DNA of 50,160 bases, taken from a virus. Of the stretch, positions 1 through 50,160 are shown piece after piece (the first letter of the stretch is position 1; every line of letters begins with the position of its first letter). Location: positions 1 through 50,160 of IMG/VR virus record IMGVR_UViG_3300013094_000077; one strand, given 5' to 3'. The translations under genes and the position numbers were made by a program. The notes below the pieces were generated by a model. It was not told the DNA's origin, searched no databases, and saw only the letters and a list, made by a program, of their open reading frames with translations.

Positions 1-95
1 AGGATGCCGCGCCGGTCAGGATGCCGCGCCGGTCAGGATGCCGCGCCGGTCAGGATGCCGCGCCGGTCAGGATGCCGCGCCGGTCAGGATGCCGA
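1..95. repeat. GC-rich 17-bp tandem repeat
   Basis: The unit AGGATGCCGCGCCGGTC occurs five times head to tail (1-85), followed by a partial sixth copy ending in an A-run. It begins at the first base of the window, so the array may extend further left. It is far more GC-rich than the phage average. Because 17 is not a multiple of three, successive copies are read in different frames, and the open frame through it is probably incidental. Its role is unknown; it could be a minisatellite, a protein-binding array or an assembly-edge artefact. Confidence 0.9.
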
Positions 96-201
96 AAAAA
101 ATAAATTGAAAAAAAAGTTGACGCGAAAGCAATTTTCGGCGAAACTCTTTTCATCGGCAAGACGCCGAAACAAAAAACAAACAAACAAACAAAAAAAGAC
201 A

Positions 202-564
202 ATGAAAAATTCAAAACTAAACAAAGCAAACTGCGGCTCAAAAATCACTTGGATTAGACTTTCGCAAGCTAACCGCCGCCCAAGCGCGGTTGAAAAGGCG
301 ATTGAGCGTAACGCGCGAAAAACTTTCCGCAAGTCTGTGGGTGCAGCCCTCGCCAAGTTTGCTGCAACTATCCACGCCGAAACGGAGCCCGCGCGCGAAT
401 TGTTCCGCGAATTAGACAAGATGATTTCGGCGGGTGGCAATGTCCTGCCCAGCTTGGCCCGCCAGCGCCCAGTCCCGACCTATGGCAAGCAATCCCCGCC
501 GCCCTTGCCCGTTGGCTTGCCCATGCCCTCAAACAAAGTTTTGAACCCGAAATTCTCTGTCTAA
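202..564 (+). CDS. Small basic hypothetical protein
   Basis: This is an unrecognised protein of 120 residues. The frame is open back to position 4 through the 17-bp repeats, but the ATG at 202 is preferred because it follows an A-rich tract and avoids translating the repeat. The N-terminal half is rich in Lys and Arg and looks helical (residues about 25-80). The C-terminal third is rich in Pro and likely disordered, with a run of prolines near residue 95. Base composition is clearly richer in GC than the phage genes that follow. The next gene starts 13 bases downstream, so the two probably form one transcript ending at the terminator near 860. Function is unknown. Confidence 0.55.
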   Translation: MKNSKLNKANCGSKITWIRLSQANRRPSAVEKAIERNARKTFRKSVGAALAKFAATIHAETEPARELFRELDKMISAGGNVLPSLARQRPVPTYGKQSPPPLPVGLPMPSNKVLNPKFSV

Positions 565-577
565 TAATAGGACATTT

Positions 578-850
578 ATGTTATTCACCAACGAAAGCGG
601 GACTTTTGAACATTGCCAAAATTTGCCTTGCCCAGCTTGCGGGCTCCCGCTGGCCCGTAGTGTGGGCGCGCCCATTGGTTCGGTCTTTGTTTATTGTCCG
701 CACGGGGTTTGCAAGTCCCAAATTTGCAATAATGGCGCAACGGGTCGGGACGTTGAAACGGCGCGGGAAATTATCGCGACAAAGTTTGAAGGGTTGACGC
801 CCACAACGCCTGACTGGGAAAATTCTGAAATTGCCCAGCTTGTCAAATAA
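578..850 (+). CDS. Small zinc-ribbon-like hypothetical protein
   Basis: This 90-residue protein is of unknown function. A CPACG knuckle near residues 18-22 and a second group of cysteines (C-P-H-G-V-C, then another Cys, near 40-50) form a likely zinc ribbon, which would suggest nucleic-acid or protein binding. The rest is short and acidic towards the C-terminus. Composition is GC-rich like its upstream partner at 202-564 and unlike the rest of the window. A strong intrinsic terminator lies ten bases after the stop codon, so this is the last gene of its transcript. The ATG at 578 is the first in frame. Confidence 0.6.
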   Translation: MLFTNESGTFEHCQNLPCPACGLPLARSVGAPIGSVFVYCPHGVCKSQICNNGATGRDVETAREIIATKFEGLTPTTPDWENSEIAQLVK

Positions 851-859
851 AAAATCACG

Positions 860-893
860 CCGCGCGGGGATAATACTCCGCGCGGATTTTTTT
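860..893 (+). terminator. Rho-independent terminator
   Basis: CCGCGCGG at 860-867 pairs with the identical self-complementary sequence at 878-885; the stem can extend by two pairs into the AT-rich loop. Seven T residues follow at 887-893. It sits just after the stop at 850 and would end the two-gene GC-rich transcript. Confidence 0.85.
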
Positions 894-910
894 AGCTATA
901 CTAATAGTAG

Positions 911-949
911 GCCGCCTAATTTTGGAAAATTAGCGCGGCTAATTTTTTT
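911..949 (+). terminator. Second intrinsic terminator or bidirectional hairpin
   Basis: GCCGC (911-915) pairs with GCGGC (935-939), and CTAATTTT (916-923) pairs with AAAATTAG (926-933), leaving a bulged C at 934 and a two-base loop. A T-tract follows at 943-949. Together with the hairpin 25 bases upstream it makes a double terminator that insulates the GC-rich genes from the AT-rich region to the right. Confidence 0.75.
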
Positions 950-1011
950 CGGGCGACCGCGAGGTGGTCAAAATAAATACTCGAATAATTATTAATCTAT
1001 TAATTCAGAAA

Positions 1012-1041
1012 TTCTATCTTTATATTCTATCTTTCTATCTT
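1012..1041. repeat. Triple TTCTATCTT direct repeat
   Basis: TTCTATCTT occurs at 1012-1020, 1025-1033 and 1033-1041, the last two overlapping by one base. The repeats lie in non-coding DNA ahead of the small zinc-finger genes. They could be binding sites, or simple low-complexity sequence. Confidence 0.5.
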
Positions 1042-1143
1042 CTATATATATTAAACATATACTCTATACTTATATTTCTATTTTATCATTTCTTTATTAT
1101 TAATATTTATAAAAAAACAAAAAAATCCGAGGGGATATTTTAG

Positions 1144-1172
1144 TTTAAAGTTTTTCAGAAATCCACTATAGT
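1144..1172 (+). promoter_or_regulatory. Possible sigma70-type promoter
   Basis: TTTAAA (1144-1149) and TATAGT (1167-1172) are separated by exactly 17 bases and lie just upstream of the ATG at 1179. Such AT-rich matches arise easily by chance here, and transcription would start almost at the start codon. Confidence 0.3.
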
Positions 1173-1178
1173 AATTAT

Positions 1179-1430
1179 ATGACTAATATTATCAAATTGT
1201 GTAAAATTTGTCAACTACATAAACCTGTAGAAGATTTTAGAAAAAATAGTAAATCAAAGGATGGTTTAAAATCATATTGTATTATATGTGATGATGAAAA
1301 GAGCAGAGAAAATTATTTGAAAAATAGAGAAAAAAGACTTAAAGGGGCCGCCGAGTGGAATGCGGCCAATCCTGAAAAAGTAAAAGAATATAAAAGTAAA
1401 TATTATGGAGAAGGCCGAACTGATTTCTAG
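1179..1430 (+). CDS. Small zinc-finger protein
   Basis: This 83-residue basic protein has two cysteine knuckles, CKIC (residues 8-11) and CIIC (about 34-37), separated by a Lys-rich segment of the form K-P-V-E-D-F. Small phage proteins with this layout are common and resemble the zinc-binding part of HNH or endonuclease VII-type nucleases, but no nuclease His-Asn-His motif is visible. It probably binds nucleic acid. It is followed by another gene with the same layout at 1498. The reading frame overlaps the start of a short membrane peptide at 1405. Confidence 0.7.
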   Translation: MTNIIKLCKICQLHKPVEDFRKNSKSKDGLKSYCIICDDEKSRENYLKNREKRLKGAAEWNAANPEKVKEYKSKYYGEGRTDF

Positions 1431-1497
1431 GATTTTGATATCTTTGTTTGTGGTTGGATATTTATTGTATTATTTTTCAATAAAAGAAAGGGATTGA
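1405..1497 (+). CDS. Possible 30-residue single-span membrane peptide
   Basis: ATG at 1405 opens a frame of 30 codons ending in TGA at 1495-1497. The peptide has a short polar N-terminus, an uninterrupted hydrophobic stretch of about 17 residues (L-I-S-L-F-V-V-G-Y-L-L-Y-Y-F), and a charged tail, as expected of a small bitopic membrane protein. It overlaps the end of the 1179 gene in another frame. The next gene begins in the same frame at the codon right after this stop. Small membrane peptides are frequent in phages (holin-like, inhibitor-like), but nothing here fixes a role. It may be a chance open frame. Confidence 0.35.
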   Translation: MEKAELISRILISLFVVGYLLYYFSIKERD

Positions 1498-1833
1498 TTG
1501 AGTTCTTTTTATATCAATAAAGACGGGGACTATATTTACGATAAGGTTTGCTCGAAATGCAAAGAGAATAAAAAACTCGACGAATTCAGCAGATTAAAAA
1601 ACAATAAAAAGGACGGGCGGCAATCGCTTTGTAAAAAATGTGCCTATGAAGAATTTAAAATTTTCAGAAAAAACAATAAAGATAGAGTAATGCAAAGCGT
1701 GAGGAAATGGGATTTAAAAAATAAAGAAAAAATGAAACAAAAAAAAATTCAAAAATTAAAAGAGAAAAACCCGAACTATTCTCCTAGGGTTAAAATACCG
1801 GACGACGACTACAATCCGTTTTTAGAACTTTAA
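1498..1833 (+). CDS. Small zinc-finger protein
   Basis: This 111-residue Lys-rich protein carries CSKC (about residues 18-21) and CKKC (about 45-48) with the spacing seen in the 1179 product, so the two are probably diverged copies. The second half is a highly charged helix followed by an acidic end. No in-frame ATG is available. The TTG at 1498, preceded by GAAAGG at 1486-1491, is the best start, and it lies immediately after the TGA of the small upstream frame. The 3' end overlaps the end of the opposite-strand gene by four bases. Nucleic-acid binding is inferred from the cysteine pattern only. Confidence 0.65.
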   Translation: MSSFYINKDGDYIYDKVCSKCKENKKLDEFSRLKNNKKDGRQSLCKKCAYEEFKIFRKNNKDRVMQSVRKWDLKNKEKMKQKKIQKLKEKNPNYSPRVKIPDDDYNPFLEL

Positions 1834-4481
1834 TAGATAATTACTTCATTAATTTCTATATAGTTTACTATTGGAGTATATGGGCTATATCCAGATATAG
1901 AACAAATACTGACTTTAGTAACTCCGGTTATTACTGGGGTTGAATAGTAAAATCCAGAAAGATTGACGTATGAGCTATCGTATGCGACCGAATTACCTTG
2001 GTAGATTCTAACTCTTCCAGTTGGCGGAATTATTCCACTTCCTAAAGCGGTCAGCCCATTATATAGTCCAGTGAAGTTTGGATTGATTGATATGTTGGAT
2101 ACATTTATGTATTTGTTGGATGGAGTTACAAAAGATATGCTGCCGGTAAACCCGGTTGCGGTAACAATCGGTGGCGAAGGAGTCAATTGTTTACCAGTTG
2201 GAACTATTGGTATAACGGCGGTTGTATATTGAGAGCCATCTATAGCCAAAGCAGCGGGATTAGATGTATTAGACAATGATGTGAATCCGTAAATTAAACT
2301 TCCGGCTGGGGCATTTGTAGTGTATGACGCAGTTAAAGAGGACGCCAAATTAACCGGCGGCAATACCGTAAACTCCCCATACAAATAAGCGGTTCCAGCC
2401 GAATTTGAAACCAATATATCGTAAGAGCCGGTGGAGCCGGTTATCTGTATATTATTTAATAATAAAGACTGACCATTTGAGGAATAATTAAAATTTGATA
2501 GGCCGAATTTATGGCTATCACCACTAACTCCGCCAGTAATAGAAACGTAGTAAGGCAATCCATAAAAATAATTCAAATTATTTCCGACGACCAAAAGATT
2601 GAAAACTTGGTATTTGTTTACGACAAGTGGGGAGGCATAATATATGGATGGTTGGCCGATAACTGTAAACTGGTTTCTGCTAGAATACGATGATATTCCA
2701 TCTGGCGAGTAGATATATATGTAAGGATTTGAATTATCAACATTAAATGGGACGCTTCCTGTTAATGCGCCGGTATAATTGGCTCCAGATAAATAAAATA
2801 CGCTATTAACACCGCAAACATTAACCAAATATCCTCCGCTATATGGAAATAGATATCCGGTATCAACTTTTGTGTATATAGCTAAATTTGAACCTGCGAA
2901 TCCGCTTGAAGAGCTAAATCCATAAATCGGAACAACAGGATTATAATATGAGTATGATTGAGCTAATCCGCCGGATGAAAAAACAGATATAATCCCAGAA
3001 GGAAATCCGGCACCAACCGAAGGAGTGACGCAGGAAATAGATTGATTGCTATTGACTGTAAAAGACGGGGACTGTATGTTATTAAAATATACTCCTGTAG
3101 TTCCGGTAAAATTTATTCCAGATAAATTTATGGTATCTAGCCATTGTCCAGTTTGAGGATTAATTGAGTATATAAATGGCTGGAAAAAAAATGAATTAAA
3201 AGAGCCGCTGGTGTTTCTTGAATTTGATGATACTGTTATTGGGCCAGACAATCCATTTTGCGGTATATTGCTCAATATTGTTTGAGGGTCTTTTACTATA
3301 AAGGAACTTTTAACACCACCAAAAAAAACATCAGAAACTCTTATAAAATTACTTCCGCTTATTGTTACGTTTGAGCCTATTGCGCCTGTATTGTTAGATA
3401 TTCCGCTTATTGATATACTTGGATATTGGAAATTTATAATATTCGGGTATATGTAATTTCCAGCACTTGTATATACAGTTAATATATCATTTGATATATT
3501 GAATTGATTTGGGCAAATTATCTGGTCATAGGCGGTGGTTCTATTTATTGAGTATCCGGTTATTAATGTATCTCCAACGTATATTTTGTCAAGATATGTT
3601 TTTGAACCATCGCTACTCAATAAAGGAAAAAATCCAGAATTAAAATTAATTGTAAAATTATTAGCGCCAGTTAATACTGAAAATATATATCCATTTTGAT
3701 TGAGATGGTTTTGAGATATTTTTATTTCTGAAGTGTGGTATGAATCTGAGCTAATCGAGAATCTCTTTTGAGATATTATGCCTGAGCATCCAATTGTTTC
3801 GTATATTCCAGTATTAAATGGATTTTGAAATACAAAATTGCAACCAAAATTTTCTCCTGAAACTGGTATGTTCAAATTTGAATTATCAGATAAAATAGTT
3901 GACTCAATTTTTCTTTCATTAAAAAAGACGAAATCCGATTTGTATGGTATCGCGCCCGTATCGTTATATAAGTAAGATGGTTTTACTGAATTTGAATAAA
4001 GAAATGAAGCTTTTAAAAAATTGTTAACTGGGGTAACGGTAAAATTAGATAGATTATTTATTAATAAATCAGAAGAGCGCAATATAAATCCAGTATTGTT
4101 TGTTGGATTGGATTGAGTTATTGAGCCTGTAATTTGGTCAAAGAATGTTATTGTGGCGTCAACATAAACGGGCGAATTAGGCTCGACATCCAAAGAGTAT
4201 TTTGTTAAATATCCGTAGTTAAACGAAAGGCCCGCTATATTTCCAGTGATGTTATCTCTTTCGTCTGTATAAATGAACTGCTTTAAATAATCAAATCCCG
4301 TAAGATAATATCTTAAATTTAATTCCCCAACCCAAGGAGATGATATCAATTGATGTTCTGTAAATCTGTTATTGTATTTATAGTTTGGCGTGGTTGATAT
4401 TTCAGAGGAAATGTCAATATTGTCAGCAAGGAAACTTTTGCCGTTTATTGATACCGGAATCTTTTTAAAACTATAAAACAT
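1830..4481 (-). CDS. Tail-tube-like protein with IPT/TIG repeats
   Basis: This 883-residue protein is Ser, Asn, Gly and Tyr rich, with hardly any charge, typical of extracellular virion beta proteins. Residues about 1-135 share a pattern with the two upstream genes and the tail tube: an early strand of the form E-L-N-L-R-Y, then G-Y-L-T-K-Y-S-L...P-N-S...D-A-T-I-T-F. The middle (about 350-650) contains several immunoglobulin-like IPT/TIG repeats, recognisable as G-S-N-V-T-I-S-G-S-N-F followed by V-x-F-G-G-V. The remainder is also beta-rich. It is the last gene of a three-gene leftward operon, eight bases after its neighbour. A role as a decorated tail or baseplate component is inferred; surface adhesion through the TIG repeats is possible. 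Confidence 0.75.
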   Translation of the reverse strand: MFYSFKKIPVSINGKSFLADNIDISSEISTTPNYKYNNRFTEHQLISSPWVGELNLRYYLTGFDYLKQFIYTDERDNITGNIAGLSFNYGYLTKYSLDVEPNSPVYVDATITFFDQITGSITQSNPTNNTGFILRSSDLLINNLSNFTVTPVNNFLKASFLYSNSVKPSYLYNDTGAIPYKSDFVFFNERKIESTILSDNSNLNIPVSGENFGCNFVFQNPFNTGIYETIGCSGIISQKRFSISSDSYHTSEIKISQNHLNQNGYIFSVLTGANNFTINFNSGFFPLLSSDGSKTYLDKIYVGDTLITGYSINRTTAYDQIICPNQFNISNDILTVYTSAGNYIYPNIINFQYPSISISGISNNTGAIGSNVTISGSNFIRVSDVFFGGVKSSFIVKDPQTILSNIPQNGLSGPITVSSNSRNTSGSFNSFFFQPFIYSINPQTGQWLDTINLSGINFTGTTGVYFNNIQSPSFTVNSNQSISCVTPSVGAGFPSGIISVFSSGGLAQSYSYYNPVVPIYGFSSSSGFAGSNLAIYTKVDTGYLFPYSGGYLVNVCGVNSVFYLSGANYTGALTGSVPFNVDNSNPYIYIYSPDGISSYSSRNQFTVIGQPSIYYASPLVVNKYQVFNLLVVGNNLNYFYGLPYYVSITGGVSGDSHKFGLSNFNYSSNGQSLLLNNIQITGSTGSYDILVSNSAGTAYLYGEFTVLPPVNLASSLTASYTTNAPAGSLIYGFTSLSNTSNPAALAIDGSQYTTAVIPIVPTGKQLTPSPPIVTATGFTGSISFVTPSNKYINVSNISINPNFTGLYNGLTALGSGIIPPTGRVRIYQGNSVAYDSSYVNLSGFYYSTPVITGVTKVSICSISGYSPYTPIVNYIEINEVIIY

Positions 4482-4489
4482 AAATAAAA

Positions 4490-5308
4490 TTAACTTGTCC
4501 TACTGAATGATAGCGAATGGAGTATCAAATTATCAGTAGATATTTCGACTCCCGCCTCTTGCTGTATAAATCCAGTTAAAGGTATCATTATATTATTAGA
4601 GTTATTACCATTGAAAACATTTGATATTGGCTGAATGTTTAAATTTTGAAGTCCCGGATATATATTCTCGAATATGTTTCCGGTATAATTAACATTGAAT
4701 TGAGATTCAGTTAAAATATCTAGAGATTCAACTATTGCGTCGGAATAAACTTGGCAAGGGAACGGATTGGAAAGACTATAAATTGGTTTTATGCCTAAAT
4801 CAACTGAATAACTTGATTGTATTAAACTTGGTGATAGGTTGGTTGAGCCTGATAAAAATTGGGCAGACCAATAATGAGCTATGCCGGATGAATTGCTGGT
4901 ATCATAATAAGAGGAGTCGTTGGAGTTTTGACCAGTGAAATTTCCGGTTATTGGATTATAAACTTTGAATGTAGCATCGGCTTTAACCAAGGAGTTAGGG
5001 TAAAGTTTAAAAGAAAAAGATGATAAGTATCCGCTGACAGAAACTCCGCCGATTGAAATATTAACAGGATTTGAAATGCTTCTGTCGTATTTTTGACCAG
5101 TTATAACTTTGTAGCATGGTTCGTTGTTTGGCTCGAAAAAATAAGAAATCGAAATCTCGGACTCTATTTTTGAAGGAACATTGTTGTATGTCTGATTATT
5201 GTTAAAAACTAAAATGGGTTTTTGTTCAGACTTCTGATTCAAAGTGACTTTATCGGACATTAAAAAACATCCGTTTATATTTAAATTTAAATTATTAAAT
5301 GTAAGCAT
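4490..5308 (-). CDS. Tail-tube-like virion protein
   Basis: This 272-residue uncharged, Ser/Asn-rich protein shares its layout with the genes on either side. An early E-I-S-I-S-Y strand is followed by G-Y-L-S-S-F-S-F...P-N-S-L-V-K-A-D-A-T-F-K-V-Y (about residues 95-120), then S-Y-S-V-D-L near 170, and a final beta region. The same order of motifs is present in the main tail tube (27553-28725), so this is called a paralogue of tube fold. Its start codon lies one base after the stop of the upstream gene (TGA-T-ATG), indicating coupled translation. It is probably a minor tail, decoration or baseplate protein; no enzymatic motif is seen. Confidence 0.7.
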   Translation of the reverse strand: MLTFNNLNLNINGCFLMSDKVTLNQKSEQKPILVFNNNQTYNNVPSKIESEISISYFFEPNNEPCYKVITGQKYDRSISNPVNISIGGVSVSGYLSSFSFKLYPNSLVKADATFKVYNPITGNFTGQNSNDSSYYDTSNSSGIAHYWSAQFLSGSTNLSPSLIQSSYSVDLGIKPIYSLSNPFPCQVYSDAIVESLDILTESQFNVNYTGNIFENIYPGLQNLNIQPISNVFNGNNSNNIMIPLTGFIQQEAGVEISTDNLILHSLSFSRTS

Positions 5309-5309
5309 A

Positions 5310-6290
5310 TCAAAAACTTCCGAAATCTACATTTCCTGTTGGAGATAGATTAACATATCCAAAATCAAGATAATAATTTATTCCGCTGGCTACGAATCCA
5401 AAATCAAGGAATGAATTAGGGGATTTATCTGTATAGTTAAATATTTGACCTACATAAGTCCTTCTTATGGAAACACTTGAGTCGGCATTTATGGCTCTGG
5501 ATTGAGAAACCATTGTTGCATTTTTTAAGAAATATTTATTCATCAATAAATAATTTCTATTAGCGTAAACATCAATCTCTAAATTCTGAATTATTTTGGA
5601 ATTGGCAAAATTATTTAATTTATAATCGTTAAATGACAGGTCTGGTTCAAAAGTAATGTCGCAAGAAAAGTTTATTGGGTAAATTATTTCGGCTCTTTTG
5701 AACGGTGGGTATCCTATGTTATATATTGGAATTCTGTTTATGTCTATAGAAAAAGAAAAATTTGTAACGCGGTTTCCAGTTGATTCATTTATTGATAAAT
5801 TAATGAAATTTGAATTTCCTATTTCATTATTAAATGGATTTAGCCCCCCAGAAATTATTCCAGAATATTGCGAAAAAGATAAAACATCTAAAGAGCCGGT
5901 ATTTATTTGGCCGACATTTGAAAAAAATCTAAATGATGATTTTGATGTTATTAATTGATTCGGTGAAAAATTAAGTGAATAATTCATCAAATACCCAGAG
6001 TTTAAAACGTATGGATATGTGTCTGATAAATTCTTTAATATGAAGAAATTTGAAGGATTGTTTCCCGTTACATATTGAAATAAATCTTCACTGACCAATA
6101 TTGAATCAAGGTTCAAGTCAGCCGATTGCGCCGAATTAACATTTTGGTTTATTGATTTTGAGCCTATTCCTATATAATTAACTGGATAGGCCCCGAAATT
6201 ATTGTCTATTGAATACGATTGTATTCCAAATACCTGAGAGGAATTTAGAAAAAATAGTTGGTCTTTAGCTTTAATCCTGCCAAATGGCAT
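5310..6290 (-). CDS. Tail-tube-like virion protein
   Basis: This 326-residue protein is first in the leftward operon. Motifs in order are A-D-L-N-L-D (about residue 60), G-Y-L-M-N-Y-S-L-N-F (about 102), F-S-F-S-I-D-I-N-R (about 178) followed by a strand ending F-S-C-D-I-T-F, and near the C-terminus F-L-K-N-A-T with a hydrophobic strand. The equivalent sites in the tail tube at 27553 are Y-N-L-S-F-N-L-N and L-K-G-A-K-F, and in 38441-39754 F-D-L-S-L-D-L-N-R and I-R-G-A-K-L. This supports common descent. The start is backed by AAGGATAAGG upstream and by a leftward GTGTAA element 35 bases away. It is a likely structural tail protein of unknown position. Confidence 0.7.
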   Translation of the reverse strand: MPFGRIKAKDQLFFLNSSQVFGIQSYSIDNNFGAYPVNYIGIGSKSINQNVNSAQSADLNLDSILVSEDLFQYVTGNNPSNFFILKNLSDTYPYVLNSGYLMNYSLNFSPNQLITSKSSFRFFSNVGQINTGSLDVLSFSQYSGIISGGLNPFNNEIGNSNFINLSINESTGNRVTNFSFSIDINRIPIYNIGYPPFKRAEIIYPINFSCDITFEPDLSFNDYKLNNFANSKIIQNLEIDVYANRNYLLMNKYFLKNATMVSQSRAINADSSVSIRRTYVGQIFNYTDKSPNSFLDFGFVASGINYYLDFGYVNLSPTGNVDFGSF

Positions 6291-6325
6291 ATAATCTACC
6301 TTATCCTTATTTTATTATTTTATAT

Positions 6326-6345
6326 TTACACGATTATTAGTGTAT
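6326..6345. promoter_or_regulatory. Bidirectional GTGTAA-type promoter candidate
   Basis: An inverted repeat TACAC-N8-GTGTA (6327-6344) sits in the 81-base gap between divergent operons. Read leftward it gives GTGTAAATAT (35 bases before the ATG at 6290). Read rightward it gives GTGTATTTTA (26 bases before the ATG at 6372). The same element recurs at the other operon heads. Confidence 0.5.
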
Positions 6346-6371
6346 TTTATTTAAAAGGAAAAGGTTTTTTA

Positions 6372-6890
6372 ATGCAATATAATATATATTCAATAGATAA
6401 TTGGCAGCCATCAACGAATTATTCTAAAAATTACATAGTTCAAAATAGCGGCCAATATTACTACGCATTCAATAATTTTATCTCGTCGTCGTCCATAAAT
6501 ACCGATATATCAAACGGAAATTTGTTTGGATACGTTTATTATCTAGGCGCTAATAGGCCATTTTTCAATTGGAAGCCCACATATAATTTTTCAAATGAAA
6601 GTCAGCCGAGAGTAAAGAAAATACAATTTGGCGACGGATACTTTCAAAACATACCTGACGGAATAAATAATTTATTGTTGAATTATACTTTTAAATTCGA
6701 GGGAGACTTGGCACAAACAACTGCTATATTACATTTTCTAACAACAAGAAATGGTTGCGAGTCTTTTTGTTTTTTACCTCCCGCGCCAAGAGGTCAAATA
6801 TCAACATTTATTTGTCCAAAATGGACTGATATACAGCCTTTTTTCAATAATTATTCAATAGAATGTAATTTTCAGCAGGTTCCTATATAA
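6372..6890 (+). CDS. M: Minor tail protein, lambda gpM-like
   Basis: This 172-residue protein belongs to the lambda gpM minor-tail family by its central signature: F-x-W-x-P-x-Y, then P-R-V-K-K-I-Q-F-G-D-G-Y, then P-D-G-I-N, and a later F-L-T-T-R-N-G-C-E-S-F with P-P-A-P. In lambda, gpM is part of the tail-tip assembly that precedes tube polymerisation. The first 50 residues are extra relative to the roughly 110-residue family norm and look like a small carbohydrate-binding module (W-Q-P...Y...V-x-N-S-G-Q-Y-Y-Y-A). The ATG at 6372 follows AAAAGGAAAAGG; an upstream in-frame start would overlap the divergent gene. Genes for L, K, I and J follow in lambda order. Confidence 0.85.
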   Translation: MQYNIYSIDNWQPSTNYSKNYIVQNSGQYYYAFNNFISSSSINTDISNGNLFGYVYYLGANRPFFNWKPTYNFSNESQPRVKKIQFGDGYFQNIPDGINNLLLNYTFKFEGDLAQTTAILHFLTTRNGCESFCFLPPAPRGQISTFICPKWTDIQPFFNNYSIECNFQQVPI

Positions 6891-6901
6891 TTTTAAAATA
6901 A

Positions 6902-7930
6902 ATGTCTAATCCTATACCTATAAGCACGGGTCAGGCTCAAATATCAAGTAAAAGCTTGGTTTCTGAGGTGATGTCTTTATATCCAAGTGCTTTAATAACT
7001 CTTTTTGAAATAGATATATCAGATTTAGGTCTTAACGCGGGAATTTTATCGCAAACCGAATACAACATCGGGATAAATACAATTTTTAGATTTCATAATA
7101 ATATAAATCTAACTAATAATAGCATATTTTGGCAAGGGAATCAATATGTGGCTGCCCCTATAAATGCAGAAAATTTCGAGATGAACTTAAAGGGTTCTCC
7201 AGCCATACCAACACTCACATTGACTGTAAGCGATGCCGGAATACCGCAAATATCTATTTTCAAACAAAGAATTAGGCAGTTGGGTGATATAGCTGGCGCA
7301 AAAGTAACCAGAATAAGGACTTTCGCAAAATTTATTGATTCGGCTAATTTTTTTAACAATATTCCTCCGGCAAATTTTTCTCCAGACCCTACGCAGGAAA
7401 TGACAAGAGATATATTTTATATTGACAGATTATCTCAAGAAGATAAATACATGGTTCAATACGAATTATCGCCTCTTTTTGTTTTGGACGATATAACACT
7501 TCCGGGTAGAATAATATCTGAAAATTCATGTCCTTGGCAATACAGAGGCGAAGGATGCCTTTATGAATATTCTGGCAGGGCGACGTATATACACAACAAT
7601 GGAACTCTTCTTAAAAGTGCGCCGCCGGTGGCGACAATATTCGACGAGAAATTTTCAAATTTAATAACTGGAGTTCCATTTATAGATAAGGGTGCTTACA
7701 ATTTAGGTCAAACTTATAACGCAGGGGAATACTGCTACATACAAAATAGAGGAATAAAATATTATTTTATATCTTCAATTAATAATAACTCTTCAACACC
7801 TCCAAATCAACCAAGCTGGCTGGCCGACGAATGCAGTAAAAGAATACTAGGTTGTAAATATAGATTTCAAAATATAAACTCTGGAGTTTTGCCTTTTGGC
7901 GGGTTTCCTAGCGTTAACAGATTTCAATAA
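6902..7930 (+). CDS. L: Minor tail protein, lambda gpL-like
   Basis: This 342-residue protein matches the gpL tail-tip family. Key evidence is the paired cysteines: C210 and C219 in a S-C-P-W-Q-Y-R-G-E-G-C context, and C311 and C318 in C-S-K-R-I-L-G-C-K-Y-R-F. These are the ligands for the iron-sulfur cluster of this family, and the 9- and 7-residue spacings are typical. Unusually, about 92 residues separate the two pairs, far more than in lambda. The insert (about 262-308) looks like a small sugar-binding module (Y-N-L-G-Q-T-Y-N-A-G-E...W). It lies between M and K in a compact rightward operon and should act at the tail tip under the central fibre. Confidence 0.88.
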   Translation: MSNPIPISTGQAQISSKSLVSEVMSLYPSALITLFEIDISDLGLNAGILSQTEYNIGINTIFRFHNNINLTNNSIFWQGNQYVAAPINAENFEMNLKGSPAIPTLTLTVSDAGIPQISIFKQRIRQLGDIAGAKVTRIRTFAKFIDSANFFNNIPPANFSPDPTQEMTRDIFYIDRLSQEDKYMVQYELSPLFVLDDITLPGRIISENSCPWQYRGEGCLYEYSGRATYIHNNGTLLKSAPPVATIFDEKFSNLITGVPFIDKGAYNLGQTYNAGEYCYIQNRGIKYYFISSINNNSSTPPNQPSWLADECSKRILGCKYRFQNINSGVLPFGGFPSVNRFQ

Positions 7931-7934
7931 TGTT

Positions 7935-8633
7935 ATGTTATTTGAATCGCTAAAAGATGAGCTTAGAGATTATTCAAATGAAAACTCTCCAAACGAATGT
8001 TGCGGATTAATTATAGAAAAAAACGATAAAATATCATTTTTTAAATGCGCTAATATATCATCTAATAAAAAAACCAGTTGTGTTTTGAGTCCTTTAGATT
8101 ATATGAGAGCTTATAAAAAAGGCAAAATAATAGCTCACTTCCACTCTCAGCCAGATAAAAGCGCCAGTATAATAGATTATATAAATGCGGTTAATCACAA
8201 TATATTTTCAGTAATTTATTCTTGGGAATTCGATTTGTTCTCTTTTGTTGAGCCTAAACTGAAAGATTATTTAAACAAAGATTATAATATAGGAAAAAGT
8301 GACTGCTATACACTGGTGATTGACTATTTTAGAGATGAATTAGGTGTAAAATTAAAAGATTACGAGAGGAAAGGTGAGTGGTGGAAAGAAAGTCCAAATT
8401 TAATATTGGATAATTTCAAAAAAGAAGGTGGAATAGCTGTTGATTTTAAAGATATAAAAAGAAATGATGTTGTTGCTTTTAATTTAGGAGGAGCGGTATG
8501 TCATTTCGCTATTTATTTGGGAGATGGAATGTATCTGCATCACCCATATAATGAAAAATCCATTATATCCGAAATTGATGAAAAATACATAAAAAAGATA
8601 TCTTTGGTTATAAGACACAAATCTTTATTTTAA
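7935..8633 (+). CDS. K: Tail assembly peptidase, lambda gpK-like
   Basis: This 232-residue protein has two enzyme domains as in lambda gpK. The N-terminal JAMM/MPN metalloprotease domain keeps E21, H68-F-H70 and D81 (HxH-x10-D). The C-terminal NlpC/P60 cysteine peptidase domain keeps C124 (G-K-S-D-C) and H190 in C-H-F-A-I-Y-L-G-D-G. In this family the NlpC/P60 part is expected to cut cell-wall peptides during entry or to act in tail-tip assembly. The ATG at 7935 is chosen, five bases after the stop of L; a TTG 39 bases upstream is in frame but overlaps L. Its stop is one base before the next start. Confidence 0.88.
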   Translation: MLFESLKDELRDYSNENSPNECCGLIIEKNDKISFFKCANISSNKKTSCVLSPLDYMRAYKKGKIIAHFHSQPDKSASIIDYINAVNHNIFSVIYSWEFDLFSFVEPKLKDYLNKDYNIGKSDCYTLVIDYFRDELGVKLKDYERKGEWWKESPNLILDNFKKEGGIAVDFKDIKRNDVVAFNLGGAVCHFAIYLGDGMYLHHPYNEKSIISEIDEKYIKKISLVIRHKSLF

Positions 8634-8634
8634 T

Positions 8635-9285
8635 ATGAGCCTAGTAAAATTTAAATTATACGGAGAATTGGGTAAATTTATTGGAAGCGAAGAGTGGGAG
8701 TTGGATGTGAGCAGTGTCCAAGAAGGAATTCAAGCTTTGAACTCTATCACAAAGAATAAATTTAATGATTATTTTATATTAAATAATAAGTTAAAAGCTA
8801 AGTATAGAGTTATAATAAATGGAAGAGATTTTCTATGTGAAGAAAAAGAATTAAATGAAAGTAATTGGGAAAAATTCACAGAGTCAGAATTGGTGATGAA
8901 AAAGAATGATTTGCAAACAGTTGATATAGTTCCATTGATTGAAAGCTCTAGTGGCGTTATAAATGCGATACTAGGCGTTCTGTTGATAATAGTTGGAGCT
9001 ATTTTAGCTTTCATTCCGGGCGCTCAAGGATTGGGGTATGGTTTGATTGTTGCTGGTCTATCACTGTTGGCAAACGGTATTATAGCTTTGCTGTCTAAGC
9101 CACCAACATTTAATTACAATCAATCCAACTCGAATTCAGTTTCTCAATCATATCTATTCAATAGTCCGCAAAATACCGTTGGAGAAGGTGGCCCAGTTCC
9201 AGTTGGATACGGAACAATGTTGTTGGGAAGTAATGTAATAAGTGCTGGATATTTGATAAATGAATTCCAAACATTTCGCTCATAA
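8635..9285 (+). CDS. I: Tail assembly protein, lambda gpI-like
   Basis: This 216-residue protein resembles lambda gpI. An N-terminal ubiquitin-like half (residues about 1-95, starting V-K-F-K-L-Y-G-E-L-G-K-F) is followed by a long glycine- and isoleucine-rich hydrophobic hairpin (about 105-155). The conserved tail ends S-Y-L-F-N-S-P-Q-N-T...G-x-P-V-P-V-G-Y-G, then L-G-S-N-V-I-S-A-G-Y. It is required for tail-tip assembly in lambda. Its position between K and J, with a TAA-T-ATG junction upstream, confirms the assignment. Confidence 0.88.
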   Translation: MSLVKFKLYGELGKFIGSEEWELDVSSVQEGIQALNSITKNKFNDYFILNNKLKAKYRVIINGRDFLCEEKELNESNWEKFTESELVMKKNDLQTVDIVPLIESSSGVINAILGVLLIIVGAILAFIPGAQGLGYGLIVAGLSLLANGIIALLSKPPTFNYNQSNSNSVSQSYLFNSPQNTVGEGGPVPVGYGTMLLGSNVISAGYLINEFQTFRS

Positions 9286-9295
9286 TTAAAGTAAT

Positions 9296-11986
9296 ATGTC
9301 AACAGAAGCGCCAGAAGGAATAGTAGCATATAGTTGGAGCGGAAATTTGCAATCCGACAACAACTACAGAACCGGCATACAGGTCGGTAATGGAGCTTAT
9401 ATAGATACGACCGACATACTTGGAACAAGGCACACAGGAACAGAATACCTTCAATTAAGCGATACAATAATAGAAACTTTGGATTTGATTTCAGAAGGCG
9501 TTATAGAGGGCCCGCTTAGTGGTAAGTGGATTTTTTCAGGTAATTTAGGTCAAACAGGTTGGAGTTCCGCATATTTTTCTGGATATAACTATCCTTCTGG
9601 TTATCAAAATTTATCTTGGTTACGTTCGGTTTATTGGAATGAGTTGCCGGTTTTGAGCGATGCAGGTCAGTTCAATTTTCAAAACGTAAATGTTTCATAC
9701 ACTCAGGGAACTCCAAATGGAGACGTAATACAGCAATTAACAAACGAAGAATCAACAAGTAGAAGCATAGGAACGAGGCTTTACGCTGGCGATGAAAATG
9801 CACAAGTATTTAGAATATTGAATCAAAACTGCAAAGGTGCAATTATAAACATAAGAATGAATTCATTAAACAATGAAAATTCTGGAAATGGAAATATAGA
9901 AAGAACGCTTGTTCAATATCAAGTTTCTTATCGTCCCGTATTTAATACTGTTTATAAAATAACGGCTTTTTCGACTCCCGTTACCGCCAATGTTTTTGGT
10001 AAAATAGCCTCCGCAGGTGGATATATAAATTCTACAAGGTTGGATTTTAATTTATCTTCTTTTATATACGGCGGCCCGAATGGTGGTCAATCTGTTATAG
10101 AAAACCAAGGAATTCTTCAAGACCCAGATTTTATAGGGTGGGAAATTAGAGTTTCAAGAATAACGCCGGATTCGACAACCGCTTTATTAGCTAACGAAAC
10201 TTACATAGATAATATATCAGAACTTTACGGCTCTCAATTTTCTTATCCAAACTCAGCAATATTTAGAGCAAGTTTCGACGCTCAATTTTTCAGCGAAATT
10301 CCATCCAGAGGATTTGAATGCAATCTTTTAAGAGTTAAAATTCCAGCTAATTACAACCCAATACTTAGAACATACGCAACTGGAGGAGTAGGAACAACTA
10401 ATGGAGCTTGGAATGGTCTGATGACAGGAGATTTTTGGACTAATAATCCGGCGTGGTGTTTTTATGATTTGATAAGCAATAGAAGATATGGACTTGGAAA
10501 ATATATAGATAATATTTCTTTAAATAAATTCGATTTGTATAACATAGCTCAATATTGCGATGAATTGGTGGCAGATAGCTACGGAGGTTTGGAACCAAGA
10601 TTCACTTGTAATGTTTGGCTCGCCAGCAAAGAGGACGCATACAAAGTTGTCAATGATATGGCATCTATTTTTAGAGGTATGTGTTATTATTTTAATGGCA
10701 ATATAAACGTGACACAAGACCAACCTAAAACACCTAGGTATATATTTAATAATGCTAACGTGGAAAACGGAGATTTTAAATATTCCACAAGCTCAAAAAG
10801 AACTAGACAGTCAATAGCGGTTATAAGATATAATGACCCAAAAAATTTCTATAAACCAGCGATTGAATATGTTGAAGATTTGGATTCTATAAGAAAATAC
10901 GGAATAAAAGAAATACCCATTACCGCATTTGGATGCACAAGCAGAGGTCAGGCGATTAGACTTGGCAAATGGGCAATATATAGCAACAATATAGAAACCG
11001 AAACAGTGGAATTTATAGCTGGAATAGAAAGTTCGCTATTAAGGTGCGGCGATGTATTTGGCGTTATTGACTACAATAGAAAATTAAAAAGATACGGCGG
11101 AAGAACTTTGCAGATTAATAACTCTGGATACGTTGGCGCTGGATTTACTGGCGCTCAAATTGTATTAGATTCAAAAGTGGAGTTATCGTCCGGCACTCAA
11201 TATACTCTGTCTCTATTATCTCCGACTTATTATTATGACCCGTCTCAAGTAACTGGATTGACAAGTGCTCAATATCAAAACATCTACAGTTCATTCATAC
11301 AAAATTTAAACTTTTCAGGCGACTACTGCTATCAGTCTGGAAACTACACGATAGTAAATATACCAACAGGATTTGACTCTTCAAATTATAATATATCTGG
11401 ATTAACTAATATTTGGTCTATAGAATTAGGGCCAAACTCGTTAAATTATACTGGAAATTTTTACTTTTTTAATCCTTCGGTTGATTACTATAGAGTTTTA
11501 AATATAAAAGAAAGCGACTCTAATAAATTCAACGTAGTAGGGCTTTCTTATAACGGAAGTAAATTTCAACAAATAGATACCGGAACTGTATTAAGCCAGA
11601 GTCAGCTATCGAGCTACACCGCCATTCCGTCATCGCCTTATGCTTTGTCTTTAAATGCTTATAAGTTGTCCAATTCAGCAAGCTATATACAATACTCATT
11701 TTTAGTTAATAGTTATTCAAATATTTCTAGCTATTATGTATATGCAACAACTGGAAATTTCATTGGAAATTCAGCGCCGGATAGCAAATACCTAATTTCA
11801 ATATTACCTAATAATATAACAAGCGCAACATTCCCTTCGACAATAACTGGAAATTATTTAATGAGAGTTTATGGATTTGACGCCGTAAATTCAACTTTTT
11901 CAACCGGATGCGCCTCTGGTTCTGTTTATTTAACTAACTCTCTTCCAATTCAAGACGTTATAATAGGCGGACTTGGATTAAATTAA
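9296..11986 (+). CDS. J: Central tail fibre / tip attachment protein, lambda gpJ-like
   Basis: At 896 residues this is the J homologue that caps the tail, forms the central fibre base and usually contacts the receptor. Conserved gpJ features include the early L-S-D-T-I-I-E-T-L-D-L-I-S-E-G-V-I-E-G-P-L segment (about residue 55), Y-D-L-I-S-N-R-R-Y-G-L-G near 388, and the W-x-A-S-K-E-D-A-Y...D-M-A-S-I-F-R-G-M...D-Q-P segment near 440-480. The last 250 residues are Ser/Asn/Tyr-rich beta structure and probably the variable part. It is shorter than lambda J; the following gene starts four bases later and may supply the distal part. Confidence 0.88.
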   Translation: MSTEAPEGIVAYSWSGNLQSDNNYRTGIQVGNGAYIDTTDILGTRHTGTEYLQLSDTIIETLDLISEGVIEGPLSGKWIFSGNLGQTGWSSAYFSGYNYPSGYQNLSWLRSVYWNELPVLSDAGQFNFQNVNVSYTQGTPNGDVIQQLTNEESTSRSIGTRLYAGDENAQVFRILNQNCKGAIINIRMNSLNNENSGNGNIERTLVQYQVSYRPVFNTVYKITAFSTPVTANVFGKIASAGGYINSTRLDFNLSSFIYGGPNGGQSVIENQGILQDPDFIGWEIRVSRITPDSTTALLANETYIDNISELYGSQFSYPNSAIFRASFDAQFFSEIPSRGFECNLLRVKIPANYNPILRTYATGGVGTTNGAWNGLMTGDFWTNNPAWCFYDLISNRRYGLGKYIDNISLNKFDLYNIAQYCDELVADSYGGLEPRFTCNVWLASKEDAYKVVNDMASIFRGMCYYFNGNINVTQDQPKTPRYIFNNANVENGDFKYSTSSKRTRQSIAVIRYNDPKNFYKPAIEYVEDLDSIRKYGIKEIPITAFGCTSRGQAIRLGKWAIYSNNIETETVEFIAGIESSLLRCGDVFGVIDYNRKLKRYGGRTLQINNSGYVGAGFTGAQIVLDSKVELSSGTQYTLSLLSPTYYYDPSQVTGLTSAQYQNIYSSFIQNLNFSGDYCYQSGNYTIVNIPTGFDSSNYNISGLTNIWSIELGPNSLNYTGNFYFFNPSVDYYRVLNIKESDSNKFNVVGLSYNGSKFQQIDTGTVLSQSQLSSYTAIPSSPYALSLNAYKLSNSASYIQYSFLVNSYSNISSYYVYATTGNFIGNSAPDSKYLISILPNNITSATFPSTITGNYLMRVYGFDAVNSTFSTGCASGSVYLTNSLPIQDVIIGGLGLN

Positions 11987-11990
11987 AAAT

Positions 11991-13394
11991 ATGATAATTA
12001 CAGAAACAACAGGATATACTACTAATTTCAATTGGCAGATTGGATATGGCTATAATTCAATGGATTTTTCAAACGTCCTTTTTAGAGCTACAGTCAGACC
12101 AATAGCGGGAAACGAAAACTACACAAGGATACCAAGTCCTTCGGTTTTGTATGAAAAAACAGGAATAAGTTTAAATAAAGGAGAGAGCGTTGGTAAATGG
12201 ACTTTTGATTTAAATACGAATGCGAACCTTTCTGGCGGCCCGTATAGAGATTATCAAATAGTAATTGAAGCGCACGATTCTAATGGAAATACTTCGGCTG
12301 GAAATTTAGTTGGAACTAGCAACGAGAACGGATGGACTGCGAACAGTAATGGGTATGATATAATATGCGTAAAAAATCCAAGGCAAACCGGAATAGAGCT
12401 TGGTGGAGGAATACCAACTCAATACTCTATTTTCAGTGGGAATTTATACAACGGGCAGCCGGGAACTGGATATTTTTCAAACAGCGGCAGCGTTTACAAT
12501 AGCTATAATTATATGGGGGTAAACGGCGATATTATAATAAAATATAATAACGGAATATTTAATTCAAACCTTGCTGGGGGATACCTATATGTTTGGACTG
12601 GACAGTTTCCTAAGCTAGAAACAATTAATAGGTCTGGAATTTACGGTCAGGTTACTCGCTCTAGGTTTAATTTTGACCCGACACTTGGATACATACATCA
12701 CCCAACTGCCGCCGTTCCATTTAGGGGCTCAAGTTATGTATATATTAGTGTTAGTTTTTTTGATGAATTGGACTCTTTGGCTATAGATAATGGAAGAGAT
12801 ATATCAAAATTTCTATACATGAGCGATAATGCAATAGCGTATAATGATGTTTCCGCTGGCTCTGTTTCAGTTGGAGGACACCAAACAATACAATCAGTTC
12901 AATACGCGGGAAGTGGAAATCCGACAGGAATACTACCATCAAACACAACAGTAATATCATATAGCTACAATAATGGAGTTAGTTCTGTTCTTTATTTGTC
13001 ATCACCGATAATAGCAACTGGATACTCAAATTATTCAGGTTCATTAAACCAAAACGCCGGTGGAATGGGAGGGAAGGCAATATTATTGAATAATAATATA
13101 ATAAGTGCGCCAACTGTAACCATATCTTGCAATTCAATGAATTCATTCCATGATTTATTTGGAAATAATTCTACAAGTTGTTCATCGTGCTGCTCTCAAA
13201 TAAATTCTATTTCGGTGGGTCAATCTATTTATTTTTATCCGTCTTCTTTAAATAATTGTCTAGGTGTTATATCAGCCGGAAATTACTCTAATGGCTCATC
13301 TGTATTTAATATAGTTCAAGATGACCCTTCTAATTGGATGGGTTCAGCGGGCTCTCGTTGGGGAACGCCATTTATAGTAACTAGAATATCATAA
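11991..13394 (+). CDS. Probable distal central-fibre protein
   Basis: This 467-residue protein is rich in Gly, Ser, Asn and Tyr, with few charges, and begins four bases after J. It has no recognised family motif. The first 130 residues look like a fibronectin-type or other beta-sandwich domain. A Cys-rich spot (S-C-S-S-C-C near residue 400) is odd for a phage fibre and could form disulphides or bind metal. By position it may be a separate distal part of the J fibre or a receptor-binding protein. A split J gene is an alternative reading. The start lacks a Shine-Dalgarno sequence, as do many here. Confidence 0.6.
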   Translation: MIITETTGYTTNFNWQIGYGYNSMDFSNVLFRATVRPIAGNENYTRIPSPSVLYEKTGISLNKGESVGKWTFDLNTNANLSGGPYRDYQIVIEAHDSNGNTSAGNLVGTSNENGWTANSNGYDIICVKNPRQTGIELGGGIPTQYSIFSGNLYNGQPGTGYFSNSGSVYNSYNYMGVNGDIIIKYNNGIFNSNLAGGYLYVWTGQFPKLETINRSGIYGQVTRSRFNFDPTLGYIHHPTAAVPFRGSSYVYISVSFFDELDSLAIDNGRDISKFLYMSDNAIAYNDVSAGSVSVGGHQTIQSVQYAGSGNPTGILPSNTTVISYSYNNGVSSVLYLSSPIIATGYSNYSGSLNQNAGGMGGKAILLNNNIISAPTVTISCNSMNSFHDLFGNNSTSCSSCCSQINSISVGQSIYFYPSSLNNCLGVISAGNYSNGSSVFNIVQDDPSNWMGSAGSRWGTPFIVTRIS

Positions 13395-13395
13395 A

Positions 13396-14466
13396 ATGCA
13401 ATACCCTGATTGTAAAAATTTGATTGATTCTGGAGGGGTTTTTAAAACTTGTGAGTTAATAGCTAATTACACCGGCGGACTCAGTGGAAGAGTGGTTCCA
13501 GCAATGTGCCAATCTACCTGCAAAATGTTCGGCCCTTATTGTGGTAAAAAAATATCTAAAGAAGAAGAGGCTAAATTTGTTTCAAAAATATTTATATTTG
13601 ATTTCTCGGCTACAAAATTTGAGTTCTTGAAAAGAATATTGGGGCAATATTTGATGCCAGTAAAAATAAGGTATCCAGAAAAGGAATGGATTGAAATAAA
13701 AAAATCACTTAAGCCATTCGTTGATTCAGGTGAGATATCAAAAATTTACCTAACTGGCTCATTATTAATTGAGAAGGAAAATCATAAGGATTTCGACATT
13801 TTATTAAAAATAAATACTTGGAAAAACCATAAAATAATAAAAGATAGGCTGCCTAAAACAATAATGGGTAAAAATTGCGACTATTTTTTTACTTCACTGG
13901 AAGAAATGCACGATAGGACTTTTTGCGTAATGGATTGCGACGAAAAAATATTATATACTACATCTTGGTATGAATTAAAAATAGAAAGCTTGCCAGATTT
14001 TTTAACGGTAAAAAAAAGTGAGCCCCTTCATATAAACAAATACATACAGGAAGAATTAAAGAAAAATTTAAATATATTTTCCGGTAAATCAAATAAAGAA
14101 TTTTCAAGTTCTCAGCTAGAGGCCAAAATAAATTGGAAAACAGTGGAATCAAGTTGGAAAAAGGCAATATCTTTTTTGAAATCAAATATTAGCTTGTTAA
14201 CAAAAGAAAAAATAAGCGACGAATTATTGAAGCAAAGAATTCAATCATGTTTTGGAAACGGAAAAGATTTAAAAGAATGCGAAGTTTTATCAAAATCTGA
14301 TGATGGAAATTTTTATTGCGGAGCCTGTGGATGTGGAAAAAGCGAAATGACAAAATTAAGCAATTCTGAAAACGAAAACTCTTTCAACAAATTACACTAT
14401 CCTTATCTTGAGTGTCCATTAAATAAAAAAGGTTTTAATAATTACGTCATTTCGACAAAAAGTTAA
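13396..14466 (+). CDS. Nucleotidyltransferase-like protein with cysteine-rich ends
   Basis: This 356-residue charged protein is unlike the virion proteins before it. Residues 117-139 read as a minimal nucleotidyltransferase motif: G121-S122, then D132-F-D134 followed by I-L-L. A Cys-Asp pair about 25 residues later (N-C-D-Y-F-F) may give the third carboxylate. The N-terminus has five cysteines (C6, C19, C38, C42, C49), and the C-terminus has C-G-A-C-G-C-G and a later E-C-P, probably zinc-binding. The family could transfer nucleotides to protein or RNA, as in MNT-type antitoxins, but the target is unknown. It ends the tail-tip operon and overlaps the opposite-strand gene by about 20 bases. Confidence 0.65.
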   Translation: MQYPDCKNLIDSGGVFKTCELIANYTGGLSGRVVPAMCQSTCKMFGPYCGKKISKEEEAKFVSKIFIFDFSATKFEFLKRILGQYLMPVKIRYPEKEWIEIKKSLKPFVDSGEISKIYLTGSLLIEKENHKDFDILLKINTWKNHKIIKDRLPKTIMGKNCDYFFTSLEEMHDRTFCVMDCDEKILYTTSWYELKIESLPDFLTVKKSEPLHINKYIQEELKKNLNIFSGKSNKEFSSSQLEAKINWKTVESSWKKAISFLKSNISLLTKEKISDELLKQRIQSCFGNGKDLKECEVLSKSDDGNFYCGACGCGKSEMTKLSNSENENSFNKLHYPYLECPLNKKGFNNYVISTKS

Positions 14467-14938
14467 TAATTTTATTTACTTTTTTATCAGTCAAACCTTT
14501 CCACGGATTTAATTGAAAAAAATGTTTTCCAAATGACTTTAAATTATCGTAATCATTTGAGGAGTCGTCAACTACGATATAATTGTCAATATCTTTCTTG
14601 TATTTGTCTATCCACCAATTTATCTCTTTGTATTTTTGTCCGGTAATAGCTGTTTTGCTTATAAATCTTTTTGCATATTCTTTTTTCAAGCCCTGATGTA
14701 TTAAGCCATCGGTTAATTCTTTCAAAGATACGAATCTCCTCCAAGAACTAGATACGACTATATTTAAATCAGGTATAACAGCTAAAAGTTTATTAAGAGA
14801 ATTGACGTTATCTGGGCAAATTTGAGTTTTGCAGACTTCCTCGGTGGTATAGTCGTCTTTGTATATATTGTTTTTAGGAGTCTCAAAATAAGACAAATTA
14901 TTCAATGTTCCATCAACATCTAAAAAGCATATAATCAT
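14447..14938 (-). CDS. HAD-superfamily hydrolase
   Basis: This 163-residue protein contains the HAD motifs in order: F-L-D-V-D-G-T-L-N at residues 5-13 (nucleophile Asp and acid/base Asp), V-V-S-S-S-W-R (motif II, about 60-66), and I-V-V-D-D-S-S-N-D (acidic motif IV, about 118-126). It resembles the stand-alone HAD phosphatases related to polynucleotide-kinase 3'-phosphatase domains, so an RNA or DNA end-processing role is possible. An upstream ATG at 14992 would add 18 hydrophobic residues, but 14938 places the catalytic motif at the usual position and behind a leftward GTGTAA element. It is alone on this strand between two rightward operons. Confidence 0.8.
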   Translation of the reverse strand: MIICFLDVDGTLNNLSYFETPKNNIYKDDYTTEEVCKTQICPDNVNSLNKLLAVIPDLNIVVSSSWRRFVSLKELTDGLIHQGLKKEYAKRFISKTAITGQKYKEINWWIDKYKKDIDNYIVVDDSSNDYDNLKSFGKHFFQLNPWKGLTDKKVNKIINFLSK

Positions 14939-14952
14939 AATATAATTATAAA

Positions 14953-14978
14953 TTACACAAAAATAAAATATCGTGTAA
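14953..14978. promoter_or_regulatory. Bidirectional GTGTAA-type promoter candidate
   Basis: TTACAC (14953-14958) and GTGTAA (14973-14978) form an inverted pair in the 65-base divergent gap. The leftward copy is 14 bases before the HAD start at 14938. The rightward copy, GTGTAAAATTTAA, is 25 bases before the start at 15004 of the head operon. Confidence 0.5.
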
Positions 14979-15003
14979 AATTTAATTATCAAATAATTAT
15001 TTT

Positions 15004-15369
15004 ATGGAAAATTCAAAAGAACGTCAAGAAATTAAAGAGCTTACCGAGGCATTCGCTGGTCTTGTTAAACAGTTGGAAGTAAAAGCCGACTCTGACAAAA
15101 ACGACCCAGCAACCAATAGCCAAATACAAAGCTGCATGAATGCTATATATTCTGTCGCTAATAATTTGCACAGTCGAATGGATAGAATGCAGGCCTCGAT
15201 TTGGAATTATCAAGATTCTCATGCGTCCGGCCATTTACCTAAATGCCCTTCACCAGAACACATGGAGGCGGCATTGAAATCTCTTGGGTGGAATAAGAAT
15301 TTTGAAGTTCAAAAGAAAACAGTTTATGCTTCAAAAGATATGTTTACAATTAAATCTAGCAAAAAATAA
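15004..15369 (+). CDS. Hypothetical protein, first gene of head operon
   Basis: This is an unrecognised protein of 121 residues. Residues about 1-75 are predicted helical with heptad-like spacing (A-F-A-G-L-V-K-Q-L, then N-N-L-H-S-R-M-D-R-M). The second half carries H-A-S-G-H-L-P-K-C-P, a possible metal-binding cluster of two His and one Cys. It overlaps the protease-scaffold gene by one base (TAATG), so translation is coupled. That suggests a role in capsid assembly, perhaps as a scaffold partner, but this is inference from position only. Confidence 0.55.
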   Translation: MENSKERQEIKELTEAFAGLVKQLEVKADSDKNDPATNSQIQSCMNAIYSVANNLHSRMDRMQASIWNYQDSHASGHLPKCPSPEHMEAALKSLGWNKNFEVQKKTVYASKDMFTIKSSKK

Positions 15370-17390
15370 TGAAAAAAGACAAATACAAATATAAAATAGT
15401 ATTTGCTTCTCAAATTAAATCAATAAATACAGAAGAAAAACAGCAAATTATATCTTTTGCGTCTAAAAGCGATAATTTAAAAAAATTATTGCCTAAAGAT
15501 GTTAATATATCTGACAACGAAGGTTTTGTTGTTTTTAGTGGGGAGGCTTTTATAAGCAATAAGCTTAACGCTAATTTCGACGGCGTTCAAACCGCAGAGG
15601 CAATAAAATTGGCCGCTAAATATCCTTTTACATTCGTTGACGTAAATCACTCTCGTAAGAATCTATGCGGCGTTATAGTGTCGGCAGAATATACAGATTG
15701 CGCCAACGGCTCTAAATTGAAGGAAAATGAAATTTCAGCGAGCAAAAACCCATTTTGTGTTTCAATAACTGGTATAATTTGGAAAGCACCAAATCCAGAA
15801 TTAGCAGAAGCAGTCGCTAACATGGAAAATAAGAATTCAGAATTAAAGGATTCTGTTTATTTGTCTTGGGAGCTTGGATTTAGTGACTATAATTTGGTAT
15901 TGATAGACAAAAACAAAAATCCAGAAATGTTAATATCGAAAGGCGAATTAATTACCGATGAAAAACAAATAGAAAAACTATCTGATAAATTGATATCCAA
16001 TGGCGGGAATGGATTCTCCGATGACGGAAAAATAATTGGAAGAGTCCCGATAAATGACGTTATACCTTTAGGTGTTGGATTAGTTGAAAATCCGGCGGCT
16101 TCTGTGAGCCCTATTGTAGTAGAGAATTCATCCAAGCAAGAATCTAAAGCGAATTCAAACATTCCCAAACCATTCAAAAAATTAATAAAAAAACTATCTA
16201 AAGAAAAAATAACCAAAGAATACTTCCAAGAATCTCTTTCAAATTTAATAAACGCATATTCATTCTCAAACGAAGGAAGTGAATTATTTTTCAATAAAGA
16301 ATTGGGGATTTGCCCAAAATGCAGTTCATTAGCCAACGAAAATTCATCCAGATACGAAAACGGCTCGATATATTGCGGTTCTTGTGGCTGCGCTACCAAT
16401 GGAAGCCTTTGGAAGAGTGATAAAAAAGAAAAATTAGTGGACGATTCGGTTGTCTATAAAATGATTGCCAATAAGATAGTTTCAAATACCGAAATATTCG
16501 CGGGGATACAAGATTGCGACATTAAAAAAGAAATAAAGATAGAGTCGTTGGCATCTGAACATAAAACTGTTAAATGCTCATGCGGAGACACCATATCAAC
16601 TTGCAGATGTTCGCATCCAGATAAAAAAGTCGAAATAGTTAAAAATGGATGCAAAAATTGTCGCGAAAAAGAAGTTTTAGCAAATAATATTTCACAAAGT
16701 AATAATTCTGATGTAATTAACGATAATAATACAAAAAATTCATATATGAAATTGGAAAAAATTGAACAGCTTACCGACGAAAACATTAAAGAAGTTAAGT
16801 CTTCTGATATTAAAGAGCTTTTTGCTTCTGCCAATAAACAGGCCATAGAAGAAGGAATTAAAAATATCTCTAAAGAATATTCAGATAAGCTAACCGCCAA
16901 AGAAAATGAAATCAAAACTCTTTCTTCTCAGGCGGAAAAAACAGCTAACGATATAAAAGATTTGAATTCCAAATTGGAGGAAGTTACTAAGAGTTACAAT
17001 TCTCTAGTAGAAGCCAACAAGCAAAAAGAAAAAGTTGAATCATTTTCCGCTCGTATGTCTTCTATTGAAAGCAAATTTGAACTAAATGAAAAGCAAAAAG
17101 AAATAGTCGCTAATAAAGTAAAAGCGATTGACTCTGATTCTGACTTTTCAAATTATGTAAAAGAAATTGAAATTCTTTTGCCGCTAAAAAAAGAATCTGA
17201 AAAAACCGAATCTTTTGCATCCAAAGATGAAAAGTCGGCGGTTTCAGACGCTTTGAAAAACGGCGAAAAAGAAAAGGAAGCTCTTCCGAATGCTGGTTCT
17301 AAAGAACAATCTTTGGCTGAAAAAGCTAAAGCTGGTTTCGGATTGGGAGCTTGGACTGTATCCGACAAAAGAAAAAATAGAATTTCTTAA
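15369..17390 (+). CDS. Prohead protease-scaffold fusion with zinc ribbons
   Basis: This 673-residue protein carries an N-terminal prohead serine protease (residues about 50-260) with candidate catalytic H94 (D-V-N-H-S-R) and S166 (Y-L-S-W-E-L-G-F), followed by a helical scaffold. The linker has two cysteine clusters: C315-x2-C318 with C336-x2-C339-x-C341, and a second near 403-435 starting C403-S-C405-G. A long coiled coil spans about 490-575. A Met at 460 (ATG at 16746) could be an internal start for a free scaffold. Protease and scaffold occur as nested or fused products in many phages; they shape the procapsid and are removed by self-cleavage. The decoration and capsid genes follow. The zinc ribbons are not usual for this family. 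Confidence 0.78.
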   Translation: MKKDKYKYKIVFASQIKSINTEEKQQIISFASKSDNLKKLLPKDVNISDNEGFVVFSGEAFISNKLNANFDGVQTAEAIKLAAKYPFTFVDVNHSRKNLCGVIVSAEYTDCANGSKLKENEISASKNPFCVSITGIIWKAPNPELAEAVANMENKNSELKDSVYLSWELGFSDYNLVLIDKNKNPEMLISKGELITDEKQIEKLSDKLISNGGNGFSDDGKIIGRVPINDVIPLGVGLVENPAASVSPIVVENSSKQESKANSNIPKPFKKLIKKLSKEKITKEYFQESLSNLINAYSFSNEGSELFFNKELGICPKCSSLANENSSRYENGSIYCGSCGCATNGSLWKSDKKEKLVDDSVVYKMIANKIVSNTEIFAGIQDCDIKKEIKIESLASEHKTVKCSCGDTISTCRCSHPDKKVEIVKNGCKNCREKEVLANNISQSNNSDVINDNNTKNSYMKLEKIEQLTDENIKEVKSSDIKELFASANKQAIEEGIKNISKEYSDKLTAKENEIKTLSSQAEKTANDIKDLNSKLEEVTKSYNSLVEANKQKEKVESFSARMSSIESKFELNEKQKEIVANKVKAIDSDSDFSNYVKEIEILLPLKKESEKTESFASKDEKSAVSDALKNGEKEKEALPNAGSKEQSLAEKAKAGFGLGAWTVSDKRKNRIS

Positions 17391-17455
17391 AAAATAATTT
17401 CACATATAGATAATTAATTGTAAATAACTTTAACAAATAACGTAAATAAAAAATT

Positions 17456-18010
17456 ATGCCTCAACTAAGACCACTACGCGATATCAGCGACCACGAAATT
17501 ATTCCTTTCTTTTCGTTCAGCGGTAACTACCCTACGACTAAAGGCGCTCCGGTAAAAATTGTTTCAGGTTTTTACGCCGACCAAGCTGGCCCTTCTTCTT
17601 ATGGTGCCGTTGGTAATACATATCAAAATACCGTAACTAACCGTTATGGTGTTCAGGCTCAAGTTGGTCTTTGCACCTCTTCAGGTGACAAAGCTCTTGG
17701 ATTGCTACTTTATGATGCTCGCGAAGTTGATGAAAACGGCGAAAAATTGATTTTACACCCAGATAAAGCCGAGCGTATGCAAGCTCGTCCGTCCGGTTGG
17801 TCTATACCGATTGCTAGACGCGGACTTGTGGAATACAGCGGCGCTTGGGCGGCCAACGCGGTTGGTGGCGAAGTCGCTTACCTATCTGTTGACGGCAGCA
17901 CCGTTACTACGACTGGAACAGCCGGTCTTTCGACTAAGATGGGTCGCTTCTACGGCCCGATGGACAGCAATGGTTACATAATGTTGTTCATTGATATTGA
18001 CTATAATTAA
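17456..18010 (+). CDS. Probable capsid decoration or head-stabilising protein
   Basis: This 184-residue protein lies directly between the protease-scaffold and major capsid genes, the usual place of lambda D-like head proteins. It is beta-rich: G-A-P-V-K-I-V-S-G near 30, A-L-G-L-L-L-Y-D-A-R-E near 80-90, P-I-A-R-R-G-L-V-E-Y-S-G near 115-127, and M-G-R-F-Y-G-P-M-D-S-N-G-Y near the C-terminus. Synonymous codons shift visibly towards C- and G-ending forms (such as CGC for Arg) compared with nearby genes, as expected for a protein made in hundreds of copies. No Shine-Dalgarno is obvious before the ATG. Confidence 0.65.
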   Translation: MPQLRPLRDISDHEIIPFFSFSGNYPTTKGAPVKIVSGFYADQAGPSSYGAVGNTYQNTVTNRYGVQAQVGLCTSSGDKALGLLLYDAREVDENGEKLILHPDKAERMQARPSGWSIPIARRGLVEYSGAWAANAVGGEVAYLSVDGSTVTTTGTAGLSTKMGRFYGPMDSNGYIMLFIDIDYN

Positions 18011-18048
18011 TATTAAGTAAATTAAGAACAATTTAAAAATAAAATAAT

Positions 18049-19182
18049 ATGATTGAACTAAATAGCAACCCAGATAATGAAGCCCTAGCTAAAGCTATCG
18101 GTAGCCGAAACGGTCAAGAATCCGCTCAGGCGGCGGAAGCTTTTGCGGCTGGAATTTGGCCTGTTTTACAACAGGTTCTTATGCAAGCTGGAACTGCATC
18201 GTTGATTTATACCGACTATGCTTTCGATGAGGATACTGCGCCGACGATTCCGCTGGATTTCCTATACGGTGAAGGCGCGAACGTAGTTCAGACTTGGAGT
18301 TCTACTATCGGTGGTGGACTTCCGACCTCTGAAGTTTATACGAGCGATGAAGCTCGCGTGAGCTACTACGAAGTTGAATCTGCCGTTTCTTTCCGCAAGA
18401 AATATGCGCGCAAATCCAACCTAAACATTCTCTCGAACTCGGTCGAGCGCATGATTAACGAAATTTTGGTGAAACAAGAGCTACAATCTTGGGCTGTAAT
18501 CGCTCAAGGAACCGCTCAGGCTTCCACCAATGTAAACGGAACAAATGTTAACCACATTGTAACAGCCGCTTCGCAAGGTATTTTCCTCTTGTCTGACTTG
18601 AGCAAAATGATTACCAAATCACGCAGAATCAACCGTTCATTCGCTCAAGGCACTCCGGTTAATCCTTATTCTAAAGGTGTTACGGATTTGTTCGTTTCGC
18701 CCGAAGTTAAGGAGCAAATTCGTGGTTTTGCTTACAATCCCTTGAACAGCAAAGGGGCTGGTGGTGCAACTCTAGGTGGTTCCGACTACCGCTCTAACGG
18801 TATCGCTCTTCCTGACGCGGTTCGTCAAAAAATTTACGAATCCGCCGGTAGCTCAGAATTGTTTGGTATTAATATTACCGACTTGAACGAACTAGGTGTT
18901 GGTGGTAAATATAACAACTTGTTTGGTGCTTTTGCTACTGGTAACATTGCGCCCGGTGGCGGAACATTCAGCACATCAACTAACGAAATTCTTTTCGGTA
19001 TTGATTTGACCAAAAAAGCTTTCGCTCGCGCGGTTGCTACTAATGGTGACACTGGCGGAATTGTTACGGTTAATGTTGACGACCAATTCCCGCTTCGCTC
19101 CGATAAAGTTGGCTTCTGGGCCAAAGTAAGCGAAGGCCGTGTTCTTTTGGACGCGAGGGCTACAATTGGATTGGTAATTTAA
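18049..19182 (+). CDS. Major capsid protein
   Basis: This 377-residue protein is taken as the HK97-fold major capsid protein. Features include a long helical segment (E-R-M-I-N-E-I-L-V-K-Q-E-L near 135-147), F-V-S-P-E-V-K-E-Q-I near 221-230, and a C-terminal P-L-R-S-D-K-V-G-F-W-A-K-V-S-E-G. It sits after the protease-scaffold and decoration genes and before a strong terminator. Codon choice is biased like that of the decoration gene, marking very high expression. No delta domain for scaffolding is visible, in keeping with the separate scaffold. The assignment rests on context, length and pattern rather than on a catalytic motif. Confidence 0.82.
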   Translation: MIELNSNPDNEALAKAIGSRNGQESAQAAEAFAAGIWPVLQQVLMQAGTASLIYTDYAFDEDTAPTIPLDFLYGEGANVVQTWSSTIGGGLPTSEVYTSDEARVSYYEVESAVSFRKKYARKSNLNILSNSVERMINEILVKQELQSWAVIAQGTAQASTNVNGTNVNHIVTAASQGIFLLSDLSKMITKSRRINRSFAQGTPVNPYSKGVTDLFVSPEVKEQIRGFAYNPLNSKGAGGATLGGSDYRSNGIALPDAVRQKIYESAGSSELFGINITDLNELGVGGKYNNLFGAFATGNIAPGGGTFSTSTNEILFGIDLTKKAFARAVATNGDTGGIVTVNVDDQFPLRSDKVGFWAKVSEGRVLLDARATIGLVI

Positions 19183-19210
19183 TATAAAATATTAAATATA
19201 AAAAAATTCA

Positions 19211-19238
19211 AATCCGGCTGAAATATGCCGGATTTTTT
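19211..19238 (+). terminator. Rho-independent terminator after capsid gene
   Basis: AATCCGGC (19211-19218) pairs with GCCGGATT (19227-19234) around an eight-base loop, followed by a T-rich tail. It ends the head transcript 29 bases after the capsid stop codon. Confidence 0.88.
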
Positions 19239-19256
19239 ATTTTATACTTATTAGTC

Positions 19257-19279
19257 CACAAAATAATATATTTGTGTAA
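19257..19279 (+). promoter_or_regulatory. GTGTAA-type promoter candidate
   Basis: CAC at 19257 and GTGTAAAATT starting at 19274 repeat the layout at 14956-14978: both have 20 bases from the start of CAC to the end of GTG. It lies just after a terminator and 54 bases before the ATG at 19334, as expected for a new transcript. Confidence 0.5.
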
Positions 19280-19333
19280 AATTATTCCAAATACCATATA
19301 ATTAAACAAATAATAAAAGGCAAAGGTTTCGAT

Positions 19334-19711
19334 ATGACAAAAAATTCTAAAAAAAATAAAATTAAAATTTCAGAACTAGAACAAACTGACGGTAAATTAA
19401 TTGAAAAGGATTTGGCCGATTCCAAGTTAGATATTCTATTGGGTGCCGACGGTATGGGTAGATACGGAACTCTTAATAAAGAAGATTATCAAAAAAAAAT
19501 AGAAAATTTTAATACCGCCGAATTAAGAAATCATGCTATTTATGCTGGATTGATTCCAATTCCCGATGTTAACAGACTAAAAAAACAATTATTGATTGAA
19601 TTCGATAAATATGTATTAGCATTCAAAACTCCGACAAAATTTAAAACCAATAAAATGCCAAAAGAAAAAGAAGAGGAAGCTCTTAAAATAATGTCAATGC
19701 TTAGGAAGTGA
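19334..19711 (+). CDS. Hypothetical protein downstream of capsid
   Basis: This is an unrecognised 125-residue, Lys-rich, mostly helical protein. A glycine-rich turn (L-G-A-D-G-M-G-R-Y-G-T-L) lies near residues 35-46, followed by a region of the form N-T-A-E-L-R-N-H-A-I-Y-A-G-L-I-P near 62-77, like a SAP or rho-N-type helix pair. A small DNA- or protein-binding role at the head is possible. It starts after a clear AAAGG motif and a new GTGTAA element, separating it from the capsid transcript. Confidence 0.55.
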   Translation: MTKNSKKNKIKISELEQTDGKLIEKDLADSKLDILLGADGMGRYGTLNKEDYQKKIENFNTAELRNHAIYAGLIPIPDVNRLKKQLLIEFDKYVLAFKTPTKFKTNKMPKEKEEEALKIMSMLRK

Positions 19712-19758
19712 TTGTTTTATTAGTGTAGATATTATTGATAATTTATTAGTTTATTTTT

Positions 19759-22700
19759 ATGAATTTTAAGAAGAAAATTTTTTCAATACTAGCGATTTTA
19801 TTTTTAGTTTCTAAGTGTTTTTCTGCTTATGTTCCTTTGCCAAATACAACTAATTTATTTGCAGGGGATGGAAATGGAGGGGCGGTTGACTCTGGATTGA
19901 ATCAGAGTTCAATCGTATCAACAAATTACTTGTCTGGAGGAGGATGGTGGGAACTTTATACAAATAAGACCGCTCTTTATGAAGGTAAATTATATTACTT
20001 CACTAATTCTACAACAGCAGGTTTGCAGGAATGTCAAAATGCACAACAAGCAGTTTTAAATGCCCCTTCTTCTATAAATATACACCTACAACCAAACTCC
20101 ACATATACATTTGAATCGCCAGTATATTTTACTAATAACGTAAGAATTTCTGGGGGAACAATGAACAGCACATGGCTGCTTTACGATGGGCCGACCAACC
20201 TTTACAGCTACTCCTATTTCACCAACATCATTTTTCCAATGTTCCGCAACGATGGCATTGAAGATGGGACAAATTACACGAAAGTTGGATTAATAAATTT
20301 TTATTGCAACCCATATATAGCTCCGCAATCAAATGCTAACCGAGTAGTGGGATGGCAGCCGCCTTATTATGACATTTATTTGGATAATTTTACGGTGTCT
20401 GTCAAAACAAATTTGCCTTGCGTAATAATAGCGGGCGGAGCTTTTAACGCTTACATAGACCGAGTTAACATTGGCGGGGAAGGTATGTTCAGGACAAATT
20501 CTCTGGGTTCACAGATTGCATTTCTTGAGGTTACAAATGCTCCGTTGGAAATCGCATTAGCGTTGGACGTTCTTTATTGTTTCAAAATTCACGAGAGTAA
20601 GGTGCAGGGATGCGCGGATGGTTGGTTGAGTATCGGCAACGCCAACGTGAAAGTGGACGACTGCACAGCCAGCAGCATCAGTTATTGGATTAAAAACGGG
20701 TCGCCAACCAAAGGCAATGGTTTCCCGACGAACTCTTGGATAGGCGTCGGCCCTGCGCTCTACTTCGGGCAAGTCTCCAACGACGCATGGGTTCACACTT
20801 ATGCAACTTATTCCTGTAAGATTGACTTTTGGTGTGAGGCTGGTTCAATGCAAGACTTCACCGATTACTCGCCGCAAGGCGCTTTTGGTGGCGTCGCTAT
20901 TGCTGATGACCATTCTTGGTATGGGAAAGCCGATTGCGAAGGCGGTAGTAGCCAATGGCAAGGCTGGATAGTCAAAAACGTCATTCAAGTATCTGACGGC
21001 AGCTTTGCTATTAGGCAGATAAGTGCCAATGACATCACCAACGGCATGAATGCTGGCATCAGCGACTTCTTTGGTCAAGGACTTGGCGTAAATGCAAGTG
21101 CCAATTATGGCCCGGGTGCCGGAAACGGTTGGGCATTTAATCAAGGCGTTCTCGATGGCCCGAACCTCGTGAACGGCTGGTGTTCGATTGGTGCGGGCGG
21201 TGGAACTGGCGTCAACTATTTTGGGGACGCTTATCCGATTTACGGCAACGGCGCTTATCTCTACAACGTGCAAGGCTCGGCCATCACTGGAACGCTGGGC
21301 AACAACACGACCGGCTCCGCAGCCAACGCGACCAACCTAAACGGCGTTGCGGCGGGCAACTACGCGCTCAAGACCGACGCGACCAACGCTGCATCTGCGG
21401 TTGCGGCGACGATTCCGGGAAGCAAAGTTTTGCTCGCCACTAACGCGCCGGATGGAAATGTTTCCGCCTCGCTGAACAATGTTTCCAACCTTGTTGCCAC
21501 GCTGCCGTTGCCCGCCGCCAACCTCGTCGGCACGGTTTCGGCGGCGAACCTGCCAGCGGGCGTGGTGACAAATGGAACTGTTTTGACTGCGATTTCAACC
21601 AACCAGTTTTTGGTGAACTATCCAGCCAACACAAATTTCAACGGCACATACACCGTGGCTGTCCGCGATAATGCCAATCAGTATTTTGATTTCACTAACA
21701 AAACTTATCACTTGGCATACAACGCTTCTGTATGGGGTGCAAATATTTGGGCTTTGGCAACGGACACCAACAATATTGGTTCAATAGTTGTCTATAACGC
21801 CGTCTTTGGAAACCCTACTCCGATTGGTTTGTGGTTAAATGCTTCTGACAATTCGGCAGCCGGAAACTTTGTTTCTTTCGTTTATCTGCCGCAAACCAAC
21901 GCGCCCGCCAGTTTGAAGCTGGATTACATTTTTACCAACCTCGTTACCACCAACGCTTACGTTGACCCGCTGCGTGGTTCCGATACTTATGGCCGAATTG
22001 GTTATTACCCATTCCAAACCATCAACGCCGCCATCAATTCCACTAGCGCACCCGTGGACATTTATCTAGCCGAAGGTCAATACAACGAAAATTTCATTTT
22101 GCGAAAGACGCAAAGGCTATTCGGCAAAGGTAACGCCAGCCAAATCAGCGGTATTCTTTATGTAGTGGACAGTAACACAGTGGACAGCGTAAAAATCATC
22201 GGCTCGGGTTATTTTGAGGCGGATGCCAGCACGGGCGTTTATTTCAATAACGTGATGGCCGATTCAAGCGCGGTTGATTTGTTTCAAGTTCAAACGGCGC
22301 GCACAAATTGGACGTTTGTAAATTGCCATTTCAAATGCTCCGGCACTTTATACAACGGCAACATTTCGGGGACAGAAAACCATTTCAACGAAATTTTAGA
22401 GGCTTATGGCAGCGGCGTTTCAGGCCAAAACTACGCCAGCGGTTACGGCGGCAGCGTAAATCTAAACACTACGGGAACGGTCAACATTTACGGCGGCTCG
22501 GTGGTTTGCACAAACTTGAGCCTATCTTCCGGCGGTTTATTCCTCAACAATTCAGGATGGTCAAACACGACATGGAATCTTTACGGCGTTTGCTTTTCAC
22601 ACAATCTGAACTCCAGCAACCCTGCAATTTACAATTCAACTACGGGCAAAGTTAATGGAACTTACTTTGACAACGGAACTAACTTTGTTTTGAGCGGAAC

Positions 22701-22926
22701 ATTTTTAACCGCAACCAATACGCTCACCGTTGCTGCAACGGGAGCAACAAATAACACGGGCGACACTTATCTCGTTTCCGTCACTGCCGGAACATCAATG
22801 GCATTGAAAGACCAGAATGGCAATCAATACCTGACACCCATCGCTAACTCGGCCTTCCCGCTAAAACCAAGTCAACGATTTACTGGGTCTGGCATCACGG
22901 CCACTGCTTTAATTATTAGCAAATGA
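19759..22926 (+). CDS. Secreted beta-helix / tail-fibre-like protein
   Basis: This 1055-residue protein opens with a typical signal peptide (M-N-F-K-K-K, a hydrophobic core, then a short polar stretch about residue 22). Residues about 60-440 look like a right-handed beta-helix of the pectate-lyase type. A collar region follows (about 510-620) with repeated A-T-N-L-N-G-V-A, A-A-N-L-V-G-T-V and A-A-N-L-P-A-G-V turns seen in fibre shafts. A second parallel beta-helix begins with Y-V-D-P-L-R-G-S-D...P-F-Q-T-I-N-A-A (about 735-760). Bases before about 20160 are AT-rich, whereas the rest is GC-rich. A virion fibre should not need export, so it may be a secreted depolymerase or a fibre with an unusual assembly route. 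Confidence 0.72.
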   Translation: MNFKKKIFSILAILFLVSKCFSAYVPLPNTTNLFAGDGNGGAVDSGLNQSSIVSTNYLSGGGWWELYTNKTALYEGKLYYFTNSTTAGLQECQNAQQAVLNAPSSINIHLQPNSTYTFESPVYFTNNVRISGGTMNSTWLLYDGPTNLYSYSYFTNIIFPMFRNDGIEDGTNYTKVGLINFYCNPYIAPQSNANRVVGWQPPYYDIYLDNFTVSVKTNLPCVIIAGGAFNAYIDRVNIGGEGMFRTNSLGSQIAFLEVTNAPLEIALALDVLYCFKIHESKVQGCADGWLSIGNANVKVDDCTASSISYWIKNGSPTKGNGFPTNSWIGVGPALYFGQVSNDAWVHTYATYSCKIDFWCEAGSMQDFTDYSPQGAFGGVAIADDHSWYGKADCEGGSSQWQGWIVKNVIQVSDGSFAIRQISANDITNGMNAGISDFFGQGLGVNASANYGPGAGNGWAFNQGVLDGPNLVNGWCSIGAGGGTGVNYFGDAYPIYGNGAYLYNVQGSAITGTLGNNTTGSAANATNLNGVAAGNYALKTDATNAASAVAATIPGSKVLLATNAPDGNVSASLNNVSNLVATLPLPAANLVGTVSAANLPAGVVTNGTVLTAISTNQFLVNYPANTNFNGTYTVAVRDNANQYFDFTNKTYHLAYNASVWGANIWALATDTNNIGSIVVYNAVFGNPTPIGLWLNASDNSAAGNFVSFVYLPQTNAPASLKLDYIFTNLVTTNAYVDPLRGSDTYGRIGYYPFQTINAAINSTSAPVDIYLAEGQYNENFILRKTQRLFGKGNASQISGILYVVDSNTVDSVKIIGSGYFEADASTGVYFNNVMADSSAVDLFQVQTARTNWTFVNCHFKCSGTLYNGNISGTENHFNEILEAYGSGVSGQNYASGYGGSVNLNTTGTVNIYGGSVVCTNLSLSSGGLFLNNSGWSNTTWNLYGVCFSHNLNSSNPAIYNSTTGKVNGTYFDNGTNFVLSGTFLTATNTLTVAATGATNNTGDTYLVSVTAGTSMALKDQNGNQYLTPIANSAFPLKPSQRFTGSGITATALIISK

Positions 22927-23363
22927 CCCGCCACCAACCAACCCGTTCCTACCTGCTATTGCTGCTGGCGTTGCTGCTGGGCGGTTGCGCGGCGCAGGCC
23001 ATGCCGCCGGTAAGCAAGCCAATATCTCAATCTCAAACAGTTCAATTAATTTCTATATTAGATACGAATGCAATACTTCCATTCAATCAAGTTAATTTTT
23101 ACGCAGCGCAATTAACTGACACGAATTGGACTTTAGTTGGCTCTTCTTCGACAACAAACGGAGCCTTAATGGTAACTAATAGCCAACTTTTTTCTCAGCC
23201 GTTTAATTCAACGTGGGTTTTTGCTTCTGAAGTAACAAATACATCAGTTGGATATCCTTTATACGCAAGTGATTACACTACAATTACGAATAAATTGGGA
23301 GTTCAGCCTTCAATAGCATTAAGTCGCCCATTGACAATAAATATAATACCAAAAATCCAGTAA
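22923..23363 (+). CDS. Predicted lipoprotein, possible superinfection-exclusion factor
   Basis: This 146-residue protein has a positively charged start, a leucine-rich core and a lipobox L-L-G-G-C at residues 18-22, so it should be lipidated at C22 and exported. The mature part is Ser/Thr/Asn-rich with no recognised domain. Its ATG overlaps the stop of the 1055-residue gene (ATGA), so the two are coupled. A composition break falls inside the gene near 23015: the signal peptide is GC-rich and the mature part is AT-rich like the phage. By analogy with phage lipoproteins encoded beside receptor-binding genes, receptor blocking is one option; an outer-membrane spanin is another. Confidence 0.65.
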   Translation: MTRHQPTRSYLLLLLALLLGGCAAQAMPPVSKPISQSQTVQLISILDTNAILPFNQVNFYAAQLTDTNWTLVGSSSTTNGALMVTNSQLFSQPFNSTWVFASEVTNTSVGYPLYASDYTTITNKLGVQPSIALSRPLTINIIPKIQ

Positions 23364-23367
23364 AAAC

Positions 23368-24237
23368 TTACAAAACACTCCAATTGATTCCGTCGTTTAT
23401 AATAGTATAGGATGAGCCGCTAATTATTGATAGCGTCAAAACTCTTTGATTTGAGAATATGTAGTCTGGATAGGTTCCAGAAAGATTTATTGTATTTCCT
23501 TTGTTTTTTATTATATATTGCCTTCCTATGTTTTGAGATATAGATGGCAAAATCCAATTAACTACAGAAGTTCCGGTATTGAAATAAAGAGGTTTATTCG
23601 ATAAATTGAAATTGTTATTATTTCCTGTTACGGTAAAATTGTAAGATATATTTTCGTTAAAATTGCCGGATTTTATATTCCAATTTCCATAAAGTATGCT
23701 GTTTTGCCAATCTAAAGTATTGTATATTGTAGAATTAGATGGGCGGCTATATAAAAGTCTATTTCCAAAATCTATTGATGTTTTCTGTCCGTGAACTAGG
23801 TCAACATCGTATTGAAGAGCGTTTTTCCAATCAATTACTGGTTGAGCATAGCTGTAAAGTATCAGGTTATTGAAGTCAACAGTATTTTGTCCGTATTGAT
23901 TATTAAGTAAGTAATTATTTGAATCAATTAATTGGACTCCGCCAATCGTATATATTCCATTCGCAAATGACTTTTGGCCTGAGATTATTTGCTGACCAGT
24001 CTGATACACAACAATATTATAAAAGTAGTTTAATTGAGACTGTAGAAAGCCTGAAGCGTTGTTTAAATCGTATATGCGAGCGCCAGTCCACCCTCCAAGA
24101 GTTCCATTTCCATCGTGAACCGATATTTGGTATGTGTCCGTGTTTACGGTAATTTCGCCGGAAACACCGGCAAAAGTAGAGGACTGAAAAGAGTTTCCTC
24201 TCCTAAATTGAACCTGAGTTGTTGTATTGGACGGCAT
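23368..24237 (-). CDS. Tail fibre-like protein with Mtd-type N-terminal region
   Basis: This 289-residue protein starts with T-T-Q-V-Q-F-R-R-G-N...G-V-S-G-E-I-T-V-N-T-D...V-H-D-G-N-G, the pattern of the head-binding region found at the start of many tail fibres and of the Bordetella phage major tropism determinant. The middle consists of short strands. The last 65 residues (W-I-L-P-S-I...Y-I-I-K-N-K-G...Y-P-D-Y-I...N-D-G-I-N-W) closely match the end of the divergent gene at 24310-24942. It is a single-gene leftward unit behind a GTGTAA element, convergent with the lipoprotein gene four bases away. Confidence 0.72.
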   Translation of the reverse strand: MPSNTTTQVQFRRGNSFQSSTFAGVSGEITVNTDTYQISVHDGNGTLGGWTGARIYDLNNASGFLQSQLNYFYNIVVYQTGQQIISGQKSFANGIYTIGGVQLIDSNNYLLNNQYGQNTVDFNNLILYSYAQPVIDWKNALQYDVDLVHGQKTSIDFGNRLLYSRPSNSTIYNTLDWQNSILYGNWNIKSGNFNENISYNFTVTGNNNNFNLSNKPLYFNTGTSVVNWILPSISQNIGRQYIIKNKGNTINLSGTYPDYIFSNQRVLTLSIISGSSYTIINDGINWSVL

Positions 24238-24268
24238 AATTGATATTTAAAAAATAATATCTATTATT

Positions 24269-24290
24269 TTACACTCTAAAAAGTGTGTAA
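24269..24290. promoter_or_regulatory. Bidirectional GTGTAA-type promoter candidate
   Basis: TTACAC (24269-24274) and GTGTAA (24285-24290) form an inverted pair between divergent fibre genes. Leftward GTGTAAAATAATAG is 31 bases from the ATG at 24237. Rightward GTGTAATAATTAT is 19 bases from the ATG at 24310. Confidence 0.5.
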
Positions 24291-24309
24291 TAATTATTAT
24301 ATCATTAAT

Positions 24310-24942
24310 ATGTCAAATTTGAATGTAATTCAAGGAACAAGTTTTTTGGTTTATTTGAACGCACAAAATACAGATGGGTCGCCTATAAATTTATCTGGAT
24401 ATTCGGCGGTTGGATATGTTAAAAATCAATACTCCGATACCGGAATTATATTAAATTTAAATGCAACTCCAGTTCAACCATTTAATTCTGGAATAATTGC
24501 AATATCAGGCTCGTCATATACAACATCGTCTATTCCGGTTGGTCAATTTATTTATGATGTTATACTTTCGAGTTCTTCAAAAGGAATAGAAGTGATAGAA
24601 GGTTCGTTCAATGTATATCCCTCGCCTTCTGTAAATGTTGTGGCTTATTCAGGCGGAACAATAAATCCTAATACGGTGGTTTCAAATTCAAGTTATTTAA
24701 CTTTGTCGAATTCTTCTATATACATATACAATGGTAGCGGTAATGCAGTTTGGGTTTTACCTTCGGTTTCAAATTCGGTTAACACCGTTTATTATATAAA
24801 AAATAGAGGCGGAGCAACACTTAATATTACAGGAGTATATCCAGACCAAATATATTCTACGTCGCCAGTTTATTCATTTAATATATTGTCTGGTCAATCC
24901 TATATGTTTAATGATGACGGTCAATATTGGGACGTTCAATAA
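24310..24942 (+). CDS. Fibre/baseplate-type protein sharing C-terminal domain with divergent gene
   Basis: This 210-residue protein begins with a beta-sandwich-like segment (V-I-Q-G-T-S-F...G-S-P-I-N-L-S-G-Y, residues about 5-40) reminiscent of BppU-type baseplate N-termini. Its last 65 residues (W-V-L-P-S-V...Y-Y-I-K-N-R-G...Y-P-D-Q-I-Y...N-D-D-G-Q-Y-W) align with the end of the 23368-24237 product. This shared end is probably a trimeric receptor-binding or capping module. The ATG at 24310 is preferred to one 27 bases upstream because of the promoter-like element. The neck genes follow 12 bases later. Confidence 0.68.
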   Translation: MSNLNVIQGTSFLVYLNAQNTDGSPINLSGYSAVGYVKNQYSDTGIILNLNATPVQPFNSGIIAISGSSYTTSSIPVGQFIYDVILSSSSKGIEVIEGSFNVYPSPSVNVVAYSGGTINPNTVVSNSSYLTLSNSSIYIYNGSGNAVWVLPSVSNSVNTVYYIKNRGGATLNITGVYPDQIYSTSPVYSFNILSGQSYMFNDDGQYWDVQ

Positions 24943-24954
24943 TTAAATAAAATT

Positions 24955-25494
24955 ATGTTAGTATTAGATTCAGCAACAAATATATACAATAATGAACTCG
25001 GTTCGCCGACCAATACTTCGATACCGGCTATAGTAACTTATTTAAGGTCTAATGTCGGGGATTTGAATAATTTGCTTGGAGAATGCTTTTCTTTAAACAA
25101 TATACAGGGAACCACAAACTATCTAGAAATAATACAAGGAAACAATAATCAATGCTTGATAAGCGACGAGGCGATGGAAATCTATAAATATATTTATTTA
25201 ATGACCTATTATCAAAGAATGGTTTTTTCATTTACTGGCGTTGGCGATACTAACATTCTAGTTCAAGCGAGTTCTGATGAAGGAACATTAAGATTTGTAG
25301 ATAAAGGAAATCTGGCAAAAATATACATAGGTTTAAGAAAAGATACGGAAAATACTTTAAAAACATTGGTAAATAAATACAAAATGAGAAGACAGACCGC
25401 GCAGCAAGTAATTGGCGACGATGTTATAATAAAATACAAGGCGAACTATCCAAACGGCGAGCCGGGAATACTTTATCAAAACGATTTATATTAA
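24955..25494 (+). CDS. Probable head-tail adaptor
   Basis: This 179-residue largely helical protein is first in the series of neck genes leading to the tail tube. The start contains P-A-I-V-T-Y-L-R-S-N-V-G-D-L-N-N-L-L, resembling the N-terminal helix of adaptor (gp6/gp15-type) proteins. A helical segment Y-L-M-T-Y-Y-Q-R-M-V follows near 80, and a positively charged helix near 120-145. These proteins bind the portal ring after packaging. No strong family signature is visible, so the call depends on position, size and helix content. Confidence 0.55.
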   Translation: MLVLDSATNIYNNELGSPTNTSIPAIVTYLRSNVGDLNNLLGECFSLNNIQGTTNYLEIIQGNNNQCLISDEAMEIYKYIYLMTYYQRMVFSFTGVGDTNILVQASSDEGTLRFVDKGNLAKIYIGLRKDTENTLKTLVNKYKMRRQTAQQVIGDDVIIKYKANYPNGEPGILYQNDLY

Positions 25495-25501
25495 AATTTA
25501 A

Positions 25502-25960
25502 ATGCTTTCATCATATTTAAATTCTAACCAATTAGCTGATTTAACTGGTCAGTTTAGTAATCTTTTTGCAACATTTTCGACTGGTATAAGTAATTATGTA
25601 ACAGTAATAAAGGAACCAATTAAAGTTATTCAAAATAGCTCGGAGCAAGTTTTGGCGGGATATGGAGGAGAAAATCAAAATATACAAGATGTTGTTTATC
25701 AGCCAGTTACGGGTATTTTTCCGGCTGTAATAATTTACCCAAATTCAATGACTGAAAGACAATTCGGGCAGCTTAAATTTAATTTAGACGAAAATCAAAT
25801 ATCAATAAAAGTAGATTCGACTACGGCGGATTTTTTGACTCGCGGCAAAACAGAAAGAATACTGGTTAATGATTCATATTATAATATGGAAATAACTCCA
25901 AGAGTCCAAAATTATTTTGGTTTAAAATATTACTATTTCAAATTAACCTCAACAAAATAA
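25502..25960 (+). CDS. Probable head-tail closure or stopper protein
   Basis: This 152-residue protein lies between the putative adaptor and the later neck genes. A helical start (residues 1-35) leads into a beta-rich middle: Y-V-T-V-I-K-E-P-I-K-V-I near 38-49, and I-S-I-K-V-D near 99. The end (E-R-I-L-V-N-D-S-Y-Y-N-M-E-I-T-P) resembles the small beta-barrel stoppers that close the portal channel. Assignment is by neighbourhood and size; it could also be a tail terminator. The next gene begins two bases after the stop. Confidence 0.5.
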   Translation: MLSSYLNSNQLADLTGQFSNLFATFSTGISNYVTVIKEPIKVIQNSSEQVLAGYGGENQNIQDVVYQPVTGIFPAVIIYPNSMTERQFGQLKFNLDENQISIKVDSTTADFLTRGKTERILVNDSYYNMEITPRVQNYFGLKYYYFKLTSTK

Positions 25961-25961
25961 A

Positions 25962-26603
25962 ATGTCTGCGGTTTTAAATACAATAAGTTTTAATAAAAAG
26001 TTAGAAAATCTAACTAAATCAAAGTCATTCATTGCTTTCGCTAGAAACGCGGCGGAAACAAGAACTAATGCAGCAAAAGAAAATTTAATAGAAAGTTTAA
26101 TGGAGGAGCCAGTTATAAAGGAGATTCAGGAGGCCTCAAAAGACCCGTCAATACAAAATTCCGAATTTGTTTCTAAAGGAAATCTAGTGGCGGCTTTGGG
26201 GTTTCATCAGGGGTCTGACCCAGCCGGAGAATTAGCAGAATATTTAGAGGAAAATATTTATCAAAAGGAATCTTCGCCAAAAATAAATTGGAGTCCAAAC
26301 AAAACTCAATATTCTTTTTCCATAAATTATCCATCCAAAAATCAAATAAACGAACATTTTTCAAGTGATGCGGAATCAAAGCTTGAATGGACAAATCGCT
26401 CGTGGATAGATATAATAGAAAATGGAATATCAAATGCTTTAAAAAAATACATATTTTGGAGCGAAGGTTTCAAGCCGGAAGGAATTTCTCGCTCCACTAC
26501 TGGTTTGCAATCAAAGGGTTCGGTTAAAAACGTCGCTACTTTGACCCCTTCAAAATTTTTAACAAAATTATTGGACAATTTCAAAAAACAAATAAATAAA
26601 TGA
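25962..26603 (+). CDS. Probable neck / tail-completion protein
   Basis: This 213-residue mixed protein has an N-terminal helix (residues about 10-55, rich in Ala, Glu and Lys) and a glycine-rich segment (A-A-L-G-F-H-Q-G-S-D-P-A-G-E-L) near 75-90. That segment is followed by strands and a Trp-rich patch (W-T-N-R-S-W-I-D-I-I) near 140-150. Its place suggests a HK97 gp10-like neck or tail-completion role. Its stop overlaps the next start (ATGA at 26600-26603), so translation is coupled. No catalytic motif is seen. Confidence 0.5.
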   Translation: MSAVLNTISFNKKLENLTKSKSFIAFARNAAETRTNAAKENLIESLMEEPVIKEIQEASKDPSIQNSEFVSKGNLVAALGFHQGSDPAGELAEYLEENIYQKESSPKINWSPNKTQYSFSINYPSKNQINEHFSSDAESKLEWTNRSWIDIIENGISNALKKYIFWSEGFKPEGISRSTTGLQSKGSVKNVATLTPSKFLTKLLDNFKKQINK

Positions 26604-27460
26604 ATTATCAATACTCCCATTTAGCAGTTTCTTCGTTTATGTTGTGGCTGGACAATAGAATTCAGTCTCAAACCGGATTTTATTTGACAAATTCTCAATT
26701 TTATCCAATAAATCAGACTTATGCGGGATACAAAGTATATTCTGGGCCATTCGGAGCTTTGGTTGGCGATACATCAGTGACTAACAATGTTTTAACTGGG
26801 GTTTACATAGATAATACATTTACTCCGGTGGGGACATATCCTTTGTCTGGAATAAATTACGAAAAAAGTCAAATATATTTGGATAGCAATTTTTCGACTC
26901 AAAACCCAATATCTGGAGCCAATTATGCAATAAAAGAAGTTAATACTGTAATGGCTAATTTTCCAGATATTTCAATGTTGTTTGAGTCGAAGCTTCAATT
27001 AAGGCCTAAAATGCCTCAAATTCCAACTGGTTTAAATAATAATATATTAACATATCCATCAATTTTTATAAAAAACGATGGAAACAGAAATGAACCGTGG
27101 GAGTTTGGAGGGATAGATGCAACAACAAATATAATTAATTGTTATATATTCTGTGAATCATTATATCAGTTGGACGCCGTTTGCAATTTAATTCAAGACG
27201 CTAGGTATAAATACGTTCCTTTATTTAATCCTTGGGAAATGCCATATAACAATATGGGTGGTTATGTTTCTGGAAGGATTTACAATTACCAACAAACCGC
27301 AGGTCAAAAAGTTGCTCAAGGTTACTCGGCTCTAATAGAATCGGTTGAAATAAATGATTTTGGAAAAAGAGGTCTTTCATCTGAAATAGAGAACATGACA
27401 ACCGATGCTTTTTTCGCATTGGCGACCATAAATCTTTGGAAACCAAGATTAACGAGTTAA
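26600..27460 (+). CDS. Probable tail terminator or neck structural protein
   Basis: This 286-residue protein is the last before the tail tube. Recognisable features are W-L-D-N-R-I-Q near 17-23, a central F-P-D-I-S-M-L-F-E-S-K-L near 118-129, W-E-F-G-G-I near 157-162, and V-P-L-F-N-P-W-E-M near 206-214. The position, just ahead of the tube gene, fits a tail terminator or a neck collar, which would be somewhat large for the former. It ends about 90 bases before the tube start; the gap has a GTGTAA element. Confidence 0.5.
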   Translation: MNYQYSHLAVSSFMLWLDNRIQSQTGFYLTNSQFYPINQTYAGYKVYSGPFGALVGDTSVTNNVLTGVYIDNTFTPVGTYPLSGINYEKSQIYLDSNFSTQNPISGANYAIKEVNTVMANFPDISMLFESKLQLRPKMPQIPTGLNNNILTYPSIFIKNDGNRNEPWEFGGIDATTNIINCYIFCESLYQLDAVCNLIQDARYKYVPLFNPWEMPYNNMGGYVSGRIYNYQQTAGQKVAQGYSALIESVEINDFGKRGLSSEIENMTTDAFFALATINLWKPRLTS

Positions 27461-27484
27461 TAATTGAAATAATAAAAAGAATTT

Positions 27485-27506
27485 CACATATAATATTTTA
27501 GTGTAA
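27485..27506 (+). promoter_or_regulatory. GTGTAA-type promoter candidate for tail tube
   Basis: CAC at 27485 and GTGTAATATT from 27501 precede the tail tube ATG at 27553 by 46 bases. The layout repeats other operon heads. AAGGA upstream of the ATG (27540-27544) gives a good ribosome-binding site, consistent with strong expression. Confidence 0.45.
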
Positions 27507-27552
27507 TATTAACAGAATAACTAATAAAAATTTTTAATAAGGAATAAATACA

Positions 27553-28725
27553 ATGCCCTCTTTACGCCGCATATATAACGCAGACCTAGTTTACATTGGC
27601 CCTACAGGTCAAAACCCCGCAACTGGACAGCTTTTCGCGGGTTCTCAGTGGGGGAATTTGTCTGGAAGTATAGCGTCTGGAACTAATTTGATTTCAGAAT
27701 TATATCGTGTTCAAAAAGTTGACCACGGTTGGAATAGAAAATTGAAAGTTTTGAATCAAATAGGTCAGCTTTCTCAAGTTGATTTGGTTCCTATTGAGCC
27801 ACCGGACGTTACTTTTTCCATTTCATACGTTCAGGCTAATTTGGCTAACGAATATTTGATGGGATTTAACGTGAATAGAGCGGGCGATACCGCTCCAATT
27901 GGTTGTATTTCTGGTATTTTAAATGCCTCTACAACTCCTAAAAATATTTTCGTAAAATCAACTTCTGATAATTCGGACGCAATCGGAGCAAATCAAAGTG
28001 ATTATGACGTTATTTCATTTGGTAATGCTTTTATAAGTTCTTACTCGGCTCAAGGAAAAGTTCTTGACTTTCCAACTGTTGATATTGGATTTACGGCGCT
28101 TAATACTCAGGCGCAGCACATTTGGCAAGCCAATACTGGTAATTGGGCTTCTTCTCCAGCAGTTTATCCGACAAACGGACAATTGATAACTGGATGGGGA
28201 TATAATCTTCCTACAGGAACCACAAATTATCAAGCCATCGGAACGAACTCAAATATTACTGGATTAAGTGTTTTGAGACCCGGTGATATAGTTCTAAACT
28301 TAGGGTTGAATGCCGGTGACGGTTTCTTCGCTCCTTCTGATTTGAAGGCTCAGAGCTACAATTTGTCGTTCAACTTGAATCTTGAAGATTTGGCTCAATT
28401 GGGTAGCAAATACTACTACGCTAAAATGCCTCGCTTCCCCGTTGAAGCTACGCTAACTGTTGAATTTTTGGCCGGTGATATTCAAACTGGCGCTCTAACA
28501 GAAATATTCAACAACAATCTTACATACAATCCTTCAATAACTATAAATCAACCCGGAACCACAAATGCGGTTGTATTCTATCAGTTGAAAGGCGCTAAAT
28601 TTGAAAGCCAAAGCTCTTCATTGACAATCGGAAGCAATAAGACTGTTTCTATAGCTTTCAGAAGCACTTTAGGAAGCGCAACCGACTTGAATAATAACGT
28701 ATTCATGTCTGGTATTTGCTACTAA
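27553..28725 (+). CDS. Major tail tube protein
   Basis: This 390-residue beta-rich protein precedes the tail chaperones and tape measure. Motifs, in order: V-T-F-S-I-S-Y (about 98), G-N-A-F-I-S-S-Y-S...D-F-P-T-V-D-I-G-F (about 155-180), Y-N-L-S-F-N-L-N-L-E-D (about 270-280), P-R-F-P-V-E-A-T-L-T-V-E-F near 295-307, L-K-G-A-K-F-E-S near 350 and a final strand. The same ordered motifs are found in four other genes in this window. This copy is taken as the main tube subunit because it has codon bias for high expression, a good ribosome site, and the canonical place. It polymerises into the tail tube through which DNA passes. Confidence 0.8.
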   Translation: MPSLRRIYNADLVYIGPTGQNPATGQLFAGSQWGNLSGSIASGTNLISELYRVQKVDHGWNRKLKVLNQIGQLSQVDLVPIEPPDVTFSISYVQANLANEYLMGFNVNRAGDTAPIGCISGILNASTTPKNIFVKSTSDNSDAIGANQSDYDVISFGNAFISSYSAQGKVLDFPTVDIGFTALNTQAQHIWQANTGNWASSPAVYPTNGQLITGWGYNLPTGTTNYQAIGTNSNITGLSVLRPGDIVLNLGLNAGDGFFAPSDLKAQSYNLSFNLNLEDLAQLGSKYYYAKMPRFPVEATLTVEFLAGDIQTGALTEIFNNNLTYNPSITINQPGTTNAVVFYQLKGAKFESQSSSLTIGSNKTVSIAFRSTLGSATDLNNNVFMSGICY

Positions 28726-28758
28726 TAGTTTGTTTGACGGATTTAAGGTATTAATTTT

Positions 28759-28772
28759 ACCCCAATTGGGGT
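28759..28772. promoter_or_regulatory. Perfect 14-base palindrome
   Basis: ACCCCAATTGGGGT is a perfect palindrome in the short gap between the tube gene and the 84-residue gene, three bases before the AAGG ribosome site at 28777-28780. It may bind a dimeric regulator. As a hairpin its loop would be very short. No T-tract follows, so it is not a typical terminator. Confidence 0.45.
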
Positions 28773-28781
28773 GGATAAGGT

Positions 28782-29036
28782 ATGGACGCTAAAAAATTAC
28801 ACAACGTATTATTATTTACTTGCGACAGAAGGTTAAGGTTTATAGCTATAGAGGCTTTAAAAATACTTGAAGAAAAACACAGGTATATTCAATCATTAGA
28901 AAGTGTTTTAATAAAAGCTGGTATAGGCGAATACGAAAATTCAAGCCAAGACTTTCAAAAATCAAGAAAGATAATCTTGGACTGCTTAAACTCTTCACTT
29001 AGAGATTTGGAAAAATTGGACGATTTAGTTAAATAA
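28782..29036 (+). CDS. Small helical protein between tube and chaperones
   Basis: This 84-residue all-helical protein is of unknown function. Leucines are spaced as in a helical bundle, with two likely helices, about residues 15-47 and 55-83. It has a clear ribosome site (ATAAGG) before the ATG. It lies between the tail tube and the two chaperone-like genes, so a small tail-assembly or tube-length partner is possible, although a regulator tied to the palindrome in front of it is equally possible. Confidence 0.55.
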   Translation: MDAKKLHNVLLFTCDRRLRFIAIEALKILEEKHRYIQSLESVLIKAGIGEYENSSQDFQKSRKIILDCLNSSLRDLEKLDDLVK

Positions 29037-29062
29037 ATTCATTTATTTGCTATAATATAAAA

Positions 29063-29803
29063 ATGAAAAAATTATATTCCTTTACAGTAAACACGCCAAA
29101 AGAAATCGATGAAATAATTGAAAAAACAAATGAATCGGGCGAAAAAATAAAAGTTGTCGAAAAAGTTAAAAAAGACAATTTCCAAAATTATTTTATTTCA
29201 AAACCGTCAATTTCAACAAATCACGAGATGGAGTTATTTTATGAATCTATAGTTTCGGATTGCATAAAAAGAGGCATAATGTCTCAAGTTCAAATCAAAA
29301 AAAGACTCCTAAATGATGGCGGGGTTTTAAGTGATGAGCAAAAATCGGAATACAATTCTCTTTGGGACAAGCTTTATTCTTTAAGGGCGGATTACAATAA
29401 ATTAAACGACGAGCCAGAAAAAAACAAAGAAAAAATGGAAAAAATAAATAAAGAAACAACTGAAACGCTGGTTAAATTGCAGGATTTTGAGGAAAAACAC
29501 GGCGGCTCAATATATGAACATACTGCGGAAAATATAGCTAGAAATAGAACTGCGCTTTGGCTGATGCTGCACTTGTCTCACAAAGAAATTAACGGAAAAG
29601 AAATTCCTTATTTCGGAGACGGAGGATATGTTGATAAATTCAAAAAATATGAAGAAATAGAAAAAGAAGAGGACGAGGAAAAAAATAAAATTTTAGAAAA
29701 ATTTCTTTTAGCAACATCTCTTTATTATTTCAGAGGTATTTCAAAACAACAGGATTTTGATGAAATTTTCAAAATGAAGGATTTAAAAGATGCTAAAACG
29801 TGA
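29063..29803 (+). CDS. Tail assembly chaperone candidate, copy 1
   Basis: This 246-residue charged helical protein is placed between tail tube and tape measure, where tail chaperones (lambda G/GT) belong. It contains a long Lys/Glu coiled coil (residues about 85-150) and landmarks R-L-L-N-D-G-G-V-L-S near 82-91, I-Y-E-H-T-A-E-N-I-A-R-N near 148-160, and F-L-L-A-T-S-L-Y-Y-F near 216-225. The following gene has the same landmarks, so they are tandem paralogues. The GTG of that gene overlaps the TGA of this one. A TGCTATAAT element six bases upstream of the ATG may be a secondary start of transcription. Binding to the tape measure is inferred from the position. Confidence 0.65.
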   Translation: MKKLYSFTVNTPKEIDEIIEKTNESGEKIKVVEKVKKDNFQNYFISKPSISTNHEMELFYESIVSDCIKRGIMSQVQIKKRLLNDGGVLSDEQKSEYNSLWDKLYSLRADYNKLNDEPEKNKEKMEKINKETTETLVKLQDFEEKHGGSIYEHTAENIARNRTALWLMLHLSHKEINGKEIPYFGDGGYVDKFKKYEEIEKEEDEEKNKILEKFLLATSLYYFRGISKQQDFDEIFKMKDLKDAKT

Positions 29804-30783
29804 AAGACTCGGAAAATCATTTAATATTTCTTTCCATCATAAATGGATTTAGTTTTTCTTATTCAAACGGGGTTGAGTTCTACATAAAGCATCCTTCAAA
29901 ATTCGAGACACTAGATTCAGAAAAGGAATACATAAAACATTTAAAAATAGCTCAAGAAAAAAAAATACCAACTTACGAGCAGCGAGAATCTGAAATAATA
30001 AACGACGGAGTTTTTTCAAAAAAAGAAAACGAGTCCATAAAAAATGATAGACTTCTAATCGAACACATGAGGGAGCAAATCTCTCAAAGTTATCTTTTTT
30101 CAAAAAGAAAAATTTTCAAAAAAGAAATTTCTGAAGCCATTAATAGAATAGATAAATTAATGGTTAAAAAAAATATACTCATTGGCAGAACGGCGGAACA
30201 GTTCGCAAATGAAAGGTTGTTGTATTATAAAATATTCAACAACACATATAAAGACCAAAACTTCAAACATAAATATTTCGAGGTCGAACCAGAACAAGAA
30301 GAATACAACGAATTTGTAAATTTATACAAAAAAGAAATAAATAAAATTAATGGAGAATCAATCAAAAATATAGCATTGTCGAGTTATTTTATATCAATGT
30401 ATAATATGTGCGGAGACAACGCCTACTTTTTCTACGGAAAACCGATTATACATTTAACTGATTTCCAATCTGATTTGTTTATCTATGGAAAATACTTTAA
30501 AGATTTAATGTCTAGATACGGTGGAGAAATACCTGATGAAATGAAGGAAAAACCGGACGATATTATAGAATGGTTTGAAATTAAGCAAAATGTTGATAAA
30601 TTTAAAGTTTTAGAAGGTGATGGAGATGATAACAAGAATGCTTCTACAATTGTCGGCGCAACAAAAGAAGATTTGAAAATAATGGGGGTTATACCGGCTC
30701 AAATGGCTAATATGTCTGAAATAATGGCTAAAAAAGGTAAAACGGTATTATCTAAAGATGATTTGTATAATATGGACTCATAA
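29800..30783 (+). CDS. Tail assembly chaperone candidate, copy 2
   Basis: This 327-residue protein is a diverged copy of the previous one. Its E-I-I-N-D-G-V-F-S matches the R-L-L-N-D-G-G-V-L-S of copy 1. Its I-G-R-T-A-E-Q-F-A-N-E-R matches the other copy's E-H-T-A-E-N-I-A-R-N-R, with a coiled coil between in both. A C-terminal extension (about 250-327) with a D-G-D-D-D-N-K segment is unique to this copy. GTG start at 29800 overlaps the previous stop by four bases. It is read by reinitiation rather than by lambda-type frameshifting, since this frame is closed by TAA at 29794. It probably works with copy 1 on the tape measure. Confidence 0.65.
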   Translation: MKDSENHLIFLSIINGFSFSYSNGVEFYIKHPSKFETLDSEKEYIKHLKIAQEKKIPTYEQRESEIINDGVFSKKENESIKNDRLLIEHMREQISQSYLFSKRKIFKKEISEAINRIDKLMVKKNILIGRTAEQFANERLLYYKIFNNTYKDQNFKHKYFEVEPEQEEYNEFVNLYKKEINKINGESIKNIALSSYFISMYNMCGDNAYFFYGKPIIHLTDFQSDLFIYGKYFKDLMSRYGGEIPDEMKEKPDDIIEWFEIKQNVDKFKVLEGDGDDNKNASTIVGATKEDLKIMGVIPAQMANMSEIMAKKGKTVLSKDDLYNMDS

Positions 30784-30784
30784 T

Positions 30785-30790
30785 GTGTAA
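30785..30790 (+). promoter_or_regulatory. GTGTAA-type promoter candidate for tape measure
   Basis: GTGTAATATAAATT starts just after the stop of the chaperone copy 2 and 32 bases before the tape measure ATG. No upstream CAC partner is present at this site, so support is weaker than at the divergent gaps. Confidence 0.35.
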
Positions 30791-30822
30791 TATAAATTAA
30801 TTAGATAATAAAGGATAAGGAA

Positions 30823-33800
30823 ATGGCATTTGACGGAGATTTACAGGCAGTATTAAATCTTGACACATCAGCCGCACAAAGAAAGGCGGCTGATTTTGCT
30901 CGTTCATTTCCTGCTATAAAAATAAGAGTTGACGGGGCTCCTTTAGGTAGAATATCGAGAGAGGTAAATGAGTTCGATAAATCATTGGCAGCCGCAAACT
31001 CTCGAACATTGGCGTTTGCGAGTTCGGCTGGTCAGCTATATGGAATATCAAGGGCGTTCGGAGAATTAGTAAAACAAACAGTTGAGGTTCAAAAATCATT
31101 AGCTAATATAAACGTAATCCTTAATCTTTCACAGGGTAGTTTGGCGCAATTTTCAACAAAATTATTCGGAATAGCGAATACAACCGCCCAATCATTCAAA
31201 ACTGTTTCTGAAACGGCACTTCAATTTGCTAGGCAAGGTCTTGGAGTTGAAGAAACATTAAAAAGAACTTCGGCTGCATTGACATTAGCTAGAATTGGTG
31301 GTGTTGACTTGGACACATCAATGAAGGCCATTACAACCACTTTAAACACATTTACCGAGGCTGGAATAGAAGCATACGATATTGTAAATAAAATTGCGAC
31401 GGTTGACACTAAATTTAGCGTATCTGGAAATGTAATAGCGGAAGCTTTGACTCGCGTTGCATCTACGGCTGAAGAAACAGGGGTTTCTTTTGACAGGCTT
31501 ATTGGAGTTACAACTGCGTTGCAGCAGATAACTGCGAGAGGTGGGGCTGTAATAGGAAACTCATTAAAGGCTATTTTTACAAGAATAGAAAGGCCGCAAA
31601 CAATTCAGCAATTGAATGAAATGGGTATTATTACCGAAGATTTGAACGGTAAAATGCTTTCAGCCGACACAATATTGACGAATTTAGCTAAAAAATATAA
31701 TGACCTTACATCGGCTCAGAAAGCTCAAATAGACAATATGGCGGCGGGCCTTTTCCAAATAAACCAGTTCAGAGCTTTGATTGGTGATTTGGCTAAAGAA
31801 AATGGAATCGCGGCAAGAGCAACTCAAACCGCAGCCGACTCAACTGACCAAGCGACAAGAAGGCAAACGGCATTAAATCAAACTCTTTCCGCACAAATAC
31901 AGCAAACATTAAATAATTTAACTCAATTTGCTTCAAAAGTTGGTGATGTGTCCATTGCTCCGGCATTACAAAATCTATTAAAAGGTGTCAATTTTGCCAC
32001 AGATACAACAATAGGAGAAGGCCTTGGAGAAGGAATTCTAAAAGGTCTTGGAAATTTTCTTTCAGGGCCCGGTTTGGCAATTGTGGGGACATTGGCGTAT
32101 AAACTTTCGTCTGGATTCGCCTCTTATGCCACAAAATCTTTCGCTCAAATACTTGAAGTTGGTTCATCAAAGCTTGAAAAAGAAAAGGCGTTTCAAAATT
32201 TGCTTTTAACAGAACCGGCGTTAGTGGAAAAAATAAATCAGGCGGGAAACGATACTTTAAAAATTCAAAATTTAATAAACGACACAATCCAAAAACAAAT
32301 ATCTTCATTTAATGCAGCCGCATCAGCAGCCGCGAAAGTTGGCGATATAACTGCCGTTGGAGTTGGAGCCAATTTAAGCAACAAGCCTTTCATAGCATCT
32401 GGCGGTAAAATAATAAAAAACGGCTCTTCATCTGGTCTGCCATTTTTTAGTGAAACCGCCACAGATTTAATGACGGCGATAGCTAGAGAAAAGGCGATGG
32501 GGGTTGACCCTTCGACCATAAGAATTGGAGCTTCGCCTCAGTTGGTTTCGCCTGACAATCCTAATGGATTAGGTGTTTACAACACAAAAGACGAGCCTCT
32601 GGGGTTGTCTCAAGGCATTTCAAGAGCCGCTGCAAATGGAGTTGACCCTAAAAAAAACGGATTAATACCAAATTATGCGGACACTTTTTCTTCGACATTC
32701 GGGGTATCGCAAAATGGTCAAATTTATTTAAATGATTTAAAACAAATAAATTTGAAAATAGAATCAATGAAGTATTTAATAGATTCTGGTCTTTTAAATC
32801 AAAAAGCTCTTAATTCTGCTACGGTAGGATTAGCTAATAAATATTTATTGACTCAGGAAGCGATGGATAAAGTTGCGGGAACATTAAATCAATACTTCTC
32901 TAATTATAAATCAACTAAAAAAAATCCTTTGCTTTTGGGATATACGCCTCCGTCTTATTCTGGAGAGCAGTTACCTCTAAAATTAGAATTTAGAAAAAGC
33001 AATAAAGAATTAGAGCAAGAACTTTACAATAGATTTCCAACGTATAATGGAAACAATCCAGAAACCACAAAAGTTCCATCAGACCTTGTAATCGGCGGAA
33101 GTAAATACGCTTCGCTTTATAACTCTACAAATCCGAAATACCTATACTCTCAGCTAAATAATCAAAACAAAAGAATTGCAAAAGAAAGTAGCTTATATGA
33201 TTTAGAAAATAGAAGTAAATCTTTATTACTGAAAGATGAGAGCGGAAAAGAAAATATTCTTTTAGGTCGAAATTATGGATTTGAAAACTTAAGGGGCTCA
33301 TCAATTGTAACTAAGCAAATAAACGAATATTTAGAAAAATTAAAACAAGGAGCTAAACAGTCTAGCGAGGAAATGAAAAAATTCGCAAGTTCTATAGAAA
33401 GTAATATATCTTCTTTAAGTTTTGGCGGTTCGGAGTCCAATAATTTAACTAAATTTTTTAGAATAAAAAACGAGTCTGGCTCATTGGCTGAAAAAATAGG
33501 GGAACCAATAAGGAACTCAATACTTCAGGAAGAACAAAGGGACATATTGAGGCAAAAGTTTCAATCTGAAGTTCAATCAATATCTTTAAGCGGAGCTTTG
33601 TTTGGTAGCCTATCCCCAAATTCAAAATACAGAAGGCTATCCTCTCAGGCGAAAGAGGTTGGTGGGGAAGGAATTTTTAACGATAAAAAACAGGAATTAT
33701 CTAATAAGGCCCTAGGATATTCATTTTTAATTCCAATAGTAGCCGGAATAGCTCAAACTGCTTCAAAATCAATAATAGGTGACGACTCTTCTAGGTCTAG

Positions 33801-36800
33801 AGGATTTAATTCTTTGATTGGTGGCGCTGGAAATGTCGCGTCTTATGCTGGACTTGGATTTTCAATTTCTGGAGGTAATCCAATTGGGGCTTTAATTGGT
33901 GGAACCGCTGGATTGGCTTTAGAGGCTCCTTCAATATACAAGTCTTTTTCCGATAACTCACCTGAGGTTCAAAAGAAAATAGACAAAATAAAAGAACTAA
34001 TACAAAAAAATGACGAATCTTTAACAAAATACGTTTCATCATTGGAGCAAATAAAAGACTTTTCTGAAAATGGCGGAAAAAAAAGTAGATTAACAAAACT
34101 CCAGTCAGATTTATTTTCTAGCTATTCTTCACTACCATACGATATACAGAAAAAAATAAATAATTCAAATGGCGATTTATCTAGTATATATGAGATAAAA
34201 AATAATTACATAGAGTCTTTAAATCAAAAAAAACAGCTATCGGAAGATGCGCTTGACTTGCCGGAGATATTAAAAAACAAACCAAGTAAGTCTATTTTTG
34301 GAAACGCAAATTTCAATGAAAAAACAAAAAGCTTTTTAAACGATTACATAAATCCTTCAGCCGATTTGCTTTTTAGAACTCAAAACGAAAATGGAGAATC
34401 AATTGGCTCAATACTTGGAAGAATACCTCTTTCAGAAGGTAAAAAGGCATTTTCTTATAATTCGTTCGAGGTTGATGAAAAAACTGGTCAGTTTAAAAAC
34501 AAAAATATACAAGATTTTTTAAATAAATATGGTTTTAACAATGATGTTAGCGATTTGTTTTTAAAAAATGCCTCTGCTCTATCTTCTTCTGGATTTGGTA
34601 ATCTATTGGCTAATAAGTTTTCGCCTGCTTTGGCTCAAAAAAACGCATCAGAAAATAATACTGAATTAGAGGGCACTAGAAAAGAATTAAAAGCTAGAGA
34701 AGATTTGAATGCAAAACTTTTGAATCTAAGCGTAACAGGCGCAGATGCAATAAATAAATTTGAAATAAATGTTCTAGATAAGTTGAATTCTGATTTAACT
34801 GATTTAAAAGTTAAGTCAATTAAAGCTGAGGGAGCCTTTAAAAGAAGTGAAATATATTCTGGAAGTAACGACTATAGCAAGGCGTTTTACTCATATCAAA
34901 GAGCAAATAGTCAACTTAATGACGAATATGGGACGACCGGCTCTGCGGTTTTGAATATTCAGAAGAATTTTTCATCTGAGTCTTCAAAATATTTATTTGA
35001 TTTACTTTCAAGAACATCGGAGTCATTAAATAAATCACAAATAAATTCAAAAAATGGTGACGGCTCTAGTAAAGTAAAAAACAATGTAAAGGCTTTAAAT
35101 TCGGTTCTTGGAGGAAGCTTTTCTATAGACCCTGAAACTTTTCAAGTTTCAAGTTCTGGAAATTTAGATATAAACACTATATCTAATATAAGAAATAGAG
35201 CTATACAAAAAAATCAAGATATAAGTTCTGAATTGCAAGCCATTGGAAGTAATAGTTATTTCACAACCGCCTCCCAGCTTGTTGGAAAATACGGTGCAAA
35301 AAACTTCGGAGATTTAATAGATAAAAATGGTAACAATCCAGAAATACAGCCTCTTTCGATTGATTTATCTAAACTTTCAAAGTCTGAGCAATCAAGAATA
35401 AGAGGATTGGATTCTAAAGGTCTTGACTCTGAAAGTGAAAATTTTCAAGGCTCAAAACAAACTCAAAATTATTTAATAGAAATAATAAATAAATTGGGTG
35501 AAATGATAAATCAAAACAAAGTTAATTTAGACCAAATATCGAATGAATTAAAATCTGGTATAAAGGTAAATCAAACAACTTTTGAAGAAGCAATTCAAAC
35601 TGCTGATACGGCAAGAAATAAACAAATATCAGATACAAATCTTCAAGGTTCAATTTCAAGATTATTCAGTTCGCGCTCTAACGACCTGCTATCCAATCAA
35701 AAAATAGTTGATAGATATTCCGCCACCGACATAGAGGCTAAAAGAACTGTTTTAATACCAGAGCAAGAAAGGATATTAAATAAATTAAATGAGTCCACGG
35801 GGCTTAACCTTGGAGATGTAAGTCAAATAGGGACAGAAATTTCAAAACAAAATTCAATATATAACGGAAACAAAAAATCCGCAGAAGGAATCGAAGCATA
35901 TAAAAACATAAACGAATTAACTAAAGCTCAAAATGAACTCGCAAACGCAGAGGCTAACGCGGCGGAAAAAGCGAAAGAGCTTAGAGACAATTTAGACCCT
36001 TTTTCTGACATAAATGCAAACTATGTAAAATCACAAAACATAGCAATAGCCTCAAATGGAAATGTTGGGGCGACAGAATATAAGAGTGCTTTCCTAGCGC
36101 CGCTACAATACAACCAAAATGATTTCCAGAGAGATTCTGTGGTTGGATTGCAAGATATTGTTGAGACATTTAAAAATGACCTTCCTAATGCGATGCTTGA
36201 GGCGACCAAGGGGGCAAAAAGCACGGGGGAAGCTTTTAAAAAATTAGCTCTTTCACTCGCTGAAGACGTTGAACAAAAAGCAGTTAAGCTTGGGTTTGAT
36301 TCTCTTCTTGGCTCGCTATTTAATAGTCCGAAATCTAATAATGGAAATGGAGGAAGCGGATTATTCTCTATTATTGGTGGAGCTTTAGGTTTTGCAAAAG
36401 GCGGATTCGTAAACATGGGTTCTGGAGTTAAGGATGATGTTCCTGCGCTATTGAGCGGCGGAGAATTTGTTATTAATAAAGCGGCGGTTGCAAAAATCGG
36501 AAAATCTAATTTGGACGCAATAAACTCCAACCCAGATATAACAAAAATACCTCGCGGCGGAACAGGATTAAACCAATACGCCGGAATAACAACCGACAGT
36601 ATATCTGGAAACAGTAATTCAGCAAATGTTTTGCTTTCAAATGCGTTACTTTATGAAAATAATTATTCCCCAAATTCAATTCAAAGCAAATTTCTTTCCA
36701 ATATAGGCGCTTCTAGTTCTCTAGACCCACAAAATAAAGTAAAATACAATAGGCAAAGATGGTTGTTTGATAGGTCAGTGTCTTATAATAGTTTTGTTAG

Positions 36801-37560
36801 CAATACATTGCAGCCTTGGGAAAGAGAGCAAAGAATGAAAGCTATACAGGCAGACATAGCTGCCGTTGGCTCTATAGCTGGCGCTGGACTAAGATATTAT
36901 AATTCTTTAGGAAGCTCTTCGTCAATAGGAACTGGCGGAAACAGCATTAATTACGATACAAGCAATCAAAATTATGGATTTCCAAATAATTATGACATAA
37001 CAACGAATCCGGGCGGGATAGAAACCGCCGCAAAAGGCGGTTATATAAGAGGGTTTGCGTCAGGCGGTATGTTTGGAGGCGATTCATCATCTGATTCTCA
37101 CAGAGCTATGATTATGGGCGGAGAATATGTTATGTCTCCTTCAACAGTGAATAAATATGGTAAAGGATTTTTTGAAAATCTAAATAATGCGGATAAATAT
37201 GCCTCCGGCGGATTGGTCGGTTCTTATGGCGGAAACTCGTCTTCAGACATAGTTAATGTCTTAAGCCAGATAAGAGATAGAATTGGCTCAAATTCATCGA
37301 ATTCAGTAAATCAAAACAATAGCTCGAATAACCAAACAAACCACGTCAGCATAAACGTAACAATGGCAAACGATGGCTCAGTTTCAAACACAAATCAACA
37401 GCAAAATTCAAGCGGAGGAAAAGGAACACAGAACGAACAAAAAGATACATGGGGTAAAATATCTGGAAACATAAAATCCATGATACTAAAAGAATTAACT
37501 GAACAAAATAGGCCGGGCGGATTGCTATATGTAAACAATCAAAAGCAGCAAAGAAAATAA
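30823..37560 (+). CDS. Tape measure protein
   Basis: At 2245 residues this sets tail length; with about 1.5 angstrom per residue a tail near 330 nm is expected. Residues about 80-330 are the conserved helical domain of phage tape measures (V-Q-K-S-L-A-N-I-N-V-I-L near 87, then E-T-A-L-Q-F-A-R-Q-G-L-G near 132). Hydrophobic stretches near 965-1035 may insert in the host membrane. The rest is long helix and coiled coil, rich in Asn, Ser and Lys. Two similar C-terminal modules carry K-G-G-F...L-L-S-G-G-E-F-V-I (about 1880) and K-G-G-Y...M-I-M-G-G-E-Y-V-M (about 2100). Upstream are the chaperone copies. AAGGA precedes the ATG. Confidence 0.93.
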   Translation: MAFDGDLQAVLNLDTSAAQRKAADFARSFPAIKIRVDGAPLGRISREVNEFDKSLAAANSRTLAFASSAGQLYGISRAFGELVKQTVEVQKSLANINVILNLSQGSLAQFSTKLFGIANTTAQSFKTVSETALQFARQGLGVEETLKRTSAALTLARIGGVDLDTSMKAITTTLNTFTEAGIEAYDIVNKIATVDTKFSVSGNVIAEALTRVASTAEETGVSFDRLIGVTTALQQITARGGAVIGNSLKAIFTRIERPQTIQQLNEMGIITEDLNGKMLSADTILTNLAKKYNDLTSAQKAQIDNMAAGLFQINQFRALIGDLAKENGIAARATQTAADSTDQATRRQTALNQTLSAQIQQTLNNLTQFASKVGDVSIAPALQNLLKGVNFATDTTIGEGLGEGILKGLGNFLSGPGLAIVGTLAYKLSSGFASYATKSFAQILEVGSSKLEKEKAFQNLLLTEPALVEKINQAGNDTLKIQNLINDTIQKQISSFNAAASAAAKVGDITAVGVGANLSNKPFIASGGKIIKNGSSSGLPFFSETATDLMTAIAREKAMGVDPSTIRIGASPQLVSPDNPNGLGVYNTKDEPLGLSQGISRAAANGVDPKKNGLIPNYADTFSSTFGVSQNGQIYLNDLKQINLKIESMKYLIDSGLLNQKALNSATVGLANKYLLTQEAMDKVAGTLNQYFSNYKSTKKNPLLLGYTPPSYSGEQLPLKLEFRKSNKELEQELYNRFPTYNGNNPETTKVPSDLVIGGSKYASLYNSTNPKYLYSQLNNQNKRIAKESSLYDLENRSKSLLLKDESGKENILLGRNYGFENLRGSSIVTKQINEYLEKLKQGAKQSSEEMKKFASSIESNISSLSFGGSESNNLTKFFRIKNESGSLAEKIGEPIRNSILQEEQRDILRQKFQSEVQSISLSGALFGSLSPNSKYRRLSSQAKEVGGEGIFNDKKQELSNKALGYSFLIPIVAGIAQTASKSIIGDDSSRSRGFNSLIGGAGNVASYAGLGFSISGGNPIGALIGGTAGLALEAPSIYKSFSDNSPEVQKKIDKIKELIQKNDESLTKYVSSLEQIKDFSENGGKKSRLTKLQSDLFSSYSSLPYDIQKKINNSNGDLSSIYEIKNNYIESLNQKKQLSEDALDLPEILKNKPSKSIFGNANFNEKTKSFLNDYINPSADLLFRTQNENGESIGSILGRIPLSEGKKAFSYNSFEVDEKTGQFKNKNIQDFLNKYGFNNDVSDLFLKNASALSSSGFGNLLANKFSPALAQKNASENNTELEGTRKELKAREDLNAKLLNLSVTGADAINKFEINVLDKLNSDLTDLKVKSIKAEGAFKRSEIYSGSNDYSKAFYSYQRANSQLNDEYGTTGSAVLNIQKNFSSESSKYLFDLLSRTSESLNKSQINSKNGDGSSKVKNNVKALNSVLGGSFSIDPETFQVSSSGNLDINTISNIRNRAIQKNQDISSELQAIGSNSYFTTASQLVGKYGAKNFGDLIDKNGNNPEIQPLSIDLSKLSKSEQSRIRGLDSKGLDSESENFQGSKQTQNYLIEIINKLGEMINQNKVNLDQISNELKSGIKVNQTTFEEAIQTADTARNKQISDTNLQGSISRLFSSRSNDLLSNQKIVDRYSATDIEAKRTVLIPEQERILNKLNESTGLNLGDVSQIGTEISKQNSIYNGNKKSAEGIEAYKNINELTKAQNELANAEANAAEKAKELRDNLDPFSDINANYVKSQNIAIASNGNVGATEYKSAFLAPLQYNQNDFQRDSVVGLQDIVETFKNDLPNAMLEATKGAKSTGEAFKKLALSLAEDVEQKAVKLGFDSLLGSLFNSPKSNNGNGGSGLFSIIGGALGFAKGGFVNMGSGVKDDVPALLSGGEFVINKAAVAKIGKSNLDAINSNPDITKIPRGGTGLNQYAGITTDSISGNSNSANVLLSNALLYENNYSPNSIQSKFLSNIGASSSLDPQNKVKYNRQRWLFDRSVSYNSFVSNTLQPWEREQRMKAIQADIAAVGSIAGAGLRYYNSLGSSSSIGTGGNSINYDTSNQNYGFPNNYDITTNPGGIETAAKGGYIRGFASGGMFGGDSSSDSHRAMIMGGEYVMSPSTVNKYGKGFFENLNNADKYASGGLVGSYGGNSSSDIVNVLSQIRDRIGSNSSNSVNQNNSSNNQTNHVSINVTMANDGSVSNTNQQQNSSGGKGTQNEQKDTWGKISGNIKSMILKELTEQNRPGGLLYVNNQKQQRK

Positions 37561-38439
37561 CTAATGAAGACCAATATGTTTTTTAATAATTTCAATTTGA
37601 GACTTAAGAGATTGATACGCTTCATCCATTATTATAGCTCCCTTATTATATACAATATCTTGAGATATGGAATTTTTAACTAAAAGTGGTATTTTTAGAT
37701 TTGGCGTAAAATGATTGAATGATTCGTAATAGCAGTTTTTTGAAGTTTCACCTAGGTAATTTTGAGATAGTGTGGCGGTTGTTTTCTCTGCATATATTTT
37801 TCCGCTTTTTATGCTGATGGGCAAAGAGTAATCAAAAACTATAAAAGTTTTTCCATCTGAAAAATAAATGTCTTTAATTGTTTTTTCCATTATTTTTCTT
37901 TCTGGTATGTCTATGAATTTTATTTTAAATTTAGCCGTTTTGCCGACTGAATCGAATCCTTCGCATAAACAATTTGGTTGAGACGTGTATTTTCCTCTCG
38001 ATTTTATGCTAACCGAATTTATTTGTCCGTCTTGATTTATTCCATCAATTTTCAACACGCATCCATCATGCCTTCCAATTGATAGGTCGAAAAAAGCGTT
38101 CTCTAATTTAAGAAAAATTTCTTCATCTGCTCGAAATCCTGAATCAGATGAAACAATCTCCTCAACAAAAACTGCCTCGTATTCTTTGTAAGAAATTTTA
38201 AGAACGTCATTTTTTTGAAGATTTATTCCTACATCGGCGTTAATTGATATAATTTTGCTGTTTTCTACGTTAAAATCAGATGTATATAAAAATTTAGATT
38301 TATCTATTACATTATAAAGTATGTTATCAGAGCCTATCTTTATAAAACATCCGGGAGTTATTGAGCTAAATTTATCAACAGTGGATGATATTATTTTATT
38401 TGAATCTTTTTTTATAGAAATTGTATAGTCTAGATTCAT
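37561..38439 (-). CDS. Hypothetical structural-region protein
   Basis: This is an unrecognised 292-residue protein. It is mostly short beta strands with moderate charge, a G-K-Y-T-S-Q-P-N-C-L-C-E-G-F segment near 148-161 with two cysteines, and a helical C-terminus (A-Y-Q-S-L-K-S-Q-I-E-I-I-K-K-H). The ATG at 38439 follows the previous stop by one base (TAA-T-ATG); an upstream ATG would overlap the preceding gene. It is last in the leftward portal operon and convergent with the tape measure stop without a gap. A head or tail accessory role is inferred from the neighbours. Confidence 0.6.
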   Translation of the reverse strand: MNLDYTISIKKDSNKIISSTVDKFSSITPGCFIKIGSDNILYNVIDKSKFLYTSDFNVENSKIISINADVGINLQKNDVLKISYKEYEAVFVEEIVSSDSGFRADEEIFLKLENAFFDLSIGRHDGCVLKIDGINQDGQINSVSIKSRGKYTSQPNCLCEGFDSVGKTAKFKIKFIDIPERKIMEKTIKDIYFSDGKTFIVFDYSLPISIKSGKIYAEKTTATLSQNYLGETSKNCYYESFNHFTPNLKIPLLVKNSISQDIVYNKGAIIMDEAYQSLKSQIEIIKKHIGLH

Positions 38440-38440
38440 A

Positions 38441-39754
38441 TTAATAAATTGGATAATTTTGATATGGAACGCCCATTTGACCGCTGGCAAATACGCCTTG
38501 AGAATTTGAATATGGATTTATTTCTACTGATGACTGGAACGAAAGCGTTCTTAAATTTGAAACACCGTCCGAAACCTGTATATTATTTAATTTTGCGCCT
38601 CTAATATTGAATATTAAGGCACTTCCAGTTATAAAAGTGAATCTTTCTGATGCAATAGAAATGTTATAATCGTATGAATAATCTTTGTTAGTTATATATG
38701 AAAGCGAACCCGTAAATGAATCGCCAATAATAGCCGAAACAGAAATTGATGCCATCACCGGAGGATTTATTTGCCTATCAAGGGGCAGTATATATCCTAA
38801 TGAACTCATTACATCTCTATTTAAATCCAAAGACAAATCAAAAGACTGTATTTTAATATCTTGAAAATCGAAAAGAGAAGTAATTGAATTTGAATTATTT
38901 TGAGAGATTGAAATTTTTATATCGCCGGGTATTAATACGGATTGAGACGCTCCTGTATATACAGGGGGTATGCTGAATAAGCTTGTATTATTGTAGTTCC
39001 CAGAATTTGGTTCGATATAGGGCGATACTCCGGTTGAACCAGAAAGGAAAATTATATTTTCGCAAGTATATGAAACTGAAGCGTATGGAAATTGACCAAC
39101 TGAAGCTGAAAATTTGTAGCTATCTAAATAACAATTTCCAAAACCGTAAGTATAGACTCCCTTCCCAACGGTGTTTTGAGAAGTTCCATTAAGAGACGAA
39201 GAGTTTGAGTTTAAATAATTTAAATCGGACGGACTCGAATTGGTGCATACAAATATGCTTTTAGCCTCTCTTGTTGAGTTCAGCCAGTAAATAGAATTTC
39301 CATTCAAATCTATAAAATAATTTGAATAATCCTTGGAATAGTTTCTGTCGTTTAAACCAGATATTATTGACGGGGGATTTCCGCCGTATATTGGAGCGCC
39401 GGTTCCGTTTAAAGGTGTGTCCAAAGTAAGGCCAATTCTTGATTCATTTATTGCGCCCGCCGAATAGTAAGAAATTTTAAGAGACGGTATCGGATTTGAA
39501 ACAATGGGCCTTCCTATTGTTCCATAAGAACCTATTTGTTTTAAATCTGTTCTAGGAACTCCAAAACCATAAGAAACATCGAATACTCTAATCAAAGGAT
39601 TAATTGAATTATATGAATATCCAAGGCTTCCGTTTAATTGAGTTGAAATCAAGTTTGGAGTTTGGTTTCCACTAAAATCAATAAAATAATATCCGCTAGA
39701 GTTATTAGAGGATATAAATGCTCCAATTTGGTTATATATTTTCCTGTTAGACAT
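38441..39754 (-). CDS. Tail-tube-like virion protein, second site
   Basis: This 437-residue protein is the clearest paralogue of the tail tube. Ordered matches are S-L-K-I-S-Y (about 90) with V-T-F-S-I-S-Y, G-N-C-Y-L-D-S-Y-K-F (about 210) with G-N-A-F-I-S-S-Y, F-D-L-S-L-D-L-N-R (about 305) with Y-N-L-S-F-N-L-N-L, and I-R-G-A-K-L (about 390) with L-K-G-A-K-F. The following F-Q-S-S-V-E strand also matches. It starts seven bases inside the portal gene end and is coupled to it. Placement beside the portal rather than the tail genes is odd; a special tube ring at the head-tail joint or tail end would fit. Confidence 0.72.
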   Translation of the reverse strand: MSNRKIYNQIGAFISSNNSSGYYFIDFSGNQTPNLISTQLNGSLGYSYNSINPLIRVFDVSYGFGVPRTDLKQIGSYGTIGRPIVSNPIPSLKISYYSAGAINESRIGLTLDTPLNGTGAPIYGGNPPSIISGLNDRNYSKDYSNYFIDLNGNSIYWLNSTREAKSIFVCTNSSPSDLNYLNSNSSSLNGTSQNTVGKGVYTYGFGNCYLDSYKFSASVGQFPYASVSYTCENIIFLSGSTGVSPYIEPNSGNYNNTSLFSIPPVYTGASQSVLIPGDIKISISQNNSNSITSLFDFQDIKIQSFDLSLDLNRDVMSSLGYILPLDRQINPPVMASISVSAIIGDSFTGSLSYITNKDYSYDYNISIASERFTFITGSALIFNIRGAKLNNIQVSDGVSNLRTLSFQSSVEINPYSNSQGVFASGQMGVPYQNYPIY

Positions 39755-41837
39755 CTTTTATTTCGCTATCAACTAGATAAACAGCTAATCTAGGGGATAT
39801 TCCATGTAGGGCGGCAACCGCGTCTATTTTTTGAATTCTTTCAATATTGTCATTGACTGGATTGTTTAAATATTTTTTGATGGTTTCTTCTTCTTTCCAT
39901 TTTTCCGGTTCTGAATTAGCTATTATAACCTCTGAGATTTCATCAATTATATTTTTATGGAATTCATTTACTTCCTCTATATTTTTTTCTTTTATGTATG
40001 CTTCCTTGACCATTTCTCTTAATTTTGTAGCCAGAATAAGTTCGTCCTTAATTTTAGAAAGAGAATTTCCGTCAAAGTTTTCGTTTGAGGCTTTTGAAAC
40101 TCCGGGTTTCTTGGTTGTCTGTTTGGTTTTTATGCTGTTTGGCCTTCCTGCCGGTGTGGATACTTGGGAGTTCATTTTTGATTGAATGCCAAGTTTAGCT
40201 ATTTTTAGCTGGTCAAACGGGCCGCCGGTAAGAGGTTCGTAAAAGCCCTTGTCTCTTAATGTTCTGTATTCCTGTTGGTTTTCCAAAGACTCTTCTTTGG
40301 TAGGGACTCTGCCTGTATTTATGGCTTCTATCGCCTCTGGGGGAGTCAAAATGCCTAAATTAGATAACTGAGTTACTATTCTTTCCCAGTCTGACTCGTC
40401 TCTTAAGTCAATGTCTTCAAATTTTGGAGTTGGACAAGATTGAAAACCCATAGTTTTAGCTATTTTTTTCATTTCCGGTATAAGAAATTCGTTTAAAAAC
40501 ATTTCTCTTCCCTGCTTTAGTCTTTCGACGAAAAGTTTAACAGATATAAACTGGTTTGCAAATTTAGAGTCAGTTCCGGTTAGAATGTAATTTAAGCCTT
40601 CTTTTATATCCTGATTGACTATTTCATATTTTTTGGGGTCTAAAAAATCACCGATAGAAGGAATCGCCCAAGTCAATTTCGTTGTAAAATCAGCTACCAA
40701 AACTTTGCCAACGGATTCAGATTCAAAAAGGCCTCTCATTGCTTCGGCGGCCTTTCCATCGAACATATATGAACCGTCTTTTGATTCGTATCCCATGTTA
40801 ACAAGCAAAACAACTTGATTCATTGTTCTAGCTACGGCCATATCTACGTTTTTCATCTCTTGCTTCCACTCAATGTCTTTCAAAACTGGATATCCGGGTG
40901 GAACCGCCATTGGCTCGTAATCTTGTTTTTTTAGAAATGTAGCATATAATCTTTCTGGATTTAAAGGTATAATTACCGTTCCAGCGCCAGACTCTATTTG
41001 CTTTTGAGTGCTTTCCGGCAAGCTTTGAAAAAATAACTTCTCTTCCTCGGTTTCGGCGGCTCTTAAACGATGTATTTCGTAACCATTAAGCCTTTTGAAA
41101 AAGATAACATTTGAGCCGAATACAATATTTGATTGAACGCCTATATCGTATGGATTTATTACAATATATCTAATTGGAAGTGTTATAGATTTTGATGCAG
41201 AGCATCCATATATTTTGTTTAATCTAGCTATATCAGATGGCTCTGGTTTTACTTCAAATCTATAGAAAAATGCGTTTCCAGAACGATATAATTCTCTAAA
41301 GAATTTATCTTGAACTGATTTAATATTTATCTCTTCCAAAAAATTACTAAAGAAGTTTCTAGCTTTTGAAGTTCCGCCTTGAAAGTAAATATTTGAGCAA
41401 GAAAACTCGGTCATTGCGTCTATTATATTTCTAAAAACAGCAAAATTATAATAGGCTTTTTGACATAAATATATAGCCTCTGACAGTGGAAACATACCGC
41501 CAGCGTCTCCGCTGCCCCTTCTTTGAGAATAGGCGGAAAAAGGCTCAATACCATTTCTAATATTAGCAAACTCATCCGTTGGCCTTGAAGTTGCGGCGGC
41601 GTTTCTTCTCATGGAAGAGGCTTTAGATTCGTTTTTGCCGGAAAGAACTGGTGTATATAATTTACCTTCGGAATCAACAAATTTTTCCAGTTTTGACGCT
41701 TTTGAATCTTCCACTACAAAAATTCTTCCATTTTTATTCCTTTGGGTCTTAAAATTGGCCGTCCCGTTATTGACCGAATTCCAAGCTTGTTTGTAGTCAA
41801 TTCCTTGTTCTTTGGCGTATTCTGATAATTTTTTCAT
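39747..41837 (-). CDS. Portal protein with N-terminal helix-turn-helix
   Basis: This 696-residue protein is assigned as portal from its length, its central region (F-F-R-E-L-Y-R-S-G-N-A-F-F-Y near 182-195, then Y-I-V-I-N-P-Y-D-I-G near 228), the T-G-T-D-S-K-F-A-N segment near 427, and a helical C-terminal half. The first 45 residues are unusual: L-S-E-Y-A-K-E-Q-G-I-D-Y-K-Q-A-W, then N-G-R-I-F-V-V, a pattern of the MerR-like DNA-binding head of IS607-type serine recombinases. About 90 polar residues link it to the portal core. The ATG at 41837 is nine bases after a leftward GTGTAA element. The portal ring is the DNA gateway and the docking site for terminase and neck. Confidence 0.8.
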   Translation of the reverse strand: MKKLSEYAKEQGIDYKQAWNSVNNGTANFKTQRNKNGRIFVVEDSKASKLEKFVDSEGKLYTPVLSGKNESKASSMRRNAAATSRPTDEFANIRNGIEPFSAYSQRRGSGDAGGMFPLSEAIYLCQKAYYNFAVFRNIIDAMTEFSCSNIYFQGGTSKARNFFSNFLEEINIKSVQDKFFRELYRSGNAFFYRFEVKPEPSDIARLNKIYGCSASKSITLPIRYIVINPYDIGVQSNIVFGSNVIFFKRLNGYEIHRLRAAETEEEKLFFQSLPESTQKQIESGAGTVIIPLNPERLYATFLKKQDYEPMAVPPGYPVLKDIEWKQEMKNVDMAVARTMNQVVLLVNMGYESKDGSYMFDGKAAEAMRGLFESESVGKVLVADFTTKLTWAIPSIGDFLDPKKYEIVNQDIKEGLNYILTGTDSKFANQFISVKLFVERLKQGREMFLNEFLIPEMKKIAKTMGFQSCPTPKFEDIDLRDESDWERIVTQLSNLGILTPPEAIEAINTGRVPTKEESLENQQEYRTLRDKGFYEPLTGGPFDQLKIAKLGIQSKMNSQVSTPAGRPNSIKTKQTTKKPGVSKASNENFDGNSLSKIKDELILATKLREMVKEAYIKEKNIEEVNEFHKNIIDEISEVIIANSEPEKWKEEETIKKYLNNPVNDNIERIQKIDAVAALHGISPRLAVYLVDSEIKDV

Positions 41838-41846
41838 TTTTAATTA

Positions 41847-41852
41847 TTACAC
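41847..41852 (-). promoter_or_regulatory. GTGTAA-type promoter candidate for portal operon
   Basis: Read leftward the sequence is TTTTAGTGTAATAATT, as in front of the tail tube (TTTTAGTGTAATATT). Only nine bases separate the hexamer from the ATG at 41837, so the message would be almost leaderless. A separate inverted repeat TGGAAT-N6-ATTCCA lies at 41866-41883. Confidence 0.45.
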
Positions 41853-41901
41853 TAAAAGGATAAAATGGAATATTTTTATTCCAATTTGTCATAATATTAT
41901 A

Positions 41902-41929
41902 TTTAAAAAATATAAATTAAACATATAAT
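41902..41929 (+). promoter_or_regulatory. Possible sigma70-type promoter for glycosyltransferase genes
   Basis: TTTAAA (41902-41907) and TATAAT (41924-41929) are separated by 16 bases, 36 bases before the ATG at 41966. No rightward GTGTAA is present in this gap. The match is to a very AT-rich background, so weight is modest. Confidence 0.35.
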
Positions 41930-41965
41930 ATTTTAAATAACCAAGAATTTTAATAAATTAAAATA

Positions 41966-43891
41966 ATGGACTCAAAAGAAAAATTAAGAGTTGGTATAAT
42001 AACAAACAATATATTACTAAAAACAGGCCTTGCTAGAGCGGCAAAGTGTTGGGTTCCAGACATTTACAAGACCGGAAAGTATGAAATATTCTTCCTAAAT
42101 CAAAGTTTTGCGGACAACGACCCTAATTTCAGAAGATTTCCTTGGAAATCTTTTGGTGCATTAAATCATTTTGACCAAAATAGATTTAATTCGGATTTTG
42201 GATATCAAAAGTTCGTAAGCTATGGAAACGCCGCTGTTGAGTCGTTTGTAACCGAAAATAAACTAGATGTTGTATTCCATATAGATGATATATGGAGCGC
42301 ATCTGAAGATGCGTATTTAAAATCAGATTGGTATCCCTATATAAAGGAAAATTTCGTTCAATGGGCTACAGCCGACTCTGAACCGATACTTCCAGATTTC
42401 AAAAAATGGGCAGAAAATTGTCCTAATATGTGGTTTTGGGCGACTTTTGCAGAAAAAAGACTCAAGGAAGAAAATATACAAAAGTATGGTCATTGCAAAA
42501 CAATGTTTCCGCCATTCGATACTTCAAAATTCTATCCATTAAGTCAAAACGAAAGACTTGAGCTTAGAAAAAAGTTTAATATAAAAGACGATGAAAAGGT
42601 GATAATATATGTATTTAGAAATCAATTAAGAAAACAGGTTTGGGCAATGATGGAGGCTTTGAAAAAATTTAAGGAAAAATTTCCAGATAAAAAAACTAAA
42701 TTGCTGCTTCATACGTCATTTTCGGAGCCTAACGGCTGGCCTATTGATAGAATAACTGAAGAACTTGGATTGGATAAAAATGATATATTATGCACTTATT
42801 TTTGCAAAAGTTGCGCTAATTGGTCAATAGAACCTCATTATGGAGAAGATATAGACTGCAAACACTGTGGTAGTAAAAAATCTAGAATTACAGTGAATAT
42901 ATCAAGCACAATAGACGAACTTGATTTAAATAAAATTTATAACATCGCGGACGGCTCTTGCAGTCCGGCGACAAGCGGAGGAAGTGAATTGACTAGCCAA
43001 GAATCAATGTTGGCCGGAGTTCCATTTTGCTCGTTTCCTTATTCTTGCGGAGAGGACTACGTTTCAAACGACTTTGTTTTTAAAATGGAGGGTTATTATA
43101 CCAGAGAAGTTGGAAGTGGATTCAAAAAATTCGTTCCATCAGTTGATTCAATCGCAAATTTTTATGAATTCATACATAATTTAACCCCAGAAAATAAAAA
43201 AGAAATAACTGAAAAGGCTAGAAATTGGACGGTTCAAAACTTTGACTCAAAAGTTATTGTCGCGAAAATAGAGGAATTTCTAGATTCAAGAAAAAAAATA
43301 AATTGGGATTCTTATTTTGAATCAAGAAAAAAATTAAAAGAAGTTTCGGCGAATATTGAAGATAAGCAAAATGATGATGATTTTGTTTTAGAGTGCTATC
43401 AAAAAATACTTGGCATGAATCCTTCAAAAGAGGATGAAGGTAGAATTCACTGGAACAGATATCTATCTCAAAATGGAGATAAATCTGAATTAAAAAAACA
43501 AATGGTAAAATCGTTTAGAATCGCAGCTTCTCAACACAATCAAAAAGTAGCTCCAAAAGTGCCGTTTGATAAATTTTTGGACGAAAATGACAAAGAAAGA
43601 GTTCTTATCGTATTGAAGGAATCAATTGGCGACGCGGTAATACTAACCGCTCTTCTGCCAGAAATAAAGAAAAAATATCCAAATTCATCAATATACATAT
43701 CAATAGAAAAAAAATATTGGGAAATTTTCAATGGAAATCCATACGTTCACAGGCTTATAGAGTGGAGGCCGGAGCATGACAATGAATTACTTATGATTGG
43801 AATAAATGAAAAAAAGAAATATTTCAATACATATATAAATTTAGCCGTATCAACTCAAAAGATTTTAAATTACCTTAGTAACAAATATTAA
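41966..43891 (+). CDS. Multidomain glycosyltransferase with zinc ribbon and GT9 N-half
   Basis: This 641-residue protein has, in order, a GT-B fold glycosyltransferase (residues about 1-420) with the R-x4-K-x7-M-E-A-L and S-G-G-S-E-L-T-S-Q-E346-S-M-L-A-G-V-P acceptor/donor motifs. A zinc ribbon (C280xxC283...C298xxC301) is inserted within it. A DUF4214-like segment (about 470-515) follows, and then, from about 545, the N-terminal half of a GT9/heptosyltransferase fold (L-K-E-S-I-G-D-A-V-I-L-T-A-L-L-P). That fold is continued by the next gene one base downstream. The usual first Glu of the EX7E motif is not conserved. Glycosylation of virion proteins or of host surface is plausible; the substrate is unknown. 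Confidence 0.72.
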   Translation: MDSKEKLRVGIITNNILLKTGLARAAKCWVPDIYKTGKYEIFFLNQSFADNDPNFRRFPWKSFGALNHFDQNRFNSDFGYQKFVSYGNAAVESFVTENKLDVVFHIDDIWSASEDAYLKSDWYPYIKENFVQWATADSEPILPDFKKWAENCPNMWFWATFAEKRLKEENIQKYGHCKTMFPPFDTSKFYPLSQNERLELRKKFNIKDDEKVIIYVFRNQLRKQVWAMMEALKKFKEKFPDKKTKLLLHTSFSEPNGWPIDRITEELGLDKNDILCTYFCKSCANWSIEPHYGEDIDCKHCGSKKSRITVNISSTIDELDLNKIYNIADGSCSPATSGGSELTSQESMLAGVPFCSFPYSCGEDYVSNDFVFKMEGYYTREVGSGFKKFVPSVDSIANFYEFIHNLTPENKKEITEKARNWTVQNFDSKVIVAKIEEFLDSRKKINWDSYFESRKKLKEVSANIEDKQNDDDFVLECYQKILGMNPSKEDEGRIHWNRYLSQNGDKSELKKQMVKSFRIAASQHNQKVAPKVPFDKFLDENDKERVLIVLKESIGDAVILTALLPEIKKKYPNSSIYISIEKKYWEIFNGNPYVHRLIEWRPEHDNELLMIGINEKKKYFNTYINLAVSTQKILNYLSNKY

Positions 43892-43892
43892 A

Positions 43893-45086
43893 ATGCGCCT
43901 TATAGAATCATACTCTCGTTCGGCATCGGTTGAAATAAAGAATAAACCATTTGTAATGGAGAAGTTCTTCCCATTGCCAAGTGAAATAAAAAAATATATA
44001 ACAATCCAAAATTCATCTGGAATGCCAGCAAAAGATTATGGATTTTTTCAAGAGGTTATAGATTTGGTATCGCCCGAACTACAAAGAAACGGAATTTACA
44101 TTATTTTGATTGGAGCAAAAGATACGAAACCATTAAATAATGTAATAAATTTACTGGGTCAAACATCAATACAGCAATCCTGTTATTTAATAAGAAATTC
44201 AAGTCTTCATATTGGAAATGACTCTTGGGCCGCTCACTATGCTGGTGCTGTAAATACTCCTTTGATATCTTTATATGGCCCAACGACAATAAAAAACCAC
44301 GCCCCTTATCATTACAACAAAGATAAGACAATATTTTTTGAAAGCCATAGAGACGGTAAAAGCCCGTCATTTTCAAGGGAAGAGCATACAAAAACAATTA
44401 ATTTGATAAATCCAGAAGAAATTTCAAAAGCGATATGCAAAATATTGGATTTGAATTTTTCATTTAATTATAGCACAATTACAATTGGTGAAAATTACGG
44501 AAACAAAATACTTGAATCTGCTGTTGACGGGGTGGTGGATGTTAAAAAACTTGGAGCGGAAAGCATAATAATGAGGATGGATATAAATAACAATTTGTCT
44601 GTCTTGCAGAATCAATTAAAATTAAATCCATGTCAAATAATAACAGATGCAGAAATACCAATAGAAGTCCTTAAAATATATAAAAACAATATACTTGGGA
44701 TAATATATAAAATAACTAAAAATCATAATCCAAATTTTATAAAAACACTAATACAGGAAAAAATCGGATACCAACTTATCTCCGACCTTAACGAAGAAGA
44801 GCTTAAAGACATAAAACTTGAATACATGGAGTTAGGAATAATAATTAATTCAAAAATAGATATGCCTGAAAAACTTAAAGGTAAGGATTTTGGAAATCTT
44901 TATATAAAAACCGGAAAGCTACTGCTTGGAAGGGGTGTTTTTTATAATTCGTATCAATCATATATAAATTCAAATTCTTTTAATCCATCTGATTTAAATC
45001 CTCAAAAAGTAAATATAAATAATATTAATTTACTATGGAGAGAGTCTGATTTCATAATGTTTATGGAGAAAAATAATTTACCTTGA
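43893..45086 (+). CDS. GT9 C-terminal half with unknown C-terminal extension
   Basis: This 397-residue protein begins one base after the stop of the previous gene (TAA-A-ATG). Residues about 35-190 carry the nucleotide-sugar binding half of a heptosyltransferase-type GT9 fold: Y-I-T-I-Q-N-S-S-G-M-P-A-K-D-Y near 36, I-L-I-G near 70, and H-I-G-N-D-S-W-A-A-H-Y-A-G-A-V-N-T-P near 107-124, followed by L-Y-G-P-T. The previous gene ends with the matching N-half, so two polypeptides probably make one enzyme. The last 200 residues are charged, helical and unrecognised. Frame differs by one from the upstream gene. Confidence 0.7.
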   Translation: MRLIESYSRSASVEIKNKPFVMEKFFPLPSEIKKYITIQNSSGMPAKDYGFFQEVIDLVSPELQRNGIYIILIGAKDTKPLNNVINLLGQTSIQQSCYLIRNSSLHIGNDSWAAHYAGAVNTPLISLYGPTTIKNHAPYHYNKDKTIFFESHRDGKSPSFSREEHTKTINLINPEEISKAICKILDLNFSFNYSTITIGENYGNKILESAVDGVVDVKKLGAESIIMRMDINNNLSVLQNQLKLNPCQIITDAEIPIEVLKIYKNNILGIIYKITKNHNPNFIKTLIQEKIGYQLISDLNEEELKDIKLEYMELGIIINSKIDMPEKLKGKDFGNLYIKTGKLLLGRGVFYNSYQSYINSNSFNPSDLNPQKVNINNINLLWRESDFIMFMEKNNLP

Positions 45087-45111
45087 CTTTTAACTACAAA
45101 AGATATATAAT
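45083..45111 (+). promoter_or_regulatory. Sigma70-type promoter for recombination/sigma operon
   Basis: TTGACT (45083-45088) is separated by exactly 17 bases from TATAAT (45106-45111), with transcription expected near 45118 and the ATG at 45124. This is by far the best host-type promoter in the window. It begins within the last codon and stop of the preceding gene. Confidence 0.65.
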
Positions 45112-45123
45112 AAATTACAAAAT

Positions 45124-45468
45124 ATGACAAATAATAATTCAACACAAAAAACATACGTTAATTCCATCTGGGTAGATGAAAAAGTCTTTACCGATGGAGG
45201 CTCAATAATTAAATTGAATATCGTGGCCGAGGATTTGATTAAGTTTCTAAAAGAAAATAAAGATGAATCTGGAAGGGTTAGGCTTTCGATTTCAAGAAAG
45301 AAAGGCGAAGTTCCAGAAGGTAAGTCTAAATTCTATACAATTTTAGACACTTGGAAGCCGTCTCAAAAACCTAATCAAGCAAAGGTGCAAGGAAAACCGG
45401 CTTCAGCAAAGGCTTCTAATAAACCAGTTGAGCATACCAACGAAACGGAATACGAAGATGCTTTTTAA
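45124..45468 (+). CDS. Possible single-stranded DNA-binding protein
   Basis: This 114-residue protein is beta-rich from 10-80 (Y-V-N-S-I-W-V-D-E-K-V-F near 11-22, V-R-L-S-I-S-R-K-K near 52-60, F-Y-T-I-L-D-T-W-K near 70-79). A low-complexity linker rich in Lys, Ala and Pro follows, and it ends in an acidic tip with a terminal Phe (E-Y-E-D-A-F). Small OB-fold cores with an acidic tail that ends in Phe are the hallmark of phage and bacterial SSBs. The next gene is a probable annealing protein, which supports the idea. No specific SSB family motif is recognised. Confidence 0.5.
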   Translation: MTNNNSTQKTYVNSIWVDEKVFTDGGSIIKLNIVAEDLIKFLKENKDESGRVRLSISRKKGEVPEGKSKFYTILDTWKPSQKPNQAKVQGKPASAKASNKPVEHTNETEYEDAF

Positions 45469-45484
45469 TTAATTTTTTAATAAA

Positions 45485-46234
45485 ATGGAAAAAGAAAATA
45501 TAAAAACATTTCAGAGGAATGAGTTTGGATTAATAACAAACTTAGATTATAAGTTCAATACGGACGGAACTATTGACTGGAAAGCCATGCTTAAGCCTGA
45601 GCATCTTTATGTGAATCCGGGCAATAAAGAAAGAATTGAAAAAAAATACGGAAAAAAGTATGAGGAAATAAATATTATTGAAGACAAAGTTGAGGATGTT
45701 GACTTGGTAATATTGCTCTCTGGAATAAAATACCTAGCTAAAATAAGGGGTGTGGAGGGCGTAAAATATAATGTGGTCGCGGCCAATCCAGAGTATGCGG
45801 CTGTAAATTGCGAAATATTGTTTTCAAGCAATTTTGAAACAGAAAATAAAAAAATATCATACCAAGAAAATGCTTGCGCTCATTTGAACAATACAGCTAG
45901 TTTTGCAAATAAATACCTTGTTGAAATAGCGACCAACAGAGCTTTTTGTAGGTGCATTAGAAGCTTTTTAGGCATAAATGTCGTCACAAAAGAAGAGTTG
46001 GGTGGTGCTAATGCGGATGAGTCTTCATCAAAAGCCTCTTTAGCATCATCAAAACAGGTGAATTTGCTTAGAGACTTAATGCAATCAAAGAATGTTAAGT
46101 GGAAAAATATAGTTGATAAGATGAAAGAAGAAGGTAACTGGAAGGACGAATATAAGGATATAGAAGACCTTCCGAAAGATATTGTTTTCAACTTTATCGA
46201 AAGAATAAAGAAAATAGGAGAGCAATCAAAATAA
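45485..46234 (+). CDS. Probable Rad52-like ssDNA annealing protein
   Basis: This 249-residue protein resembles phage recombinases of the Rad52 type. The core holds L-S-G-I-K-Y-L-A-K-I-R-G near 79-90, then Y-N-V-V-A-A-N-P near 96-103, a N-T-A-S-F-A-N-K-Y-L segment near 135-144, and A-T-N-R-A-F-C-R-C-I-R-S-F-L-G-I near 148-163. This is the helix that in this group follows the DNA-binding sheet. The C-terminal 70 residues are a separate helical part. It directly follows the probable SSB and precedes a clean terminator. Such proteins pair complementary single strands in phage recombination. The assignment is by pattern memory. Confidence 0.55.
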   Translation: MEKENIKTFQRNEFGLITNLDYKFNTDGTIDWKAMLKPEHLYVNPGNKERIEKKYGKKYEEINIIEDKVEDVDLVILLSGIKYLAKIRGVEGVKYNVVAANPEYAAVNCEILFSSNFETENKKISYQENACAHLNNTASFANKYLVEIATNRAFCRCIRSFLGINVVTKEELGGANADESSSKASLASSKQVNLLRDLMQSKNVKWKNIVDKMKEEGNWKDEYKDIEDLPKDIVFNFIERIKKIGEQSK

Positions 46235-46260
46235 TAATCAAATAATTAAATTAAAAGTGT

Positions 46261-46288
46261 AAAGAGGCAAGAAATTGCCTCTTTTTTT
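46261..46288 (+). terminator. Rho-independent terminator with GAAA loop
   Basis: AAAGAGGCAA (46261-46270) pairs perfectly with TTGCCTCTTT (46275-46284) around a GAAA tetraloop, followed by more T residues. It ends the SSB and Rad52-like transcript, 26 bases after the stop, separating it from the zinc ribbon and sigma genes. Confidence 0.92.
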
Positions 46289-46292
46289 ATTG

Positions 46293-46320
46293 TTTAAAAA
46301 TAGGTTTCTTAATATATAAT
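46293..46320 (+). promoter_or_regulatory. Possible sigma70-type promoter for zinc-ribbon/sigma operon
   Basis: TTTAAA (46293-46298) and TATAAT (46315-46320) with a 16-base spacer lie right after the terminator and ten bases before the ATG at 46330. It would start a new transcript for the sigma, nuclease and terminase genes. Confidence 0.4.
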
Positions 46321-46329
46321 TAATTAAAT

Positions 46330-46791
46330 ATGTCTAAAACTTACTGCTTAAATTGTAACCACGCTACGCCTTGGAGCGATGGGTTGATACCCAAATTTTG
46401 TTCAAAATGCGGAAAACCTTATGTTAGCGAATCCGCAGCAGTCAAAATTCCGATATTTAAAAATCAAGCTCCTCAAAATAAAAAATCGGAGTCAGAAGAG
46501 GTTTTTGAAGATGACGTTCAGCCAATTAAATTCACTGAGGCGGCTAAAAATATACAGTTTTCTTTAAATAACAATTTAAGGCCGCAAAGAATGACCGGAG
46601 AGCAGGTATTGGCTGATGGTTTTATAAATGGAAAAGACGAGTCGGCGGTAGTTCAAAAAGAAAAGCCTAAAAAAATTAAAATAACAAAAGCAGAAAAAAA
46701 GAAACAGGTCGAATCTGCGATAAAAGAATTTGAAAATACATTCAATAGAAATACAAGAAGAAATAGAGTTTCTTCAGAAATTGAAGACTAA
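46330..46791 (+). CDS. Zinc-ribbon protein of unknown function
   Basis: This 153-residue protein starts with a zinc ribbon (Y-C-L-N-C at 5-9 and C-S-K-C-G-K-P at 24-30). A long low-complexity, charged linker follows, and the end is a Lys/Glu-rich helix (about 110-145). The design suggests a flexible bridge joining a zinc-bound partner (such as nucleic acid or polymerase) to another protein. It lies eight bases before the sigma factor gene. It might be a partner in late transcription, but this is only from location. Confidence 0.6.
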   Translation: MSKTYCLNCNHATPWSDGLIPKFCSKCGKPYVSESAAVKIPIFKNQAPQNKKSESEEVFEDDVQPIKFTEAAKNIQFSLNNNLRPQRMTGEQVLADGFINGKDESAVVQKEKPKKIKITKAEKKKQVESAIKEFENTFNRNTRRNRVSSEIED

Positions 46792-46799
46792 TATATAAT

Positions 46800-47495
46800 A
46801 TGGAAGAAAAAAAAATAGATTCGTTCCTCACCTTTGAGGAGGCTCTACCGACAATACAAATTCTTCTAAACAAAAACAAACATAAATGGCAGCTTAAGAT
46901 AATAAATTGGATGGAGTGGGAGGATATAGAGCAAATTATAAAACTTCATATATGGCAAAAATGGAATCTATACGATAACAAACAAAGTTTTTCTCCTTGG
47001 GCGAATACAATAATAAATAATCAACTAAGAAATATAAGAAGAAATGTTTACGACTCTTTCTCTAGGCCTTGTTTAAAATGCGCTTATAACATGGGTAACG
47101 ACTCTTGTGGATGGACTCCAGATTCAAGGCAAAATTCGGCCTGTCCATTATTCAAGAAATGGGAAAGTAGCAAAAAATACGCTCATAATGTAAAATTGGC
47201 TGTTTCGTCTGAAAACCATGCAAATGAAATATCTGAAATACCAGAACATAGAATAGATATTGCTCGCGCAATAAAAATAATACATGAAAAAATAAAACCC
47301 CTTCTAAAACCAATCGAATTAAAAGTATATGAATACCTTTACATACAAGAAATGACCGAAGACGAAGTTTGTTTAATAATGGGATACACTGCAAAAGAAA
47401 AGAATAGAAAACCGGGCTATAGCAGAATATCTCAGATAAAAAGAAAAATAATCGAAAAAGTTAAAATAATAAAAGAAGAGATAGATTTATTCTAA
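46800..47495 (+). CDS. Phage sigma factor with cysteine insertion
   Basis: This 231-residue protein matches sigma-70-type factors. Region 2 covers residues about 38-82 (W-E-D-I-E-Q-I-I-K...W-A-N-T-I-I-N-N-Q-L-R-N). Region 4 covers about 165-225 (I-E-L-K-V-Y-E-Y-L...M-T-E-D-E-V-C-L-I-M-G, then R-I-S-Q-I-K-R-K-I). Between them lie C91-x2-C94, C103 and C115, a probable zinc-binding insertion that is not part of normal sigma factors. Such factors direct host polymerase to late phage promoters. The GTGTAA elements in front of structural genes are natural candidate targets. It lies between a zinc-ribbon gene and a gene of unknown function. Confidence 0.8.
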   Translation: MEEKKIDSFLTFEEALPTIQILLNKNKHKWQLKIINWMEWEDIEQIIKLHIWQKWNLYDNKQSFSPWANTIINNQLRNIRRNVYDSFSRPCLKCAYNMGNDSCGWTPDSRQNSACPLFKKWESSKKYAHNVKLAVSSENHANEISEIPEHRIDIARAIKIIHEKIKPLLKPIELKVYEYLYIQEMTEDEVCLIMGYTAKEKNRKPGYSRISQIKRKIIEKVKIIKEEIDLF

Positions 47496-47496
47496 T

Positions 47497-48621
47497 ATGG
47501 AAGCTTGGGATTTGGAAATTTCAGAAAAAGATAGACCCAAAAAGGAGTCTGCTAAAAAAGATTTGTCCATATCCGAAGAAGGAAAGGAAAAAATACTTCA
47601 AAGATGGAACGATAAAACAAAAACGCCTCCTTCGATAGCAGAATTGGTTGTTATTGCTTTTCCAGAAATAAAAGAAGTTGATAAAAGAAGTAAAGAGGCT
47701 ATTTTAGTAAAAGAGTTTATAGTTAAAAACGGACTAAAGGAAACAAAGGAAGAAAAAATCATAGAGCTAAACGAAGACCAAAAAGAATACATTAAAAACA
47801 ATGCTAAATCAATGAAGCCCATGGAAATGGCTAGAGTTGTTTTTATAAGTTCAAAAATAACTCCAAATTCTATGGAAGTTAGATTGGTGAATGATTTCAT
47901 AAAAACTCTTCCGCCAGAGGACGTTCAAAATGAATTCGTAACTTACGAATATAGGCCGCCAATAAGAATAGACGCCTGTGTAGCTAGAATAAAAAAATAT
48001 ATACCAGATTGCGAAAATTGGGATGGTAAAAAATTATCAATAAAACAGAGAAAACAAACAGAGTCTTTGATTAGATATTTATCCACATACAGATTCAAGC
48101 ACCAAATTGACACATACGACAGTCAAAAAGATAAGGATTTGTTTGAATCAACATTTATAAAATATTGCTACGATAAAGAAGATTTGACTCAAGAAAATAT
48201 AGACCAATATATACTTTTGTGTTCAGAAGTGATTCAACTATATCACATTGAATTAAACATAATAAATCTTGAGAATGAGCAAAGGAGAATAATGGACGAA
48301 GAGGGAAAAATGTCAATGGCTTTAGTGGAAGCTATTAAGGTGGCGGGAACTGAAAGAAGCGATTGTGTTAAAAGACAACAATTATTATATAAATCATTAA
48401 CTCAAGAGAGAAGTGATAGAGTTAGCAAAGAAATGCAAGATAAGCAAAGTATAATAAGCTTGGTTAACGCTTGGAAAAATCAAGAATCTAGGATGCAAAT
48501 GATTAAATTAGCTAAAGAAAAAAAAGATGAATTAAGAAAAGAATTGCATGAAATAGACAATTTGGAAGAAATGAAGATGAGGATACTTGGTTTAAGCATA
48601 GATGAAATCGTTGATGGTTAA
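47497..48621 (+). CDS. Unknown protein with duplicated module; terminase small subunit possible
   Basis: This is an unassigned, 374-residue, strongly helical and charged protein. The N-terminal half repeats one unit twice: residues about 37-78 (P-P-S-I-A-E-L...L-V-K-E-F-I-V) and about 95-138 (M-K-P-M-E-M-A...L-V-N-D-F-I-K). This is typical of paired DNA-binding helix bundles. The rest is a long helix, with a coiled coil near 320-360. It lies upstream of the nuclease and the large terminase, so a small-terminase-like role in recognising phage DNA is possible. A transcription partner of the sigma factor is also possible. Confidence 0.6.
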   Translation: MEAWDLEISEKDRPKKESAKKDLSISEEGKEKILQRWNDKTKTPPSIAELVVIAFPEIKEVDKRSKEAILVKEFIVKNGLKETKEEKIIELNEDQKEYIKNNAKSMKPMEMARVVFISSKITPNSMEVRLVNDFIKTLPPEDVQNEFVTYEYRPPIRIDACVARIKKYIPDCENWDGKKLSIKQRKQTESLIRYLSTYRFKHQIDTYDSQKDKDLFESTFIKYCYDKEDLTQENIDQYILLCSEVIQLYHIELNIINLENEQRRIMDEEGKMSMALVEAIKVAGTERSDCVKRQQLLYKSLTQERSDRVSKEMQDKQSIISLVNAWKNQESRMQMIKLAKEKKDELRKELHEIDNLEEMKMRILGLSIDEIVDG

Positions 48622-48623
48622 AT

Positions 48624-49529
48624 ATGAATAATAAATGTTTAATTTGCGGAGATGAAATTTCTGAACGCTCTCATTTTTGGAAAAAGCACAGAAAAAAAGA
48701 GTCTCAATATTATCAAGAATATTATAATTTCAAAGATTTGTTGACCGGCGAACAAATAGAATTTAAATCTCCAGAGCAATACTTTAATACAGATTTTAAA
48801 GATAAAAATAATTTAAAAAAATATTTAGAAACAAATTCAAAAGATAAAGGTTTGAAATATTTAACTGATTGGTTAAAAAAAAGAAAAGAATTAAAAAAAC
48901 TACAATTCGCTCCGAGTCATTTTGAGTTAAGAACTTTATGCTATCCATCAATAAAGTTTATACATTCTTTTTACGGAGCGGATAGTTATGAAAATATATG
49001 CAAGGAAGTAGGATTAAAAATTAGATTCGACTACAATCAAAAAATAGAGCAAATCGAAATAAAACCTAAAATAATAAAAGACACAAGGGAGGTTAGGGGC
49101 ATAAATTTTGAAAACATAGAGGTTAAAAAATTAGATGAAGGAGATTACGCGGCGGAATTCAATCCTTTCAATATATTCATCGAAAGAAAGAGTTTGGCGG
49201 ACGCAATTGGAACACTGGGCGCTGGATTTGATAGATTTGAAAGGGAGGTTGCTAGGTCTGAGCAAAAAGGTAAATATTTAATAATGCTAATAGAATCTAA
49301 AATATCAAACTTTTTTGGATTTAATAAATTAGGGTATATACACGGAGACGCAAGCACGGACTATATATTGAAAAGAGCAAGAGATATTCTATCAAAATAT
49401 GAAAACTTTCAAATTTGCTGCGTTGATGGAAGAATAAAGGCCAAAGAATTTATAGAAAAAATATATTCTTTAAAGAATAATCCAAGAACAATTGATTTTC
49501 AATATGAGATTGATTGTAAAAAAATTTAA
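48624..49529 (+). CDS. ERCC4-family nuclease with N-terminal zinc finger
   Basis: This 301-residue protein carries the ERCC4/XPF-type nuclease motif: D153-T-R-E, then E-G173-D174-Y175, and I-E187-R188-K189-S with D193 (GDX(n)ERKX3D). The N-terminus has a C2H2 finger (C5-x2-C8...H17-x4-H22). Helical residues 60-135 link the two. These nucleases cut branched or flap DNA, and in phages may resolve recombination or packaging junctions. Location just before the terminase gene suggests clearing branches before packaging. The zinc finger fusion is uncommon and should help target selection. Confidence 0.75.
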   Translation: MNNKCLICGDEISERSHFWKKHRKKESQYYQEYYNFKDLLTGEQIEFKSPEQYFNTDFKDKNNLKKYLETNSKDKGLKYLTDWLKKRKELKKLQFAPSHFELRTLCYPSIKFIHSFYGADSYENICKEVGLKIRFDYNQKIEQIEIKPKIIKDTREVRGINFENIEVKKLDEGDYAAEFNPFNIFIERKSLADAIGTLGAGFDRFEREVARSEQKGKYLIMLIESKISNFFGFNKLGYIHGDASTDYILKRARDILSKYENFQICCVDGRIKAKEFIEKIYSLKNNPRTIDFQYEIDCKKI

Positions 49530-49534
49530 ATAAA

Positions 49535-50160
49535 ATGATTTATTGCCCTAAAAAATATCAAAAAGTTTTTCCAGATATTAATGATGAATTAATAAAATTG
49601 AAGGGTGAGTTATCGGACGCAGAAGCAAAGGTGACTTTGGCGAAATTTTTGCGTTACAATTTGCCGCTTGCAGTAGATTGGATTTCTGGAGTTAAGCTAT
49701 CTCCTTACCAAGTAATAGCATTAAAGGGATTTTTTTTAAGAAATTATTCAATGCTTGTGTTTGGTCGCGGGCTAGGCAAATCATGGATGGCTGCACTCGC
49801 GTGTTACTTCTTGCCTATATTTGAACCCGGTAATAATATTGTTATAGCTGCGCCGACATTCCGTGGCGCTAGAAATATTTTTTCATACATGGAGAAAATA
49901 CATAATTCTCCAGAGGCGGTATTGCTTAGACAGTGTTTGGGTGTTAAATCAAAAAGAAACGATATGTGGGAATGGGAAATAAACGGAGGATTAATAAGAG
50001 CAATTCCTTTAAACGGTGAAAAAATTCGTGGTTTGAGATGCTCAACTCTAATAGTTGACGAATTCCTTCTTATGTCTGAAGATATAGTTAAGAATGTCCT
50101 TATGCCGTTCTTGATTGCGCCGCAGGATATCAAAGAAAGGTTAAAAATCAGAGAAAAAGA
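49535..50160 (+). CDS. Terminase large subunit, 5' part
   Basis: The gene runs off the window end without a stop; 208 residues are visible. The ATPase signatures are clear: V-F-G-R-G-L-G-K-S-W (Walker A variant, about residues 75-84) with a following A-A-L-A-C-Y-F helix, V-I-A-A-P-T-F-R-G near 103-111, and S-T-L-I-V-D-E-F (Walker B, about 170-177). The nuclease domain should lie beyond the window. ATP-driven packaging through the portal encoded at 39747-41837 is its role. The start ATG at 49535 is five bases after the nuclease gene stop, in the same transcript. Confidence 0.92.
   Translation, partial: MIYCPKKYQKVFPDINDELIKLKGELSDAEAKVTLAKFLRYNLPLAVDWISGVKLSPYQVIALKGFFLRNYSMLVFGRGLGKSWMAALACYFLPIFEPGNNIVIAAPTFRGARNIFSYMEKIHNSPEAVLLRQCLGVKSKRNDMWEWEINGGLIRAIPLNGEKIRGLRCSTLIVDEFLLMSEDIVKNVLMPFLIAPQDIKERLKIREK

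Follow-up and report, generated by a model that had tools for sequence, protein, structure and literature searches.

The window analysed in this study is a linear virus record of 50,160 bases, in which no terminal repeats were found. All five open reading frames originally predicted to encode tail-tube-like proteins, here named A to E, are present at the predicted positions and on the predicted strands. Three of them are neighbours on the minus strand. C (5310-6290) is the first gene of this triad and was assigned by AlphaFold, Foldseek and hhalign as a p140-like two-domain tube protein. B (4490-5308, 272 aa) is the second gene and is two-domain tube-like according to hhalign of B with C and of B with A. 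A (1830-4481), confirmed as an open reading frame, is the third. Residues 1 to ~260 of A (about 3702-4481, minus strand) form a two-domain tube-like region, as found by hhalign to B and C, and the remainder, beyond residue ~260, is fibre-like and carries TIG-type repeats, with PF20144 at residues 435-490. D (27553-28725, plus strand, 390 aa) encodes the major tail tube protein with two tube domains, assigned by AlphaFold, Foldseek and tree, and E (38441-39754, minus strand, 437 aa) is a second D-type paralogue, assigned by hhalign and by its clade. The tube-like character predicted for the five frames therefore holds for all of them, limited in A to the first ~260 residues, and the predicted tube fold is present, apparently as two tube domains per protein and not one.

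Analysis of the genes around D revealed a tail module on the plus strand. The gene before D (26600-27460) is in a tail-completion-like position and has homologues upstream of the D orthologues in relatives. Downstream of D are two genes in the tape-measure-chaperone position (29063-30783), conserved in relatives and matching each other with an hhalign probability of 64%, followed by the gene for a tape measure protein (TMP) of 2245 aa (30823-37560; phrog_4211, phrog_14917 and phrog_28). D thus occupies the place of a major tail protein gene, before the tape measure genes, and its relatives occupy the same place. In the tree, D groups with 70 other major tail proteins in one clade. By gene position, tree and structure, D is the major tail protein. 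Two tandem D-type genes occur in some relatives (G005, G008, G009 and G011). A third clade, X2, consists of copies that follow the gpM-like gene in a marine subgroup. C was considered as an orthologue of X2 and this was rejected, as C aligns with a separate family of 261 aa and X2 aligns with D/E. Since no tail sheath match was found in the window, there is no sign of a contractile tail.

E is located directly after the gene for the portal protein (39747-41837, minus strand), which was assigned by its conserved place, its homologues following the large terminase gene in relatives. E belongs to its own clade of six members, all directly after a portal gene, and this clade is separate from that of D (support 90). 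E is an ancient sister of D. The gene after E, named F (37561-38436, minus strand, likely ATG start near 38436), has homologues close to E in two relatives (L175, 2e-33; L176, 9e-26).

The C-B-A triad faces a set of lambda-type tail-tip genes on the plus strand. A gpM-like tip protein (6372-6890; phrog_14 minor tail protein, 2.6e-23) is followed by gpL-, gpK-, gpI- and gpJ-like genes (6902-11986; phrog_18, phrog_30, phrog_32 and phrog_31). The gpM frame is listed from a TTG at 6258, and its likely start is the ATG at 6372, after AAGGAAAAGG. This leaves an intergenic stretch of 81 bp (6291-6371) between the divergent starts of C (6290, minus strand) and gpM. Promoter-like matches around this stretch were no more than expected by chance, and promoter- and terminator-like sites near the triad were about as many as in shuffles. 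In lambda, gpM is a tube-like ring between tube and tip.

Comparison with relatives showed that the triad beside the tip genes is conserved in dozens of uncultured phage contigs. C together with two B/A-type genes was found in 45 of 80 contigs anchored on gpL, many of the remainder ending early. Both in the window and in most relatives, the triad is transcribed divergently from gpM-gpL-gpK-gpI-gpJ, so colinearity of the two sets rests on other genomes: L169 and L173 carry TMP-C-B-gpM-gpL-gpK-gpI on a single strand, and L174 shows this colinear arrangement too. Genes for rings between tube and tip would be expected in the order TMP-C-B-gpM, and the occurrence of this order in the three contigs, together with the position next to gpM, places the genes in the tip module, as for a ring of the p140 type or of the baseplate-tail connector (BTC) type. 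Some relatives do not have B, some do not have A, and some have A only, which suggests that some of the rings are dispensable.

Relatives were fetched from viral contigs with D, B, a D/E profile, a D-type profile and gpL, and also from genome contigs. In direct pairwise comparison (BLASTP), D and E share 26% identity over 425 aa (E=7e-22) and A and B share 27% over 128 aa (E~1e-6), and C is weakly joined to A/B (E~0.01). No significant link was found by this method between A, B and C on the one side and D and E on the other. The motifs originally described as common to all five are therefore not obvious, and profiles were needed to join the two groups. Family profiles for hhalign were built from the fetched relatives, with no members in common between groups. 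Strong matches were obtained for D-E (E=8e-64, with E alignable to D over its full length), A-B (E=2e-31), C-D (E=6.9e-19 over 270 columns), A-C (E=9e-17), B-C (E=2.8e-13) and C-E (E=2.4e-11). Direct comparison was marginal for B-E (2e-4) and not significant for A-D, B-D and A-E; the family is therefore joined through C. A relative at L169:6212-7036 bridges the groups, matching the D/E profile at 4e-18, the C profile at 2e-48 and the B/A profile at 4e-9.

All 243 hhalign pairs that were not between two of the five paralogues served as controls. The best two of these reached 64% (the two TMP-chaperone-like proteins) and 61% (gpM-gpL) probability, and it is plausible that both pairs are themselves true relatives. 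Searches of PHROGs, Pfam and NCBIfam named none of A to E as a tail protein, and searches of PDB sequences with the C and D profiles gave no credible match. Among the members of the family alignments, four of 49 for D and seven of 52 for C match phrog_290 (minor tail protein). Profile comparison of the sequences demonstrates the common ancestry of A, B, C, D and E.

AlphaFold models cover D and C, and the tube fold of A and B is assigned by profile. The model of D (49 sequences) had a pLDDT of 81.9 and a pTM of 0.83. That of C (52 sequences) was of moderate confidence (pLDDT 72.0, pTM 0.71), with residues ~285-326 forming a low-confidence C-terminal tail. The PDB matches of D found by Foldseek are two-domain tail tube proteins (E 3e-11 to 8e-9), including the SH-Ab15497 major tail protein, pb6 of T5/DT57C, the P74-26 tube and chain G of the T5 tip core, with full-length matches to 8xan, 9iny and 8ed0. 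The best match of C is the T5 tip core chain 7qg9_G (E=1.7e-9), followed by pb6. From its length (298 residues) and the component list in PMC10038345, 7qg9_G is taken to be p140. TM-scores for the matches of D and C are about 0.5-0.6. As predicted models, D and C show two-domain, tube-like folds. D carries two tube domains in one chain, as in two-domain tail tube proteins, and C combines a two-domain tube fold with being a paralogue of the phage's own tube protein, as in rings of the p140/BTC type.

Profile comparison of halves revealed that the two halves of D match each other (1.4e-6, 90% probability), and no significant sequence match was found between the two halves of C. When C is compared with D, like halves are the best partners, at 1e-10 for the two N-halves and 2e-19 for the two C-halves, whereas cross matches are weaker (about 1e-4); B matches C half by half. 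This pairing of like halves between families shows the internal duplication to be older than the paralogues. The motifs align in profile searches and the predicted folds are not unrelated, the two outcomes on which the original prediction was to be judged. With the controlled hhalign comparisons and the models of D and C, its claim of five tail-tube-fold paralogues in three transcription units is upheld.

The C-terminal part of A contains a TIG domain (PF20144, E=1.3e-10), which scores 41.7 bits where the cut-off is 24. Relatives have A either fused to a TIG-type part (about 700-1360 aa in total) or followed by a separate long frame, and in many of them A is split into two genes. Several of the separate long frames after A match its C-terminal part, and the TIG-type protein fused to or following A is ~1000 residues long. 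A of at least 600 aa, or a following frame of at least 500 aa, was found in 37 of 49 cases (some of them cut by contig ends). The corresponding counts were 10 of 81 major tail proteins, 4 of 89 C genes and 11 of 51 B genes, the last including genes before a fused A. Rare C-type copies (L020 and L068) and rare X2 copies downstream of gpM are fused to BspA-type LRR or fn3 domains. In two of the six cases, E precedes a gene for a long protein whose K-V-S-Q-L start we take to resemble that of some phage fibres. Judged from gene fusion and adjacency, the link to adhesins is strong in the case of A, while the other paralogues show it only occasionally.

Overall, we consider it probable that one two-domain tube ancestor gave rise to five genes whose products form different rings of one non-contractile tail. 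By analogy with known two-domain tubes, D would form the tube by polymerising around the tape measure in trimeric rings of pseudo-hexameric shape. C, B and A would form special trimeric rings that come after the last D ring and before that of gpM, at the site of the single p140 ring of T5, and would adapt the tube to the tip. A would in addition carry or dock the TIG-type side fibre, and E would form another special ring. We infer the threefold rings, their order in the virion, their stoichiometry, the docking of the fibre and the location of E. C, B and A are most likely p140-like special rings at the distal end of the tube, and the special rings proposed earlier for the tip agree with the gene order of these three. 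The surface role proposed at the same time likewise finds a counterpart in the fibre, the TIG-type protein being fused to A or encoded next to it. Specialised rings are thus the likely role, at tip and fibre for C, B and A; a neck position for E has the place of its gene directly after the portal gene as its sole basis, and our leading guess for E is a ring that lies near the head or bears a fibre.

A tube of mixed composition had also been suggested. D and E, together with the tandem D-type copies of relatives, would then co-polymerise into a heteropolymer, for example as different segments. The full-length alignment of E with D (8e-64) and the tandem genes of G005, G008, G009 and G011 agree with such a tube, but E lies in another transcription unit beside the portal gene, and it forms a clade of its own, apart from the D clade (support 90) and with long branches. 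This arrangement is improbable, and for the window phage the suggestion was not borne out, D alone being in the major-tail-protein position; mixed tubes are possible in those relatives that have two tandem D-type genes. It is also unlikely, if somewhat conceivable, that C, B and A lie outside the tube and surround the tip as a collar or as a base for side fibres, with the fold kept solely as a scaffold. The link of A to a long TIG-type protein in most genomes and the C-type copies of L020 and L068 with LRR or fn3 domains would fit a collar; however, C is closest in fold to the T5 tip-core chain taken as p140, which is a tube ring (PMC10038345), and the gene order TMP-C-B-gpM fits the tube axis.

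There is very little to be expected from a reading in which the additional copies are spare versions of the tube or fibre anchor, or alternatives for other host ranges, expressed in turn and not together. Copy number does differ among relatives, from about 3 to 5, but even in very divergent genomes each paralogue stays in a conserved gene place and in a clade of its own, which fits fixed and distinct roles. Returning to different rings of one tail, a more specific form may be put forward tentatively, in which the duplicated tube gene radiated into end-specific rings, three different ones in a stack at the tip and another close to the head, and several of them became exchangeable adhesin sockets. 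If this were true, the adhesins for such sockets would be of the TIG, BspA-type LRR, fn3 and LamG types.

A D-type relative is encoded in 419 viral contig stretches. The records in which the full set of D, E, C, B and A was found include G013 (203 kb), G014 (209 kb), G017 (144 kb), G018 (116 kb) and G021 (89 kb), and other records have three or four of the paralogues; five is therefore common, not universal. In INPHARED (50,697 phage records), no match was found for the D, portal and major capsid proteins of the window and its relatives. In the same collection, the terminase was only distantly like Bacillus phage terminases, and gpJ matched lambdoid phages widely. The paralogue set is conserved as the hallmark of a lineage that has no cultured members, and, since the structural proteins tested have no match in this collection, the paralogues provide a handle on widespread uncultured large phages. 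The lineage also offers a series for following how a polymer-forming protein turns into end-specific rings, what triggers or halts the growth of the tube, and by what means fibres are attached and swapped.

The tube fold is already known, as is a tube paralogue serving as a tip ring, one per phage (T5 p140 and HFTV1 BTC). Up to five sequence-related two-domain tube paralogues per phage, in fixed gene places across a large lineage, are undescribed in the open-access literature searched. T4 gp54 and gp48 are tube-like rings between tube and tip (PMC10038345); they and lambda gpM differ from the present proteins in not being two-domain paralogues of the A-E kind, and the window phage has a gpM-like protein in addition to its five paralogues. 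In HFTV1, the BTC lies between tube and hub and is a trimer of pseudo-hexameric shape with two homologous domains (PMC12494034). The HFTV1 tail chain 9fkb_BA is among the Foldseek matches of D, but in HFTV1 the BTC is a single copy and the tube is hexameric. T5 pb6 and the P74-26 tube protein, in which the domain is duplicated, assemble into trimeric rings of pseudo-hexameric shape (PMC5717097, PMC10034513). D resembles them in its two tube domains from an old duplication, in its fold and in its gene place before the tape measure, and differs in that PDB sequence searches detected no similarity to them; both are trimeric, and threefold symmetry is presumed for D. In T5, a p140 trimer sits between the last pb6 ring and pb9, and p140 is considered by the authors to be derived from pb6 by gene duplication, with 9% identity (PMC10038345). 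C is likewise a two-domain tube paralogue, probably at the tail tip, with 7qg9_G as its best PDB fold match. Unlike p140 and pb6, only 9% identical, the window paralogues are still related by sequence profiles, and whereas T5 has one p140, up to three such proteins (C, B and A) lie here beside the tip genes, plus E. T5 holds its fibres by a separate p132 collar, whereas here it is A that has a TIG-type protein fused to it or encoded beside it; if the tentative reading with exchangeable adhesin sockets were true, the tail ends of these phages would be built and re-armed by tube paralogues and not by separate collar or baseplate proteins.

Tube-like domains in relatives of the window phage were found fused to other domains. 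Three marine phage contigs carry BspA-type leucine-rich repeats joined to tube-like domains (L001:9902-16117, L020:3652-8850 and L050:9905-11785), with up to 16 matched stretches of these repeats. A 2070-aa protein in another relative (L068:4679-10888) combines a domain of the type of C, one of the window's five tail-tube paralogues, with fn3 and galactose-binding-like domains. The contigs L156, L157, L158 and L159, which contain relatives of D, the major tail protein, were binned as Halobacteriovorax, Flavobacteriaceae, Verrucomicrobiales and Flavobacteriales. These taxa are possible hosts, although the contigs may instead be viruses placed in the wrong bins.

Analysis of base composition in the window revealed a GC content of 51% in the first kilobase, compared with 35% overall. 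A 17-bp GC-rich unit is present in 5.5 perfect copies at the extreme start of the record (1-94), and the contig end with these features may be chimeric or of foreign origin. Between the head and tail genes, a stretch of 45-52% GC (19759-23363) encodes a 1055-aa protein whose start resembles a signal peptide and a lipoprotein-like 146-aa protein, neither with a Pfam match; the stretch looks like a recently acquired cassette.

The gene at 14447-14992, which is oriented against the genes around it, encodes a Swiss Army Knife RNA repair-type HAD domain (PF18143, 1.4e-18). Two glycosyltransferase-like genes, one GT1-like and one GT9-like, occur at 41966-45086; their homologues in several relatives, namely L160, L172, L205 and L256, adjoin the C-B-A tube-gene triad or tail-tip genes. 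Among tip proteins of relatives, gpM-like proteins of 319 to 998 aa (L018:8926-9882, L169:7800-8777 and L174:1567-4560) are far above the usual length and are possibly doubled or equipped with additional domains.
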